This document shows positions 1 through 64,000 of a stretch of 64,000 bases of DNA, piece by piece. Numbering within the stretch: position 1 is the first letter of the stretch; every line of letters starts with the position of its first letter. The translations under genes and the position numbers were made by a program. This DNA comes from Polychytrium aggregatum (lineage: Eukaryota; Chytridiomycota; Chytridiomycetes; Polychytriales), in assembly GCF_025602895.1 (NCBI RefSeq), contig NW_026516204.1, positions 248,001-312,000 on the forward strand, given 5' to 3'. The notes beneath the pieces were generated by a model, which ran no database searches, had not been told where the DNA came from, and saw only the letters and a list, made by a program, of their open reading frames with translations.

Positions 1-128
1 CAGCAACTGTCGCTTCATCGGGATCGTGTTTTTGGTGGTGTTAGCGGCGCGATCGCTCAGCTGGGTCGTTGCATGTTCGGTGCTGCAACTGGATAGATCG
101 TGAGTGAAACGCGAGTGTATCTCGGGAA

Positions 129-1643
129 TCAGGGCCAAGAGCCAAGAGCCAAGAGACTGTTGATGGCACCTCCGTGACCATGGCCGGCGGACTGGCGATA
201 CCAAAAAAGAGCTGTGTCGATGTTCTTGGCGACACCCCAGCCATTGTGGTAGCAGTTGCCGATTGAGTACTCGCCGTATCGGTTACCCTGCTCGCCCGAC
301 TTGCGGAACCACTCGGCTGCCTTGGTGTCGTTCTTGGCGACTCCGGATCCAGAGCGGAAGCAGTCTCCAACCATCCATTGTCCGTATGAATTGCCTTGGT
401 CGGCAGACTTGCTGAAACATTCGAATGCCTTCTTAGGGTTTTCCTGTCTGCTCCAGCCGTTGAGGAAGCAGCAGCCAATCCAATATTGGCTGTCGCTGTG
501 GCCTTCGTTGGCAAGCTGCTCAAAGATGCACGCAGCCATCTCTGCGTTCGCTGCCGTTCCGAATCCGTTGATCAAACACACGGCCACGAGGTGCTTGCAG
601 AGCCAGTCTCGCTCCGATCCCAGCTGGCACAGCTCAAAGAACTTGCGGGATTCGAGCGAATCGGATTGGGAGAATACAAAAGCGGCAAGACAGTTGTCTT
701 CCCCAAGCTCGAACTCATCCGATTCGTTGTCACGGATGATCTTGATTCCCTTCTGCTCGTCTCGTTCGGTACCCCGGCCAAGGTAATGCATCCATCCGAC
801 CATGTGGGTGGCGATGGTCTTGATGACTGGGTTGGTGGACTGGGTGCTGACTTCCTGCCAATGGTGCACGGCATCGACATTGCTCTGTGGGATGCCATAG
901 TTGATAAACGGGAGCCATCCTCGAAGAAACAAGACATGGAGTGAGCCATCGCCGTTCCCTTGATGGGCAGCCTTGGAATACCACTTGGAGGCTGCGGTAC
1001 TGTCCTGCTCGACCCCAAGGCCGCTGTCGTAGCATCGACCAAGGCTGATCTGAGCTTGAAGGATACCCCTGTTCGCAAGACTGCAATACAGTTCGACAGC
1101 CTTGGTGGAATCTTGGTCGACTCCGTGGCCGTTTTGATAACATTTCGCCAGATGGAACTGGGCCATTGGATGGCTTGAGTTTGCAGCAGTTTCGAGAAGG
1201 TCAAAGACTCTCCGACTCTTGGCCTCCACACGGAGCGGCCTCATTCCACCACGATCGATCTCGACTTGGAGAATCCTTGCCAGGAGATATGAGGCAGCGG
1301 CATTGTCCCAGCTGGACTGATTCTCAAGCCAGGATCGATCGGCTTCAGCCTGATCCTTGCAGTGAAGCGAGAGGGAGATCTGGTCGCTCGGGGTGAGGAC
1401 GATTCGGGGTGATCTGTCAGGACGACACAGGCCTGCCTTCCTGCACCAGCTGTGTAAACGAGCCACCTTGGAGCTCAGGAGAGGATGGGCTCGTTTGCAC
1501 ACCCGCAGGAGGGTCTTGATGGTGGCCAGGTCGAGGGCAAGCTGGAAGCACTCGTTGAAGCAGACGATGGTGAAGATGTCTGGGCTGTGGTCGTTGGTGG
1601 CCAGTCGAGCCATGTCTGAGGAGATACGGACACTGGCAGCCAT
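129..1643 (-). CDS. Sel1-repeat protein, copy A (504 aa)
   Basis: No intron is needed. The N-terminal ~70 residues (DIFTIVCFNEC, then TLLRVCKRAHPLL) resemble an F-box-like helical module; that is an inference. The rest is a run of Sel1/TPR-like repeats recognisable by the pattern A..LG.CY..G.GV..D...A..WY.KAA..G (for example the unit beginning AQFHLAKCYQNGHGV). Sel1 repeats form alpha-solenoid scaffolds for protein-protein contacts, often in ERAD or signalling; no catalytic motif is seen. The first in-frame ATG is at 1643; an upstream in-frame TTG is not used. Residues up to about LANEGH are almost identical to the divergent neighbour at 2056; the last ~120 residues (Sel1 units ending LLALGSWP) are different, so the pair shares a body but has separate C-termini. 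The substrate or partner is unknown. Confidence 0.8.
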   Translation of the reverse strand: MAASVRISSDMARLATNDHSPDIFTIVCFNECFQLALDLATIKTLLRVCKRAHPLLSSKVARLHSWCRKAGLCRPDRSPRIVLTPSDQISLSLHCKDQAEADRSWLENQSSWDNAAASYLLARILQVEIDRGGMRPLRVEAKSRRVFDLLETAANSSHPMAQFHLAKCYQNGHGVDQDSTKAVELYCSLANRGILQAQISLGRCYDSGLGVEQDSTAASKWYSKAAHQGNGDGSLHVLFLRGWLPFINYGIPQSNVDAVHHWQEVSTQSTNPVIKTIATHMVGWMHYLGRGTERDEQKGIKIIRDNESDEFELGEDNCLAAFVFSQSDSLESRKFFELCQLGSERDWLCKHLVAVCLINGFGTAANAEMAACIFEQLANEGHSDSQYWIGCCFLNGWSRQENPKKAFECFSKSADQGNSYGQWMVGDCFRSGSGVAKNDTKAAEWFRKSGEQGNRYGEYSIGNCYHNGWGVAKNIDTALFWYRQSAGHGHGGAINSLLALGSWP

Positions 1644-1696
1644 GATGCGTCGATGTGGGTATGAGATGCGAGGATGAAAGGCCAAGCCGGCCCAAG

Positions 1697-1795
1697 CAAA
1701 GTGACAAAGTCAAGGAATCGAAATGGTGGCGGAGCCGGGGCACATGATCATGGTGTGCAGGTCAATCACAGAGACCGAGTGTCGAACTGGCTTGG
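1697..1795 (+). mobile_element. Relic of Fanzor 3' coding end (forward)
   Basis: The stretch with ACATGATCATGGTGTGCAGG aligns with the Fanzor segment at about 36575-36660 that encodes NMITVCRSIVEIGER. In the relic the same frame reads roughly MIMVCRSITETE. About three quarters of bases match, differences are mostly transitions, and the frame is damaged on both sides. It is a decayed fragment, not a gene. Confidence 0.6.
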
Positions 1796-1861
1796 ATGTT
1801 GTCGCATCGATTGAATTTGGCTCGTTGAGCGGAGGCTGCAAAGACAATAGCCCATAGCCCA

Positions 1862-1965
1862 TATGTAGGCGTAGTATGAGATGGACCAAGCCACAAGAAA
1901 TAGACCGGATCACTTTGGCGGCCTCTGAGTGAAGACACTGGGCCGCTCTCGGGTCTCCTCCATCA
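1862..1965 (-). mobile_element. Relic of Fanzor stop codon and 3' tail (reverse)
   Basis: Plus-strand bases from GTAGTATGAGATGG through GCCGCTCTCGGG match 45209-45305 of Fanzor transposon copy 2. On the minus strand they read ERPSVFTQRPPK-stop, against GERPAVFTRRLPK-stop of the intact Fanzor, followed by the matching 3' untranslated tail. It lies opposite in orientation to the neighbouring fragment at 1697-1795, so the spacer between the Sel1 genes holds two oppositely oriented pieces of the same element end. Confidence 0.75.
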
Positions 1966-2055
1966 TCTCCATTCGCCCTCGCAGAATCCACTTTCCTCTC
2001 ATCCTCCAAAAGCTTCGCCCCACCCCTTTAGCCGTCCCTCTCCTTCGTCGTCTAC

Positions 2056-3558
2056 ATGGCCAGCAGCAGCACTTCTGATACGACCGGGTCAGCCCTCATG
2101 TATCCCGACATCTTCACCATCGTCTGCTTCAACGAGTGCTTCCAGCTTGCCCTCGACCTGGCCACCATCAAGACCCTCCTGCGGGTGTGCAAACGAGCCC
2201 ATCCTCTCCTGAGCTCCAAGGTGGCTCGTTTACACAGCTGGTGCAGGAAGGCAGGCCTGTGTCGTCCTGACAGATCACCCCGAATCGTCCTCACCCCGAG
2301 CGACCAGATCTCCCTCTCGCTTCACTGCAAGGATCAGGCTGAAGCCGATCGATCCTGGCTTGAGAATCAGTCCAGCTGGGACAATGCCGCTGCCTCATAT
2401 CTCCTGGCAAGGATTCTCCAAGTCGAGATCGATCGTGGTGGAATGAGGCCGCTCCGTGTGGAGGCCAAGAGTCGGAGAGTCTTTGACCTTCTCGAAACTG
2501 CTGCAAACTCAAGCCATCCAATGGCCCAGTTCCATCTGGCGAAATGTTATCAAAACGGCCACGGAGTCGACCAAGATTCCACCAAGGCTGTCGAACTGTA
2601 TTGCAGTCTTGCGAACAGGGGTATCCTTCAAGCTCAGATCAGCCTTGGTCGATGCTACGACAGCGGCCTTGGGGTCGAGCAGGACAGTACCGCAGCCTCC
2701 AAGTGGTATTCCAAGGCTGCCCATCAAGGGAACGGCGATGGCTCACTCCATGTCTTGTTTCTTCGAGGATGGCTCCCGTTTATCAACTATGGCATCCCAC
2801 AGAGCAATGTCGATGCCGTGCACCATTGGCAGGAAGTCAGCACCCAGTCCACCAACCCAGTCGTCAAGCCCATCGCCACCCACATGGTCGGATGGATGCA
2901 TTACCTTGGCCGGGGTACCGAACGAGACGAGCAGAAGGGAATCAAAATCATCCGTGACAACGAATCGGATGAGTTCGAGCTTGGGGAAGACAACTGTCTT
3001 GCCGCTTTTGTATTCTCCCAATCCGATTCGCTCGAATCCCGCAAGTTCTTTGAGCTGTGCCAGCTGGGATCGGAGCGAGACTGGCTCTGCAAGCACCTCG
3101 TGGCCGTGTGTTTGATCAACGGATTCGGAACGGCAGCGAACGCAGAGATGGCTGCGTGCATCTTTGAGCAGCTTGCCAACGAAGGCCATGGCGACAGCCA
3201 GTTCAGGCTGGGGATGTGCTATCGGTATGGCTGGGGCGCACGGAAAAGTTACTCAAGGGCAATTCGGTGGTTCCGCAAGGCAGCCGACCTGGGGAACTCG
3301 TATGCACCGTGGATGGCCGGCCAGTGCTATCATTACGGATACGGAGTCACCACGAACTACGAAAAGGCAGCCAAGTGGTACCGCAGGTCCGCCAAGCGGG
3401 GCAACCGATATGGACAGTGGCAACTCGGCTACTGTTACAAGGATGGATTTGGCGTCAAGAGCGACATCGACAAGGCAAAATACTGGTACCGCAAGGCAGC
3501 CGACCAAGACTTTGATATCCCCGCCATCTCACTCAGAGAGCTTGAAAATGTACGCTAA
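2056..3558 (+). CDS. Sel1-repeat protein, copy B (500 aa)
   Basis: Divergently transcribed partner of the gene at 129-1643. After a private N-terminus (MASSSTSDTTGSALMY) the protein is the same F-box-like segment and Sel1 repeats as copy A, with only a few substitutions (for example VVKPIATHM instead of VIKTIATHM), up to LANEGH near 3185. The C-terminal Sel1 units after that point (FRLGMCYRYGWGARKSY onward, ending ISLRELENVR) are unrelated in detail to copy A. One uninterrupted reading frame starts at a clear ATG (2056). The family acts as a scaffold; no enzymatic residues are visible. The near-identity of the shared part implies very recent duplication or continuing gene conversion. Confidence 0.8.
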   Translation: MASSSTSDTTGSALMYPDIFTIVCFNECFQLALDLATIKTLLRVCKRAHPLLSSKVARLHSWCRKAGLCRPDRSPRIVLTPSDQISLSLHCKDQAEADRSWLENQSSWDNAAASYLLARILQVEIDRGGMRPLRVEAKSRRVFDLLETAANSSHPMAQFHLAKCYQNGHGVDQDSTKAVELYCSLANRGILQAQISLGRCYDSGLGVEQDSTAASKWYSKAAHQGNGDGSLHVLFLRGWLPFINYGIPQSNVDAVHHWQEVSTQSTNPVVKPIATHMVGWMHYLGRGTERDEQKGIKIIRDNESDEFELGEDNCLAAFVFSQSDSLESRKFFELCQLGSERDWLCKHLVAVCLINGFGTAANAEMAACIFEQLANEGHGDSQFRLGMCYRYGWGARKSYSRAIRWFRKAADLGNSYAPWMAGQCYHYGYGVTTNYEKAAKWYRRSAKRGNRYGQWQLGYCYKDGFGVKSDIDKAKYWYRKAADQDFDIPAISLRELENVR

Positions 3559-4199
3559 TCTGCAGTCCATGTGCTGCTATCGAACAAACAAGCAAGTGAA
3601 GCGTTTCATCCATTGCAAGCGCCCGAATGTCCACATCCAATGAACCTTCAGCGTGACACTCGCGAAGCGGCGATAGCTGAATGGAATTGTGTTTGACGCT
3701 CAATACATTCAATTCAGCCAATATAGAACACCGTGCTGCCCATTAAAATCGCTGATCTTGATCAACCGAGAGTGGCATCGAATGGCTCGACAGCGAATGC
3801 TCGGCCGGCTATGGCCAGTGATGTTGTCGCACGCCTTGATTCCTGACACTCTCTGGAGAACACTGCGGCTGTTGATCAAGTAGAAATGTATTATCTCAGC
3901 CAATCCCACGAGGGAGTTGAGATTTCTTCTGGAAAGAAAAGCGAAAGGACAGAGCATGTTGCGCAAGTGCCAGTGGTTATTCCTCAAGAGCGCATTGGCC
4001 GTTTCTGAGCAAGGCACTCGCCAACCGAGAAGCAACGGAACATATGTCACCAAACAACAAATCAAACCCGGCAAAGTGAAATTGAAGGATAGCAAAGAGA
4101 GACGAGGACTAGTTCGCTGGCTTTCTCAAGAGCAGCTCAAGGGCACACTCCGTCAAGGCGCTCGTGTCGGGCAAACTGGCTTGCTGGATGCGGTGCGGA
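3559..4199. other. Intergenic, no gene seen
   Basis: Between the 3' ends of the Sel1 gene and the P450 gene. Base composition is less GC-rich than the genes. Only short, low-complexity open frames are present. I see no repeat, RNA gene or recognisable motif. Confidence 0.5.
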
Positions 4200-7100
4200 T
4201 TAGCCCCAGACATCGACGACGTAGCGGCCAGCCTCGGCCAGGGCAGCAATGTACTGCTCGGCTCGTTCCTTGCCGCGGCCATCGAAGCGCTCGACAATCT
4301 TGACGAAGCTCTCGCGGACGGCCGTGCCCAGAGCAGTGCTGCCGCAGAGGAGGATATGGGCTCCGCGCGAGCTGATGCCGGTCCAGAGCTGCTCGGCCAG
4401 ATCGGTCTTGTTGACGATCAGCGTCTGGACGTACTCCTTCTGGCCGCCGAAGCGAGAGAAGGCGTACTCGAGGCGGGTCAGCACGCCCGACTCGAGGTGG
4501 GCCTGCAGCTCGCTCGAGTAGAGGGCGTCCTGGTCGGGATGGCGGCAGCCAAAGATGAGGGTGGCCTCGCCGAGCTCGACGCCTTTCTGCTTGAGGCCCT
4601 TGCGCTCCTCGAGGAAGGACCGCATGGGGGCAAAGCCTGGGAGGAACAGCGGCAGTCAGTGATTTGATCTGGTCGGTGGTGCCGAATCACTCAGGAGGCG
4701 CGATTCTCAGTTTGGTCCACAGCCATCCTGCTTGGCAGGGCATGTCAAATCCGACAACCCACAAGCACACCGGACACATCCTCACCCACCCAAGACACCA
4801 CTACTCTATCCGATCGCTCCATCTGATCACCCCGTCCTCGTTGCGTGTCTCCCAGACAAGTCGTACCAGTGCCGGCGCAGACCAGGACAATGGGAGCCTT
4901 GGGATCCTCGGGCAGCTTGAACGCCGAGCCGTGAGGACGAATGTGGCCAAGGAGAGGGCCGCCGACCTCGAGTCCAGCGAGGAAGTTGGAGGACAGGCCC
5001 TTGTACACCACAGACTGGCCCTTCAGGTCGTGGTGCTCCTCGTTCAGCACGCCGATGCAGAGCTCGACCGTGGTTGGGGTGATGAGGTTGCTCGATGCGA
5101 TGCTGTACAGTCTGGGCTTCTGGAGAGGAACATTCTGGAATATTCGCACAGTGGTCAGTGGTCAGTATTGGCAGCCAGCACCAGCCATCGTCGACAGCTA
5201 TCACCCAGACGTTGCTGTATCTGCTCTGGGCCACTGCTTGGCCACTGCTTTGGATCGCAGTCTGTGCTCAACTCAGTTCAACATGGTTCGTGAGGGACCC
5301 ACCTCGAGGAACTGGCCAAGAGGGATGCGAAGGCTCTTGAAGCGCTCGATCACGTCGGCGATGGAGGCCTTGGTCTTGGCAATCTGCTCGGTGTAGGCTC
5401 GGAGCGAGGCCTCGTCCGTGCCGGCGAGCAGCAGGAGGGCGTTCTTCTCGGGGGGACACTCGGTGCAGCCCGACAGGAACTTGAGGAAGTTGCGAGTCGG
5501 GGCAGTTCGAATGTCGACGCCGTTGAAAACGTAGCGAAGGGGGATCTCAGTGTCAAAGATCTGCAGCTCGCGCTTGGCAATCGAGTTGGTGTTGGACAGC
5601 TTGACGATCTCGTCGATGCCGTGGCCAGGCCAAGTCCAGACTGGGCAGGATTCTGCGAACATCCTCCTCGGTGTTGCGGGGATACACCTCAAAGTGGTCA
5701 CCGGCAGTGTACTTGTTGGTTTCGGAGGCGGGAATCTGTATGCAGCGATTGCGCCATTGTCAGTGGTCAGAATCAGACTCACCATCGTTCATCGTGGGGG
5801 TGCGTTGGGCCATGGATCACCGTCGTCAACATATCTGCTGCATTGCCTGTTATCCATACTCACCTCCAACACGATCGACCAAGCATCCTTGACGGCGCCG
5901 GGTTTGGTAAGCAGGGTCTTGCTCTTGACAATGTATCGGAAGCGGCCCAAGTGGCTGCTGATATTGTTGTCAGAGTTTTGGAAGTTCTGCAGGAACGCAT
6001 CGGTAGCTTTGCCAGCCCAGGTGACTTCGATGCTGTTGGAGGCGGGCGAGGGGTCGACGACGTTGCTGGCATCTGATCCAGAGATCTTGAAGGTGTAGGC
6101 AACGCTGGCCCAGAAGAGGCTGGTCCACTTGAGCGTGTCGGTGTCAAAGTCGCCATCCTGCGCGAGAGACAGAGAATGGGTGCGAGAGCAATCAGGGGTA
6201 TGTCGCTCGTCAGATGCCCATCGTGGATGACTGTCACGATGCAGCATCTATCGGTGTGCCATCAACAAAGGACTGTCGATACCCGCACAGCCGAGTTGCA
6301 CCCCATAAGCCAACCACATACCACATCGCCGGCACCGCGCTCCAGGAGAGGAGTGGCGCCAAGGTTGACGAGGGAGGTCTCGACAAAACGAGGAAAGTCC
6401 TGGTAGGTCTTCCACTGCTTGTTTCCAACGCCATAGATGGCAAAGATGGTGTCCTTGAGGGAACTCTGTCCCTGGGCAGAAATCCACTTGGCAAACTTTT
6501 TGGCATTGTCGGGTGGGTTGCCTGGGAGCACCGGAGGGTCACAGAGCTGTGATTAGCTGTCTCTGGGAGATACCGACAGGATGGGCCGGGGAACGGCGGC
6601 TTACCATTGTAGGTCGAGGTCGCGACGATGACAAACTTGAAGCCAAAGAGCTTCTCGTTGGCATAGGTATCGAGAGAAGCGACAGTGGGCTTGAAGCCCA
6701 GCTTGACGGCCGAGTCGGCAATGTTGCGGGCGACCTGGGACAGGAGGCAGTCAGACACTCGGCATACGCATATCGTTGTGCCGCAGATCACGGAGCGAGC
6801 AAGGGGACAACTTACGTCCTCGCTGGTGCCCATGTTGGTGCCGAACAGCACGAGGACCTCGCCAACATCGAGTCGATCGGCCTCGGATTGGATAACAAAG
6901 CTGCGGTTGGAGCTGGCGGGTTTGGCAGTATCCAGATCCAGAGTAACTTTGGGAGAAGGAGCCGGGGCACTGGCAGGAGCAGGGGGCAGGAGCAGGGGCC
7001 TTGGTGAGGTCGATAGGGTCCGGGCTCGCTGAGGTGGACGCGAATTCCATGAGGACGAAGGGCCAGCTTGACCTGAAGGACAGGCTCGGCGTCATCGGAA

Positions 7101-10100
7101 ATCGTGAACTTGAAGTTGTGCAGGAGATGGGCAATCACAATTCTGGCTTCGATCAGGGCGAATTGAGAGCCAATGCAGGCACGAGGACTGGAGTGGCAAG
7201 AGAGCGAGCATGGCGATGTGGATCAATCAGCAGGTGCGCCATTGAGCCAGTTGCCAACACACCTTGCTCGCCCAGTCAGAGATCTACTCAACCAACCAGT
7301 TGCTCTATCGATTAGGCAGCCCAGCCTCAGCAATTCACGTCTTGCATTCCTGCACACCCCTGCACATCCACACAGGCATGGCTAATAGACACACTGAGGT
7401 ACCAAGGTGGGAGCGGAACTACTGCGAGGTACTTACCCAGTTCCAAAGGCAATGTACGAGTACTGAGGACGCTTGGACTCGTTCTGGGGCAGGAAGTTGT
7501 CGGGGTTGAACACCTCGGGATTGGCGCCCCAGACAGCCTGATTGCGGTGGGTGTTGATGGTGTGGAAGAGAATGGAGGTATCCTCTGCACGGATCGGGAT
7601 AGGGAACCTTGTTAGTCGCAAGGAAAACTTCATTCATGTACAAGCCAGTGAGCCATGGGCGAATGCGATATGGACCTAGTGGTGATCCAGCCACACGAAC
7701 TTACTCTTGATGAGGTAGGGTCCGACAAATGTATCTCGAGTGCATTGTTTGGTGAAAACTGTTGCAGAGCGCCAAGCTGATCAGTTGCATAATACAATCG
7801 TATTACCCGGCAGCATCTTGATTGACGTATCTGTCGCAACCAAAACTGTCTTGCTCATATGATTGCACGAACGATGCAATGTAGGGACGTACGAGGAGCA
7901 GAAGAATACACGCGCAGTGTCTCCTTGAGAACGGCAAGGGTGTACTTGAGCTCGCCGACAGACTTCTCGTCAATGTTGCCATTGCCCTTGGCAAACACAG
8001 TCTCGATTTCATAGCGGAGCTTTTGCTCAACCTCGGGATGGGTGGCGATCATGTAGATAGTCCAAGCCAGCAGACTGGATGTGGTTTCATGACCTAGTGA
8101 GTGAGTGAGTGAGTGAGTGAGTGAGTGAGTGAGTGAGTGAGTGAGTGAGTGAGTGAGAGTGAGTGAGAACTGCTGTGACCTATTCGGCGCCATAGCAGAG
8201 ATCACGAAAAGCACGTACCGGCAATCATAAAAGTGACGATCTGGAAGGCAATGTTCTCCTCAGATAGCTTGAGACCGGTTTCTGGGTCCTCGGTCTTGAG
8301 CATGCGCGAGCACATATCCGAGTACTTGTCGGGATCGGCCTGGTGTTCCTTGATCACCTCGTTGACGGTTGACATGATGAAGGTGACGGCCTCTTGAACC
8401 TTCTGTTCCTTGTTGCCACCGGTGAACCAGTCGATTCCATCGGCGATACCCGAGAGCGGGCCGAGTTTGTTCTTGGTCATGGCATACTCAAACAGGAAGA
8501 CCATGTGCTTAACCTGGGTAAGAGCATCCGTGGCAGGTGAGAGATTCAGGAGTGGTTGGGTTCCAGTCGGTATGCAAGTGATCCCATGGAGGATGCCGGT
8601 GCACTCGTTCGAGAATACACAGGTCCAGAATGAACAGGTGGTGACTTACGAAGGGGTGCTGCTCAGCGCTGGAGATGGAGTTGAGCTCGTACGAGAAGCC
8701 AAAGAGAGAGACAATGTCCAAGGTAACTGCAGCGGCAGCGGTGGCGTTAGCATTCTGAATGACCATCACCAGCGACCGATATCGCCATCACAGCGGCCTT
8801 GCTCCGTCATATGGACACAATTTTCACAAGTCTCGGAGCGATGCACCAGATACGGCGGATGCACGATACGTACCTTTGGACATCCACTCGGAGATATCAA
8901 AGGTCTCGTCCTTCTCAAGGAAACGGGTGCGGAAAGCTTCGACCAGCAACTTGGTCTGCTGGTTCATAAGCGGAACCGCGGAACCCAGCGATTTGACAGA
9001 GAACGCCGGGAGCAAGATACGATGGGCCATGCCCCAAACCGGGTCGTCGTCATTGGCGGTAAACAAGCCGTTGCCAGTAACTGGCTTGAGATAATGAAGG
9101 GGGCCGGCGTTGGTGAACTTGCCAAAGCAATCCTCCTGTTTCATGATCTCCTCGATCAAGTAGGGATCGGAAACCACGACGGCAGGACGAGGACCCAGAG
9201 AAACGGGAAAAAAGTGGCCGTATTTCTGTCGGAGGCAAGCAGCATGCGTTGGCGTCATTAGCAAACTCTCGATGCGGCGGCGTCATCGGCATATGATATG
9301 ATAGATCAGTGCTTCGTGGTCGGACGGGAGCATCGGCACTGGTACCGACAGCCAGCTCGACCAGATCACTGGAACAGGACAAGGCTTTGAATACTGCCGC
9401 ATGCAGTTTGGTACTGCGACCAAAGAGCAAGAAGCAAATAACTGTCGCCCTCAAGCTAGTCTATGTGATTGCGCCAAGGACCGAGCAGCCTCGGCATACT
9501 AACATGGTTCAGATCGATCATGGCCAAAGCGGGGGCCGGAAGCAGGTCCAGCACATTGCCTGAAAAGAAGAGAGGAGATGTGTGGTGTGAGATTGAAGCT
9601 TGAGCAGATGGCCGCTAGAATATCAACCAGAAGGTGCGACATGAAGCCGACGAGCAGGCAAGAAGTTTACCAAGGATCGGCTTGGGAGGGGGTCCTGCGA
9701 AAATCCGTGAAATGCAAGTTAGTGCTGAGCAAATCCAGACCCACATCCGAGTATCAATCACCATCCAGATCGGCGATCTAGTTCGCACAGGGGCTGAAAG
9801 CTGCTGGGAGGGGGTGGCGAGTCATTGCAGCCTTCCCACGACACACGCGTCGGAAGCAGATATGGGCAGAGTTCGGGCAGGACGGAGACAGAATGCGGAC
9901 AGGAGGCAGAGAGGGTGAGCGATACACACCCGGAGGCAGGGGCAGCTGGTGGCGACCAGGAGATCCGCTGGCAAACCAGAGGTTGCTGGCCTTGAGATCA
10001 GAGACCCGGTCGGCTTGGTTGTCGAGTGCAGACTTGAGCAGCAGGCTCGGGTCAACGGGATAGGGCGTCAAGCGCGGGTTTGCGATGCCAAACTCGGTCT

Positions 10101-10308
10101 CGATGCACTGCAAGAGCGAGGTGAGATCGTGGAAGATGCGTGCGCCAGAGTACCCCAAAGCGGGCTTTTCGCCTTGGGTTTGGGCTTGAGCTTGGGCCTG
10201 GTGTGGGAAGGTGGGAGGAGCAACGCCCTCGGAGCCAACGTCGATCAGGATCGACTGGCTCGGGAGGTTGTTGTTGATGATGGCGACATAAACAGGGGAG
10301 GCGGACAT
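4200..10308 (-). CDS. Self-sufficient cytochrome P450:P450-reductase fusion, CYP505/P450foxy-like
   Basis: One polypeptide joining a P450 hydroxylase to its FMN/FAD/NADPH reductase, as in fungal P450foxy and bacterial P450BM3, which hydroxylate fatty acids near the omega end. Exons deduced: 10308-9930, 9694-9671 (24 bp), 9559-9504, 9225-8874, 8726-8650, 8513-8219, 8093-7893, 7758-7705, 7584-7437, 7187-~7000, ~6990-6816, 6734-6605, 6521-6322, 6157-5864, 5735-5303, 5134-4867, 4636-4200. Visible motifs: LPPGPPPKPILGN at the start of the P450 domain; I-helix AGHETTS across 8219/8093; heme loop FGTGPRACIG (Cys codon 7175-7177); FMN loop FGTNMGTSED; FAD motif RLYS; C-terminal VDVWG. A 126-residue N-terminal extension of unknown role precedes the P450. 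Two places do not stay in frame: the linker near 6990-7040 (an intron may explain it) and about 5630 in the FAD domain, where one base appears extra or missing. Start chosen at an ATG with a good ACC context. Confidence 0.85.
8097..8167. repeat. (GTGA)n microsatellite in a P450 intron
   Basis: About seventeen GTGA units lie within the intron 8218-8094 of the P450 fusion gene, immediately upstream of its CTAG acceptor on the minus strand. They would read as a pyrimidine-containing TCAC tract in the pre-mRNA. Confidence 0.9.
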
Positions 10309-11377
10309 GGTAGCGAAGAAGCCTGGCTGCCGGATGAACGCAAGACAGATGGGTGGTTTTGCTTGGTAGCTCGAGGTGGGAGCCCGGCCAGGACGATGGA
10401 CTGCTGCCGCCAAGATGCCGGCCGGAGGCTTTTGTACCTGTGTGCGTCTCGTTGGCGGATCCGGTCGCGTGCATGCCTCCCACCGAAAGGACGCGTCGGC
10501 CAGACAAGCCCCCGTCCAGACGCCAGCCGAGGCTTTCCCCCTTTCATCCGGCGCAGGAGTGGCGACCAACCACCCCGGGCGTACAACCACATTTGGCTGA
10601 GGTGGCTTGTGTCTTCACAAAGCCACTTGGCGGGGGCAGGTCGCCCCGGCCGCGGACGGGACCAGGGTATCCAGATCGTGGCCCTCTGCGACCAACCAGC
10701 TGGTCGCACGCCGGAAGGCTGGCCCTGGTGCCCCTTGGGAGGCGGATACACGCCCGAGGCACAGGCGGGGGCCCGGGCCGGATGTTCGGTAACACCGAAG
10801 GCCCGAACAGCCAAATTCTTGTCTGGCCTGGGGACATGCCCTCTGTGGCGGAGGGGGAGGTCCGCGGTCTGGTGCTCATGGCCAGCAACCAACGCGGGCG
10901 GCCATCACAGGAACATACAGCCGTGACCTAACCGGCCGTGACCGACAACGCGGCCATCGTGCCGATGGTGGCTGCCGGCCGTGGCTGCTTCGAGCGACTG
11001 TGGCTTTCGCAACTCGATATCTACTGCATCGTATCGGCACAATCCAATAGGCGCCCGGCAAGCCCGGGGACACGCGCCGCAACCGGATTGCCAGAGAAGA
11101 GCTTGACTGCGGCAGCCGGACCGGGGCTGGGGATGGGCTGGCGTGGTCGTCGCGAGCAGATCACGGCGGGCCCAAAACAGGACACCCAGGACTCTGACTT
11201 GCCGCCTCAAAACATTGCGCTCTGGCCACGGCCTTCACTCCGAGGCCGCCAGTGTTGGATCCAGGTTTTCAAAAACTACATGTTCGATTGGATTGGGACA
11301 GTAACCCCGTGTCTCCATGAAGATAGTATAGATCGCCCCAGACGTAACCCTGCCCATTATTCCGTGACTGCGACGAA
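10309..11377. other. Intergenic, no gene supported
   Basis: Very GC-rich stretch upstream of the P450 gene and downstream of the coiled-coil gene. Several open frames run through it on both strands but none has a recognisable domain or splice-consistent structure. The P450 promoter should be in the part nearest 10309. Confidence 0.4.
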
Positions 11378-14300
11378 CTAGTATTCGGTATTTGTGCGGT
11401 CGTCTCGCGCCGGGGCACCTGGGGCTGCTGTTGAACCCTCGGATCCACCTTTTTTGTCGGCCTCCGAGATCAAGCCAGCGGACTTTTCAGCAGTCGTCTC
11501 CTTGGACACGGGTTTGGAATTAGTCGCGGACCGTGGCTTGCTGGCGTCAGAGGGATGTCGCTTGAGCCGCCGATCGACTGACTCCCGCCCCTTGCCGGAT
11601 GTGCTGGTCTCTGTTGGACTGCGACTGAGGCCGCCAGTCGACGGAGCTGGTCCGCCTGTTCGCGAGTGGCTGGCGGCTGGCAGCTTGCCTCGATGCGAGG
11701 GCGACGATGCCGCCGGGCTGCGTGAGCGGCTGCCGTCTCTGCTGGTCGGCCGATGGACACTCCGGCTTTCGTGGTGGGTCGTCCGCTCAGGCACTGGAGC
11801 CTGCGTCCTGCGATTCAGCCCTGCCAACGGCCCGCAGTCCTGGGGACCTCGATCGCTGTCGGGTGCGACTCGGGCCAAAGGAGCGCTGCTCAGGCTCGGT
11901 CCTCTCCAGCTCGGAGCCTCGGTCCTGTTCATGTCCGCGGTCGAAACGTGCCGGCCGATCATCCGAGAAGCTGGCGCGGCTGTGCTCGCGGCGCACCTTC
12001 AGTGACTCTTCGCGAGGGCTGTACCGGCCGTCGTCGCCATCCTCGGCCTCGATGGGCGGAATGGACTGTCTCCAGCGAGCGCGGTCGCCGTGCGGAGCAT
12101 CGCCGTGGTCGTAGACCGACGCAGATCGACCCTTGCCTTGGCCCCGGCGAGCCTCGGAGTCAAACGTTCGATATTCATCGCCATCGTCCTGGAGATCGCG
12201 CGACGAGCCGCCCCTTGATCCCTGGGATCGAACGCTGAGCGACTCTCGCCGTCGACCGTCTCGATCACATCCGCCGTCCTCGTCCATCTCTCGATGGCTG
12301 CGTCCGGTCGCGGTGGGAGACTCACTCGAGTCGTGGTAGCGTCGGTCGTGGTCCTCGTAGTGGATTTCCGGAGCCGCTCTCAAGTTCGAATCTCGTCGGT
12401 CAAGCCGCACCTCAGGCTCATCCAAGCCCCTCGGGCCGGCTCGTTCGGGTCCGCGGCCTGGAGAGTGAGCTCGCTCGGGCCGGCTTCTTGCCACCCGGTC
12501 GTAGAGGTCGTCGTCGTAGCCAGCCGATCGAGGATGCGATGCGGGTCCGCCATGTCCCCGACGGTCATGCCCGCCGCCTTTGGCAAGCTGATCCATGCCC
12601 ATGGACACGTACTTGGAGTAATTCGCGGGCATATCCGAGGCGTATCCGGACAGGACATTGGCGCGAGGCGCCTGGCTGGCATGTGAACCCTGAGTCGGAT
12701 CAGCGGCTTTGAGACCGGTGTAGATCTTGATGTCCGTCTCGTCATCGTCAACCTCGAGCGGCTTGTTGGCCAGATAGTTCTTGACGTTCTTCATCAAATG
12801 CAGATAGTTTTCGCCGCTCATCTCCACTTTGCCGATCAGCTCCTCCAGCTCCCGACGCTTGGACATTTCTTTCTGGTACTTCTCGACGTCGGCAGTGAGT
12901 TCTTTCTTATCCTTCTGCAGCCCCACCAACTTGATTTGATTAATTTCGTTGGCATTTCGTAGCTCGGCGACATCATCAATTAACAGGCTATCATGGGAAC
13001 GGAACATTGAGTTATTCCTCCGATGTGCCTCATTCACCATGTGCTAGTACCATGCATCTACCTCTTGTCCTGGCCAAGCTGGATGAGCTCATGCTCTTGT
13101 TCTTGCAACCGGCTATCCAAATCGCGAATGCGTTCTTCGAACGCAGACCGGGCTTCGTTGGCTGTGTTTCGTGCGTGATTAACGATGGCGATCGAATGTG
13201 GTCAGATGCTCGGCATCGACAGCCACCCAACCGGTCGAAGCAACAGCCGCTCTTGGGATACAGCAAGTCGCACCCTGCAAACACGCACCTGCAGCCAGAG
13301 CAGCCTCAGTCGCTCTCAATTGTTGTCCAACTTCGCTCAGCTTCCGGTCCTTGTTGTCAACAGAGATCTTGGCCATGGACAAATCGTCCCGGATCTTGGC
13401 CAGCTCTTCGCGCATAATTTCGACCTCCTTGGCTTGGTCTTGGCGCCGTCGGCCCTTTTCATCCCTTTGTTCGAATTCCTTGTGGGCGTGACGCAAAATG
13501 CGTGATGTTCAGAATGTGCGATACTCAGAATGGACGATCCCAGCACTCCCAGTCAATACGATGGATCAACGACAGATCGAGCCAAACGAGCCCACAGCCG
13601 TCAGGCCGACACGAGCCCGGTGCGTGCAGAGAGGAAAATGAACCTGATGCGTATCTAACAGGGTTCCTGCAACATCATCGGCAAGCGGTGCGCCGTACTG
13701 TCGACGCAAATGTGCTCGAATGACGGTGGCCCCGGGTTCGAGAGACATGTCTCGACGAGTAACGTCCAGGTCATGCCTATCCAGAGTGTCTGTGGAAGAA
13801 AGCGAGCACGCTGGTGCTGTAGCCGACAAAAACTGCCCACCTTTCTCAGACGCCGCTGAGTATCATCCAACTCGGCCTTGAGGGTCACATTGACTTTGAT
13901 GAGCTCGGAGCAGTCTTGCTGAATCTTGAGGCGCATGTGCTCGTCCTGGTTACGCACCGTCTCTATCTGCTTCAACTCGGTCTGGAGATCTATCTTCTCG
14001 CGCATCAGCTCGGCGATCCGGACCTTTTGTGACTCAATGTCCCAGGACAGCATGCTAGCGTCCGCATCCTCAAGTTTGGTCTGTGTGCACGCATCAATGT
14101 CGATTGCCGTGTATCAGTGTCTGGATCGTGTCTCGGCGGCACGGAGCCAAGGATCGAATTGGTGTTCGATGCAGTCGCCGCAGTCGCCGCCATGGATCAC
14201 CTGAAGCTGGGTGTTGAGTTTGTGCAGCTCCTCGATTCTAGACTTGAGCGTCTGGTTGATGTGCAGCTGCTCTTCGACCTGAGAGATAGACAAGGTCAGA

Positions 14301-15636
14301 GAGTGCCTCGGCATTCACTCGCGAGCCACATCTCAACAGCCAATGCCGCTACTCCAGCAGCGAGCAAATGTAGATGTGACGTGGATCGCACCTGGTCCTT
14401 CCACTTGTTAGCGTTTGCTTCGGCCTCGAGCGTCAGAGCCTGCATCTCCTGCTTCTCTTTGATCATGCGCTTGTGGGCAGCCTCCATCCGATTGTGGTCA
14501 GCCTGGATAATCTCCATCTTTTTCCGGAGCGCAATGACTTCACCGTAGATCTTGTCCTTCTCCGTGATTTGAGTTTCTGTTGATCCATATGGGCGAGAAG
14601 CATGTGCGATCAGCCAGAGTTCGTGGCTGCGGCCCAGAGGGGCGGTGCGAATACACTCGTGCTGTACTAAACAAGTACCTCTGGTTTCTCGCATCTGGTC
14701 GCGGGCCTCGTCTCTCTCCTTCTCGAGCATGGCCATTGTGACAACCAAGGCTTCGTTTTGCGACCTCAGCATCTCGATCTGGTCTTCAAGTCTCTGATGC
14801 GACCCGGAATCGGAGGCGGTGATGAGCGCTGCATCCATCACAAACACACCCGGCATTCGTCGTGTTCTCACCGTAATCTCCTTCTTGTTGGTGTCCTGCA
14901 GCTCAATGTATTTGTGCTTGAGAGTTTTGATAGCGTCGTTCAGAGGCATCGTCGTGCCCGTGGGCTCACCGCCCGGTGCAACATCTCCATCTGTAAAAGA
15001 AGGCCACGAAGAAATGGGGTTGTCGAGGGCGTGTTGGTGCGGTGGGGTATCGGGTGCTTGCCGCACGCGGCCAAGTAATTCGTGGACACTGCACACATAT
15101 GAGCGTTATTGGCAATGCCCTCAACAGCGCACGATGCCCAGCAACGATACCGTTCTTGGGAGCTCTCCTGAACGGGGTCGTTCACGCCGCGTCGAGCCGT
15201 GGTTTGGGGATGAAGTTGAATTGAATTTGGAGGCACACGAGGACGCAAATATTTCGGAGAGAGCGCATCAGTCAAGGAAAATGCTTTGGAACATTGAGCT
15301 GAATCCCCGAAAGCTGTCCAGGGCAATATCACTTGAGCATCTGGTGCGGGTACCGCATCGAATAGCGGTGCGAACCAGGGACAACACCGGCCCAGCAAGC
15401 ATTACTGGCGCAGAGGAAGAGGGCCCATGCATCAAGATCCCACGCCCTGCCGTGACAGCATTCGCTAAAACCAGTGCACAGCTCTGCCGGACGATGAGTT
15501 ACAGATATCGGGTCTCGAGCTCAAGTAGATAGATTTGCTGCTGCAGGTTGCGGATGTATTCGTCCTCCACATGCTTGCTGCCCGCATCCGGCCCACGAGC
15601 ACCTGAATGCGGCTTTGCTGTCGGCGACCTCGCCAT
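11378..15636 (-). CDS. Long coiled-coil protein with Arg/Ser-rich tail
   Basis: Unrecognised protein. Exons that chain in phase on the minus strand: ATG at 15636 (MARSPTAKPHSG, then LQQQIYLLELETRYL); ~14990-14870 (MPLNDAIKTLKHKYIELQ); the exon beginning RLEDQIEMLRSQN near 14794; ETQITEKDKIYGEV near 14575; VEEQLHINQTLKSR near 14280; TKLEDADASMLSWD near 14080; EFEQRDEKGRRRQD near 13480; ANEARSAFEERIRD near 13160; and a long last exon from about 13017. Almost all the body is heptad-rich coiled coil. From about 12700 onward it is disordered and rich in R, S, D, E, P and G. The link between the first and second exon is unresolved. Two overlapping frames compete for the C-terminus: one stops at 11787, the other runs to 11378. 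A structural (centrosomal, flagellar or cytoskeletal) role is plausible but only an inference. Confidence 0.65.
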
Positions 15637-16584
15637 TTGGAGCGACGGCCGTTGGTTTTTGCCTGGCGAGTCAGCATCACAGCGACAAGAGCAGCGGGCG
15701 GGGGCCACGTTAGCGAGTCTCTCATAGCGACTCTGTGGTAACTAGTCGTCGCGACAGAACCCGCCGAGATAACGATGCCACCCAAGACATAGAAAGATTG
15801 ACGCAATGCTGGCTGAGGGGGAGTGCTGAGTATGATGCTGGATACGACACTGTGCGATGCTGGATGCAATGCTGGATGCGATGGCCGGATACTATTCACG
15901 CATGGGTGCCAAACGCACCCGCTGGAAATCCGTTCCCGAGGGGCTGCCGAGACTGGAACGATGGCAGAATGTGATGCGACATGGCTCGGAGGAAGGTGGA
16001 GAGGATGAGTTCCGGCACAGCACGTTTTTCACCGAGACCCGATCGCTGACTATCGGCACCAGCGGCGGACTGCGGGAGGGGGTGGGAACTTGCGTTCTGT
16101 CCTCGCTCGGAGACCAAGAGCACATCCCTCCCAATCACGATGGTTGGTCTTCCCGAGCAAGGCTCCGTCCCGTGGATGCCAGAGTGGCATCAGCTTGAGA
16201 GAAACTCGCTGCATGGGATGCTGCAGATGCTGCAGATGCTGCAGATGCTGCGCGGGCTGCTGCCTCCTCATCGGCCATCGGCCATCGGCCATCGGCGCCC
16301 TTCTGGCCCGATGCTTGATCTCCCAGCAGCCGCTGCGATCACCGTCCAAGGAGGGTTCGAGAAGCATCCTTGGCTCTTGGGCCGTCGCTTACGTCAGCAT
16401 GTCAGCTCTTTGCAATGCAAGCGCCCTCGCGCACCCAACGCTGTCCCAAACCCGGCAGCCATCTGCTGACTGAATCGAGCCGCCGAATCGACTCTTTGCC
16501 GTAATCGCACCGCCTCGCCGACTGCATCTGCTCCCGCCTCTGGAACCAACCAGCATAGCATAACATAGCATAGCACCCGCCGCG
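15637..16584. other. Intergenic between divergent genes; trinucleotide-like repeats
   Basis: Separates the coiled-coil gene (-) from AHA1 (+), so it should hold both promoters. A GATGCTGCA unit is repeated about four times near 16218-16250, and CATCGGC units follow near 16270. Just before the AHA1 start there is a repeated CATAGCA motif (16553-16577). No gene is seen. Confidence 0.5.
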
Positions 16585-18610
16585 ATGACCACCAACTGGA
16601 AGAATGTCAACAACTGGTACGTGCGAGCGAGCCTGTCTGTCTGCACACCATCGGGCGAGATCATCCGCGCTCGAGACCCCGGATATCGAGCAAACCCCGG
16701 CCGCCATCCCCGCATCGATCGATGTGGCTCTTCCTCGCTGCAGCACGCGGGGGCATGTCAGCAACTTGAGTCTGAGCGATTTCGACGGAGAAGCAGCCAC
16801 CATGCTGCCGCAGCAGCGATGATACTCACGTCAGATCGGTGTGTGGTGTCGAATGGCCGTTTGCAGGCACTGGGTCGAAAAGAACTGCATGAATTGGGTC
16901 AAGGAGCACATCCCCAAGAAGCTTAAGGGTCTTTCGTCCGAGCAGGGCGGTATCAAGGTGCATGTGACCGATGTCAGCAACATCGCTGGCGATGCTGATC
17001 TGAACCAGCGGAAGGGCAAGATCTTTGCCATCTACGACATCTCGCTCCATGTCCATTGGTCTGGTAAGATTCACCATGGGTATCGACGGTGACATCTGCA
17101 CCGGTGGGCTGGGAGGCCTGACTCACAGGCTATTCTGTCGATCTACCGGATACGTGGGAGCTGTCGATGGTGTCGCCCCAAGTCCAAGTGGCTGGCTTCA
17201 ACTTGGAGGTGTGCGCTGCTTGTTAACTCGACCGCATTGCAGGCGAGAGCGCCGATGGCAGCAAGGCCCAGGGCAAGATCGTGATCCCCGAGGTCTGCTA
17301 CGATACCGATGCCGATGACATCACGGTAAGTTTCGGCGAGGCAGGGCTGGTTGGCCACTATCGCTTCTTGACAGCGCTCTTGGCCATGCCCTTCTCCTCT
17401 GCCCGGATATCCTCGCCGATCCACTCGCTGACCTGCCGGCACCCGGCGCATGCCACAGTTCGATGTCTCTGTCGAGGCCGAGAGCCCGAAAACCAGGGAA
17501 ATCAAAGAAGTTGTGCGAAAGCACCTCACCAAGGTAATTGGCAAGGCTCTGGTCGAGCTTGGCCCTGACATGATCAACGGTAAGCTCCCTGCCCGTCCGA
17601 TGAGCGCCGATCCCGAGGCCATGGATCTCTGTCGATGCTGCAGCGATACAGCACTTTGCTGCCCCGACCCGCTTGCTCATCTGGACACCGCTCGGGCAGA
17701 TCACAAGGACGATGTCAAGATTGCCGACCACCAGATGACTGGCCACCCTGTCTTGGAGCAATACAAGCCCAAGCCCCCTGTCGAAACCGCCAAGGATCCG
17801 CTGCAGAACAGCGACAACACTCATGTCCTCGGCTCGCTCGTCACCCTCAACATGAATATTGAGTTTGTTGCCTCGGCCCGCGATCTCTACGACTGCATCG
17901 TGGATGCGGGCAAGGCCTCGCTCTGGACGCGGTCAAAGGCCGTGGTCTCGCAACAGCCCGGCAGCGACTTTTCTTTCTTTGACGGCAACATCACCGGCAC
18001 TATAACCGAGCTGGTACTTGGAGCGGGGGCTTTGTCGGGGGGGGGTGCACTCGTCTTGCGCTGGGAATAATGCGACTGTCGCCTGGATGAAATGTTGCCT
18101 GGATGTAGTGTCTGCCAAGGCGCATACATAGCTGATCATGGCCGCTCTGCATTGTCCCGGTTGGGGCTTTCAATTAGGTCGAAGGCAAGAAGATTGTCCA
18201 GAAGTGGCGTCTCAAGACCTGGCCATCGGGTGAGTGGTTAGATATGCCGTCCATGGCGACGATTCAAGACTTGCGTCTGTCTGGCTTGCCTGCATGAGGT
18301 GTTGTAGCTTGGATTCTGTTGTGGCCTCGCCGGCGATCACCTGTGGTTGTGGCGGCTGTTGCTGTTGCTGTTGTTGCTGCTGCTGCCGATGCTGCTGCCG
18401 ATGCTGCTGCTGATGCTGCTGCCGATGTCGGTGCTGACCCTGCTGCAATCGCCAGGCCACCACTCCACTGTCACCATGGACTTTGTCGAGTCCACTGACT
18501 CCACCAACCTCAAGATCACCCACGCCGACGTCCCCGTTGGCCAGAAGGAGCAGACCGAGCGAAACTGGACCAACTACTACTTCAACCCGATCAAGGCCAC
18601 GTTCGGGTAA
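16585..18610 (+). CDS. AHA1: AHA1, activator of Hsp90 ATPase (317 aa)
   Basis: Co-chaperone that binds the middle domain of Hsp90 in the cytosol and stimulates its ATPase cycle. Seven exons close exactly in phase: 16585-16616, 16867-17063, 17243-17325, 17459-17579, 17700-18013, 18178-18229, 18456-18610. The product has the N-terminal domain signature NNWHWVEKNC and NQRKGKIFAIYD, then a C-terminal AHSA1 (START-like) domain starting around residue 165 with VASARDLYD and DGNITGTITEL, and the family's C-terminal WTNYYFNPIKATFG. Length is close to yeast Aha1. Start fixed by the conserved NNWHW that follows directly. The sixth intron contains a (TGCTG)-rich repeat. No damage is seen. Confidence 0.96.
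18350..18432 (+). repeat. TGC/TGT trinucleotide-like repeat in AHA1 intron 6
   Basis: Runs of TGTTGC, TGCTGC and CGATGCTGC units inside the intron 18230-18455. It does not reach the splice sites. Confidence 0.8.
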
Positions 18611-19258
18611 GCCGCTGAGCCGCAGGCACAGGGGAGGGCGGGCTTGCGCAGGGCAGGATGGCTGCGTGACCCGACTTGCTGGGGCGAAAGGCCGTTGAAG
18701 AGTTGGAATGCCGAGTCCGCTGCTGACATATGTGCATCCCATGCCGGACATGCGACCAGATACGGCGCCTTGTTGTAAGCAGTCGAGCACAGCCTGTACG
18801 CATGGTGCATCGCCCATCCAATTGCTCAATACAGCAGGATTCTCCACACCAGCGGTCCCCACGGTGGCAGACGCCCTCGCAATCGTGAGCAGGCCGCTGG
18901 TCGGTATGGGCTTGCTGTTAAGGTTCTTGGCGCCTGGCCCACCACCAGACAGCCAGCGGAGGCAACAAGACCGAGGGCAGGTGGAGTCGGGAGATTGGCC
19001 GCCTCCAGGAACCCATGCTGGTCCCTGCCCTCCCATGCTGGTCCCTGCCGACCCATGGCATAGCACGCGGGCTCAGCCGAAGCGGGCCTTTTTGTCGATA
19101 TAAATGTTCGCTGCGATCGCCGGCAGCCCACCCAGCCAGCACCGATCCATCCGAACAGCACCGATCCAGCCCCGCACTGCCCACCGATCAGCATCGATCA
19201 GACACCACCATCCAGTCCCCTTGTCGTCCCGCCACTCGTCGAGATCCGAATCACCATC
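18611..19258. other. Intergenic, no gene seen
   Basis: Between AHA1 and the HAD phosphatase gene on the same strand. It contains a short duplicated stretch reading CATGCTGGTCCCTGCC at 19013-19045. The downstream part should contain the promoter of the HAD gene; no clear TATA box is evident. Confidence 0.4.
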
Positions 19259-20323
19259 ATGGGCAAGCTGGGTATCGCCGCAAGCCAGGTCAGGCTCTTC
19301 GTCACCGACATTGACGGAACCCTCCTCAGCTCCGACCACAAGCTCTCGGAGCGCAACATCAGGGTGATCCGGAGCTTCATCAAGAACCATCCCGACGTTC
19401 CCCTGATCCTGGCCACCGGCAAGAGCTTCCCCGCCAGCCTCGAGATCTGCCAGGCCATTCCAGAGCTCCTCGGCACAGGCATCTTTGTGCAGTGCAACGG
19501 CGGCTATGTCCTGACCACCCGGGCCGATGCTCACAGCACGCCGCTCGCCCGTCCTCTCGTTGGGAATGTCCCGTCGTCACTTGCATCCCTGAGGGTCCTC
19601 CATCAGACGATGGTGCCGCCGCTGGAGGCCATGTACTTCCTCCATCACGCCTATGTCAACAGAGTCTCGCCGGTCATCTACTCGGGCTCGGATCTGTTTT
19701 CCTTCCAGGCTCCGGCCGAGACCCATCCCAACCACGAGTCGCTGCTGGGCATCACGGTGCGCTACCACGAGCCCGCGGTGCTGAAGCTGGGCTATGATGA
19801 TCTGATCGAAAGGGTCTTGACCGGAGACATTGTCGTCAACAAGATCGTCTATGTGGCCACCGTGGAGACGCTCTCCGGTATTGTCGCCGCCCTCGAGGCC
19901 ATCGGCGAGACGGCCGTGCCAGAGCCGATCCAGCGCAACCCCCGTTACCGACTGCATCTGTCACGGTATGTGGCAGCGGGCCATCCGGAATCCGGCCCCA
20001 TCCGGCTGTCGCCCCTGCAGCCCGTCCAGCTCGTCCAGACCACATCTGAGACGATCGAGATCATCCCGCGCGGCTCGTCCAAGGGCCGCGCCCTCGAGAT
20101 TATCTGCGGCAAGGATCACCTCGACATCCCGCTGGACTCTGTCGTGGCCATGGGCGATGCCATGAACGACGTCGAGATGTTCAAGACCGTGGGCTTTGGC
20201 ATTGCGGTTCAGAACGCCTCCGAGCCGGTCAAGGCCGCAGCGGCCCTCGTCTGTGAGTGGTCCAACGACCAGGACGCTGTGGCGAGCTGCATCGAGGACA
20301 TATTCGGACCACATTCCACTTAG
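19259..20323 (+). CDS. HAD-IIB (Cof-like) phosphatase (354 aa)
   Basis: Intronless gene for a haloacid-dehalogenase superfamily hydrolase of the Cof/IIB type, which dephosphorylate sugar phosphates and related metabolites. Motif I is VTDIDGT at residues 15-21 with the nucleophile and acid/base aspartates; motif II is ILATGK near 50; motif III is the Lys of SSKGRAL near 275; motif IV is GDAMNDVEM near 297, binding Mg2+. A cap domain lies between motifs II and III. Length fits the family (about 270-350). The ATG follows directly on an untranslated leader and is followed by a typical beta-strand start. Substrate cannot be told from sequence. No signal peptide is seen, so it is probably cytosolic. 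Confidence 0.88.
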   Translation: MGKLGIAASQVRLFVTDIDGTLLSSDHKLSERNIRVIRSFIKNHPDVPLILATGKSFPASLEICQAIPELLGTGIFVQCNGGYVLTTRADAHSTPLARPLVGNVPSSLASLRVLHQTMVPPLEAMYFLHHAYVNRVSPVIYSGSDLFSFQAPAETHPNHESLLGITVRYHEPAVLKLGYDDLIERVLTGDIVVNKIVYVATVETLSGIVAALEAIGETAVPEPIQRNPRYRLHLSRYVAAGHPESGPIRLSPLQPVQLVQTTSETIEIIPRGSSKGRALEIICGKDHLDIPLDSVVAMGDAMNDVEMFKTVGFGIAVQNASEPVKAAAALVCEWSNDQDAVASCIEDIFGPHST

Positions 20324-21338
20324 CGGCATACATATAGCCCAGCTCGTTCAGAACGAAACGGGAGCGCCCCTGTACATTCCTTCGCAACAATCACGGCCTG
20401 TTGTTGGTTTAGGGAGCACCTTATTGATATATAAAATGGACTCGACTATCTGAACGGCTCCGTGGTTTCTCAATATCGAGAGAGTCAGGTCGAACAAGTC
20501 GCTCGCTGTGTGTTCTGGATTGAGGGTATCTGGCGATAGTGGGGAATGAGAGTCCTCAAAGTACTTGACAAAGATGAGCCTCCGTGGGCTTGGTGGGTAT
20601 CCACTCCCTTGCTTGCGCAAGGCATTCTCGAAGGCAACCACAATGCCAGTTTCCTTGGATACAGCATTTGGTCATAGCGGGCGATAGATGGGCGTATATT
20701 CAGGACCCAGACAACAATGACAGCCCTGATTCAAAACAGGGCGATCGGTTTCGTTTTAGTGAACTGTAAACAAAGGAAGGATAGTGGTGGCCAGTAGGGA
20801 GAACAACGGTGGCATAGAAAGCACAGAAGGGGGAGGGAGTTCAAGGCAGGACATATCCAGCGGTTGCTAAGGACAGCAGAGGGTCGGTTGGGCTGAGGGC
20901 CAATCGCTCTCTGACTGCTGCGACAAGACATGGGAATCGCACGAATTGTTGGTCATTTACCCACGCGCTCGGGCGCTATCCATAGAGATGAACGACAACT
21001 TGTCAGGGAGAAGGCGGGTCGATCGACGAACGAATGAGCGAATGAACGAACGAACGAATGAACGAACGAACGAACTAGGTAAACATGGAGCACTGGAGAA
21101 GGGAGCACTGTTTGGTGGATGCTGACCGGATTGTGAGTTTGTTTTGTTGGTTGGCTGTCACGACGACTGCACCAACCCACTAAGCAAACCAAGGGAAGGC
21201 CGTGCTGAAATGGGAGCTGAAACGGGGGCTGGGGGAGGGAATAGGAATGTCTTGGGTCTTGGGCAGATTGATGGCACCAAGTTCCACAGGATCCAGGGAA
21301 GGCGGATGGCTCAGGACCGCCCATGGCTTTACCAAAGT
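20324..21338. other. Intergenic; possible diverged MITE end and (GAAC)n repeat
   Basis: No gene is seen. At 20349-20370 the run GTTCAGAACGAAACGGGAG strongly resembles the transposon-related end at 54157. Inward, ATATATAAAATGGACTCGA is faintly like the MITE interior at 40733, and near 20655-20665 GGATACAGC faintly resembles the other MITE end, giving a possible ~320-bp diverged element. At 21020-21075 there is a GAAC/GAAT tetranucleotide array. Confidence 0.35.
21020..21075. repeat. (GAAC/GAAT)n microsatellite
   Basis: Roughly twelve imperfect tetranucleotide units alternating GAAC and GAAT. Confidence 0.85.
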
Positions 21339-22445
21339 CTATCGCACAAGTCCATCGACCGACCGAGAGTCCTCGGCAAAGCTGACTCCAGACTGCGACC
21401 GCGACGAAGCCGACATGACGGGCGACATGACGCTTGGCGACGACGTTGATTCGGAAAAGGACGTTGCGAACGAGGCGGAGCGGGCGGTGGTGGGAGCACC
21501 AGGCCGGTTGGATGGCGAGGAGAGCTTTGGCGACTTGGACGAGATGATGTACTCGTTGTTGATGAAGTGATGGGGCTTGTTTGGAGCCACATCGAGCCCT
21601 CGCTGCCGCCGAGCAGAGCGGCGCATCCGGATCGATTCTTCCCGCCGTATGTTCCTGTCACGACCATACCGGCGAGTGAGCAGGAAGCAGCCCAGGGCAC
21701 CAGCGACAATGAAGACCGCCGAGCCGGTGATAATGGCAATCAGAACTGTGCTGCTCATGCCGGACGGAGACGTGCCCGAGAGCCTTGGCAGCGCAGGCTG
21801 TCCGTCCGTTGAAGAGTCGGTGTAGGGGCCGCAGATGTTATGGGCGTTGGCGTGGAGGCTGCAAGCAGACAAGCCTGGATACTGGCACTGGAGGTTGTAT
21901 GCACAGGAACTGCCCTCGGGGCTGAGGGGCAGGCACATCCTCGACGATGAATCGCAGTAGTACGGACCGGGGTTCTCGACCGAGGTGTTGTCCGGGATGG
22001 GTGACGAATAGAACTGGGAGCCGTTGCAGTTGGAGTAGGCGGCGAGCTCGATCATGTCGACATTGGAGATGCCCTCGATCTGGGACTGCAAGCTCGAGTT
22101 TGAGGGCACCGGGCAGAGCGAGCACGAGGCGCCGGCGCCGAGAAAGCCATTGGGGCCTTGGATGACGACGAACGCTTGGGAGCCGCTGGACCCGGCTTGG
22201 GAGTTTACGTCGGGAGCGAGATACGGCCCTTGGGCGAGCCGGACATCGTTGGTGAGGATGCAGCCGGCAAAGTGGGTTGGCAGACAGAAGAGCCCGGAAA
22301 GGTCCAGAAAGCAGGCCTGACCGGACGGACAGAAGGGAGAGTAGCCCAGGTTCGGATCGAACGAAGCTGTGAGATCGCATGGTGAATACGACTCCAGAGG
22401 GACCTGCAAGGTCAGGTCCTGCGGTGCGTTGGTGGAATTCGACAT
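21339..22445 (-). CDS. Single-pass membrane protein with Cys-rich ectodomain (368 aa, N-terminus uncertain)
   Basis: I do not recognise the family. Residues 1-230 contain many cysteines in short spacings (for example FCPSGQACFLD, CSLCPVP, CQYPGLSACSLH) and N-glycosylation-type NST/NSS/NTS sites, like an extracellular domain. Residues ~245-267 (STVLIAIITGSAVFIVAGAL) form one transmembrane helix, followed by a basic RRYGRDRNIRREESIRMRR stop-transfer and a ~100-residue Ser-rich cytosolic tail. No signal peptide follows the ATG at 22445. The open frame continues upstream through CLLLAPPVVADQP, so the true start or a first exon with a signal peptide may lie beyond 22500. It could be a cell-surface receptor or wall sensor; that is inference. 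Confidence 0.6.
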   Translation of the reverse strand: MSNSTNAPQDLTLQVPLESYSPCDLTASFDPNLGYSPFCPSGQACFLDLSGLFCLPTHFAGCILTNDVRLAQGPYLAPDVNSQAGSSGSQAFVVIQGPNGFLGAGASCSLCPVPSNSSLQSQIEGISNVDMIELAAYSNCNGSQFYSSPIPDNTSVENPGPYYCDSSSRMCLPLSPEGSSCAYNLQCQYPGLSACSLHANAHNICGPYTDSSTDGQPALPRLSGTSPSGMSSTVLIAIITGSAVFIVAGALGCFLLTRRYGRDRNIRREESIRMRRSARRQRGLDVAPNKPHHFINNEYIISSKSPKLSSPSNRPGAPTTARSASFATSFSESTSSPSVMSPVMSASSRSQSGVSFAEDSRSVDGLVR

Positions 22446-23541
22446 GGGCGGCGGCGGCTGGATCAGGAACTTGGACTGGGGGGTATGGGGCTGATCGGCA
22501 ACAACAGGGGGAGCGAGGAGCAGACACGGGAAGCAGGGTCGGTCGAGATCAGCGCGAAAGAGGGGTATGGAAAAGAATGGAAAAGAATGGAATAGAATGG
22601 AATAGATTCACAAGCTCGCTGCGAGCAAGAGAGCCCCAGGCAGGGAGGTTTCGACGAAGGCGAGCGAAAGCAGCCGGGCAAACGGGACGAAGGCCAGAGA
22701 AACAGGCGGAGGCGATCGAACAGGGCTGGATCGCTCCCTTGGCAAGGGGCGCCATTGTGCGATGCCGCACAGGGACAGGCTCTGCGGCCGGTGGAGCGGC
22801 TGGGCGGCTTGGTCTGGATGTTGTGCGCGCAAGGCCGGCGCGGGCGCAAGGGACGACGAACGCGGGAGGACGCGAAGGATGCGAAGGATGCGAAGGATGT
22901 GCTGCGGGGGCATCGACGGATGTGCCAAAGCCGGCCGCGGCGATGAAACGCTGGCTGTTGCGCACAAGGCGGGCTGCTGGCCGTGGACCGGGCCGACGAC
23001 GGTATCGCTGTCCATCACAACATTGTCCATCGCATCATTGTCCATCGCAACATTGTCCATCCATCCACCGTTGTCCGTCATGCTCAATCGTACGCACTCC
23101 TGGCGTATGGGCGATTGTCGAGACGCCCGCATCGGCAGACCGGCTATTCCCGGCTCTCTCTTGGTTGAGCAGGACATGCACATAGTGTTCGTATCGGGCT
23201 GCCGCTTGGATAGCACATACGCCTTTCCATGCCTCGAAAGCGTCGCCCGTCGATCCGCAATTGCCACTGTCGCGCTGAAGTCTCTGCGTCAACCGAGTCC
23301 AGAACATGATCCCCGGAGACACACGAATCCGCAGCCACCAGGCCAGCCAGCGTGCTCAAAGTCATGGTTGTGCGGCCCGCTCTGGACCATTCAGGGTGGC
23401 CAGATGGTCTTGCAAGGGCTGTATTCCAAAGCGGCCTAGTTCAAAGGGCGCAGACTCGACCAAACATCGGGACAGCATCGGTCGAAGCGGCGGCTGAAGC
23501 GTCGGTTGAAGCATAGCTCGAAGCATTGGTTGAAGTGGCGG
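22446..23541. other. Intergenic; short tandem repeats
   Basis: No gene is supported. Near 22563-22606 there is a GGAAT-like pentanucleotide array (GGAAAAGAAT units), at 22866-22898 a GGATGCGAA unit three times, and at 23018-23062 repeats of CATTGTCCATCGCA. A missing first exon of the membrane-protein gene could lie near 22500-22600. Confidence 0.4.
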
Positions 23542-24195
23542 TCACCTTTTCTTGAATCCAAACTTTTTCCGCTCATAGAACAGATCTGTTTTGCTGCTGC
23601 CCAGGTTCACAATCTTTGGACATCCGTCACGCTGCGAGGAGTCCATTGGGCCGATGCGGTGGAGGTGAGGCAATGTAAATGCATTGCGGGGAAGGAAACG
23701 CAGTGGATAAGCGATCGTCCAGCACGTCGTAGAGGGGGCGCTGTCCGCTATCCACTGATCCGCGCCAGGGCCCGGCTGCTCGGTGGTGCACTTACATCCT
23801 TTTCCATGATAACACACTCTTTGCAGTAGTAGGCATCCGACACTCCTGGGCCTCCGCAGGTTACGCAGCGTCCTTGATACGAGCCGTAGTTGCATTCGTC
23901 ACAGATCCGCACAAGATCGGCCGGCCGGACGTACGAGTCGCAGATGACACACTTGCCGTCGCATTTTTCACACAGTCGCCCGATAGCTGCAACAGAAAGG
24001 ACGCCGCCCAACAGAGAAGCCGAAAGAGATTGTTTCGTTTCAGTCGAGAGATCAAGGCGATCGGAGTGATAGATCAGCAGCCGACGCTACCAACGAAGCG
24101 AAAACGCAGCCGAACGGCTGCTCAGCGCCACAGTGCATCGTACCGATTCCGGGCTGCTTCCTGCAAAAGATCAGATCGGGGTGGTGGCGAGCCAT
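23542..24195 (-). CDS. RDS3: PHF5A / Rds3, SF3b spliceosome subunit (110 aa)
   Basis: Small zinc-knot protein of the U2 snRNP SF3b complex, needed for branch-site recognition in the nucleus. Three exons close in phase: 24195-24144, 23986-23796, 23631-23542. The product starts [16 protein letters not shown], carries the conserved cysteine clusters ([46 protein letters not shown]), and ends [12 protein letters not shown]. The 110-residue length equals the human protein. It is one of the most conserved eukaryotic proteins and identification is secure. The start is fixed by the family's N-terminus. Confidence 0.98.
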
Positions 24196-24643
24196 GGCGA
24201 CAGGATATGCTGATGTCGGATCCTTGGGTGTTTGCTTGGTGGATCGGCAGGGAAGCGCCGTCGCTGGGCCTTGGAAACGGCGATCGCACATTGCCCCGCC
24301 TGCTCACGTGAAGAGCGATCCACGTGGCCCTGGCGTGATGAGGCAAGCAGTCACGGGTTGCCCTTGCACTCGGTGCCTGTTTCGAGCCCCGCGTTGGTCC
24401 TGGCAACCCGGTTTCTTCTGCAAGCCAAGCAGATCTGCAGCGCTCGGGCAATGGGGTATGCAAGTGTGCCATCGACAGGGCTCGGCTCTGGCCGAAGGAG
24501 ACGGCTGCTTGGGAGACCCTTGGCACCAACGTCGCCCTCTTTGGCAGCCGGCTACAGGTTGTTCCAAGTACGGGATTCTTTATTCATGGTAGTATTTCAA
24601 ATGGTTTCATAGAATTGCGAAGCTATCGCAAGAGGCGCTGCGC
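24196..24643. other. Intergenic, PHF5A upstream region
   Basis: Lies between the PHF5A start and the 3' end of the Cys-rich repeat gene, both on the minus strand. Nothing recognisable was found; it must contain the PHF5A promoter. Confidence 0.4.
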
Positions 24644-25186
24644 TCAGCAACCGTTGCAGTTGTTGCTGATGCAAGTGTTGCAGTTGGCAACGACAGAGGG
24701 AGGAGACATGGCGCCCTGCCAATTGCAAATGTTGTAGCAGTAGCCACGGCAGGACTGGGCCGAGCCACCAACACACTGGGCAGGAGGAGGGGAGACTGGA
24801 GACGGGGCCGGAGCCGCGGAGGTGGCAGGAGGAGGAGGGGATCCGCTGCAACCGTTGCAGTTGTTGCTGATACAAGCATTGCAGTTGGCAACGACAGAGG
24901 GAGGGGATGTGGCGCCCTGCCAGTTGCAAATGTTGTAGCAATATCCATTGCAAGCCTGGGCCGAGCCACCAACACACTGGGCAGGAGGAGGGGAGACTGG
25001 AGACGGGGCCGGAGCCGCGGAGGTGGCGGGAGGAGGAGGAGAACCACCGCAAGTACCACAGTTGTTGCTGATGCAAGCGTTGCAGTTAGCCACCACGTAT
25101 GGAGGAGAGGTGGCGCCCTGCCAGTTGCAAATGTTGTAGCAATATCCATTGCAAGCCTGGGTGGAGCCGCCAACACATGCGGCGTT
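24644..25186 (-). repeat. 201-bp coding tandem repeat, ~2.7 units
   Basis: The same bases recur at 25142, 24941 and ~24740 (ATATCCATTG and its variant), an exact 201-bp period, and encode the three Cys-rich modules of the secreted protein. Confidence 0.9.
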
Positions 25187-25431
25187 CTATGTGGGAGGGT
25201 GAGGAAGGATTGATTCATTGGCATCAGTGGTCAGGCCAAGTACAACCCGATTGCTGTCGCCGGCCGGCTCTGGACAGCGAAATGCTCAGACCCCAAGCAC
25301 ACAGGATCGACAATAGCCATGGCTATCGCTTGTATGCGCAGATGAATCTGCGCCAGCTCCACCGCGATCCGATCACCCACCGCGAAGGAGGCCACAGAAA
25401 GGGCGCAGAGCACAGCAGCGACGGTCTTCAT
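24644..25431 (-). CDS. Secreted protein of three Cys-rich tandem repeats (197 aa)
   Basis: Two exons in phase: 25431-25381 (a 17-residue signal peptide, MKTVAAVLCALSVASFA) and 25186-24644. The mature protein is three copies of a 67-residue module: CVGGSAQACNGYCYNICNW, then an Asn/Cys-rich ISNNCNGC segment, joined by a Pro/Ser/Ala linker (PPPATSAAPAPSPVSPPP). Each module has eight cysteines (the middle copy adds none), suggesting disulfide-knotted extracellular domains. The DNA period is 201 bp, with the modules 85-95% alike. I do not recognise the family; carbohydrate-binding, wall-associated or effector-like roles are possible but unproven. A tail of ...NNCNGC precedes the stop. Copy number may vary between strains because of the tandem layout. 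Confidence 0.8.
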
Positions 25432-26296
25432 GATTGATTCGGCGGAAGTCGGGTTTGAGCCTGCGAGGGAGTTCTGGGACGAGGCCAGGAGAGACGGACG
25501 GGCGAGCCTGGCTCTAAATACGAGGCGTGAGAAGGGTCGCTGCCGATGATCAGCAGGACCGGACTATGGGGTCGCGTGCTCGCGGATCATCCACCACGAA
25601 CAAGGAGCCTTGATGGCGTATCCGAGAAGAAAACCAATCGCTTGATGGAAGCTGTGGGCTCCAATTTGGGGCGTCGAGGGACACGCAAATTTGGTCAGGC
25701 TCTGGGCAAAGTACGAGATAGCTCAGCGAGTGTTCGTCGGCAGCGATTGGCTTGTGGGGAACATGGGCCCGCTGATATGCGGACCCATCTCGTGGAATTT
25801 TGCCTGAATGTGTGGGGGGCGGAGCTGAAATGGGGCGGAGATAAAAAATCAAGTTCACGGCCACCTTGGGCCACCAATGCGACATCATCTTTGATTTCGC
25901 AGCATCGAGGAACGGCCAGAGGACCCACGAGCTCCCCCCCCCTCGATGGCTGGCGATCGTGCCAAGAAGCGCGGTGCCCCAACCCCGCTCGACACTGCGA
26001 TAGGACCGATTGGCCGCCGATTTCGCACAGATGTTGGATACATTCGAGACCTCGCGGCAAGCCCGCCTTGCCACATCATTTCTATGGCATGTGCGGTCAT
26101 TTGTATTACATCGTTCGTCGGCCAAGGATTGGATAGCAATGGGGGGAGCGACATCCAGCTGGACCACAGACAGTATTTGGCAGTCAAATGCGTGCCGATG
26201 CATGGCTATCGCTGCGTGACTCATAGCTCAAACTTGGGCTCGAGCGAGCAAGCGCTGGAAACAGCAGTGGGACGGGGTGGAGCAGAGCGTATCATG
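25432..26296. other. Intergenic, no gene seen
   Basis: Upstream of the Cys-rich secreted protein gene and downstream of the CLYBL-like gene. Open frames exist but no domain, repeat or RNA signature was recognised. The promoter of the Cys-rich gene should be near 25435-25600. Confidence 0.4.
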
Positions 26297-29200
26297 TCAG
26301 TATATCGGCTTGTGCAGTGTCAGGTATGTGGCAAGTACGGGTTACCAACGATCGATTATCTTACCTGGGCCCACTTGACGACAGGCTGCTCGGGCCACCA
26401 GAAAGGAGGCACGCAGGGCAGGAATGTTTGCCAGTTAGGGTCGCTTCCGTGACTACGGTCCAGCCAGAACCAAACCGAACCACGTCGCAGAGTCATCCAG
26501 ATCCCCCAACAATTGGCAACCGTCCTTCACACGGAACTGCCCGATCCGCCTTCGCGCCAACCTGACCCGCTCCCCGCATCGAATCCCATACCATGTCGAT
26601 CATCTTGCCGTCCAGGACAAAGGCGCCGATTCCCTTTTGCAGATGCTCGTTGTATCCCTCCATGATTTTGGTCGCTCGCTCGATTTCTGCGCCAAGCCGG
26701 CCGAGCAATCACAGGATTAGCAGGCGCAATGGCGATTCGGAAAACTTCTTGAAGCAGGTGCCCTACCTTTCTCCGTGGGCGAAAAGATCTTGTGGATGGT
26801 CTCCACCTGGGCAGGATGGATGGCCTGCTTGCCAGTGAATCCAAACTCTCGCCCTTCCTGGCATTCTTCAGTCTAGATGATCGATTGCAGACGAGTCAGC
26901 AGATCAATTCGCGACCCTCGACAATCAGCTCGCGCATCTCTGAGCCGATCGCACACAATCGGTTCACTTTGCATCCCTATGAGACCCAGTAAGCTGCTGG
27001 GATACCGGCGACACTCACGAGAATGTTTTCGCTCTTGTAGTCCTGGCACACAATGTCGATCGATTGCAGCCCAAAGGCACAGGCGGCGGTGACGACGGCT
27101 TGACGAGCATAGAGCATCTCCTTGCGCGAGGGGGTGCGCAGGAGGCCGGTGTCGGCGCAGTAATCTTCCGAGGCAACTGGACACATGTTTCATGTGAGCT
27201 CGCGATCTTGGATCGGTATGGGCGAACACCCACAGGCCACCCACAGGCCACATCACCACCCGGAAGAGATGGTGGTGCTGAGAATCGCCTTATCTCGGGG
27301 GCTTGGCCGTGCAGCTTGTCGGATTGATACGCCTTCGATAGACCGTATATCAGCCACAAACGGACACCCCATCCACAACGAGGTACTTACAGATAATGCC
27401 ATCGATTCGAGGATCGGCAGTCGCGATTCTGTGTGTAGGGCAACAATTCGGTCGTTGTCAGACATGGGCGTTCGCCCACCGATCTAGCGTCCATACCCGC
27501 TTGCACAGCTTGCTTGTCTTTCGGTGGTCTGCTCTGCATATCATTTGCTCTGTCGCCCTGAGGCCTGCCCATGTGCCTGCAATCCCGTATTGCTCAACCT
27601 TGGTCGTATGTCTGCAGCAGGCACTTACTCCTTGACATTGATGACGCCGAGGGCGCTCTCGACACAGGGCAGCAGTCGAATGGAAGCGCGGCTGGAGAGG
27701 GGATCGAACCTCGCATGAGTCTCATGCGGAGGCAAGCCCATCTCAACACCACCTCGAGAATGCAGTCAGTCGTCTTCCCCTCCTTCTTTAGCCATCGACT
27801 CCCACGCTCTGACTCGTACTTGGACTCGGGAGCCACGCTGTCAATCATTCTCGAGATGAACTCGACGTCCCGAGCTGACTGAACCTTGGGGATCACCAGG
27901 GCTTGCAAGTTTTTCGATCGGAGCTGTCCAGGCAAAGGCAACAGACAATGTCCAAGCGAGTGAGACACCCGTCCTACAGGACGTGAATCGGATTTTTCGC
28001 CAACTCGGCTTGGCTCAGCCACACTCACACCACTGCGGCGTCGTCTAGCTTGAATTGGCCATGCCAGTGATGCAGCGGCAGCAAGCAACCCACCACAACG
28101 TTCAAATCGTCAATCTCCAGACCAGATCCAACGGCATTGATGCGCACAGCCTTCTCTGCGCGTCCGACGTCAAAGGTCTGAAAAGAAGAGCCTGTTAGCA
28201 TAACGCCCTATGCAAAGCCCGAGGAGCCCCATGAGCACGCAGTCTCCGGGTGATATTGCCGCCGGCTGGTCGGATGATGAGGCCGGATCGCTCACCTCAA
28301 GAGCCTGGAAGTGAACAGCGTTGGAGGATTTGCGAAAACCCAGCGCAGATGCCAGCAAGCAACGATGAATGATGTCAGATACAGCAAAGTGGGAGGCGAG
28401 TGCGTCGCAAAGTTGCAGAGGAGTTGATCAACAGCAACCAAAGTCGCTGATCGATTCCTCCGCCTTGGCCTGCATGGGAACATGCTTCCCACGCGTTCTT
28501 CATGCACCACCGTTTGTCCATGGCCAAGAGACTCACATTGAACACTTGCTGGCGAGCAGCACCCTACAAGGACGACAGCGGATCAGACAAAGGACACGCA
28601 ACCCGGAGAGTGCATGCGGACGGGAGCGAGCAGGCCATCCGCAGCGCAACGGGGTGCCGATATGGCTGGACAAAGCGGGCTACCTTGCGGTTGACAGCGA
28701 CGCCATCCTCGAGATCGTAGACGAGACAGTCGGCCTTCAGCTTGAGCGAGCTATTGAGCTTGCGCTCCTCGCTGCCTGGTAATGCGGCGGCGGCGGCATG
28801 TCGATGAGGGCAAGACACGAAGCAGGTGCGAGTTGGTTGTGGGTAGGTTGTGGGCGAGCGGTGGCCAGCCCAATGTTCATCGGACTTTGTATATGCATGT
28901 AGTGAAGCCAGATGGTTGAACCGTCGCTGGAGGCAGTGATAGCCCTCAACCCCTCCTCTCGCCTCATCCGATATGTGCCCTGCGGCTCGATCTGCATCCA
29001 AAATGTATATGCTCACCGGGGACTGCCGATGGCGGGTGATGCCACGGAGGCGGAAAAGGAGAGGACCGATCGTCAGATTTCCGAGACATGAACGCGGGTT
29101 TGATGCCGATCGAGCCGAGAGATCGATACAAGTCATTGGCACGCAGGGAGCCTGCCGACACGGGGATGCAGCTCCATCGAGCATTCATTCAGTCGCCCTA

Positions 29201-29455
29201 AACATCGACAGCAACAGCACCACAAGTCGATTTGCGCCACATGTCGGCCGTCGTATCCACAGCAGCGGGGGCGTAGGAAGGAGATGAGCTCGTACTGTAG
29301 AACAGAGTGCGTCTCGGTCGCTCTTGCTTGTTAGCGGTCTTGGGGCTTTCCAGGGCCGATGCCGAAGACGTAAAAGCTCGGAGGGCTTGGGCTGGGGCAA
29401 CGACACGCAGCGAGCATCGGACGACGGACGAGACGGAGGCGAGTTTGGGAAACAT
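26297..29455 (-). CDS. Mitochondrial citrate lyase beta-like protein (CLYBL / HpcH-HpaI family), 13 exons
   Basis: CLYBL homologues cleave citramalyl-CoA (and related malyl-CoA esters) in mitochondria as part of C5-dicarboxylate/itaconate catabolism. Exons: 29455-29296, 28775-28684, 28563-28537, 28304-28296 (9 bp), 28177-28094, 27923-27820, 27691-27629, 27428-27391, 27176-27019, 26872-26767, 26686-26592, 26385-26365, and a last short exon ending 26297. Phases close throughout; about 322 aa. Residues 1-45 are basic, Ser/Ala/Val-rich and lack acids early on, a good mitochondrial presequence. Family motifs: ADCLVYDLEDGV, VGRAEKAVRIN, VIPKVQSARDV, LLPCVESALGV, FASEDYCADTG, GKQAIHPAQVE. The usual VPG after LFY is missing at the exon 1/2 joint. 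The last exon (PIY-stop) is the least certain part. Confidence 0.9.
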
Positions 29456-29885
29456 TTGCGGTGAGGATGAGCTGGGAGAGATCGCAGCGACGGCGACGGA
29501 CCAGCACGAAAGACGGGGGGCGAGATGGGTGGCGCCGGACAAGTCGAAGAAGAAGCGGCGGCCTGGACGATCGACGAAGAGCACCCTTGGGCTGGGGGAT
29601 GCAGGAAGAAAGCAAGGCCGGCGTGGTCCCGTGGCCTGGCTGATCCGGCTCCGAGTCATCGCGCGCAATGACGGAGACAGCGCGGCGACATGGAGCAAGC
29701 GAGCCACCATGGAGGAAGCCGACGGGGGCTTCAGCAAGTGCAAATGCACCGAGTATTTCAACATGTGCAAATGCACTGAGTATTTCAACAAGTGCAACCC
29801 ACCAATCTCGGTCGTATATTGTTGTCAGATCAGCCCGGGCCAGAACGGCACAGCGGCATGCGCTCCACATCCCCTCTCCCTCGGC
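29456..29885. other. Intergenic between two minus-strand genes
   Basis: Upstream region of the CLYBL-like gene. It contains a 21-bp near-duplicate (GCAAATGCACTGAGTATTTC and its copy) at about 29738-29793. No gene or other motif is seen. Confidence 0.45.
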
Positions 29886-32348
29886 TTAGATGGCCATCGG
29901 CCGCTTGGCGACCTTCATGACGCTCTGCAGGAACCGGTCGACCTCGGCGACATAGCAGGTAAACTCGGGGTAGGTCTCCTTGGGCCCGTACGGATCCACA
30001 AACCACTGCGGATCCACGACCTCGCCCCGGAGCTGGGCCATGGAGATAAAGTCGGAGAGAAGCATGAACCCGTATCGCTTGAGCTGCTGCACCCACGGGC
30101 CCTCCTGCTGGGCAGGCTTGCGATGGGCGTCCTGGGTGAGGGTGTAGAGGTATCTGGGCGGACGGAGCCCTCGGTGCGCGGTGTCGGTCTGGATAAAGGC
30201 CGTCAGCGGGGCAAACATCTCCGAGAATGGGATGATAAAGTTGTTGTCCGGCCGCAGGTCTTCGCCATAGCTCACAAAGATGGTCTGGGAGGCATAGTTG
30301 TACTGGAAGATCTGGAAGACGACAATGCGCCAGTCGCGCTGGGGTTTGGCGCCGCCCTGCGAGGTCGGCAGCTTGATGCGGCTCGGACCTGCGTGCTGCG
30401 AGGAGCCGTCCTCGAGAGTAAAGTTCTCCTTGTTGGGTGCGCCGTTACGCTTGGACTTTTTCGGCTGCGTGGTCGAGCAGGTGCCTAGCAGCATGTACCG
30501 GATGCCCTCGACCAGGGGCTTTGTCGGATCCAGGCTGTCGCGCAGCTCCGTGGTGATGACATTGAGCCGCTTGTGCAGGTCCGCAAAGGTCTTGTAGCAT
30601 GGCGAGTACTCCAGGATCGGAGGCGCCGCAAGCCGCGAGATGGCGCCGTTGGTCATCACCGACAAGACCTCGTCCACAAACTCTTCCATCTTGTCGTTTG
30701 CGATGCCGCACTCGGCGCTCAGCGGCAGCGAGAACATGCGATAGTCGACCACAGGCACGTCGCCTGTCCGCAAGTGCTGTAGCTTGCATGTACGTCTGCC
30801 ATCGGCAAACAGCTCCGTGGGTCTCCACTTGCCTGTGCGCCATTTGCCTCCGGCTCCGCAGTCGGTGCAGATGCGGTACTTTGTCGAGCACGACGTGCAG
30901 ATGACTTCGGTGTCGGTGATGACGTCTCGATAGGACTGCCCGAGACCAGTGTTGGGAGAGACCGAGAGTTTACGGCCGGACCGGCCGAGCTTGCGCGGAT
31001 GGAGCTGGGCCGACTCCAGAACCTCGACCTTTCCGGCGCCCACGTCTCGCTTGCAGACATGGCACTCGAGCTCAAAGTAGCCGTGGCTCTCTCGGCTGTA
31101 TCCCGAGTCAGAGGCCCGCAGATGATCTTCGCAGGACAGGCACAGAATCTCGAGGCGGCACGATCCGGAGTGGCTTTCGAGGCCGACAATGTCGTGGATG
31201 TACATAGTGGCGAACATCCGGCTGCACAGCCGGCATACGCCGTCGAACTCGGCCACGGCCTTTTTGCTCCGCTTGGACGAGTCCGGGGTGACGACGGTCG
31301 ACGACGAGGTCTCGGGCGACAGGCCGGCCGACTCGGAGAAGAGACTCAGACTGGTGTACGGCGGCGGGTTGGATCTTGAGGGCAGCGGGGTTGTCGTTGT
31401 CGGCAGGCCGGCCCAGCTTTTGGATGGCTGGGAAATGGCCGAAGCCGGAGCTGCCCCGATAAAGTTGGGCGCTGGTTGAGACTGCTGGAGCGATTGAGGC
31501 GGCAGGGGATGGGATGGAGCGACCATAGAGGCAGAGGCAGACAGCGGCTGGGCGACCAGCTGGCTGTTGGTGTACGGCATCTGAGAGTAGTTGCTCGTGG
31601 ATGACGACGGAGGCACAAAGAGAGAGGCCATGGGCGGCCGGGGATCCATTGGGACATAGGCATGAGGGGCCAGATCCAGGGGCGGTAGAAACGGGTTCCC
31701 CACGGGGGCTGCACCAGGACTCGGTATATACGAGCCCGGCTGAGACGGCGGCAGGGACGGGTTGCGCAGACCCGGACTCGACAGATTCGATAGATTCGAC
31801 AGACTCGACAGACTCGACAGACCCGACATATTCGGTACGCCGGACAGATTCGGTAGCCGTTCGGGATAAGACGGGGCGCCTGGCCGGGGCTGCGCCGAGA
31901 CCAGCAAGTTGGATCCGTGGACAAGCGACGTTTCTCCCAAGGCATTCATGGGAGCAGCGACTCCGGCAAAGACCGAGTTGGCAAAGGACGACAGCGGTTG
32001 GGTTGAGCCGTCGAAATGCGCAAGCGCTGGATTGGTGCCAAGCATGCCTTCTCGGGTGCCGTCCCAACGAGAGTCGAGTTTATCCGGGGCGAAGGACGCT
32101 GCCGACAGAGACGGCTGCGAGGCCGAGAGACGAGACTGGTCGGCCAGGAACTTTTCCTTCTGGATGTAGTAGCTGAGATGCTGCTCCTTGGCCCGCAGCT
32201 CGCGGGTGATGCGTTCCTGGGCCTCCTTGAGATACTCAATCTCGACCTGCAGCTTGGCAATCATATCCGAGGACGAAACATCCGAGTCCGAGTTGGACGC
32301 AGAGCGTGCCGGGACCAGCGATCTCAGGTCCTCGAAGTGCGATTCCAT
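29886..32348 (-). CDS. Unrecognised zinc-cluster / coiled-coil protein (820 aa)
   Basis: A single long exon starting at a clear ATG (32348) and ending VAKRPMAI. Residues ~28-75 form a coiled coil (MIAKLQVEIEYLKEAQERI). Residues ~80-360 are Ser/Pro/Asn-rich and disordered, with serial LSSLSNLSNLS-type repeats near 178-195. From ~370 to ~560 there are several Cys pairs (CRLCSRMF, CLSCEDH, CHVCKRD, CTSCSTKYRICTDC) arranged as likely treble-clef or zinc-ribbon fingers. The C-terminal ~250 residues look globular (VVFQIFQYNYASQTIFVSY, RYLYTLTQDAHR) but match no family I know. The zinc fingers suggest nucleic-acid or protein binding. I would not assign a function. Confidence 0.75.
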   Translation of the reverse strand: MESHFEDLRSLVPARSASNSDSDVSSSDMIAKLQVEIEYLKEAQERITRELRAKEQHLSYYIQKEKFLADQSRLSASQPSLSAASFAPDKLDSRWDGTREGMLGTNPALAHFDGSTQPLSSFANSVFAGVAAPMNALGETSLVHGSNLLVSAQPRPGAPSYPERLPNLSGVPNMSGLSSLSSLSNLSNLSSPGLRNPSLPPSQPGSYIPSPGAAPVGNPFLPPLDLAPHAYVPMDPRPPMASLFVPPSSSTSNYSQMPYTNSQLVAQPLSASASMVAPSHPLPPQSLQQSQPAPNFIGAAPASAISQPSKSWAGLPTTTTPLPSRSNPPPYTSLSLFSESAGLSPETSSSTVVTPDSSKRSKKAVAEFDGVCRLCSRMFATMYIHDIVGLESHSGSCRLEILCLSCEDHLRASDSGYSRESHGYFELECHVCKRDVGAGKVEVLESAQLHPRKLGRSGRKLSVSPNTGLGQSYRDVITDTEVICTSCSTKYRICTDCGAGGKWRTGKWRPTELFADGRRTCKLQHLRTGDVPVVDYRMFSLPLSAECGIANDKMEEFVDEVLSVMTNGAISRLAAPPILEYSPCYKTFADLHKRLNVITTELRDSLDPTKPLVEGIRYMLLGTCSTTQPKKSKRNGAPNKENFTLEDGSSQHAGPSRIKLPTSQGGAKPQRDWRIVVFQIFQYNYASQTIFVSYGEDLRPDNNFIIPFSEMFAPLTAFIQTDTAHRGLRPPRYLYTLTQDAHRKPAQQEGPWVQQLKRYGFMLLSDFISMAQLRGEVVDPQWFVDPYGPKETYPEFTCYVAEVDRFLQSVMKVAKRPMAI

Positions 32349-33169
32349 CTCGGCGGCGAACTATACGGCGGTGCGGGCAGGACTGGGACGGAAGTAGGGG
32401 ATGCGGCCGGTACAGCGGGACGGTCGACAGACGGCCGAATCGGATGCAGTGGCGGCGAATGGCAAATCGCCGAGTCGACAGAGAGCGGGATCGGCGGTGG
32501 ATGGTTTTGTGGCGGCAGAGAGGGAGCCCAGTGGCGAGTGAAGGACTCGGTCGGTGCGAATGGCGCAGGACGGTAGCCGAAGAGGTTGAGCTGCAGCAAG
32601 ATGCAGGTCCAAACGGATCTGAAGAGAGGCAGGAGCGGCGGCCGACAGAGAGGTGCGGCGGATTCCTCGGGTCAGAAAAGAAGGTTCGCCCAGCCGGCTA
32701 CCTGATTGGACACGCAGGCAGGAAGGCAGGAAAGCAGGCAGCTGCTTTGGTGAGCGAGGGTGGATTGATGAGCGAGGGTGGATTGATGGGTGAGGGTGGA
32801 TTGATGGGTGAGGGTGAATTGATGGGTGAGGGATTCCGGTCCAGGCACACGGCGAAACAGGGCAGGCGAGACACGACTGGTGATAGGGGACAGTGGGGAG
32901 GAGCACTCAAAGTTGTACCTGCGGTGGAAGGTGGAAAATACAGACAACGTGGCCCGGCAAGCAGTGCCTGGAGGAGACTGCGAGAGGGGTGGGGAGCAGC
33001 GAGCGGGGGGGTGATTCTGGTGCGTCTGCAGAACAGGCCAGCAGCGGGTAAGAGAAGCAAGCCCGGTCGGGAGGGGGTGAGCGAAAAGGCAAGAGCAGAA
33101 AGACAGGGCGACCACCCTGACGCCGGCTCATCCATTGCATCCAGAGGATCGCCACGGGCGTGAGCCGAT
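32349..33169. other. Intergenic; minisatellite near 32745-32835
   Basis: Upstream of the zinc-cluster gene and left of transposon copy 1. An 18-bp unit of the form GGTGGATTGATGGGTGAG is repeated about five times at 32745-32835. No gene is seen. Confidence 0.6.
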
Positions 33170-33171
33170 TA

Positions 33172-33198
33172 GACGGCAATCCAATAAAAAACGGGACA
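33172..33198 (+). repeat. Left terminal inverted repeat, transposon copy 1
   Basis: Ends in the core AAAAAACGGGACA and includes GGCAATCCAAT as in copy 2. It starts just inside a TA dinucleotide, with one base more than copy 2 at the outer end. Confidence 0.8.
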
Positions 33199-33255
33199 CC
33201 CGGGTTTTGACCATTGATCGAATATTTTGTTACCCAAAACCATCGCGCGCTGGCC

Positions 33256-34107
33256 ATGACCATTCGCCACACATCCGACTTTCGCACCGCCGCATTGCGA
33301 TGCTACGCCCTCATCCATAGCCTGCGTAAGGTCGCCTCCATATTCAGTGTATCCAAGAGCACCATCCATCGATGGCACCGAGGATGCAAACTGGATGACC
33401 CATCCCGGGTCCCAGCTCGCAGATCCACTTTCTTCGAGCAGGCATGTCCAGTCATTCGCACCCTGATTGAACAGGACCCGTTCCAGACTGGTCCTGTGTT
33501 GCGATGCAAGCTCGAGTCCATCCTCCAGAGGAAAGTATCACTCTCACTCTGCCACACTGCCATCCACCGAGCAGGTCTCTCACACAAGAGGGCAACACAC
33601 CTCTACAAGTCCAAGCGACTGGATGAGCGAGTGGCACAGTTCAGGGACCAGGTCCGCTCCATCGACCCACGACGATTCGTTTTTGTCGATGAGACAGGGA
33701 TCAGGAAATCCATTTTCCCTCTCTACGGATACTCACCGAAGGGTGCTCCGCTTCGCCAGCGCAATCACATGAAACACAAGTCTGTCTCGGCTGCATTTGC
33801 CATCAACCACTCTGGTGTGCTGCATCGCATGTACATCCCCACATCATTCAAGACACACTCGATGGTCGAGTTCTTTGAGCGAGCGACCTTCCCAGACGAC
33901 TCTGTGATTGTGATGGACAATGTCAGCATGCACAAGACAATGCCTGTCCTGGACTGCATCGAGCGCCGAGGATGGTCAGTGATCTTCACCCCACCTGCCT
34001 CGCCCGACTTCAATCCCATCGAGAACTTCTTTGGGGTTGAGTTCCTCCAATTTGGGGTTGAGCTCCCCAATCACGCCGCCATTTTGACGCTCAAATCCCT
34101 GGCTTGA
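33256..34107 (+). CDS. Tc1/IS630-family DD34E transposase (283 aa)
   Basis: Cut-and-paste transposase of the element. The N-terminus has a helix-turn-helix (LRKVASIFSVSKSTIHRWHRG) for terminal-repeat binding. The catalytic triad is visible: D145 in FVDETG, D221 in VMDNVSMH and E256 in NPIENFF, with 34 residues between the last two (DD34E, as in Tc1). The C-terminus is short, ending LTLKSLA about 27 residues after the glutamate, and contains a duplicated GVEFLQ/GVELPN motif from a ~20-bp direct repeat. Start taken at the first ATG (33256); the frame is open further up to a TTG. It ends 204 bp before the Fanzor ATG, so the two are probably separate transcripts. The frame is uninterrupted, so it could be active in trans on copy 2. 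Confidence 0.9.
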   Translation: MTIRHTSDFRTAALRCYALIHSLRKVASIFSVSKSTIHRWHRGCKLDDPSRVPARRSTFFEQACPVIRTLIEQDPFQTGPVLRCKLESILQRKVSLSLCHTAIHRAGLSHKRATHLYKSKRLDERVAQFRDQVRSIDPRRFVFVDETGIRKSIFPLYGYSPKGAPLRQRNHMKHKSVSAAFAINHSGVLHRMYIPTSFKTHSMVEFFERATFPDDSVIVMDNVSMHKTMPVLDCIERRGWSVIFTPPASPDFNPIENFFGVEFLQFGVELPNHAAILTLKSLA

Positions 34108-34175
34108 ACCTCTCGGCGATTTTTGAACAGGTCGCTTCCCCAACCAGCCCGCGCAGACGGGTTCCTGCTCTCGGG

Positions 34176-34182
34176 TATAAAT
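34176..34182 (+). promoter_or_regulatory. TATA box of Fanzor copy 1
   Basis: TATAAAT 129-135 bases upstream of the proposed ATG at 34311, in the gap after the transposase stop. The same motif sits at the same distance in copy 2. Confidence 0.6.
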
Positions 34183-34310
34183 GCCACACCTTCGTCCTGC
34201 TGCTTTCTTCCCTCATCTCGCCTTGATCTGATCATCGCGCTATTGTACGATAAAGAGAAGTCTCTGCTCTGACCAGTACCACTGGCAGGCATCCAGCATC
34301 CTCTGCCCCC

Positions 34311-36682
34311 ATGCCTCCGAAGCGTAAGGGCACCGGTGATGGCCAGCCTCAGCCACCCAGGCCCAAGAAAGCCAAGTCACAGTCGGAGCCTGTCTCTGTT
34401 CGTATTCTGACCCCACGCATGCTTGGTCGTCTGTTGCTCCGTCGCTCACCACCACTGCTTCTGCAGATCCAATGGATGTCGATCCCACCGAGCCTGGTCC
34501 ATCTACTTCCTCGAGTACCGGCAAGCGATGTCGCCAGTGCGATGGCACCGACCACGAGCGAAGCAACACTAGCAAATGTCCCAAATACCGGCCCCTCAAG
34601 AGTTCTGTCGTCCCTCTCGTGGATGGAAGGTCATCGGCCCCTCAGTTCAGCTGCTTCAAGCAGACGATGGATGGCTGTTGTCTCAATCCCGCTCTCCGCG
34701 ACAAGATCCAGGCCACCGCCGAGGCCATGACCCAGATCCAGTTCGAGGCATCCAGGCTGCTCAACCTGCACATCCTCCGGTGCATCGAGCAGGATCTTCC
34801 CGTCCCCGTCATCTCCAAGTCCACCCCTGCTTTCGTTCGCCAGTGCTTCACGATTGTCGAGGCCGATGCCCTCTCCCCGACCGGGGATATCGAGCAGTAC
34901 AACGAGCATCTGGTCGCTTCCTTTCGCGACTATCAGACCACTCGGCACGCAGACCTGCCTCCGGCCCCTCGTCTGCCTGATGGTGCTCACAGTCAACTTC
35001 TCACCCTGGCTGTCAATGCCTATGCTACCAACTGCACCACCCACCTCGACCTGGCCTACTGGCGACTCCTTCGCCGCTTCTGCGCTGCCGTCTTCCCAGC
35101 CAACAAGCATAAGCACGAAGCCATCGAGGCCTGTCTCGAGCTCTTCGAGAAACCGGACTCGACTCCACCCAAGGCCGATCTCGAGTTCCTCTATCCAGAC
35201 TTTGGCCACATCCTGGACGAGTTTCGGTACAGCAGCGACCAGGACCGCTTCCGGGCCCTCCATCGCCTCTCACACCATGTGGGAATCCTCGCCCGGGACA
35301 AGATGGTCGACAATGTCCACAAGTGGATCGACTGTGACATGCCCGCCCTCCGAGTCACCGAGCTGCAGCGCCAGGCCAAGCTGGACAGCCTCACTACCCA
35401 AGGCATTCCCTCCGACGACAAGAGGTTCACCAAGGCCAAGTCTGAGCTCGGCACCACCAAGTCCAAGATCAACAAGCTGGCCGCCAGGATCAAGTGGGCA
35501 CTCAAGCAGCTCGCCGTCGACGCTCCTCCGGCCGTGTGCACGATAGTTCCTCTATGCACTGCCACGGCCAAGTATGTCAAGATTGACACGGTCACTCTCT
35601 GGCAACTCCTTGACACCGAACATCGTCTTGACCTCACCTGGGACAAGCTCAAGGAAGAAGGTGAGGACGGTGTCAACAACCAGGATCGTCTCTGGCGCAG
35701 CTGCTTCAAGCTGCGTAGTTCCCTCTTCCGTGACCGGGATATCAATCACAAGCTGTTCAACTACGAGATCAGCACCGATGGCATTGGATGCACCATCGGT
35801 CTCGTCAAGTTTGTGCGTCGAACCGATCGCACCGAGACCATCGAGCCTCCTCCGACTGCCGAGCAGCGTATCCAGGCCCACATCGGCGACCCAGACCCCA
35901 ACCGCACCACTTGGATTGGCATCGATCCTGGAGTCGGCTCCATCTTCACGGCGGTCATCCAAGCACCGGGCCACCAAGACGAGGTGGTCTCGTTCTCCAA
36001 TGGCCACTACCAGCACATGTGTGGCCATACGTCCAACACCAAGTGGCACAATATCATGAAGTATCGACTCAGCATCGAGACCTGGATGTCGACCACCCCC
36101 TCGCCCAAGGTGTCGTCCTCGGAAGCCTTCAAGGTCCATCTCACCCATGTCCTGCGACCGGAGCTGCGAGTGCAGCTCGACTTCCACCTTGGCAAGAAGG
36201 CTCGTCACCATCGCTTCACTGGCCACAAGAGACGCCAAGTGGCCGTCGACAGGATGTGCAAGGCCGTCCTGAAGCACGCCCCGATACGGACCGATGTGGT
36301 GATCGCCTTTGGCAATGCGTCATGGCGACAAGGCAAGGGCTATGCATCCAGCCCTCGGAGGCAGCGGTTTGCTCGGTACTTTGAGCAATTCGAGCACCAC
36401 CGACGCCGTCCCAATCACCATCATGGAAGCGTCAAGGTGGCCTCGACGAACGAGTTCAACACCTCGCAAGTGTGCTCCAAGTGCCTGGAGCCAGTTCGGT
36501 TGGAAGGACTCGATGCGCCCAGTGTTGCGAATTCCCACTTTGTCAGGAGCTGCAAGAATCCCAGCTGCCGGACAGTGTGGAATCGCGACGTCAATGCGGC
36601 GCGCAACATGATCACAGTATGCAGGTCGATTGTGGAGATCGGAGAGCGACCGGCGGTCTTCACTCGGAGGCTGCCAAAGTGA
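34311..36682 (+). CDS. Fanzor (TnpB-like RNA-guided endonuclease), copy 1, ~768 aa
   Basis: Eukaryotic homologue of TnpB/Cas12, an omega-RNA-guided DNA nuclease carried by the transposon. Proposed exons: 34311-34401 and 34467-36682, joining in phase across a 65-bp GT-AG intron; without it the frame still opens at 34472 (736 aa). Exon 1 supplies nuclear-localisation-like PPKRKG and RPKKAK. Next comes a zinc knuckle (CRQCDGTDHERSNTSKC), a long helical N-terminal region, then RuvC: D517 in WIGIDPGVGS, GNASWRQGKG, a zinc-finger insert (TSQVCSKCLEP at C700/C703, paired with SCKNPSC), and D738 in WNRDVNAARNM. The catalytic glutamate could not be placed with confidence. All landmarks needed for activity appear intact. 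The gene lies immediately inside the right end; the 87-bp tail to the element end may encode part of the guide RNA. Confidence 0.93.
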
Positions 36683-36769
36683 TCTGTTTTATTTCTTATG
36701 GCTTTGCTTGACGCAAGCACATCACATACTACGTGTTCATGGAAACGGCTATATTTTCTGAATAAAGTG
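36683..36769 (+). ncRNA. Candidate omega-RNA 3' segment, copy 1
   Basis: Short non-coding tail between the Fanzor stop and the element's right end. It is well conserved with copy 2 (CTATATT, CATGGAAACGGC and CATCACATACTAC shared), apart from the 11-bp deletion at the end. By analogy to known Fanzor/TnpB loci, the guide RNA overlaps the ORF's 3' end and runs past the right end into flanking DNA. No fold was computed. AATAAA at 36761 could serve as polyadenylation signal for the Fanzor mRNA in this copy. Confidence 0.3.
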
Positions 36770-36771
36770 TA

Positions 36772-38150
36772 GACGGCAGAGATCGAGGCACAACTCGGGC
36801 GTCGCACAGCCATCAGCAAGCATCGCTTGTGCACGCCTTGCCGGGCTGCATCTGCCGGCTTGGCCTGCTGCTGTTGCATCTGGGGCTGGACTGGGCGAGG
36901 GAGATGGGGACGACGGACCATGGAGGGATGGGGTGGTGCAAGTATCGCAGCGATGCAGATGCTGTAAGCGATGCGGCTGCTTGCAGGCGATGTGGGCGAT
37001 GTGGGCGATGTGGGCGATGTGGGCGATGTGGGCGATGCAAGCGTCGCAGGTGGGGGCGGTTTGTGGACGATGCGATCGGATGCAGCCAGTACACCGTGCT
37101 GAGAAACAGTGGGACAGGCTATTGCGTTCACAAGCACGCCGATGCTATCGTGCACCCGGCCAAGAAGACCAAGTGCATCAAATCGCCTTCCTGGGCGTCC
37201 GTCCATGGAGTCTCCGATGCTCATCGCCCAATCTGCGGTGGATGTGGCTGGCTGGCCGGGCCTTGTTGAGGGGTCTCCACTGCGACCCACTGGGAGGGTT
37301 GATGTGGGGAGAGGGCTTGCGGTGTATTGGCAGAGACGGGCGACATTCGCATGGCGTGCGAGCAGCACCGGCATTCCTCCCCGGCTGCGATGGATCATCC
37401 CGAGGACCGGCATCGTCATGCCCGCAGCCCATGCGATTCATGCCCGCAGCCCATGCATCCAATTCCGTCCTCGCCAGAACCACGGCGCCGGGCGGTGGCC
37501 CTTCGCGTCTTGTCCCTCGTTCCCCCACGGCGTTTGGCGCTCCCATGCCGTGGCGCAGTGGGCCACATTCGAACCACGGGTCGGACCGGACCGGAGCGCA
37601 TCGCCACAACTTTTGCACCAACCGCCGGCGCGCCGCCCGCGTCGATAGCCATGGTCGATAGTCTTGGTCGATAGTCTTGGTCGATAGTCATGGTCGATAG
37701 TCATGGTCGATTGACTTGGCTGTTAACCTTTCCTTGATCATGCTCCTTGGCCAGCCATCGCTTGCTTTTGTCCACCGTCGGTTCACCCACCCACCCGTCG
37801 CCCGCCGTGCTGGCCAACACAAAGCCCGGTTCTCCTCACCAGCCACCCACGAGTATTGCCGACTTTCCCACCCCACTTGCCGCTGTGGCACCCCTGTCCT
37901 GGGCTGTCCTGGCCCATCCTGCTCTCCCCACCAATTGCATCTGCGCGTCGGTCCATTCTGGCCATCGCTCGCCATCGCTCGCCTCACCCGCAGCCCGCCA
38001 GCTCCCATCCCCACGGTTTGTTGGCCGCCGCTCCTTCACTTCCATAAATCCCCTTTGACCCCCCCCCGTCGCTCAAACCTCGTCGCCCTCCCCCGGCTTG
38101 CCGCTCCCCGCTCAGCTTCCCTCACAGGCCCCTCCCCAGATCACAACAAG
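36772..38150. other. Intergenic; GATGTGGGC array
   Basis: Between transposon copy 1 and proline dehydrogenase. A 9-bp unit GATGTGGGC (or close variant) is repeated about six times at 36985-37040, and a TCGATAGTC(T/A)TGG unit about four times at 37645-37710. No gene is recognised. The proline dehydrogenase promoter must lie in the part near 38100. Confidence 0.5.
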
Positions 38151-40417
38151 ATGAGCCCCCTGCTGGCCATGGGCGCCTTCGCTAGAGCAGCGCACATCAC
38201 CGTCAAGTCCCCCACGGCTCGTCTCGGCAACCGCATGTTTGCTTCGAGCACAGACGCCACCACCCATGTCGGTCGGCCGCTGGCCAAGAAAACCACTTGG
38301 GAGCTGTGGCGATCGCTGCTGGTACGAGCCGAGACCACTCAGAGACATGGCGGATGGGATCCTGACGCAGGAATGGGAACAGACTTTGGGCAACGGCTGC
38401 TCCAAGCCATGGCAGTGCCCGCCAGTTGCTCGAGAATCGCTTTGGTCTGGCCTGCCGAGCACACTATTCTGACTCACCCGGCTCTCCAGGTCTTCAGGGT
38501 CTGCACCATCCAGCCGGTCGTCAAGCACGCCGACCGCATCATCGCGGCCTTCGACAGCATCGGGCTGTCGTCGCTCTCTAACCTAGTCATCAAGTACACC
38601 TTCTACAATCAGTTCTGCGCCGGCGAGACCCCCAAGGAGATCAAGTCGCTCATCGACAGCTACCAAGCCAACGGCATTCGCACCCTGCTCGAATATGCCT
38701 ACGAGTCCGATATCGAGAGCCAAAAGTCGGGCGGCATGTCTCCAGGCAGCAGCTCTGTTGTCAAGGCCCTTGCCGATACGATCGACTATGCTGCCCTCGG
38801 CAAGGACAGCTTCACGGCTATCAAGATCACGGCCCTGCTCGATCCGCAGGTTCTGGAGCGCATCAGCAACGTCTGCAACCGCATCCAGGCTTCGTTCTTT
38901 GCCTCTGTGGATCTGGAGCGCACCCCGAGCTTGTCTGCAGCACATTCCAAGAGTGACCTCGTCCGAGTTCTCTCGTCGTTGCTGGACATCCCAGCACAGG
39001 AAGCCGCTGTCCTTGCTGATACGCTGTTCCCAAAGGTGAGCCCCTCCTGAAGCCGGAGTATATCGGTGCATGGCGTGTGTGGGCAATCAAGGCGGAAATG
39101 ACCATACAACATGCGGACACCGCCGTATCAGCATTCAATCACCGCTAGATGAGGTCCTCTGCCTCGCTCACCCAGCATGCCGCTTGCCTTCTCCAGAGCT
39201 CGACTGTCGACTGGGTAGACTTCAGCTCCGTCGTTACCCCCAGTAACCCCGTTCTCAGAGGGCATCTGTCAAAGTTGGCCATCAAGGATGAAACCTTGGC
39301 CTCTGCCGCTGACCTGGATGCCCTGGACAGGACCCTTGAGCACACCAAAGCGCTCTGTACCCGGTCCAAGCAACTCGGTGTTTGGATGGCCGTTGACGCA
39401 GAATTCTACTACTGCCAGCCCGCTATTGACCATATCTCGCGGGAGCTCGAGCGCATCTTCAACAAACCCAGCCAGCCGGGCGACTTGCCCCTTGTCCACA
39501 ACACCCTGCAGTGCTACCGCAAGGATGCCCTGTGGAGACTCAGCGTGGAGTCTGAGCGGGTAAGTACGTCGCTGCTTGCCCTGCATGGGTCCAGGCGGAT
39601 GGTATTGGCTTTGTGCAAGAGCGTCCGAGCTGACATCTGCGATCGTCTGTCTTGATCGACTGCGGACTCTTGATTCTCCTCGCTTCTTCAGGCTCGGCGA
39701 CTTGGATATGCTCTAGGCATCAAGGCTGTTCGGGGTAAGACACATTATCGCACCGTGAGTCCGCTGCGGCATCATCCACTTCCTGGACTGATAGGCGAAT
39801 CTGTTGTCCTGGGACATGGCACCCAGGCGCCTATGTCGTTCACGAACGAGCCAGGGCCAAGACCCTGGGTACTCCCGACCCCGTTTGGCCGACCATCGAG
39901 GGCACCCACTGGTCCTACAACACCATCATACAGCTGATGCTCGAAAAGATCGCCAGCGGCACCAACGCTGGGTTGGTGATTGCCGGGCACAACGAGGAGT
40001 CTGTTCGGAGAGCTCGCGAGAAAATGGCCGAGCTCGGCATCGAGAACGATTCACCTCGAGTCAGGTTTGGCCAGCTCCAAGGTAAGAGGGGCCCCACTTT
40101 GCTCTACGTCAGTGATACTGCCCCCATGCACTTTGCTCTTCGCCAGTGATACTGCTCCGTGCACAGACATCCTCATTCTTTGGCGACCCTTTCGTTGCTC
40201 TGTTGTTTGATGCTCTCCAGGAATGATGGACCACCTCACCCTCTCCTTGGCCAACGATCGCTACCGAGCCATGAAAGCCACCTGCCAGGGCCCGGTCAAC
40301 GTCTGCATCCCGTACCTGATTCGCCGGGCGCAGGAAAACTCCTCGGCCCTCGCTGGTGCTGGGCGAGAGCTGCATGTCATCTGGAGCGAGCTCAAGGCCC
40401 GCCGGCTATTCTTCTAG
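38151..40417 (+). CDS. PUT1: Proline dehydrogenase (524 aa), mitochondrial
   Basis: FAD-dependent enzyme of the inner mitochondrial membrane that oxidises proline to pyrroline-5-carboxylate, the first step of proline use. Six exons close exactly in phase: 38151-38321, 38490-39035, 39197-39559, 39692-39734, 39827-40081, 40221-40417. Landmarks: FRVCTIQPVVKHAD, YNQFCAGETPKEI, LLEYAYESD, MAVDAEFYYCQPAID, NTLQCYRKDALWRL, KAVRGAYVVHERARA, VIAGHNEESV, and the substrate-binding signature PYLIRRAQENSSA near the C-terminus. Residues 1-45 (MSPLLAMGAFARAAHITVK...) are basic and lack acids, a presequence. The whole barrel is present; no damage is seen. Confidence 0.97.
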
Positions 40418-40630
40418 CGATATTGCGGATGTTTGAATCGCGGCGGAGTGAATGTGTGGCAGACCGGCGGGTGGGAAGGCCAAGATGCTGTCCATGCTCT
40501 TGTCCTGCCTGTCTCTGCGCTATGTGTTATGTGCTATGTGCTGTGTGTTGTGTACTGCCCATACCCGATCCCTGGGAAGCACCAGCGTCTCATCCTTCAC
40601 CAAACGACCGCCTCAGGCTTCCATTCAGTA

Positions 40631-40948
40631 GATCCAGAAAGAAACGGGACAGTCGTAGGCTCCAGTGGGCAAGCCGTACGACTATTTCCCGTCCTGGTTG
40701 GCAATCTCTTTGTTTTCGTTGGCTTGGTCTTGAATATACATGGTCGATCTCCTGTGTCGATGTGGGAGTATGGTACATTCACTCGATGTGGGGTGGTGTC
40801 TTTTGCTTGCGGGAGCCATCTGAGAGAGAAAGCGTCCTTGATTCAGATCCAGAAACACATCACTGAATGGTCATGGCCAGCGTGCAATTTGTTGGGGCGA
40901 TAACATACCCGCTCAACGACCAAAATCCGTTTTTTATTGGATTGGCTG
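40631..40948. mobile_element. 318-bp MITE with Fanzor-transposon ends
   Basis: Flanked by TA at 40629-40630 and 40949-40950. The left end reads GATCCAGAAAGAAACGGGACAG, like the right terminal repeat of the Fanzor transposon; the right end, read inward on the minus strand, is CAGCCAATCCAATAAAAAACGG, like its left repeat. The ~80 bp next to the right end also resemble the first bases of the transposase gene in copies 1 and 2, including TGGTCATGGCCAGCG. It is therefore an internally deleted, non-autonomous derivative or close relative of the same family with no coding capacity. Confidence 0.8.
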
Positions 40949-41189
40949 TATTCTGCGCATTCAATCATGAGCGGGGCTGGTTTGTTCATGACCGAGAAGG
41001 GCGAACAAACGCACTTGGCTGCCAACAACATGCCGCCGCCGTGTCACAGCCGCCGCCTCAAGCCACAGGCAAGCCTTGGCCTCCCTCGCCATCACCTTCG
41101 TCCGCCATCACCTTCGTCCGCCATCACCTTCGTCCGCCATCATCTTCGTCCACCATCATCTTCGCCCAACCGTCTCGCGCCCGGCCCCA

Positions 41190-42371
41190 ATGTCGTCCCT
41201 GCCGCTCTACAAAGTCATCGTTGCTGCCGACAGCTCGAGCCCCTCCCAGCAGGCCATCATGCACGGGGTGGAGCTGTGCCAGCGGGTTGCCCCGAACCCA
41301 TGTCGTCTGATCATCATCCATGTCACCGCCCTCAACCCACGGAGCAGTCTGCCGTACATGTATGCGATTTTGACCTGCAATCGGGCCCGCATGGCTGCGC
41401 CCCCATGCCATCTGTCGGTTTATGATCCTGCGCCGTCGCTTTGCAAGTCGATTGATCATCCACGACACCATCCGCCGTTGCATGTCCGCTCATCCTCTGG
41501 CCGATGCGTCCTGCTCGTCCGTTGGCATTGGACCCAACTCATTCGCAGCGACAATATGGAAAAGTCCTTCAATTACGAGATCAAAGTGAGCGAGAAGCAG
41601 GAGATCCAGCTCTGCAAGGATTTTATCGAGCGAAGCGTGGCCGACAAGGTACAGTCCCGGAGCTGAGGACAAACGACATTACGCTGTTGTGAGCAACGAG
41701 GCAACCGCGCCCGCCGGCCCGTCATGATGGTGGTGCTCAGTCCGGGAGATGCGCTTGTCTGGGCTCCGAAGACTCTCTATCGACAGACCCATAACATCCA
41801 CACCCAACTCTGGCTGCCCGTTCTATGCAGGTGCCATACGACTTTGTCCAAATCGAAGGCGAGGGCGACGTCGGCCCCCTGATCGAAGAGGTACGAGCAG
41901 CCCAGCCATCGATGTACAGGGGCTTGAGCAGCGGCTGCAGTGCTGCACCGACCAAAGAGCAATGCCTGTGCTGAAACGGGCGTCCTCTCCTATCCCTATC
42001 CCGATTCCCGTTGCCTCGATCTGCGGCAGTTTGTCAAGGAATCACACCCGGATACCAACATGCTGGTGCTCGGAACACGGAATCTGGGAACTGTCCAAAG
42101 GTGGGTTCCAATCTGGCCGGACGGCGAAAGCTCATAGACTCCTCGGCAGCTCCAGAGCCAAGTGTCAGCGGCGCTTGGAACGCCACAAGCATCCCGCGCT
42201 GCCTCTATCGCCTGCTTTCTCCTGCGCTCTAACTTATCCCCTCGGTTAACCGCTATGCCTCGTCGTCGACCCGGTCGCCGCAGCAGATGGGCGCTGGGGT
42301 CCGTCAGCGACTACTGTCTCCACCACGTAACATGCCCTGTGCTGATTGTCAAAGATACCGCGGCCCAATAA
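41190..42371 (+). CDS. Universal stress protein (USP) domain protein (161 aa)
   Basis: Five exons close in phase: 41190-41359, 41549-41648, 41831-41890, 42030-42100, 42287-42371. The product is one UspA-type alpha/beta domain: beta-1 YKVIVAADSSSPSQQAI, then RLIIIHV, a helix ending IERSVADK, DTNMLVLGTRN, and the nucleotide-loop signature GSVSDYCLHHVTCPVLIVK (G-x2-S pattern for ATP-binding USPs). USP proteins help cells endure stress and often bind ATP; the exact role is unknown. The start is the ATG directly before the conserved first strand. No targeting signal is seen, so cytosolic. Confidence 0.92.
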
Positions 42372-43107
42372 AACCGAGTAGTGCCTGCCTGGCAGCAGCA
42401 GCCACAGCGTCTCTGGATCCGCATCCGCATCTGCATCCGCATCTGCATCTGCATCTGCATCTGCATCTGGATCGGCATCTGGAACTGCATCTGGAACTGC
42501 ATCTGGATCTGGAGTTGAGGAATATATGCAAAAGCGTCAGCAGCTTGCCCTTACCGTCTGCACTCAGCCAGACAACACACCGTCGACACGACAGGCGAGA
42601 TCAGAGTCAAGGTTATGGTATCCTCAGATGCAGCGAGGGTCTCTCGCCACTAGGAGAGGTAAAGCGATTTGACAAAGCATCATTTCGAGTGCATCGGGGG
42701 GGGGAAAGCGCGGGAGGTCTGTGGATAGGGATACTTACCGATTACGGATCCGCGGGCAATCACGGAGCGACATGCCGGTGGCCAAGAACGAGGCTGCGAC
42801 GGCCAGCCATGTCATCGCACCGCAGACTGCATTTGAGCAGACGCAGATGAGAGCAGACGCAGATGAGAGCAGACGCAGGTCAGAGGCAGGTTAGAGCAGA
42901 CGCAGGTGAGAGGCAGGTCAGAGGCATCTCTGGTTCGGCGACATCAGCAAGACCGGCGACACAGAGAAAAAACGCCACGTGAGGCGCAGGCGCGGCGCGC
43001 AGCAGCGCCGCTGATTGGTCTGGCGGTGGTCGTCTCGTCGCCTGCCCGACACGGCTGTCTTTGCGCTTGCCTCTGCAGCCGCCTTTCGATCAGCAGCCCC
43101 AATCTCC
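42372..43107. other. Intergenic, hexamer arrays
   Basis: Holds the hexanucleotide repeat above and, at 42835-42930, a GAGAGCAGACGCAG-like unit repeated several times. The part next to 43108 should hold the SR-protein promoter. No gene is seen. Confidence 0.5.
42415..42512. repeat. (CATCTG/CATCCG)n hexanucleotide array
   Basis: About fifteen hexamer units just downstream of the USP gene's stop codon, varying between CATCTG, CATCCG and GGAACTG-containing forms. Confidence 0.9.
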
Positions 43108-44510
43108 ATGTCTGAAGGCAAGAAAAGCACCCTCTTCGTCTCGGGAGTCAGTCTCCGCACCCGAGCCAAGGATCTCGCCTATGAGTTTGAGCGGTACGTC
43201 GCTGCTGCAAGCCTTTGTGCATTGTGTTCGTGCTGTCGCCGCAACTGCCTGGTGCTGCCGCTTGCGTTGATGGCTGGGTGCTAGATCACAAGCTGACACC
43301 TGCCTGCTGCTCTCCACTCAAATGCTGCCCAACTCTGCGTCACAACACACACTTGGCTGCTCCGCTTGGCCGATCTATGCCACCGGCTTCGCATCCAATG
43401 CTCCTCCGCGCCCAATCGACCCTGCAACCGACGCTATTCAGCTATGGGCGGCTCGTGAGATGCGACATCCCTGCTCCCCGACATGGATCGAGATCACCGT
43501 ACGCACCGCGCATCCCTGCATCTTTGTGACTCCGTGTCTGCGACCACCACGCACAGCTGCTCGATCGCTGCCTATTCTGGCCTTGGGATCGCCGGCACTC
43601 ATGCTGGCTTTGTCGTCCTCCTTTGCATTCGGTAACAGCGCTACCTACGCCTTTGTCGAGTTTGAAGACCGCCGAGATGCAGAAGACGCATACTATGAGA
43701 TGCAAGGTAGGCGTTTCGATGGATTCACCTTGGATATTCAGGTGCGTATCTCCTCTTCATCGCATGGCAGGGAGCGCGGACGGCTGCTATCCAGAGCGGG
43801 TTCGGACGCAGATCGCCCGGACACATGGCGGGCCGTTTCGGAGCGGGGGAATCCCCTTGGCAGCCTGGATCGCTCAGGCAGCCACTCTATCAAGGATCGA
43901 AGCATACTTGCGACCGGGTCCCCCCCCTGCCTGTAGTGAAGCGATCGGCGCAACACGACTGGAAAGTCACCGCCCAACCCCTCCCACAGCCCGGTGCCCG
44001 CTGCTCACCGAGCCTGCCTTTCTCTCTACCTCTCTACCTCTCTCTATCGATCGTGCATAGTGGGCAAAAAGCGCACCCAGCAGAACCTGGCGATACGATG
44101 ATCGCCGTGACTCGGACAGACCTCGAAGCCGCGATAGTGGACGGGACCGAGATCGCGAGCGGGACAGAGAGCCGGATCGAGACGGACGCGACAACCGGGA
44201 CGATCGGGACGACCGAGACCGGGATAGAGACCGACGCCGCTCTCGATCGCCCCGCCGAGGCAGCGACCGGGATGATGCCGATCGCTCGTCTAAGCGCGGC
44301 GACCGAGATCCTGATTCTAAGGATGGTGGTGAGCGCGATCGAGAGGATCAGCAAGACGCTCGCGATGGCAAGGGATCGCCCAGCAGAGACGCGGAGGGTA
44401 GACAGGCCTCGGCTAGCCCCGTGAAACGAGATACTAACGGCTATTCGAGCCCTGGAGTGCTCTCACCAAGGCTGGAGGAAGAGGGCAACATGTCCCCACG
44501 ACAGTGGTGA
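43108..44510 (+). CDS. SR splicing factor, RRM plus RS domain (231 aa)
   Basis: Four exons close in phase: 43108-43193, 43442-43498, 43639-43741, 44061-44510. Residues 1-80 form an RNA-recognition motif: RNP2 STLFVSGVS, RNP1 ATYAFVEFED, and the closing FDGFTLDIQ. It is followed by WAKSAPSRTWRYDD and then a long arginine-aspartate/arginine-serine region (RDRDRERDREPDRD, RRRSRSPRRGSDRD) typical of SR proteins that bind exonic enhancers and recruit U1/U2AF in the nucleus. Length matches small SRSF proteins. The last exon's first base was chosen at the ATAG acceptor because it keeps the phase. The dipeptides are dominated by RD rather than RS, which is unusual. Confidence 0.92.
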
Positions 44511-45158
44511 GGGACCGGACGCACAGCCGCCACAATATGAACGGGGCCATGCCCCTGCCTTTTCTCTCACTCTCACTCTCACTCACTTTCACGCCGCTGA
44601 CCCGCCGGTTCCGCCGAGTCTGGTGAGCAGTGAGAGCAGATGGATAGTGCCTCTGCACCGCCGTTTCTTCCCTCCGTGGCGGTGCAGCAACGTTTGTTGC
44701 TGTTGTTGTTGCTCGGGCACTGCGCTCATGTCATGCATCCAACCATTGCCAAAGCCCTTGACGTCCCACCGCCTATTCTTCAATGCTATGGACAGCGAAC
44801 GCTCCTTTGGGTTCGTCCCCAAGCTTGCTTGCTCTCCCGCTCATGCTTTGCCTTTTCCGCCCCGCGCCTTCTTTTTTCTTCTTGATCTTGGCTGTGTTTG
44901 ACCTTGCCATGCCACGCCATGTTGCTTTTCCTCTTTTGCGTCCGTCCTGGGCCTCTTCCTTGGTGTGCCGTGCGTCCGCCTCAGCTCCGAACCTTGCCGA
45001 TCTCTTGTGCCTCTCGCCCTCTTCCGCAGCTCGGCATCCACCAATACATCGTGTGTTTGATTGTCTGTGCTGCTGGCCAAATGCGCGGTGCTGTCGATCG
45101 AGCCGCGGCCAGCGGCTGCTTGCCTGAGAATTGCCTGGCCCTGGCAACGCTCGCAAAG
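44511..45158. other. Intergenic, no gene seen
   Basis: Between the SR protein gene and the right end of transposon copy 2. It contains a CTCACT-rich run at 44570-44590. Nothing else is recognised. Confidence 0.45.
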
Positions 45159-45160
45159 TA

Positions 45161-45186
45161 CACTGTATTCAGAAAAAAACGGGACA
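45161..45186 (-). repeat. Right terminal inverted repeat, transposon copy 2
   Basis: CACTGTATTCAG followed by an A-tract and CGGGACA; matches the left repeat in about 20 of 26 positions and begins just after a TA dinucleotide. Copy 1 lacks its inner part. Confidence 0.9.
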
Positions 45187-45257
45187 ATATAGCCGTTTCC
45201 ATGAACGTGTAGTATGTGATGGCATGCGTCAAGCAAAGCCACAAGAAATAAAACAGA
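45161..45257 (-). ncRNA. Candidate omega-RNA 3' segment, copy 2
   Basis: 97-bp tail from the Fanzor stop to the element's right end, homologous to 36683-36769 of copy 1 and with the full terminal repeat. In this family the guide RNA is expected to extend from here into the host flank (bases below 45160). Structure and expression are not shown by sequence alone. Confidence 0.3.
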
Positions 45258-47629
45258 TCACTTTGGCAGCCTCCGAGTGAAGACCGCCGGTCGCTCTCCG
45301 ATCTCCACAATCGACCTGCATACTGTGATCATGTTGCGCGCCGCATTGACGTCGCGATTCCACACTGTCCGGCAGCTGGGATTCTTGCAGCTCCTGACAA
45401 AGTGGGAATTCGCAACACTGGGCGCATCGAGTCCTTCCAACCGAACTGGCTCCAGGCACTTGGAGCACACCTGCGAGGTGTTGAACTCGTTCGTCGAGAC
45501 TACCTTGACGCTTCCATGATGGTGATTGGGACGGCGTCGGTGGTGCTCGAATTGCTCAAAGTACCGAGCAAACCGCTGCCTCCGAGGGCTGGATGCATAG
45601 CCCTTGCCTTGCCGCCATGATGCATTGCCAAAGGCGATCACCACATCGGTCCGTATCGGGGCGTGCTTCAGGACGGCCTTGCACATCCTGTCGACGGCCA
45701 CTTGGCGCCTCTTGTGGCCAGTGAAGCGATGGTGACGGGCCTTCTTGCCAAGGTGGAAGTCGAGCTGCACTCGTAGCTCCGGTCGCAGGACATGGGTGAG
45801 ATGGACCTTGAAGGCTTCCGAGGACGACACCTTGGGCGAGGGAGTGGTCGACATCCAGGTCTCGATATCGAGTCGATACTTCATGATATTGTGCCACTCA
45901 GTATTGGACTTGTGGCCACACATGTGCTGATAGTGACCATTGGAGAACGAGACCACCTCGTCTTGGTGGCCCGGTGCTTGGATGACCGCCGTGAAGATGG
46001 AGCCGACTCCAGGATCGATGCCAATCCAAGTGGTGCGATCGGGGTCTGGGTCGCCGATGTGGGCCTGGATACGCTGCTCGGCAGTCGGAGGAGGCTCGAT
46101 GGTCTCGGTGCGATCGGTTCGACGCAGAAACTTGACGAGGCCGATGGTGCATCCAATGCCATCGGTGCTGATCTCGTAGTTGAACAGCTTCTTGTCCACG
46201 TCCCGTTCTTGGAAGAGGGAACTACACAGCTTGAAGCAGCTGCGCCAGAGACGATCCTGGTTGTTGATGCCGTCCTCACCTTCTTCCTTGAGCTTGTCCC
46301 TGGTGAGGCCAAGGCGTTTCTTTGGACCAAGGAGTTGCCAGAGAGTGACCGTGTCAATCTTGACATACTTGGCCCTTGCAGTGCATAGAGGAACCATCGT
46401 GCACACGGCCGGAGGAGTGTCAAGAGTGAGCTGCTTGAGTGCCCAGTTGAGTCTGGCGGCCAGCTTGTTGATCTTGGACTTGGTGGTGCCGAGCTCAGAC
46501 TTGGCCGTGGTGAACCTCTTGTCGTCGGAGGGAATACCTTGGGCAGTGAGCTCGTCCAGCTTGGCCTGGCGCTGTAGCTCGGTGACTCGGAGGGCGGGCA
46601 TGTCACAGTCGATCCACTTGTGGACATTGTCGACCATCTTGTCTCGGGCGAGGATTCCCACATGGTGTGAGAGGCGATGGAGGGCCCGGAAGCGGTCCTG
46701 GTCGCTGCTGTACCGAAACTCGTCCAGGATGTGGCCAAAGTCTGGATAGAGGAACTCGAGATCGGCCTTGGGTGGAGTCGAGTCCGGTTTCTCGAAGAGC
46801 TCGAGACAGGCCTCGATGGCTTCGTGCTTATGCTTGTTGGCTGGGAAGACGGCAGCGCAGAAGCGGCGAAGGAGTCGCCAGTAGGCCAGGTCGAGGTGGG
46901 TGGTGCAGTTGGTAGCATAGGCATTGACAGCCAGGGTGAGAAGCTGACTGTGAGCACCATCAGGCAGACGAGGGGCCGGAGGCAGGTCTGCATGTCGAGT
47001 GGTCTGATAGTCGCGAAAGGAAGCGACCAGATGCTCGTTGTACTGCTCGATGTCCCCGGTCGGGGAGAGGGCACCGTCCTGGACGATCCTAAAGCACTGG
47101 CGGATGAATGCAGGGGTGGCCCTGGAGATGACGGGGACGGGAAGATCCTGCTCGATGCACCGGAGGATGTGCAGGTTGAGCAGCCTGGATGCCTCGAACT
47201 GGATCTGGGTCATGGCCTCGACGGTGGCCTGGATCTTGTCGCGGAGAGCGGGATTGAGACAACAGCCATCCATCGTCTGCTTGAAGCAGCTGAACTGAGG
47301 GGCGGATGACCTTCCATCCACGAGTGGGACGACAGAACTCTTGAGGGGCCGGTATTTGGGACATTTGCTAGTGTTGCTTCGCTCGTGATCGGTGCCATCG
47401 CACTGGCGACATCGCTTGCCGGTACTCGAGGAAGTAGATGGACCAGGCTCGGTGGGATCGACATCCATTGGATCTGCAGAAGCAGTGGTGGTGAGCGACG
47501 GAGCAACAGACGACCAAGCATGCGTGGGGTCAGAATACGAACAGAGACAGGCTCCGACTGTGACTTGGCTTTCTTGGGCCTGGGTGGCTGAGGCTGGCCA
47601 TCACCGGCACCCTTACGCTTCGGAGGCAT
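45258..47629 (-). CDS. Fanzor (TnpB-like RNA-guided endonuclease), copy 2, ~768 aa
   Basis: Same gene structure as copy 1: exon 1 47629-47539, 65-bp intron 47538-47474, exon 2 47473-45258. All RuvC and zinc-finger landmarks are present (IDPGVGS, GNASWRQGKG, TSQVCSKC, SCKNPSC, WNRDVNAARNM). It differs from copy 1 at about 40 residues, most of them in two blocks: around residues 145-175 (RATPAFIRQCFRIVQDG) and around 335-480, where for example LLGPKKRLGLTRDK replaces LLDTEHRLDLTWDK. The RuvC/zinc-finger part differs at only about five sites. No frameshift or stop. Since its own transposase is broken, it would depend on a transposase supplied elsewhere for movement. Confidence 0.92.
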
Positions 47630-47757
47630 GGGGGCAGAGGATGCTGGATGCCTGCCAGTGGTACTGGTCAGAGCAGAGACTTCTCTTTATCGTACAATAG
47701 CGCGATGATCAGATCAAGGCGAGATGAGGGAAGAAAGCAGCAGGACGAAGGTGTGGC

Positions 47758-47764
47758 ATTTATA
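47758..47764 (-). promoter_or_regulatory. TATA box of Fanzor copy 2
   Basis: Minus-strand TATAAAT equivalent at the same distance (about 130 bp) upstream of the Fanzor ATG as in copy 1. Confidence 0.6.
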
Positions 47765-47832
47765 CCCGAGAGCAGGAACCCGTCTTTGCGGGCTGGTTGG
47801 GGAAGCGACCTGTTCAAAAATCGCCGAGAGGT

Positions 47833-48542
47833 TCAAGCCAGGGATTTGAGCGTCAAAATGGCGGCGTGATTGGGGAGCTCAACCCCAAATTGGAGGAACT
47901 CAACCCCAAAGAAGTTCTCGATGGGATTGAAGTCGGGCGAGGCAGGTGGGGTGAAGATCACTGACCATCCTCGGCGCTCGATGCAGTCCAGGACAGCCCT
48001 TGTCTTGTGCATGCTGACATTGTCCATCACAATCACAGAGTCGTCTGAGAAGCACCCTTCGGCGAGTATCCGTAAAGAGGGAAAATGGATCTCCTGATCC
48101 CTGTCTCATCGACAGAAACGAATCGTCGTGGGTCGATGGAGCGGACCTGGTCCCTGAACTGTGCCACTCGCTCATCCAGTCGCTTGGACTTGTAGAGGTG
48201 TGTTGCCCTCTTGTGAGACAGACCTGCTCGCTGGATGGCAGTGTGGCAGAGTGAGAGCGACACTTTCCTCTGGAGGATGGACTCGAGCTTGCACCGCAGC
48301 ACAGGACCAGTCTGGAACGGGTCCTGTTCAATCAGGGTGCGAATGACTGGACATGCCTGCTCGAAGAAAGTGGATCTGCGAGCTGGGACCCGGGATGGGT
48401 CATCCAGCTTGCATCCTCGGTGCCATCGATGGATGGTGCTCTTGGATACACTGAATATGGAGGCGACCTTACGCAGGCTATGGATGAGGGCGTAGCATCG
48501 CAATGCGGCGGTGCGAAAGTCGGATGTGTGGCGAATGGTCAT
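47833..48542 (-). pseudogene. Broken DD34E transposase, copy 2
   Basis: Homologous to the transposase at 33256-34107. The first ~165 codons are intact (helix-turn-helix and the first catalytic VDETG). After SPKGA, at about 48055, 142 bp present in copy 1 (approximately 33748-33890) are missing, shifting the frame. The remainder with VMDNVSMH and NPIENFF follows in another frame to LTLKSLA. The protein cannot be a functional transposase. Confidence 0.9.
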
Positions 48543-48599
48543 GGCCAGCGCGCGATGGTTTTGGGTAACAAAATATTCGATCAATGGTCAAAACCCGGG

Positions 48600-48625
48600 T
48601 GTCCCGTTTTTTATTGGATTGCCTG
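48600..48625 (-). repeat. Left terminal inverted repeat, transposon copy 2
   Basis: CAGGCAATCCAATAAAAAAC followed by GGGACA when read inward on the minus strand; a TA dinucleotide lies outside. Confidence 0.9.
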
Positions 48626-48821
48626 TAAAAGGACACAGGACCCGAATCCCACCCGCCATGGAACTGGCGTTTCCCACCGGTCTCCACGTGACGTCCCGCG
48701 TTCAAGCTCCGCCCTCCCGGCACGACTCCCGAGGCCAACCTGACTCACCCCTGCTCGATCAGCGCGGGCGGGTCTCGGCCTCCTCTGGCCCCATCGACCT
48801 ATCGATACCTGATCTGCCGCC

Positions 48822-50558
48822 ATGCTGTGCGTTCAGACACGGCTTTCCCTGTCTCGCCCGGCCCAACGGGCCCATGTCTCCTGGATCCGCTGCTCGCTCT
48901 TTCATTCGGCTCTGCCCCGACTGCACCAACGCGATCCACCGCCCCAGCAGCCGATCCGCATCCGCCAACGCACCCGGAGAGGCGGGTCGACTCACTGGAC
49001 GACACTGGAGTCGCCAGTGCCATCCCGCACCACCGATCCAGCCGGTCCAGCCGGTCCAGGCACTGTCCGCGATGCATCGCGTTGGGTAATCGTCGACCAT
49101 GTCGAGTCGTTCGAGACGCTTGCCCAGCAGCCCGCTGCAGCCTCGGCCTCGGCCCCGACCCCGATCTCCAACCCAATGCTGACGCGGCTCTTCAAGCTGC
49201 CGGGGTTCGGCCCGGTCTGGGACAAGCTGTCGGTTATCTTCCTGCCCCGGGCCTATACCCACACTACATATCCTGAATATCTGCCATACACATTCTGGCA
49301 GTTGGTGCACAACGTCTCCGGCACGGTCACCGGCACCCTCTCGACCCAAGCGTTGCTCCACGCCCTGGGCATGGGCGCTGCCGCATCGTATGGACTCGCT
49401 GCGACGACCAACTGGATCATCAAGGACGGATTTGGCATGCTCGGCGGTGTGCTCTATGCCGGTTTGATCGGCAATCGCTTCGACTCTCATCCCAAGCGAT
49501 ACCGCTTCCTCAGCGCCATCGCCATTCAAGCCGCAACTTTTGCCGAACTGCTGACCCCGCTGTTCCCGCAGTTTTTCCTGCCGATGGCGTCGTTCTCAAA
49601 CGTTGGCAAGAACATTGGCTGGCTCGCCGCAAGCGCAACCAAGGCTTCGATGCACAAGGGCTTTGGCAAGGAGGACAACCTCGGCGACATTACGGCAAAG
49701 TGCGGGGTGCAATCCACCGCAGCGGGGCTCATCGGCACAGGCGTGGGCGTCGGCTTGAGCTGGACGTTGGGCACGGAGCCAATGACGTTGATGCTGGCCT
49801 TTGTTCCGCTCTCGGCTCTGAACATCTGGTCGACCATCAAGTCCAACCAATGGGTCATCACGCGGACCCTCAACGTCGAACGCGGAGAGCTCTTCATGTC
49901 CGAGGTCTTTGTCGCCGGCGACTTGCCCAAGAGCGTCTCCCCTGATGCAACCGGTGACCGAGTCGACCATGCGCTCAGTCTCGCAGTCGTCGGTCTCGAT
50001 CCCGCATTCGTCCCGTCTCCAGAGTCGATATCCTCCAAGGAGCACTTTATGGACTCGTATGCGAGCTGCTTTGTGGCTCCTTTGTTGATCGAGCCACCGA
50101 TGGCGCCCTATGTCGAGTCGTTTGGTCCAGCCGAGTCTGCATTCATCTTTGGAACGAGCTGGGCCAAGGCAGACGAAAAACGTGGAGATGCACGGCTCCC
50201 CCAATCTCAGCCAAAGTACCGAACCATGATTGTGCCCGGCCCGATCGATCCAGCCAAGGATGCGGCCACGCCTGGTGTCGCCCTCTGGTTTTTGGAAGAC
50301 GCCACCGGTGCCGACACAATCAAGGGCTTCTTCCATGCTTGTATAATCCGCAAGATGCTCGAGGGTGTTCCGCGGTCGTCGTGGGAGACAGCAGCAGCAT
50401 CTGGATCGCTTGAGGAACTGAGGATGGGCATCATCACGCGCGCCCATGAGGTCCTCGAGAGTCGGTTCGACGATATTCGGGACGCCATGAAGCAGAAGGG
50501 CTGGGTCATTGAAAAGAGCCACCTTGCGGACGTCAACAGCCGTATTTGCATTGATTAG
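48822..50558 (+). CDS. RUS family / DUF647 membrane protein (578 aa)
   Basis: Intronless. Residues ~1-105 are basic and low in acids, resembling a mitochondrial or plastid-like presequence. The rest matches the RUS (ROOT UVB SENSITIVE)/C16orf58 family: FLPRAYTHTTYPEYLPYTFWQ, TLSTQALLHALGMG, NWIIKDGFGMLGGVLYAG and hydrophobic stretches near 255-370. RUS proteins are found in plants and most eukaryotes; plant members act in vitamin B6/UV-B-linked signalling and the biochemical function is not known. The 5' end lies about 195 bp from the left end of transposon copy 2, which may affect transcription. The ATG at 48822 is the first in the frame. Confidence 0.88.
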   Translation: MLCVQTRLSLSRPAQRAHVSWIRCSLFHSALPRLHQRDPPPQQPIRIRQRTRRGGSTHWTTLESPVPSRTTDPAGPAGPGTVRDASRWVIVDHVESFETLAQQPAAASASAPTPISNPMLTRLFKLPGFGPVWDKLSVIFLPRAYTHTTYPEYLPYTFWQLVHNVSGTVTGTLSTQALLHALGMGAAASYGLAATTNWIIKDGFGMLGGVLYAGLIGNRFDSHPKRYRFLSAIAIQAATFAELLTPLFPQFFLPMASFSNVGKNIGWLAASATKASMHKGFGKEDNLGDITAKCGVQSTAAGLIGTGVGVGLSWTLGTEPMTLMLAFVPLSALNIWSTIKSNQWVITRTLNVERGELFMSEVFVAGDLPKSVSPDATGDRVDHALSLAVVGLDPAFVPSPESISSKEHFMDSYASCFVAPLLIEPPMAPYVESFGPAESAFIFGTSWAKADEKRGDARLPQSQPKYRTMIVPGPIDPAKDAATPGVALWFLEDATGADTIKGFFHACIIRKMLEGVPRSSWETAAASGSLEELRMGIITRAHEVLESRFDDIRDAMKQKGWVIEKSHLADVNSRICID

Positions 50559-51798
50559 GGTCGTGAGCAGCTTTGCCGACGACAGACAACGAGGATCAAA
50601 ATGGTTAAATGGCACCGTCAGTGCATCCTTGAGATCAGCAATGATCCTCCTATCGTCCAACTTGAACGCTAAGGGCATCCTTACAAGGTTAAATAGATGT
50701 ACGAGAATTGCATTTCCTCGACTGCGTCTGCTCAATCTATGATATTGTGATCTCCGAAAACGTCGCATTAAGTAAATGTGATAGAACGACTGAATAACAA
50801 ATCTAATGTTACCTGAGCTGTGGACCAATACGGACGATTGCAGTATCAGGATGCAGATGTTGATATCGTGGCATATGGCCATTCAGAATGACGTATGAGC
50901 GATGGTAGGAGTCTTCGTGTGGTTGGGTTGCACTCGGCTCCGGCCGCCACCAGAGATCCCCAGTTCCCGTCCAGGGAGTTGAATCATTTAGCACACTCAC
51001 GGTGCCAATGCCAGTCGATCATCGCCAAAGGAGATCGGTTGGTTGGGTTCAATATTGCGCGCGAACCAATCCACATCACCCATTTGAAGATACCCTGAGA
51101 TGGCCGAGGAACCAATGGCAAAACGGCAAAAATCTCGACATCAGCGCACCATCCAATCGCTGTGGATGCGGATGGGGTCCAGACCCGACGAAATGCGACA
51201 CTGCAGGACCAGCTTGACCAATGATGCCATCCATCGATGGCGTGCCCGGTGGAGAACGATCAAGGCCACTCACTGTGAGAGTACTTTATTTGTAAATAGC
51301 AGAACACATAGAGTAACCAGGACTGGATCTGAGCGAATGGGAAATACACAGGATCGAATAACTCTAACAGAGCCGAAGGAACGATATAGAATTGAAGAGA
51401 ACCGAGTAACATCAAAGAGAGCAAAGCACTATCAAATAGAACCGAGTAACATCAAAGAACCAAGTAGAACGGCATGTCACTGTTCCGCACCGGCATTAAC
51501 AAACCAACACTGCTGAGAGTCCCTGAAGCAATCGAGCCTCAGCAGCTGGATCGACATTGGCACGAGTCCTTGGTGGTGTATCGAATGGATGTCGAATGGA
51601 TGTCGAATGGATGTCGAATGGATGCCGAATGGCAAGTCACCGGTCTGCAATAGATCCTCGTCCGAGACTGACATGCATTGAACTGATATGCATCGGCACG
51701 AACTGACATGCATTGGCATGCATCGACAACGATGTCCACTGCGACAGCTCCATGCGACACATCAAGTGGCTCGCCCCTCACTTGGCAGCCATTGCTCC
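50559..51798. other. Intergenic, relatively AT-rich; short repeats
   Basis: Less GC-rich than the rest, with no gene recognised. It contains a GAACCGAGTAACATCAAAGA unit repeated two or three times at 51395-51465 and a GATGTCGAATG unit four times at 51588-51630. Convergent 3' ends of the RUS and SH3 genes flank it. Confidence 0.5.
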
Positions 51799-53799
51799 TC
51801 ACGAGCACTTCTTCAGGTGGTTGAGCGGGACATAGGCTCGCTGCCCGGTCTCGCTCTCGGCCAGGGCCCAGCCGTCAGGCAGCTCCTGGAGCACAACGAC
51901 TCGCTGTCCAACGGCAATGTCGAGCTCGTCGGGCTGCTCGGCCGGTCGAGCCTGGATGACCTCGCGGAAGTCGAGCTTGGGGATGGTTGGGATGGCTGAA
52001 ACGACGGCCGGCGACGACGCACTCGAGCTGAGGGTCGAGAGCCGGCCGGGTGCTGGAGACGCAGCCAGGGCCGGGGACGCAGCCAGGGCCGGGGACGCAG
52101 CCAGGGCCGGGGACGCAGCCAGGGCCGGGGACGAGGCCACACTCTCGTACGAAGGAGGGTGGATCGAGTCGACTTTGGAGCTGGGGGAAGTGACGGCGCT
52201 GGCTGTTGTGTCTGAGCGAGGTGCAGGGGTCGACGACTGCGTGGCGGCATCAAAGTTCCCGAATGCCTCACGGTACTTTTCACTGGCCGAGAATGCTTCA
52301 GGGCGATCGGGCTGCGAGCGGCTCGCAATTTTGAGCTGGTCGGGCTGCGGGTGGTCTGCACGATCGGGTCGGTCGACAACGACAACAGGAGGCACCTCTC
52401 TGTTGGCCAGTGCCTCTCTGTTGGCCAGTGCCTCTCGGTTGATCTGAGCCTCTCGGTTGATCTGAGCCTCTCGGTTGATCTGGGCCTCTCGGTTGATCTG
52501 GGCCGCGAGACTCTTGTTCTGGGCTCGGATGCATGCGACAAACACTCCAACAAGGACTATTCCTCCGCCGACAGCGCCGGCAGCGATGATGATCGAGTTG
52601 GGGACCGAGCTGTTGGCCGAGCCGTTGGTCGAGCTTGTTGACGAGCCCGAAGTGGCCGAGGTTGGTGCAAGCGGAAAGCCGCCGTTGGTGGTGACGGCAC
52701 CTCGGCCGACTCCGACGGTGGTGGCAGGGAGGAAGGCATTGCCCGTGGTCTGGATCTGCGGCGCCTGTGGGTGAATGGGTGAATGGGTGAGTTGAGTGAG
52801 TTGGGTGAGTGTGGATGCCGAAGATGGTAATCACAATTGCCGAAGCCAGGGGCTCATGTACAAGTGCGGCCTGTGAGTGAGAGCCAGTGTGAAGCGGCAC
52901 ATGGCGTTGGGTGCAATCACACTCGACTAGGTACAGTTGCACCCGACATGGGACTGGTTGCAGCCGCACTCGACATGGGACTGACCGTGACGATGCTTTG
53001 GTGGCTGGTGGTCACAACAGAAGGAGGAGCGCCGCCGGTTTGAGGGTTCTTGGCGTCCGAGGTGGTGGAGGGGGGCTTGGGGATGGTGGTAGTAGTAGTA
53101 GTGGTGGTGGTGGTAGTGGTGGTGGTGGTGGTGATGGAGGTGACCACCTCGACGACTTGAGCTCCATCAGTGTTGCATATGGAAATACTACCACCAGGGC
53201 AAAGGCCAACATAATAGCTTCCTGGCTGGATGCCCAAAGGGACTGTGACAACTACTGACTCCTGGATCCGAGGACCATCCAATATTGGATCCGTGAGCGA
53301 ATATCGGCCGTTGGATGAACCAGATACAGACTTGGTGATCGTTGAACGACGACAGTATGTTAGAATGGTATCGACGACACCCTGCGTTCATCACATCTCG
53401 CAGCAACAATTCATGGGAAGAGATGGGATGGGATGGTAAACGAGAATAGCTATAGCTTGACACTCACCCACAAATCGATTGCAAAGATTGCGTCTGCCAC
53501 AACAACAGTGCCATTGGGACCTGAAGGCAGCGGAGGCGGATTTGAGCTTGCGGTTACAGTGTAGCTGTTACCGATAACCCAAGGGCTCTGAGTGGTTGTC
53601 AACAAGGGTTGGCAGTGGTTTCAGCGTTGATTCAGCCAGGTGTCGATCCAGCAGCGAGGCGTCTCAGCCCAGAGCAAGAGCACAGTCGAAGAGATCATAC
53701 CGTGGTGGAGTACTGAATCACTTGGGAAGTGCAGCGTCGAATGAACAAGCTGCCGACGAGCAGCAGGAGCAGCGGGTGCATCATCGCCTTCCCCAGCAT
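51799..53799 (-). CDS. Single-pass membrane protein with SH3 domain tail (486 aa)
   Basis: Four exons close in phase: 53799-53701, 53587-53468, 53261-52986, 52764-51799. Exon 1 encodes a signal peptide (MMHPLLLLLVGSLFIRRCTS). The ectodomain has a short folded part (NPPPLPSGPNGTVVVADAIF, CPGGSISICNTDG) and a long Thr run followed by Ser/Thr/Gly-rich sequence, a mucin-like stalk. The transmembrane helix is IIIAAGAVGGGIVLVGVFVA (around residue 230). The cytosolic part has QINREA and ALANRE units, a Ser/Pro-rich linker with five ALAASP repeats (18-bp DNA units), and a C-terminal SH3 domain (FREVIQARPAEQPDELDIAVG, ending YVPLNHLKKCS). The design resembles fungal wall-stress sensors that dock cytosolic partners through SH3; the partner is unknown. 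Confidence 0.85.
52057..52132. repeat. 18-bp coding minisatellite (ALAASP units)
   Basis: GCCAGGGCCGGGGACGCA repeats about four times within the SH3-protein gene; on the minus strand each unit encodes ALAASP. Confidence 0.9.
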
Positions 53800-54154
53800 C
53801 GCGCTCAGAGCTGACGGAGGCAGAGAGGGATTCGTCCAGACCAAGCGACGAGCCAGACAGAAAAGCTCGAGCAGGTCAAGGGGGGGGGCGAGGGCGACAC
53901 AATCGAACGAACCACCGCAACAGACCAGTCCATGAATTGGTGGATCACCGCTTTGTTCATCAGGCCAAATGGAGACATTTGAAACAGGGACACGCACAGG
54001 ATCGCGGCTCACCGCGCTTGAAGGCAGCGAGGCAAGGGGCGATATGGAACGCCCTCGAATATGCTCTGTGTCAATCGTCCCGAGCCACGCAGCCAGCGCT
54101 GTTTCCTCAGTGGAAATGCAAGGGTGGTCAGAATCCCAACGGTGTCCGTTGCAT

Positions 54155-54300
54155 GCAGCCAGTTCAGAACGAAACGAGACACTCGCGTCCTTAAGCGTCC
54201 CTGGTGGACAGGACACGGGACTGCACTTCTGTCCTGGTTGGCTATCACCTTGTTTTCGTTGTCCGGGAAGGATCGTCTTGACTATACTTGGTCAGTTCCC
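54155..54300. mobile_element. Fragment related to the 318-bp MITE
   Basis: TTCAGAACGAAACGAGACAC at one end, then GTCCTGGTTGGCTATC and CTTGTTTTCGTTG match the interior of the MITE at 40631-40740 (GTCCTGGTTGGCAATC, TTTGTTTTCGTTGG, ATATACATGGTC). The other end was not found, so it is partial or diverged. Confidence 0.6.
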
Positions 54301-56849
54301 GCTGGCAATGATCCGCCGACAGATTTACGGAGTTGCAGGCCCGCATGAGAAAAATTGAAGTTATTGGAGATGGGCCAAGGGCACAGACCGTCAACGTTTA
54401 GGCGAGGCGCACCACGCAAGTGAATATCCATAGGTCCGATTCAGTCAACCGAATAGCTTCCGTTTGCTCATCTCTGATCGATTTACCATTATTGAACTGA
54501 ACACCATAGAGCTCCTCAGCATCTGGCAGAAAATTTTCAGGGTTACTTGGGGTGGCTGGGGGGGGGGTAACTCCCAGTCGTCGATTATCACCGTCTCTGA
54601 ACTCTTCTTGGAACTGTTTTTACGGAGTGGCCCAATATCTAGTCCTGACATCACAATGCACCAGTGGGGCATCTATTACATTCTAGAAACATGGGAGGGG
54701 CTTCGTCCTATATGTTGCTATTGTCGGCACCATTCAAATGGTGACAGGGGGTCGTGGTTTAACATACGAGTGAGAAACAGCAGCATAAGCCAGCGCCGCT
54801 ATATTATGGATATTCAAGAATGAGCCTCAGTGCAACGGTCCAGGCGGTGATTTGATATCCGAATCAGCACGATGGACGGGTGGAAGAATCGGCGCCTGGA
54901 GAGAAGATTCAAAAATTGCTCCATCAAGGAGCCCATCTCTGGCTCCAAACTTTGAGCAGATCAGCCCGACGCATCACGAACCTATCGAATTTGTTTCTGG
55001 CAAAGAATGAGGACCAGATGCCCTCGAAGTGGAGCCGGGCGTGGAACTAGTCAGCTTCGACGCTTCGACTCTTCGAGGGGTGTACGGGATGAAGCGCAAC
55101 GGCTGAGGTACGCAATAGGCGGATGGTCAGAGCCATCGAACGAAGGATTTGGCTGATATGGGACATTGGGATCCTCATTACGACCACCCTGCTGATGATG
55201 CTGGTGAGGACCGGGTCCTTTGCGATAATTGTCATGGCTTGGCATACCTCGATAGCCTCTTGGGGCATATGCGGAAGGACTTGGACACACCAGCGAGAAC
55301 GGGGGGAAGCTGGCCGAGGGGAGAGTCGCGAGGGAGGGAGAGAAACAAGAGGCGAGACAGGCCACCGAGCCCAGTGGCTAACCACACGTTGGCTGGGCCT
55401 TGTTGACCCTTGCGAGCTTGGGGATCACCCATCACAGGTCGACATTGGAACCGCCTTCGATACGAGAGCAGTCCAAGCAGCATGGCCGTCCTGGATACGG
55501 CGGTTCTGTCGGCGCTTGCGACTGGGGGGGGGCGGGCAGCATCGGGTCCCTCGAGTCCGGGAACAGGGAACCTGGGGAACATGGAGCGGGGAGCAGGGCA
55601 TGTGTCCGATGGACATGGTCAGAGCATTTCCGCATGCCCTGCACTCTCACACCAGCAAGCCACCACCAACCTCACCACCCACGGACCCCGATCCTCCTCG
55701 TCCCCAGTTACATCATATTGTATCTCCCACCACATGCATAAAGAGATGAGCGATAGGACAGGTAACGATGAGCAACTGGTGAGGGCGTGAAACGTGGTCG
55801 TTCCTCGCATCAGGGCGCATGATCCATCATGGAGCGGGCCGGGGCGGATGAGATAGTGAGCCGGACATGTGGTTTGGGCTTAGGAGATGTGGGGGAAGGG
55901 CTGCTGACAATGCCGCTGTCCCCTTCTCCCGGTTGAGAGGGCCAGGTGACGATGGTGCCAGGGAACCCGAGTTGCTCTCGATGACGAAAGCACGATTTGG
56001 TTGTTGTTTGGGGGAAGAGAGGGGTCATGAATGCTCGGCTCGGTGATGGCATGGCGCTTGGTTGATTTGACCGGCTGACCAAACCCACCTTCCCCCAAAA
56101 CCAAATCACGGTCTCCCACCAGCCCACGATGTCGCCCGCATGTTGGGTTCCCTCCCTCCCCCCTCCTTCTGCTTCTCGCCTTGCCTTTCCCTGGGCCAGC
56201 CCTTCGACTGCAAGAGCGAGAGCATCATGTCAAAACAAAACACCTCGTCTTTGTTCCTTGATCATTACTGAGAGCGAGCGAGAGAAGGGGACAACAACGT
56301 CGAGTCACGGAATGTGAGGGAGAGCCGGGGAGGGATGAGTTGGGAAAGGGAACTGAAGGAGGAAGGCGAGGCACTGCTAACGAGAATTTGGCAATCTATA
56401 CTGATGGACGGAATCACTAGTATCATTCGCTTCCCTGCAAGCAAGGAAGAGTTGGGAGGGGATATTTGGGGAGAGGAGAAGAGGAGGGAGATGGACGGGA
56501 GGTCGAGACGGTGGTGGAGGAGGGAGTACTATCCAGAGCACTGATGGGGAGGAGGATGTTCCTTTTATCGACCAGTCTTCTAAGCAACAGAAACTCCAAA
56601 GGAGGCTTCGCCAGAGCGTTTCCCACAATTCCGGAGGGACTTGCCAGTGAGGAAACTCCTTGCTGTCGAGCCGAGCTGGCTGTTGGGTTGGTTTCGTTGC
56701 TGCTGTCATTGTTGCTGTCATTGTTGTTGTTGGTGGTGGTTCCGCTTTGTTGGGGGATTCGATGAGCCGCACCGGCCGCCAGTCGGACTAAAAGTCTGTC
56801 CGGACAAGCAAGTGCGCCCCAGGGTCAAACGGGCTCGGCCCCGATTTGC

Positions 56850-57460
56850 AAACGAAGGGAAAAAGAGCGTAGGAAAAAGAACCGAGAGAAAACGCTGGAG
56901 AAGATTGAAAGAGTAGAGAGAGGGAGAAAGAGAGAGCAAGAGGGAGAAAGAGAGAGAGAGAGAGGAAGAGCATACAGCAAGACACACTCCAAAGAGCAGG
57001 GAGGCGCGGACCGTGCGATGGACTTCCAGAACCAAAGCGAAAGGTGAGCATTAAGTGGAGAAGGATACGAAAGAGAAGAAAGGTAGCTCGCAAGAGAGAG
57101 ATAAATACGGGAGAAAAGGACAGACACGAGTCATAAAGAAATAATGGGAAAAAAAAAAAGCAATAACAAACAAACGGAAAGAGTCAGAAAAGTGCGAGAC
57201 ACATCGGGGGGGAGAGGGGAAAGGGTATAGGATCAAAGTTTGGTTCCAAAATTGGTTTCTTGTTTCGGGGAGCCCATCCCAAGGATGATTCAAAAAAGAA
57301 AGGAAGAGAAACGAAGGCATCCATCCACAATACCCAGGTGTGGCAGGCACAATTCAGAATAAATAACTGAGGGGTCGACAACGAGCGAGCGCGAGCGAGA
57401 GCGAAAACGGGAGAAAATAGAGCGAGGGAGAGGGAGAAATAATAATAATAATAAAGGAGG
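56850..57460. repeat. Long polypurine tract
   Basis: The plus strand is a string of GA, GAA and GGA units over several hundred bases, interrupted only by short mixed stretches. It sits downstream of the cyclin gene on its minus strand, so that transcript's 3' flank would be pyrimidine-rich. Confidence 0.75.
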
Positions 57461-57726
57461 GTTGAAGTGCTCGCGCCCACTACGCACGCAACTGGCCGGT
57501 GGTAGCAAACCGGCTGTAAGATAGAAGAGGAGGAGGAGGGAAGAAAACGCCGACGGAAGGGAGAGAAAGTGCGTCTCTGCCCCCTTCCCGCCCGCCCCTC
57601 CTCTGTGGGGCCGAGCACAAGGATGAGCTCGAAAGAGTGGCAGCGCTAAATACAAGAGGAGGAGAGACAGGGTAGGGAGCAGAGGAGCAAAGGCAGACCC
57701 ATCCTTAGAGGGACCGGGCGACAGGC

Positions 57727-59664
57727 TCAGTGAATCTTCATCCTTCGGGTGTCGCACATATGCGCATTTTTGGCCAGGGACGAGTCGATGGTGATGACAT
57801 CGTGGACAAGTGTGCTCAGGCGCTTCGAGAGAGTAGCCGACGAAGGGACCGGCGTTGACGAGATCATGCACGGCGTGGAGGCCAGCGACGAAGACGCGCT
57901 GCAGTCCGATAGACACGGTTGCAGCGCCAGGCGGATCGTGGCCGAGTCGGGTTTGAAGTCGGCGGCGATGGCGGCGGCGTCGATCGGGTGATTCCGAGCG
58001 TATGGCTCGGTGCCGGGAAATTTGGACTGGACTGCGAGCGTGCGTGGGGTGACGGGCACCGAGTCGGAGCGAGATTCGGGGCCATGCAGAGTGTACTGCG
58101 ATACGGAGCGGGTGAGGCGCTCGTTCTGCAGTCCGGAGCAAGTCCGCGGGGCACTCTCGGGGCGGGGCAGCGAAGGCGACTGCATGGAACATGGCGAGCC
58201 CGGGAGCAGCGTCTGTGCCAGCGATTCGGTCGAGGACTTGCTTGGACACTCGGCGAGGGGCTTGACAGAACCCGACTGGTCCGTAGTCTCGGTCTGCAGA
58301 GCCTTGGCCGGAGCCGGGATTGTCGGTGGCGCTGATGGAGGCAGCTCCGGCAGAGACAGATCGTCGCAGACCGACTCGATCTTGGAATGTGCGGTAGCCT
58401 CGGCCACAATGTAGCAGGGCGACTCAACCACAAGGGGAGCGCAGCTGTCGACGAGGTTATTCAGTTCGTCGATGTTGATGTGCAGGTCGTAGTCCTGGAG
58501 GCAACGAAGCACAAGTTGAGTGGAGGTGAGCCACGATGCTGAGGGAGGGGGGGGTTTAGACCACCCCGACCTGTCAAAGCAGGGCCTCACCCGCTGCGGA
58601 CAAGTGACGGTACTGCCATCCCCGACGGCAGCCAGGACGCACTCAAGATGCACCCGGACGTACCAGCAGTCGGAGCATCTGTCGCTCCATGAGATTGACG
58701 TCGCCAAGGAGGAACATGCCCGAGAACTCGGCCCAGTGCTTGTTCTTGAACGAATTATCGCACAGATACTTGGAGGCCAGCAGCAGGGCGGCGAGGAAGA
58801 TGCGGTGGGCGGCCGAGTAGCGGCCGGAGCAGTCGCTCGGGAGCTTCTCGCGCATGCGCCTCATGTAGACGATGCTGCCGAGGAAGGTGGTGTACTGGAC
58901 GTTGGAGCGCCGGGCCATCTGGACGATAAAGTCAAAGAGGGAAGGGATGCGGAGCGACCCCGAGTCGGGATTGCTGCACGAGATGATCTTGGAGGCCATG
59001 TGGTAGACGCTCTCTGTGTGGGTGCACGATGGAGGAATGGCGGTTGGACGAGAGAGAGGCAGAATCGGGGCGGGAGGCAGGGCGGATGGGGAGGGGATGA
59101 GATGAGATGCGATGCGGTGGCAGACACGATAGAGTCGGCGTGATTAGAGCAGGCGGTAGAGTGAACAGGTCAGCACGGTGGTGCGTGTGCGTGTGTCCGC
59201 GTCGGGCGGTGGCCACATGCGGAAACATGGTGGCAAGGCCGGGCATGGCAAATGCGGGTGATCGGATTCGGGGGGGGGTACAACGGCATCCCCCTCGGAA
59301 TCATGAGCAGGCAGGCAGAGCAGGAGGCGGCGACGGGGTTGTCCGGAAGGAGACGAGACGAGAGGAGAGGAGAGGCAGCCAAGCGGGAGTGCGATTTGTG
59401 TGTGGGTGTGGATGGAATGGGATGGAGTGGAGTGGAGTGGAATGGGATGAAGGAAAGACACTGTGCATGGGAGGAGTATGCCATGCGTGGAGGATGTGTC
59501 GGACTGATGCAAGCCAAGGAAACCGAGGAGTGGTGTCGGCGGATGTGCTTCAATCCGAATTGACAGGCAAGTCAAGCAAACGCAAGAACAGAAGAGGTTT
59601 GATCGGACTTACCAATCATGCTCCGATTGATGGTGGGCGGGAAGTCTTGTGAAGTAGTCTCCAT
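57727..59664 (-). CDS. PHO80/PCL-type cyclin (389 aa)
   Basis: Three exons close in phase: 59664-59613, 59013-58664, 58494-57727. The cyclin box is in the first half: SLFDFIVQMARRSNVQYTTF, LGSIVYMRRMREKL, AHRIFLAALLLASKYLCDNSFKNKHWAEF, LGDVNLMERQMLRLLDYDLHIN. That arrangement, with HRIFLAALLLASKYL and KHWAEF followed by NLMERQML, fits the Pcl/Pho80 family that activates Pho85-type CDKs in cell-cycle, phosphate and morphology control. The C-terminal ~220 residues are Ser/Pro-rich with many SP/TP sites (disordered, likely phosphorylated). The start at 59664 (METTSQDF) is the only ATG giving an in-phase join (MI|ESVYHMASK). Exon 2 is downstream of a ~600-bp first intron. Confidence 0.9.
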
Positions 59665-62600
59665 GCTGGGCAAAGCGGGCGGCTGGGCTTGCAGGAAAGG
59701 AGCAGGGAGGGAGAGCGAGGGAATGGCGAGTTGCGGCGCAAGGACTTGGGTCCGCAATAAATAATTAGGATGCGGATGTGCGTGGGAAATCTATGTATGG
59801 CAAGGGAGGCCCGTTTTTAAATAGATCGGGCCAGGTCTGCGCGCGGATGATCGACGGCGGTGGAGGGATCGATGGCGCAAGCCGAAGGGTGAGAGGGCAA
59901 CGGAGGGACGTATGATCGTCGAGCAGAGGAGGCGGTCGAGAGCAGGTGATGCGGCTGGTGGCGCAAAAAAAACGAGGGCCGTGGCAGAGGAGCAGGCCGG
60001 ATGAGCTTGTGCTGCGGAAGCACCGGGGCTGTCGAGAGGGCAAAGGGAAATACAAGTACAGAGGCGGAAGAATGAAGGAGAGTTTGCCTTCTTGCAAGAG
60101 CGAATGGAATTTGCGTTGGTGGCCCCAGGAGTTGGTTTACTCGGGCCGCTGCAGCATAACGATCGAGGAGGCGGGATGCAACGTGGGAGGGGGGGAAGGG
60201 TGTGTGAGAGTCGAGGAGGTTATGTGTGACTGGGGGTCGGGGCAGGTCTTCCCGAGACAAATATGTGGTGGAGATAAGGTCGGCTGACAAGCAGGGCGGG
60301 AGGCGGGTGTTGGAACAGCCGGGGAAGCGGGGCAGCGGAGGGGGGTTGTGTGTGGGGGAGCAGGAGGAGCAGGCTCAGAGATGGCAGCCGGAGGGCGTCA
60401 GGTTTGCTGCAGGGTGCAAGAGACGGGAGAAAATCGGAGGAGGGTCAGCAACGGCCTGGGCAGCGGTGAATGATCATTGCAGCGAGCGATGGCGTCCATG
60501 GCCGCTGGGGAGGGAGGAGGAGTGCTGCACGAGGGATGGGTTGCCGCCATCGGGCCGTATCGGGGGGTCGCTTTGGCGCGTGGGTGGCCAGCGGCCGAGC
60601 GACAACAGCGGGTGATGGGAAAGGCATGTGTATGGGGTGTGGGTCGGGAGGGGGTATGGAGTGGGAGGGAGTGTGGGCCGAGGGCCGAAAGGACGCAGGT
60701 GGCGACGGGCGATTGACATAAGCGCGAGGGTGTGCAGACAGAAGCACGAGGATGTGCAAAAGCAGAATGATACGGGGATAGCGAAGACGGCGCGATGGAA
60801 TTCAAGTGTGTCGAGAGGGGTCTAATTGGGGAGGGCTGGCCAAGACATTGGCTGCGAGTGTGGAATCTGCAGCCGTCTATCAAGCCATCTATCACGCCAT
60901 ATATCGAGTCGTCTATCAAGGCGTCTATCGAGTCGTCTATCAAGGCATGTATCGAGCCATGGCAGCGATGCACGTCGTGGAAAGAGGGCAGCGACGACGA
61001 GCACCAAGCGACGGCAGGAGTAGTCCTGTCGACAGCAAGAGTACTAGTGGGATGTAGCTCTACTCACCGATCGGCCACGGGCAGCCCTGGAAGAGTGGGT
61101 GCGATGAGGGGGACCAAACTACTTTTGGCTGGTGCGTGGTGTGCAAGAAAAAGAAACACGGCTCGCAGGCGATTTGGGCGGTGCTTTGGTCAAAAGTGCT
61201 CCAGGCCAGGGGGTGATTGGCAGATGCGGCTGTATCGGGTGGGTGAGCGAGCGGGAGCCAGACAGGAGGGCGGCAGATCGGGCTGGGGAAGACAGCGATC
61301 CGGCAGGAGCACAAGCGAGGAGCGACACCCGAGGGTGATATCGAGAATCAAGGCCTGGCGAGCCGACGGATGGGTCGATGGGCGGGTCGCTGAACAGGCC
61401 GGCGGATAGGTCGATGGAGCATCCCTTTTTGACCAACGCTTTTGAGCGAAAAGGGCGTTGCCCAAGAACGAGAAGCAGCAGGCGGCGAGAGCGCCGCGAG
61501 GCGGGAGGGCGCACACAGACTGCGGCGGCTGCAGCTCGGCGCGGCGAGCGAGAGCCGCGGGCGAGCAGCGAGAAGGGCCAGCAAGCGCCGATGCGAATAA
61601 GGGCGGCGGCGTGCACCGCGGCCAGCCAGCAAGCGGTTGCCCGAGAGCACATGAGCACAGCGCCGCGCCCGGTTGATGTCCGCCTGCGCGGCCTGTCCTT
61701 GTGGGGGGGGGCAGGCGGGAGTGTCCCAGTGTGTCTGCAATTGTCCTAGTGTGTCCTAGTGTGTCTGCAGTTGTCCTAGTGTGTCCTATTGTGTCTTGGT
61801 CTTTCTGCAGTTCTCTGTGGGAATGGGAACTCCCAACCATGTGTCGATCGGTGCGACGATCTTGTGCGAGCGAGTGCGACGGCCAGTCTTCTGGCCACTG
61901 CAACAGCACTGTATCGTCGATATCTCGTGCAATCCATCCCTCCTGTGCTCCGTATCGCACATGGTCTGGGCCGCGTGGCTGTCCTTTTGGCTGTCCTGTT
62001 GGTCGCCCTCTTGGCCATCCTCTTCGACGCTCGGCGATGGCCTCTCGATGCATCCGTCCATCTTCCAGACGCTGTCTCGGACGCCGCCGTGCAAACAGGC
62101 TGGGATGCATGGGAATGCCCGCTCCCGCCGGGATTCTTGCCCAGACACCTCCCAATGTTCCGACCTGAACACCCTGGCACATGCTCGCTGGCCCCGCCAC
62201 GCGCGCGTCGGGCTTGTCCGTCGGCGGGGTGCCATGTCGCACGGCTCTTGTTGGCGCCGGGGGCACAGCGGCGGCCACAGTTTCTGTGGACCGAGTCTCA
62301 TGCGGGAATCGACACTCTCCGGCATCCGCCACCAGCATCAGCGTCCGCATGGGACACCACCACGACATTAACATTAACGCATCAACACCACGGCATTAAC
62401 ACCACGGCATTAACATCAAAGCACCAACACCGCCCGCACCCGTCCATCCCAGCGCATCCAGCAACACGCACTTCGCTCCCAACAAGGCACGCGTCCTGGT
62501 CATGTTGCCTGCCCAGGCGCTCCCGGTCTGTCCCTATCGGCCTTGCTGCCGCCTCACCAACCCCCCGTGTCCTTTGCTTGCCCCGTTGTGCCACCGCGGT

Positions 62601-64000
62601 CATCGCCGGTCATGCTCTGCTGTTGCCTTTGCCTTTGCCCTCCAGCCCGGGGCCTTGTCCTTCGGTGTGCTTGCAGAGGCACCTCTTGATCTCGCTATCT
62701 CGCCGGTCAGCTGGCGCCCAGAGCTTCTTGCTCGGCCGTCATGTCTCCACCAGCCCCAGCGTCTTTCGGCTTTGGTCCATCCCGCCTCGCTGCATGGTCT
62801 CCGCGCTGCCAATGCTCCCGGGCCCACCAGCCTCCGCCTTCGCCCTCTCCCACGGGATCCTCTTTGTCCTGGTGTTTGTGCATGCTGGCTGGAGGGGTGA
62901 GAGAGCGAGGGTCGCCACCCATCTCCGGACAATCCCCTATCGCTCCATCGGCCGTCTGCAGTCGCCTCCAGGCCGCTATTGCCCTGCCGTCCAGAGCGAC
63001 CGCACATTCGGTTCTGGACATGTGCGGCCAGCGCCAACAATCGCCGTTGAACCCCCCCCTATCTGTCCACACGACCGTTGGACCCTGCTCGTTCGTACCA
63101 ACGCCTCTCGTCCCTTGCACCCCGTCTGTCCATCCCTGGTCGTCTCGGCTAATCTGCGATTCTGCGGTTCTGCGATTCGTCTGCGGGCAAGTCGGCCGCT
63201 CGCCTGTTTGAACGTTTGCTTCTGCTTGGCGTCGCATCCATGTCCAGCCAGCCCTCGGCCGTGTCCAGCCAGCTCTTGTCGTCCAGGGTAACTCTTGTCT
63301 GGTTGGACGAGTCCCTCTGTTCCCAGAGAGATGCAGTCTCTGAGCCTCCCTGCACGCCTCCAATTCGTCTCCCTGACATCCCTCTCGCCAGCAATACCCT
63401 CTCGCCAGCAATATCCTCTCGCCCGGCGCTGGCTCCACCGGCTGCATCCCGTTGACTCGGTGCCGCCGGGCTCCAATGTCCATCATGTGAGCCGCAGCGG
63501 GCTTCTCGGAGTCTGCGGTTGCGTCCTGCCTTTTGCCGCCCCGCATGGAGACTGTCCCGAGGCGAACAGATCCCGCCCTGCTGTCCCCCGCCGCCTCGTT
63601 GGCTCCATTCTGGTGCATCCCTTTGCCCCTCCCTCTCACGCCCGCCCATGCTTTGTGTCCATTCCCTCGTTGCCTCTGCTCCGTGGCATCGACACAGCCC
63701 CGTCGTGCGCCCTGTGGCAGTCGCCGTCATGCGGCTGTCGTCTTTCTCTGTATCCGAGCACCTTCCCACACCTTACTTTTTTTTCTCTTTTTCCTCTTCG
63801 CAACGTGGCTTGGCCCAGAATCAGGCCCTGGCTTGCCAGAAACGCGGAGCCGAATGCCACGAGGTCCCGGCCATCATTTGGTCTTTGATGATGCTCGGTC
63901 GTGCTCGATGTTTAGGCGGCATGGTGGGTCCTGGGCTCCAGTGCACGGCCGGGGCTGGGGAAGCCAAAAGCGGCCACGGAGCATAGCCCCGGGGCAGTCA
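59665..64000. other. 4.3 kb, no supported gene; tandem repeats
   Basis: Several hundred-codon open frames exist on both strands, but none has a domain, a plausible codon pattern or a splice partner. Repeats: TCTATCAAGGCGTCTATCGAG-like units at about 60885-60955; GTGTCCTAGTGTGTCTGCAG-like units at 61738-61800; and CAACACCACGGCATTAA units at 62375-62420. The window ends inside this stretch, so a gene beginning beyond it cannot be excluded. Confidence 0.4.

Follow-up and report, generated by a model that had tools for sequence, protein, structure and literature searches.

Two decayed copies of an abundant Fanzor1-carrying IS630/Tc1 transposon family in Polychytrium aggregatum and one-sided marks at its left ends that may trace homing

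The stretch of Polychytrium aggregatum DNA analysed here (64,000 nucleotides, contig C112 in our numbering, 248001-312000; hereafter the window) contains two Fanzor open reading frames of 780 amino acids each, counted from stop to stop, at 34340-36682 on the forward strand and 45258-47600 on the reverse strand. Comparison of the window with itself reveals inverted repeats with arms of 2831 and 573 nt and 97-98% identity between the two regions, and the two ORFs are parts of two inverted copies, A and B, of one IS630/Tc1-type element and not of two systems. The first-pass annotation had described two full-length Fanzors on Tc1/IS630 (DD34E) transposons; the Fanzor, the IS630/Tc1 DD34E assignment and the TA flanks stand at the level of the family, whereas the two separate systems turn out to be inverted copies that are 97% identical. 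The element limits that it had set, 33172 and 48625, agree with the TA-flanked ends. The features of the two copies and of the DNA between them are the following, in window coordinates.

33168..33171, + strand: ATTA before copy A, host W-T plus the TA of the target-site duplication (TSD), a TAM-like motif proposed from the asymmetric flank counts
33172..36769, + strand: element copy A, a Fanzor1-bearing IS630/Tc1 element, damaged; TA-flanked ends, 97% identical to copy B and about 96% to the other best copies
33172..33178, + strand: altered left tip of copy A, GACGGCA instead of CAGGC, identical to the copy's own right flank at 36772-36778
33256..34107, + strand: transposase of copy A, 283 aa from the ATG, with the D/D/E motifs and without the family C-terminus (DDE_3, E 1e-20)
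34311..34398, + strand: basic, NLS-like N-terminal part of Fanzor A, separated from the main frame by one missing G on comparison with sister copies
34340..36682, + strand: main reading frame of Fanzor1, copy A (RuvC D at IDPGVG, 35921; alternative Glu at NEFNTS, 36449; D at NRDVNAA, 36581)
36770..36778, + strand: TA of the right TSD and first 7 nt of the right flank, the predicted guide side, at the copy A junction
40620..40960, - strand: non-autonomous relative of about 330 bp with similar terminal repeats, 74% identical to the left end of the element over 65 nt
45161..48625, - strand: element copy B, damaged; 97% identical to copy A, TA on both sides
45161..45376, - strand: right-end region of about 216 nt (last ~115 nt of the ORF plus the 3' region), proposed omega-RNA scaffold on the basis of retention in short derivatives, fold and low 4-fold diversity
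45258..47600, - strand: main reading frame of Fanzor1, copy B; the N-terminal ATG, at 47629, lies in another frame
48033..48542, - strand: transposase of copy B, 169 aa, shortened by an additional internal deletion of ~140 nt and without the later catalytic part, on comparison with copy A
48626..48629, - strand: TTTA before copy B, a TAM-like motif proposed from the asymmetric flank counts

Elsewhere in the window, 440-1583 and 2104-3247 form a 98% inverted repeat of 1144 nt with two Sel1-repeat protein ORFs facing apart, three direct repeats of 201 nt lie at 24647-25249, an ORF with UVB-sensitive (RUS) protein domains adjoins copy B at 48813-50555 (+), and an 18-bp tandem repeat is found at 52377-52520.

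Both window copies are decayed. Where most of the sister copies that we fetched read CTCTGGTTCG, each window copy lacks one G (copy A has CTCTGTTCG at 34390-34402), and this loss puts the segment that begins MPPKRKG out of frame with the rest of the Fanzor. The two window copies (L001 and L003 in our list) and a third copy, L031, are all 1 nt short and, when read from the MPPKRKG ATG, stop at the same codon. Because the single missing G breaks the frame, the 'nuclear-localised first exon' of the first-pass annotation is no exon, and an intron or first-exon model for the window copies is ruled out by the other copies, which with the additional G have one open ORF. The full-length frame is open in 33 of the 40 best copies, a share to be taken as an upper view since this set was picked by similarity of the Fanzor ORF and is biased to complete ORFs; 32 of the 33 have the ATG and are thus single, intronless ATG-to-stop ORFs, and the protein of 788-790 aa starts MPPKRKG. 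A further four of the 40 copies have a single stop in the ORF. Single-base states, the frameshift of the window copies included, depend on the assembly. Since both transposases are truncated as well, and the right terminal repeat of copy A lacks 11 nt, including one side of a predicted terminal stem, the window pair can no longer be called intact in coding terms, nor does its description as two full-length, functional candidates hold: the N-terminal frame and the transposase are damaged in both copies and the right end in copy A, while open ORFs are found in other copies of the genome.

On the sequence of its protein, we assign the family to Fanzor1, carried by an IS630/Tc1 element. Both window ORFs carry IDPGVG, NEFNTSQVCSKC, CKNPSC and NRDVNAA, so that the RuvC aspartates (IDPGVG, NRDVNAA) and the zinc-finger insert named in the first-pass annotation can be read in each of them. 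The comparison with TnpB/Fanzor profiles that it had suggested gave matches to the Pfam Cas12f1-like TNB domain above the cut-off in both ORFs (E 6e-9 and 2e-9), together with a weak match to NCBIfam guided_TnpB that lies under its cut-off. According to the available text of PMC3627910 and PMC10711439, Fanzor1 proteins are recognised by DPG, a relocated Glu, a C4 finger, RD and TDG. In the A2 alignment, the Fanzor1 pattern D-X(125-275)-[TS][TS]XX-C4 zinc finger-X(5-50)-RD is found as D539, T718 S719 Q V, C722..C725, C748..C753 and R759 D760, and both window copies have the same motifs. The DPG at RuvC-I lies in IDPGVG (538-543) and the TDG motif in STDGIG (488-493); the alternative (relocated) Glu, E715, six residues before C722, is shared by at least 90% of 17 copies and is also found in the two window copies. 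Similarity to SpuFz1 (PDB 8gkh) is weak (E 0.1-0.7) and C-terminal only, the 51 C-terminal residues aligning at E 0.1. PHROGs matches, all of them in the C-terminal region, comprise two transposase families and one family of unknown function, and no viral relatives were detected in one IMG/VR scan.

The transposase of the family copies matches the IS630 model NF033545 above its cut-off (E 1e-35). Its catalytic residues are D145, D221 and E256, where 34 residues separate the second D from the E (DD34E), and terminal inverted repeats and a TA target duplication are present in the family. The full protein has 310 aa and is found in 8 of the 40 best copies; a search of PDB sequences returned no match at E 0.01.

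The family is abundant in this genome, a Fanzor1-cargo IS630/Tc1-type DNA transposon. Genome-wide counts refer to 64.7 Mb in 418 contigs, in which we found 413 matches to the left-end motif (with at most one mismatch) and 314 exact matches to the right-end motif, ending in GTG; both counts are inflated by sites that are present on two contigs, and the left motif is possibly common to related families. A search with the copy A ORF gave, among the best 40 of 1044 candidates, 40 full-length matches, the others being about 96% identical to copy A. Two copies with no recognisable left or right end (L002 and L021) were dropped from the counts. A right end from the list could be assigned to 63 of the first 100 listed left ends, and 37 are unpaired; 51 of the paired elements measure 3.36-3.78 kb, four 1.1 kb and eight 270-371 bp. 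More distant (69%) relatives of the 3' part of the Fanzor ORF occur at C90:330989-331395 and C99:20696-21066 and possibly represent a second Fanzor family.

The left ends carry two marks that the right ends lack. First, where the left end is exact (TACAGGCAATCC...), the base before the TA is T at 174 of 180 ends genome-wide and another base at six. At the 35 distinct sites of the 40 copies, T precedes the TSD at 33 and A or T stands one position further out at 29, whereas the mirror base, A after the right TA, is found at 8 of 34, which is the background level. A symmetric preference for TA insertion sites would be mirrored on the right; since no mirror is seen, the asymmetry is as expected of a TAM, which we predict to be 5'-(A/T)TTA. 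The 97% T could partly be a base that the element brings along. The A/T preference next to the T speaks for a host base, as does a 17-bp tandem repeat at one site (L037), the register of which fits a single TA: the repeat is in register when TA is counted once and T is taken as a host base.

Second, some copies deviate from the family left tip, CAGGC, and the altered letters frequently repeat those of the right flank, as in copy A; a tip reading CGGGCGATCC was treated as the normal tip of a subfamily. At 11 of the 16 altered-tip sites with a readable right flank, the tip shares at least 3 nt (3 to 9) with its own right flank; at the other five, fewer than 3 nt are in common. The shared prefixes sum to 63, compared with a mean of 7.3 and a maximum of 36 in 100,000 permutations. 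In nine of these 11 the flank-derived tip has the usual length and is thus in register. At three of the 11 (C24:473697, C46:543397 and C399:51407) part of the shared letters also fits a family tip, and among 28 sites with unaltered tips, three share CAG with their own flank. The test was made without L082, which has a right end without TA, without one stretch that runs beyond a contig end, and without 10 of 14 further altered tips, for which the fetched stretch showed no right end. The same altered tip occurs with the same flank on a second contig in four cases (L016/L028, L007/C156, C9/C79 and C46/C415).

The right end itself is proposed to encode an omega-RNA. In the four short derivatives that we read, two of about 300 bp and two of 1.1 kb, the left end has been kept together with 216 nt or more of the right end. 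Fold z-scores for the right end are -1.4 over 222 nt and -2.0 over 105 nt (copy L016, terminal stem). Of 16 blocks compared, the last 40 codons show the least diversity at 4-fold sites (0.025, 22 sites; two others are at 0.027-0.028 and the remainder at 0.04-0.19), which is compatible, weakly, with an RNA that overlaps the end of the ORF. The right end had no match in Rfam.

No clean empty site was found for 32 of 33 joined flanks among the best 40 of 51 and the best 40 of 74 candidates; a few junction-spanning matches (L020, L033 and L035), of which we read some, were classed as left ends, given that the adjoining right flanks look like the end of the element. In these three cases the copies are inserted directly before ends resembling related short elements. 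At the L037 site the element is absent from haplotig C10, but this haplotig differs there by one tandem-repeat unit. Several sites are occupied on two contigs. In four same-site pairs (L009/L014, L010/L024, L016/L028 and L017/L032) the flanks have 0-2 mismatches in ~780-900 bp, with 21-nt gaps in the right-flank alignment of two pairs, while the elements are 40-119 mismatches apart, mainly in the interior. In three pairs the interiors differ about as much as those of random copies (less in L017/L032) and the outer parts mostly agree; the right sides of L009 and L014 agree over the last 52 nt only, and L011 and L026 have the right flank alone in common. At two further sites with the same altered tip (L116 versus L007, and L118 on C9 versus C79:131743), a derivative of 300 bp or 1.1 kb faces a full-size element. 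The differing interiors of same-site copies may reflect gene conversion or mixing in the assembly.

Common variants lose their linkage, down to the baseline, within ~30-60 bp in most parts of the element (more slowly at 800-1300). A retroelement control (13 copies of one subfamily, 22 common sites) showed low linkage too, and we have discarded micro-mosaicism as evidence for homing on this ground; the micro-mosaic variation and the swapped interiors could be assembly effects. Retroelement copies are clustered genome-wide, for example on C115 and C173, where 1284-aa open frames have identical RVT_1 scores.

Insertion into TA sites is established for the IS630/Tc1 superfamily, and the transposase would move the element into such sites. 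We consider it probable that the window holds two decayed copies of an abundant Fanzor1-cargo IS630/Tc1 family whose Fanzor performs RNA-guided cutting of unoccupied sites followed by copying-in of the element (homing). The Fanzor protein would bind a right-end RNA that reads into the right flank as guide, would take 5'-(A/T)TTA on the left of the site as its TAM and, where the site is unoccupied, would cut directly to the right of the TA; repair would copy the element in from the occupied chromatid or homologue, and the element would be retained and spread by homing. During such repair the cut left end could anneal to the copy in the occupied site, and letters of the right flank could stay in register in the new left tip. 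A left end with right-flank letters points, in our reading, to a break right of the TA in the unoccupied site, and such letters are to be expected of an RNA-guided nuclease that finds its TAM on the left and takes its guide from the right. Within this model we infer, from sequence, the omega-RNA, the use of the guide, the cutting and homing as the origin of the scars. Tentatively, as a possibility somewhat short of an even chance, we suggest that Fanzor homing has left natural footprints in a eukaryotic genome in the form of the left-end scars, and that template switching between copies has also shuffled their interiors. 'Cut-and-copy' is an idea put forward for TnpB and raised as a possibility for Fanzor (PMC10432273, PMC11870625, available text); homing has been proposed for Fanzors but is unproven.

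The Fanzor ORF is under purifying selection, even though most transposases in the same copies are broken. Variants found in at least four of the 40 copies comprise 107 synonymous, 99 non-synonymous and one stop, a synonymous excess over the neutral expectation of 28:69:3 (synonymous:non-synonymous:stop, transition weight 3.5) that indicates such selection. These data bear on the possibility that the family's Fanzor has lost its activity and that the marks are old traces. Damage to both window copies would fit such a history, as would the mean pairwise difference among copies, 97 of 2373 ORF positions; we nevertheless regard it as rather unlikely, given that the synonymous bias extends to singleton variants (105 synonymous, 124 non-synonymous and 4 stop) and that 32 of the 40 best copies, a set chosen by Fanzor similarity and hence an upper view, are open over their full length.

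Selection also bears on a reading in which the Fanzor is a passenger, and target choice by the transposase together with aberrant integration (a longer duplication, loss of the left tip) makes the marks. The two terminal repeats differ, which leaves room for a one-sided preference of the transposase for T, and faulty integrations are possible for Tc1/IS630 elements. A longer duplication does not, however, predict the normal length seen in nine of the 11 flank-derived tips, which annealing to an inserted same-site copy does predict, and the Fanzor is under purifying selection in copies of which only 8 of 40 retain the full 310-aa transposase. We judge this reading unlikely. It is very unlikely that random breaks and recombination between occupied and empty homologues, without a nuclease of the element, made the altered tips: many sites do lie on two contigs, as in a diploid assembly, and same-site copies with different interiors exist, but left and right ends should then change alike, whereas a single genome-wide search, limited to changes of the last base, found no right tip with a non-G base before the TA as against the 314 right ends in GTG, and breaks far from the TA would presumably be repaired via flank homology.

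The kind of element described here is already known; what is new is the one-sided T, a TAM-like mark, and the left tips derived from the right flank. Fanzor elements present in many copies have been reported, as have elements that unite Fanzor with Mariner (PMC10711439, PMC3627910, available text), and we found no description of natural junction scars of this kind in the accessible parts of the literature on Fanzor or TnpB homing and cut-and-copy. According to the available text of PMC10432273, what Fanzors do biologically is unknown; if the homing reading is true, it would answer what a Fanzor is for. The genome holds dozens of nearly identical natural copies that differ in their guide flanks and that come with a predicted TAM and legible repair scars; this makes the homing hypothesis directly testable, and the family offers another Fanzor1 whose TAM is predictable before measurement.

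Among known systems, SPu-1/SpuFz1 of Spizellomyces punctatus is likewise a Fanzor1 in elements with terminal inverted repeats, TA target duplications and many copies (PMC3627910, PMC10432273, in the text available). The proteins are similar in their last C-terminal residues, to which detectable similarity is confined. They differ in length (633 aa for SPu-1, 790 aa here), and the available text of PMC3627910 and PMC10432273 records no transposase within the SPu-1 repeats, whereas our family has one of IS630 type, upstream of the Fanzor ORF. In the S. punctatus elements a conserved CA precedes the left repeat, where our family has WT, and CATA is the TAM found by test; the TAM of GtFz1 is TTAAN; the short derivatives of our family are reminiscent of the S. 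punctatus 'ghost' elements, which are without ORF but with the right end (all from the available text of PMC10432273). PUl-1 and PGv-1, like our family, combine a Mariner-type transposase with Fanzor1 in one element; they are different elements, likened here by description, and no footprints are described for them in the available text of PMC3627910. Compared with the TnpB of IS200/IS605, the present case is set in a eukaryote, involves a DDE cut-and-paste transposase and is known from genomic traces alone; the proposed logic is the same as that of TnpB cut-and-copy or gene drive (PMC10432273; PMC11870625, in the text available), with a guide from the right flank, a TAM on the left and cutting of element-free DNA that favours the element.
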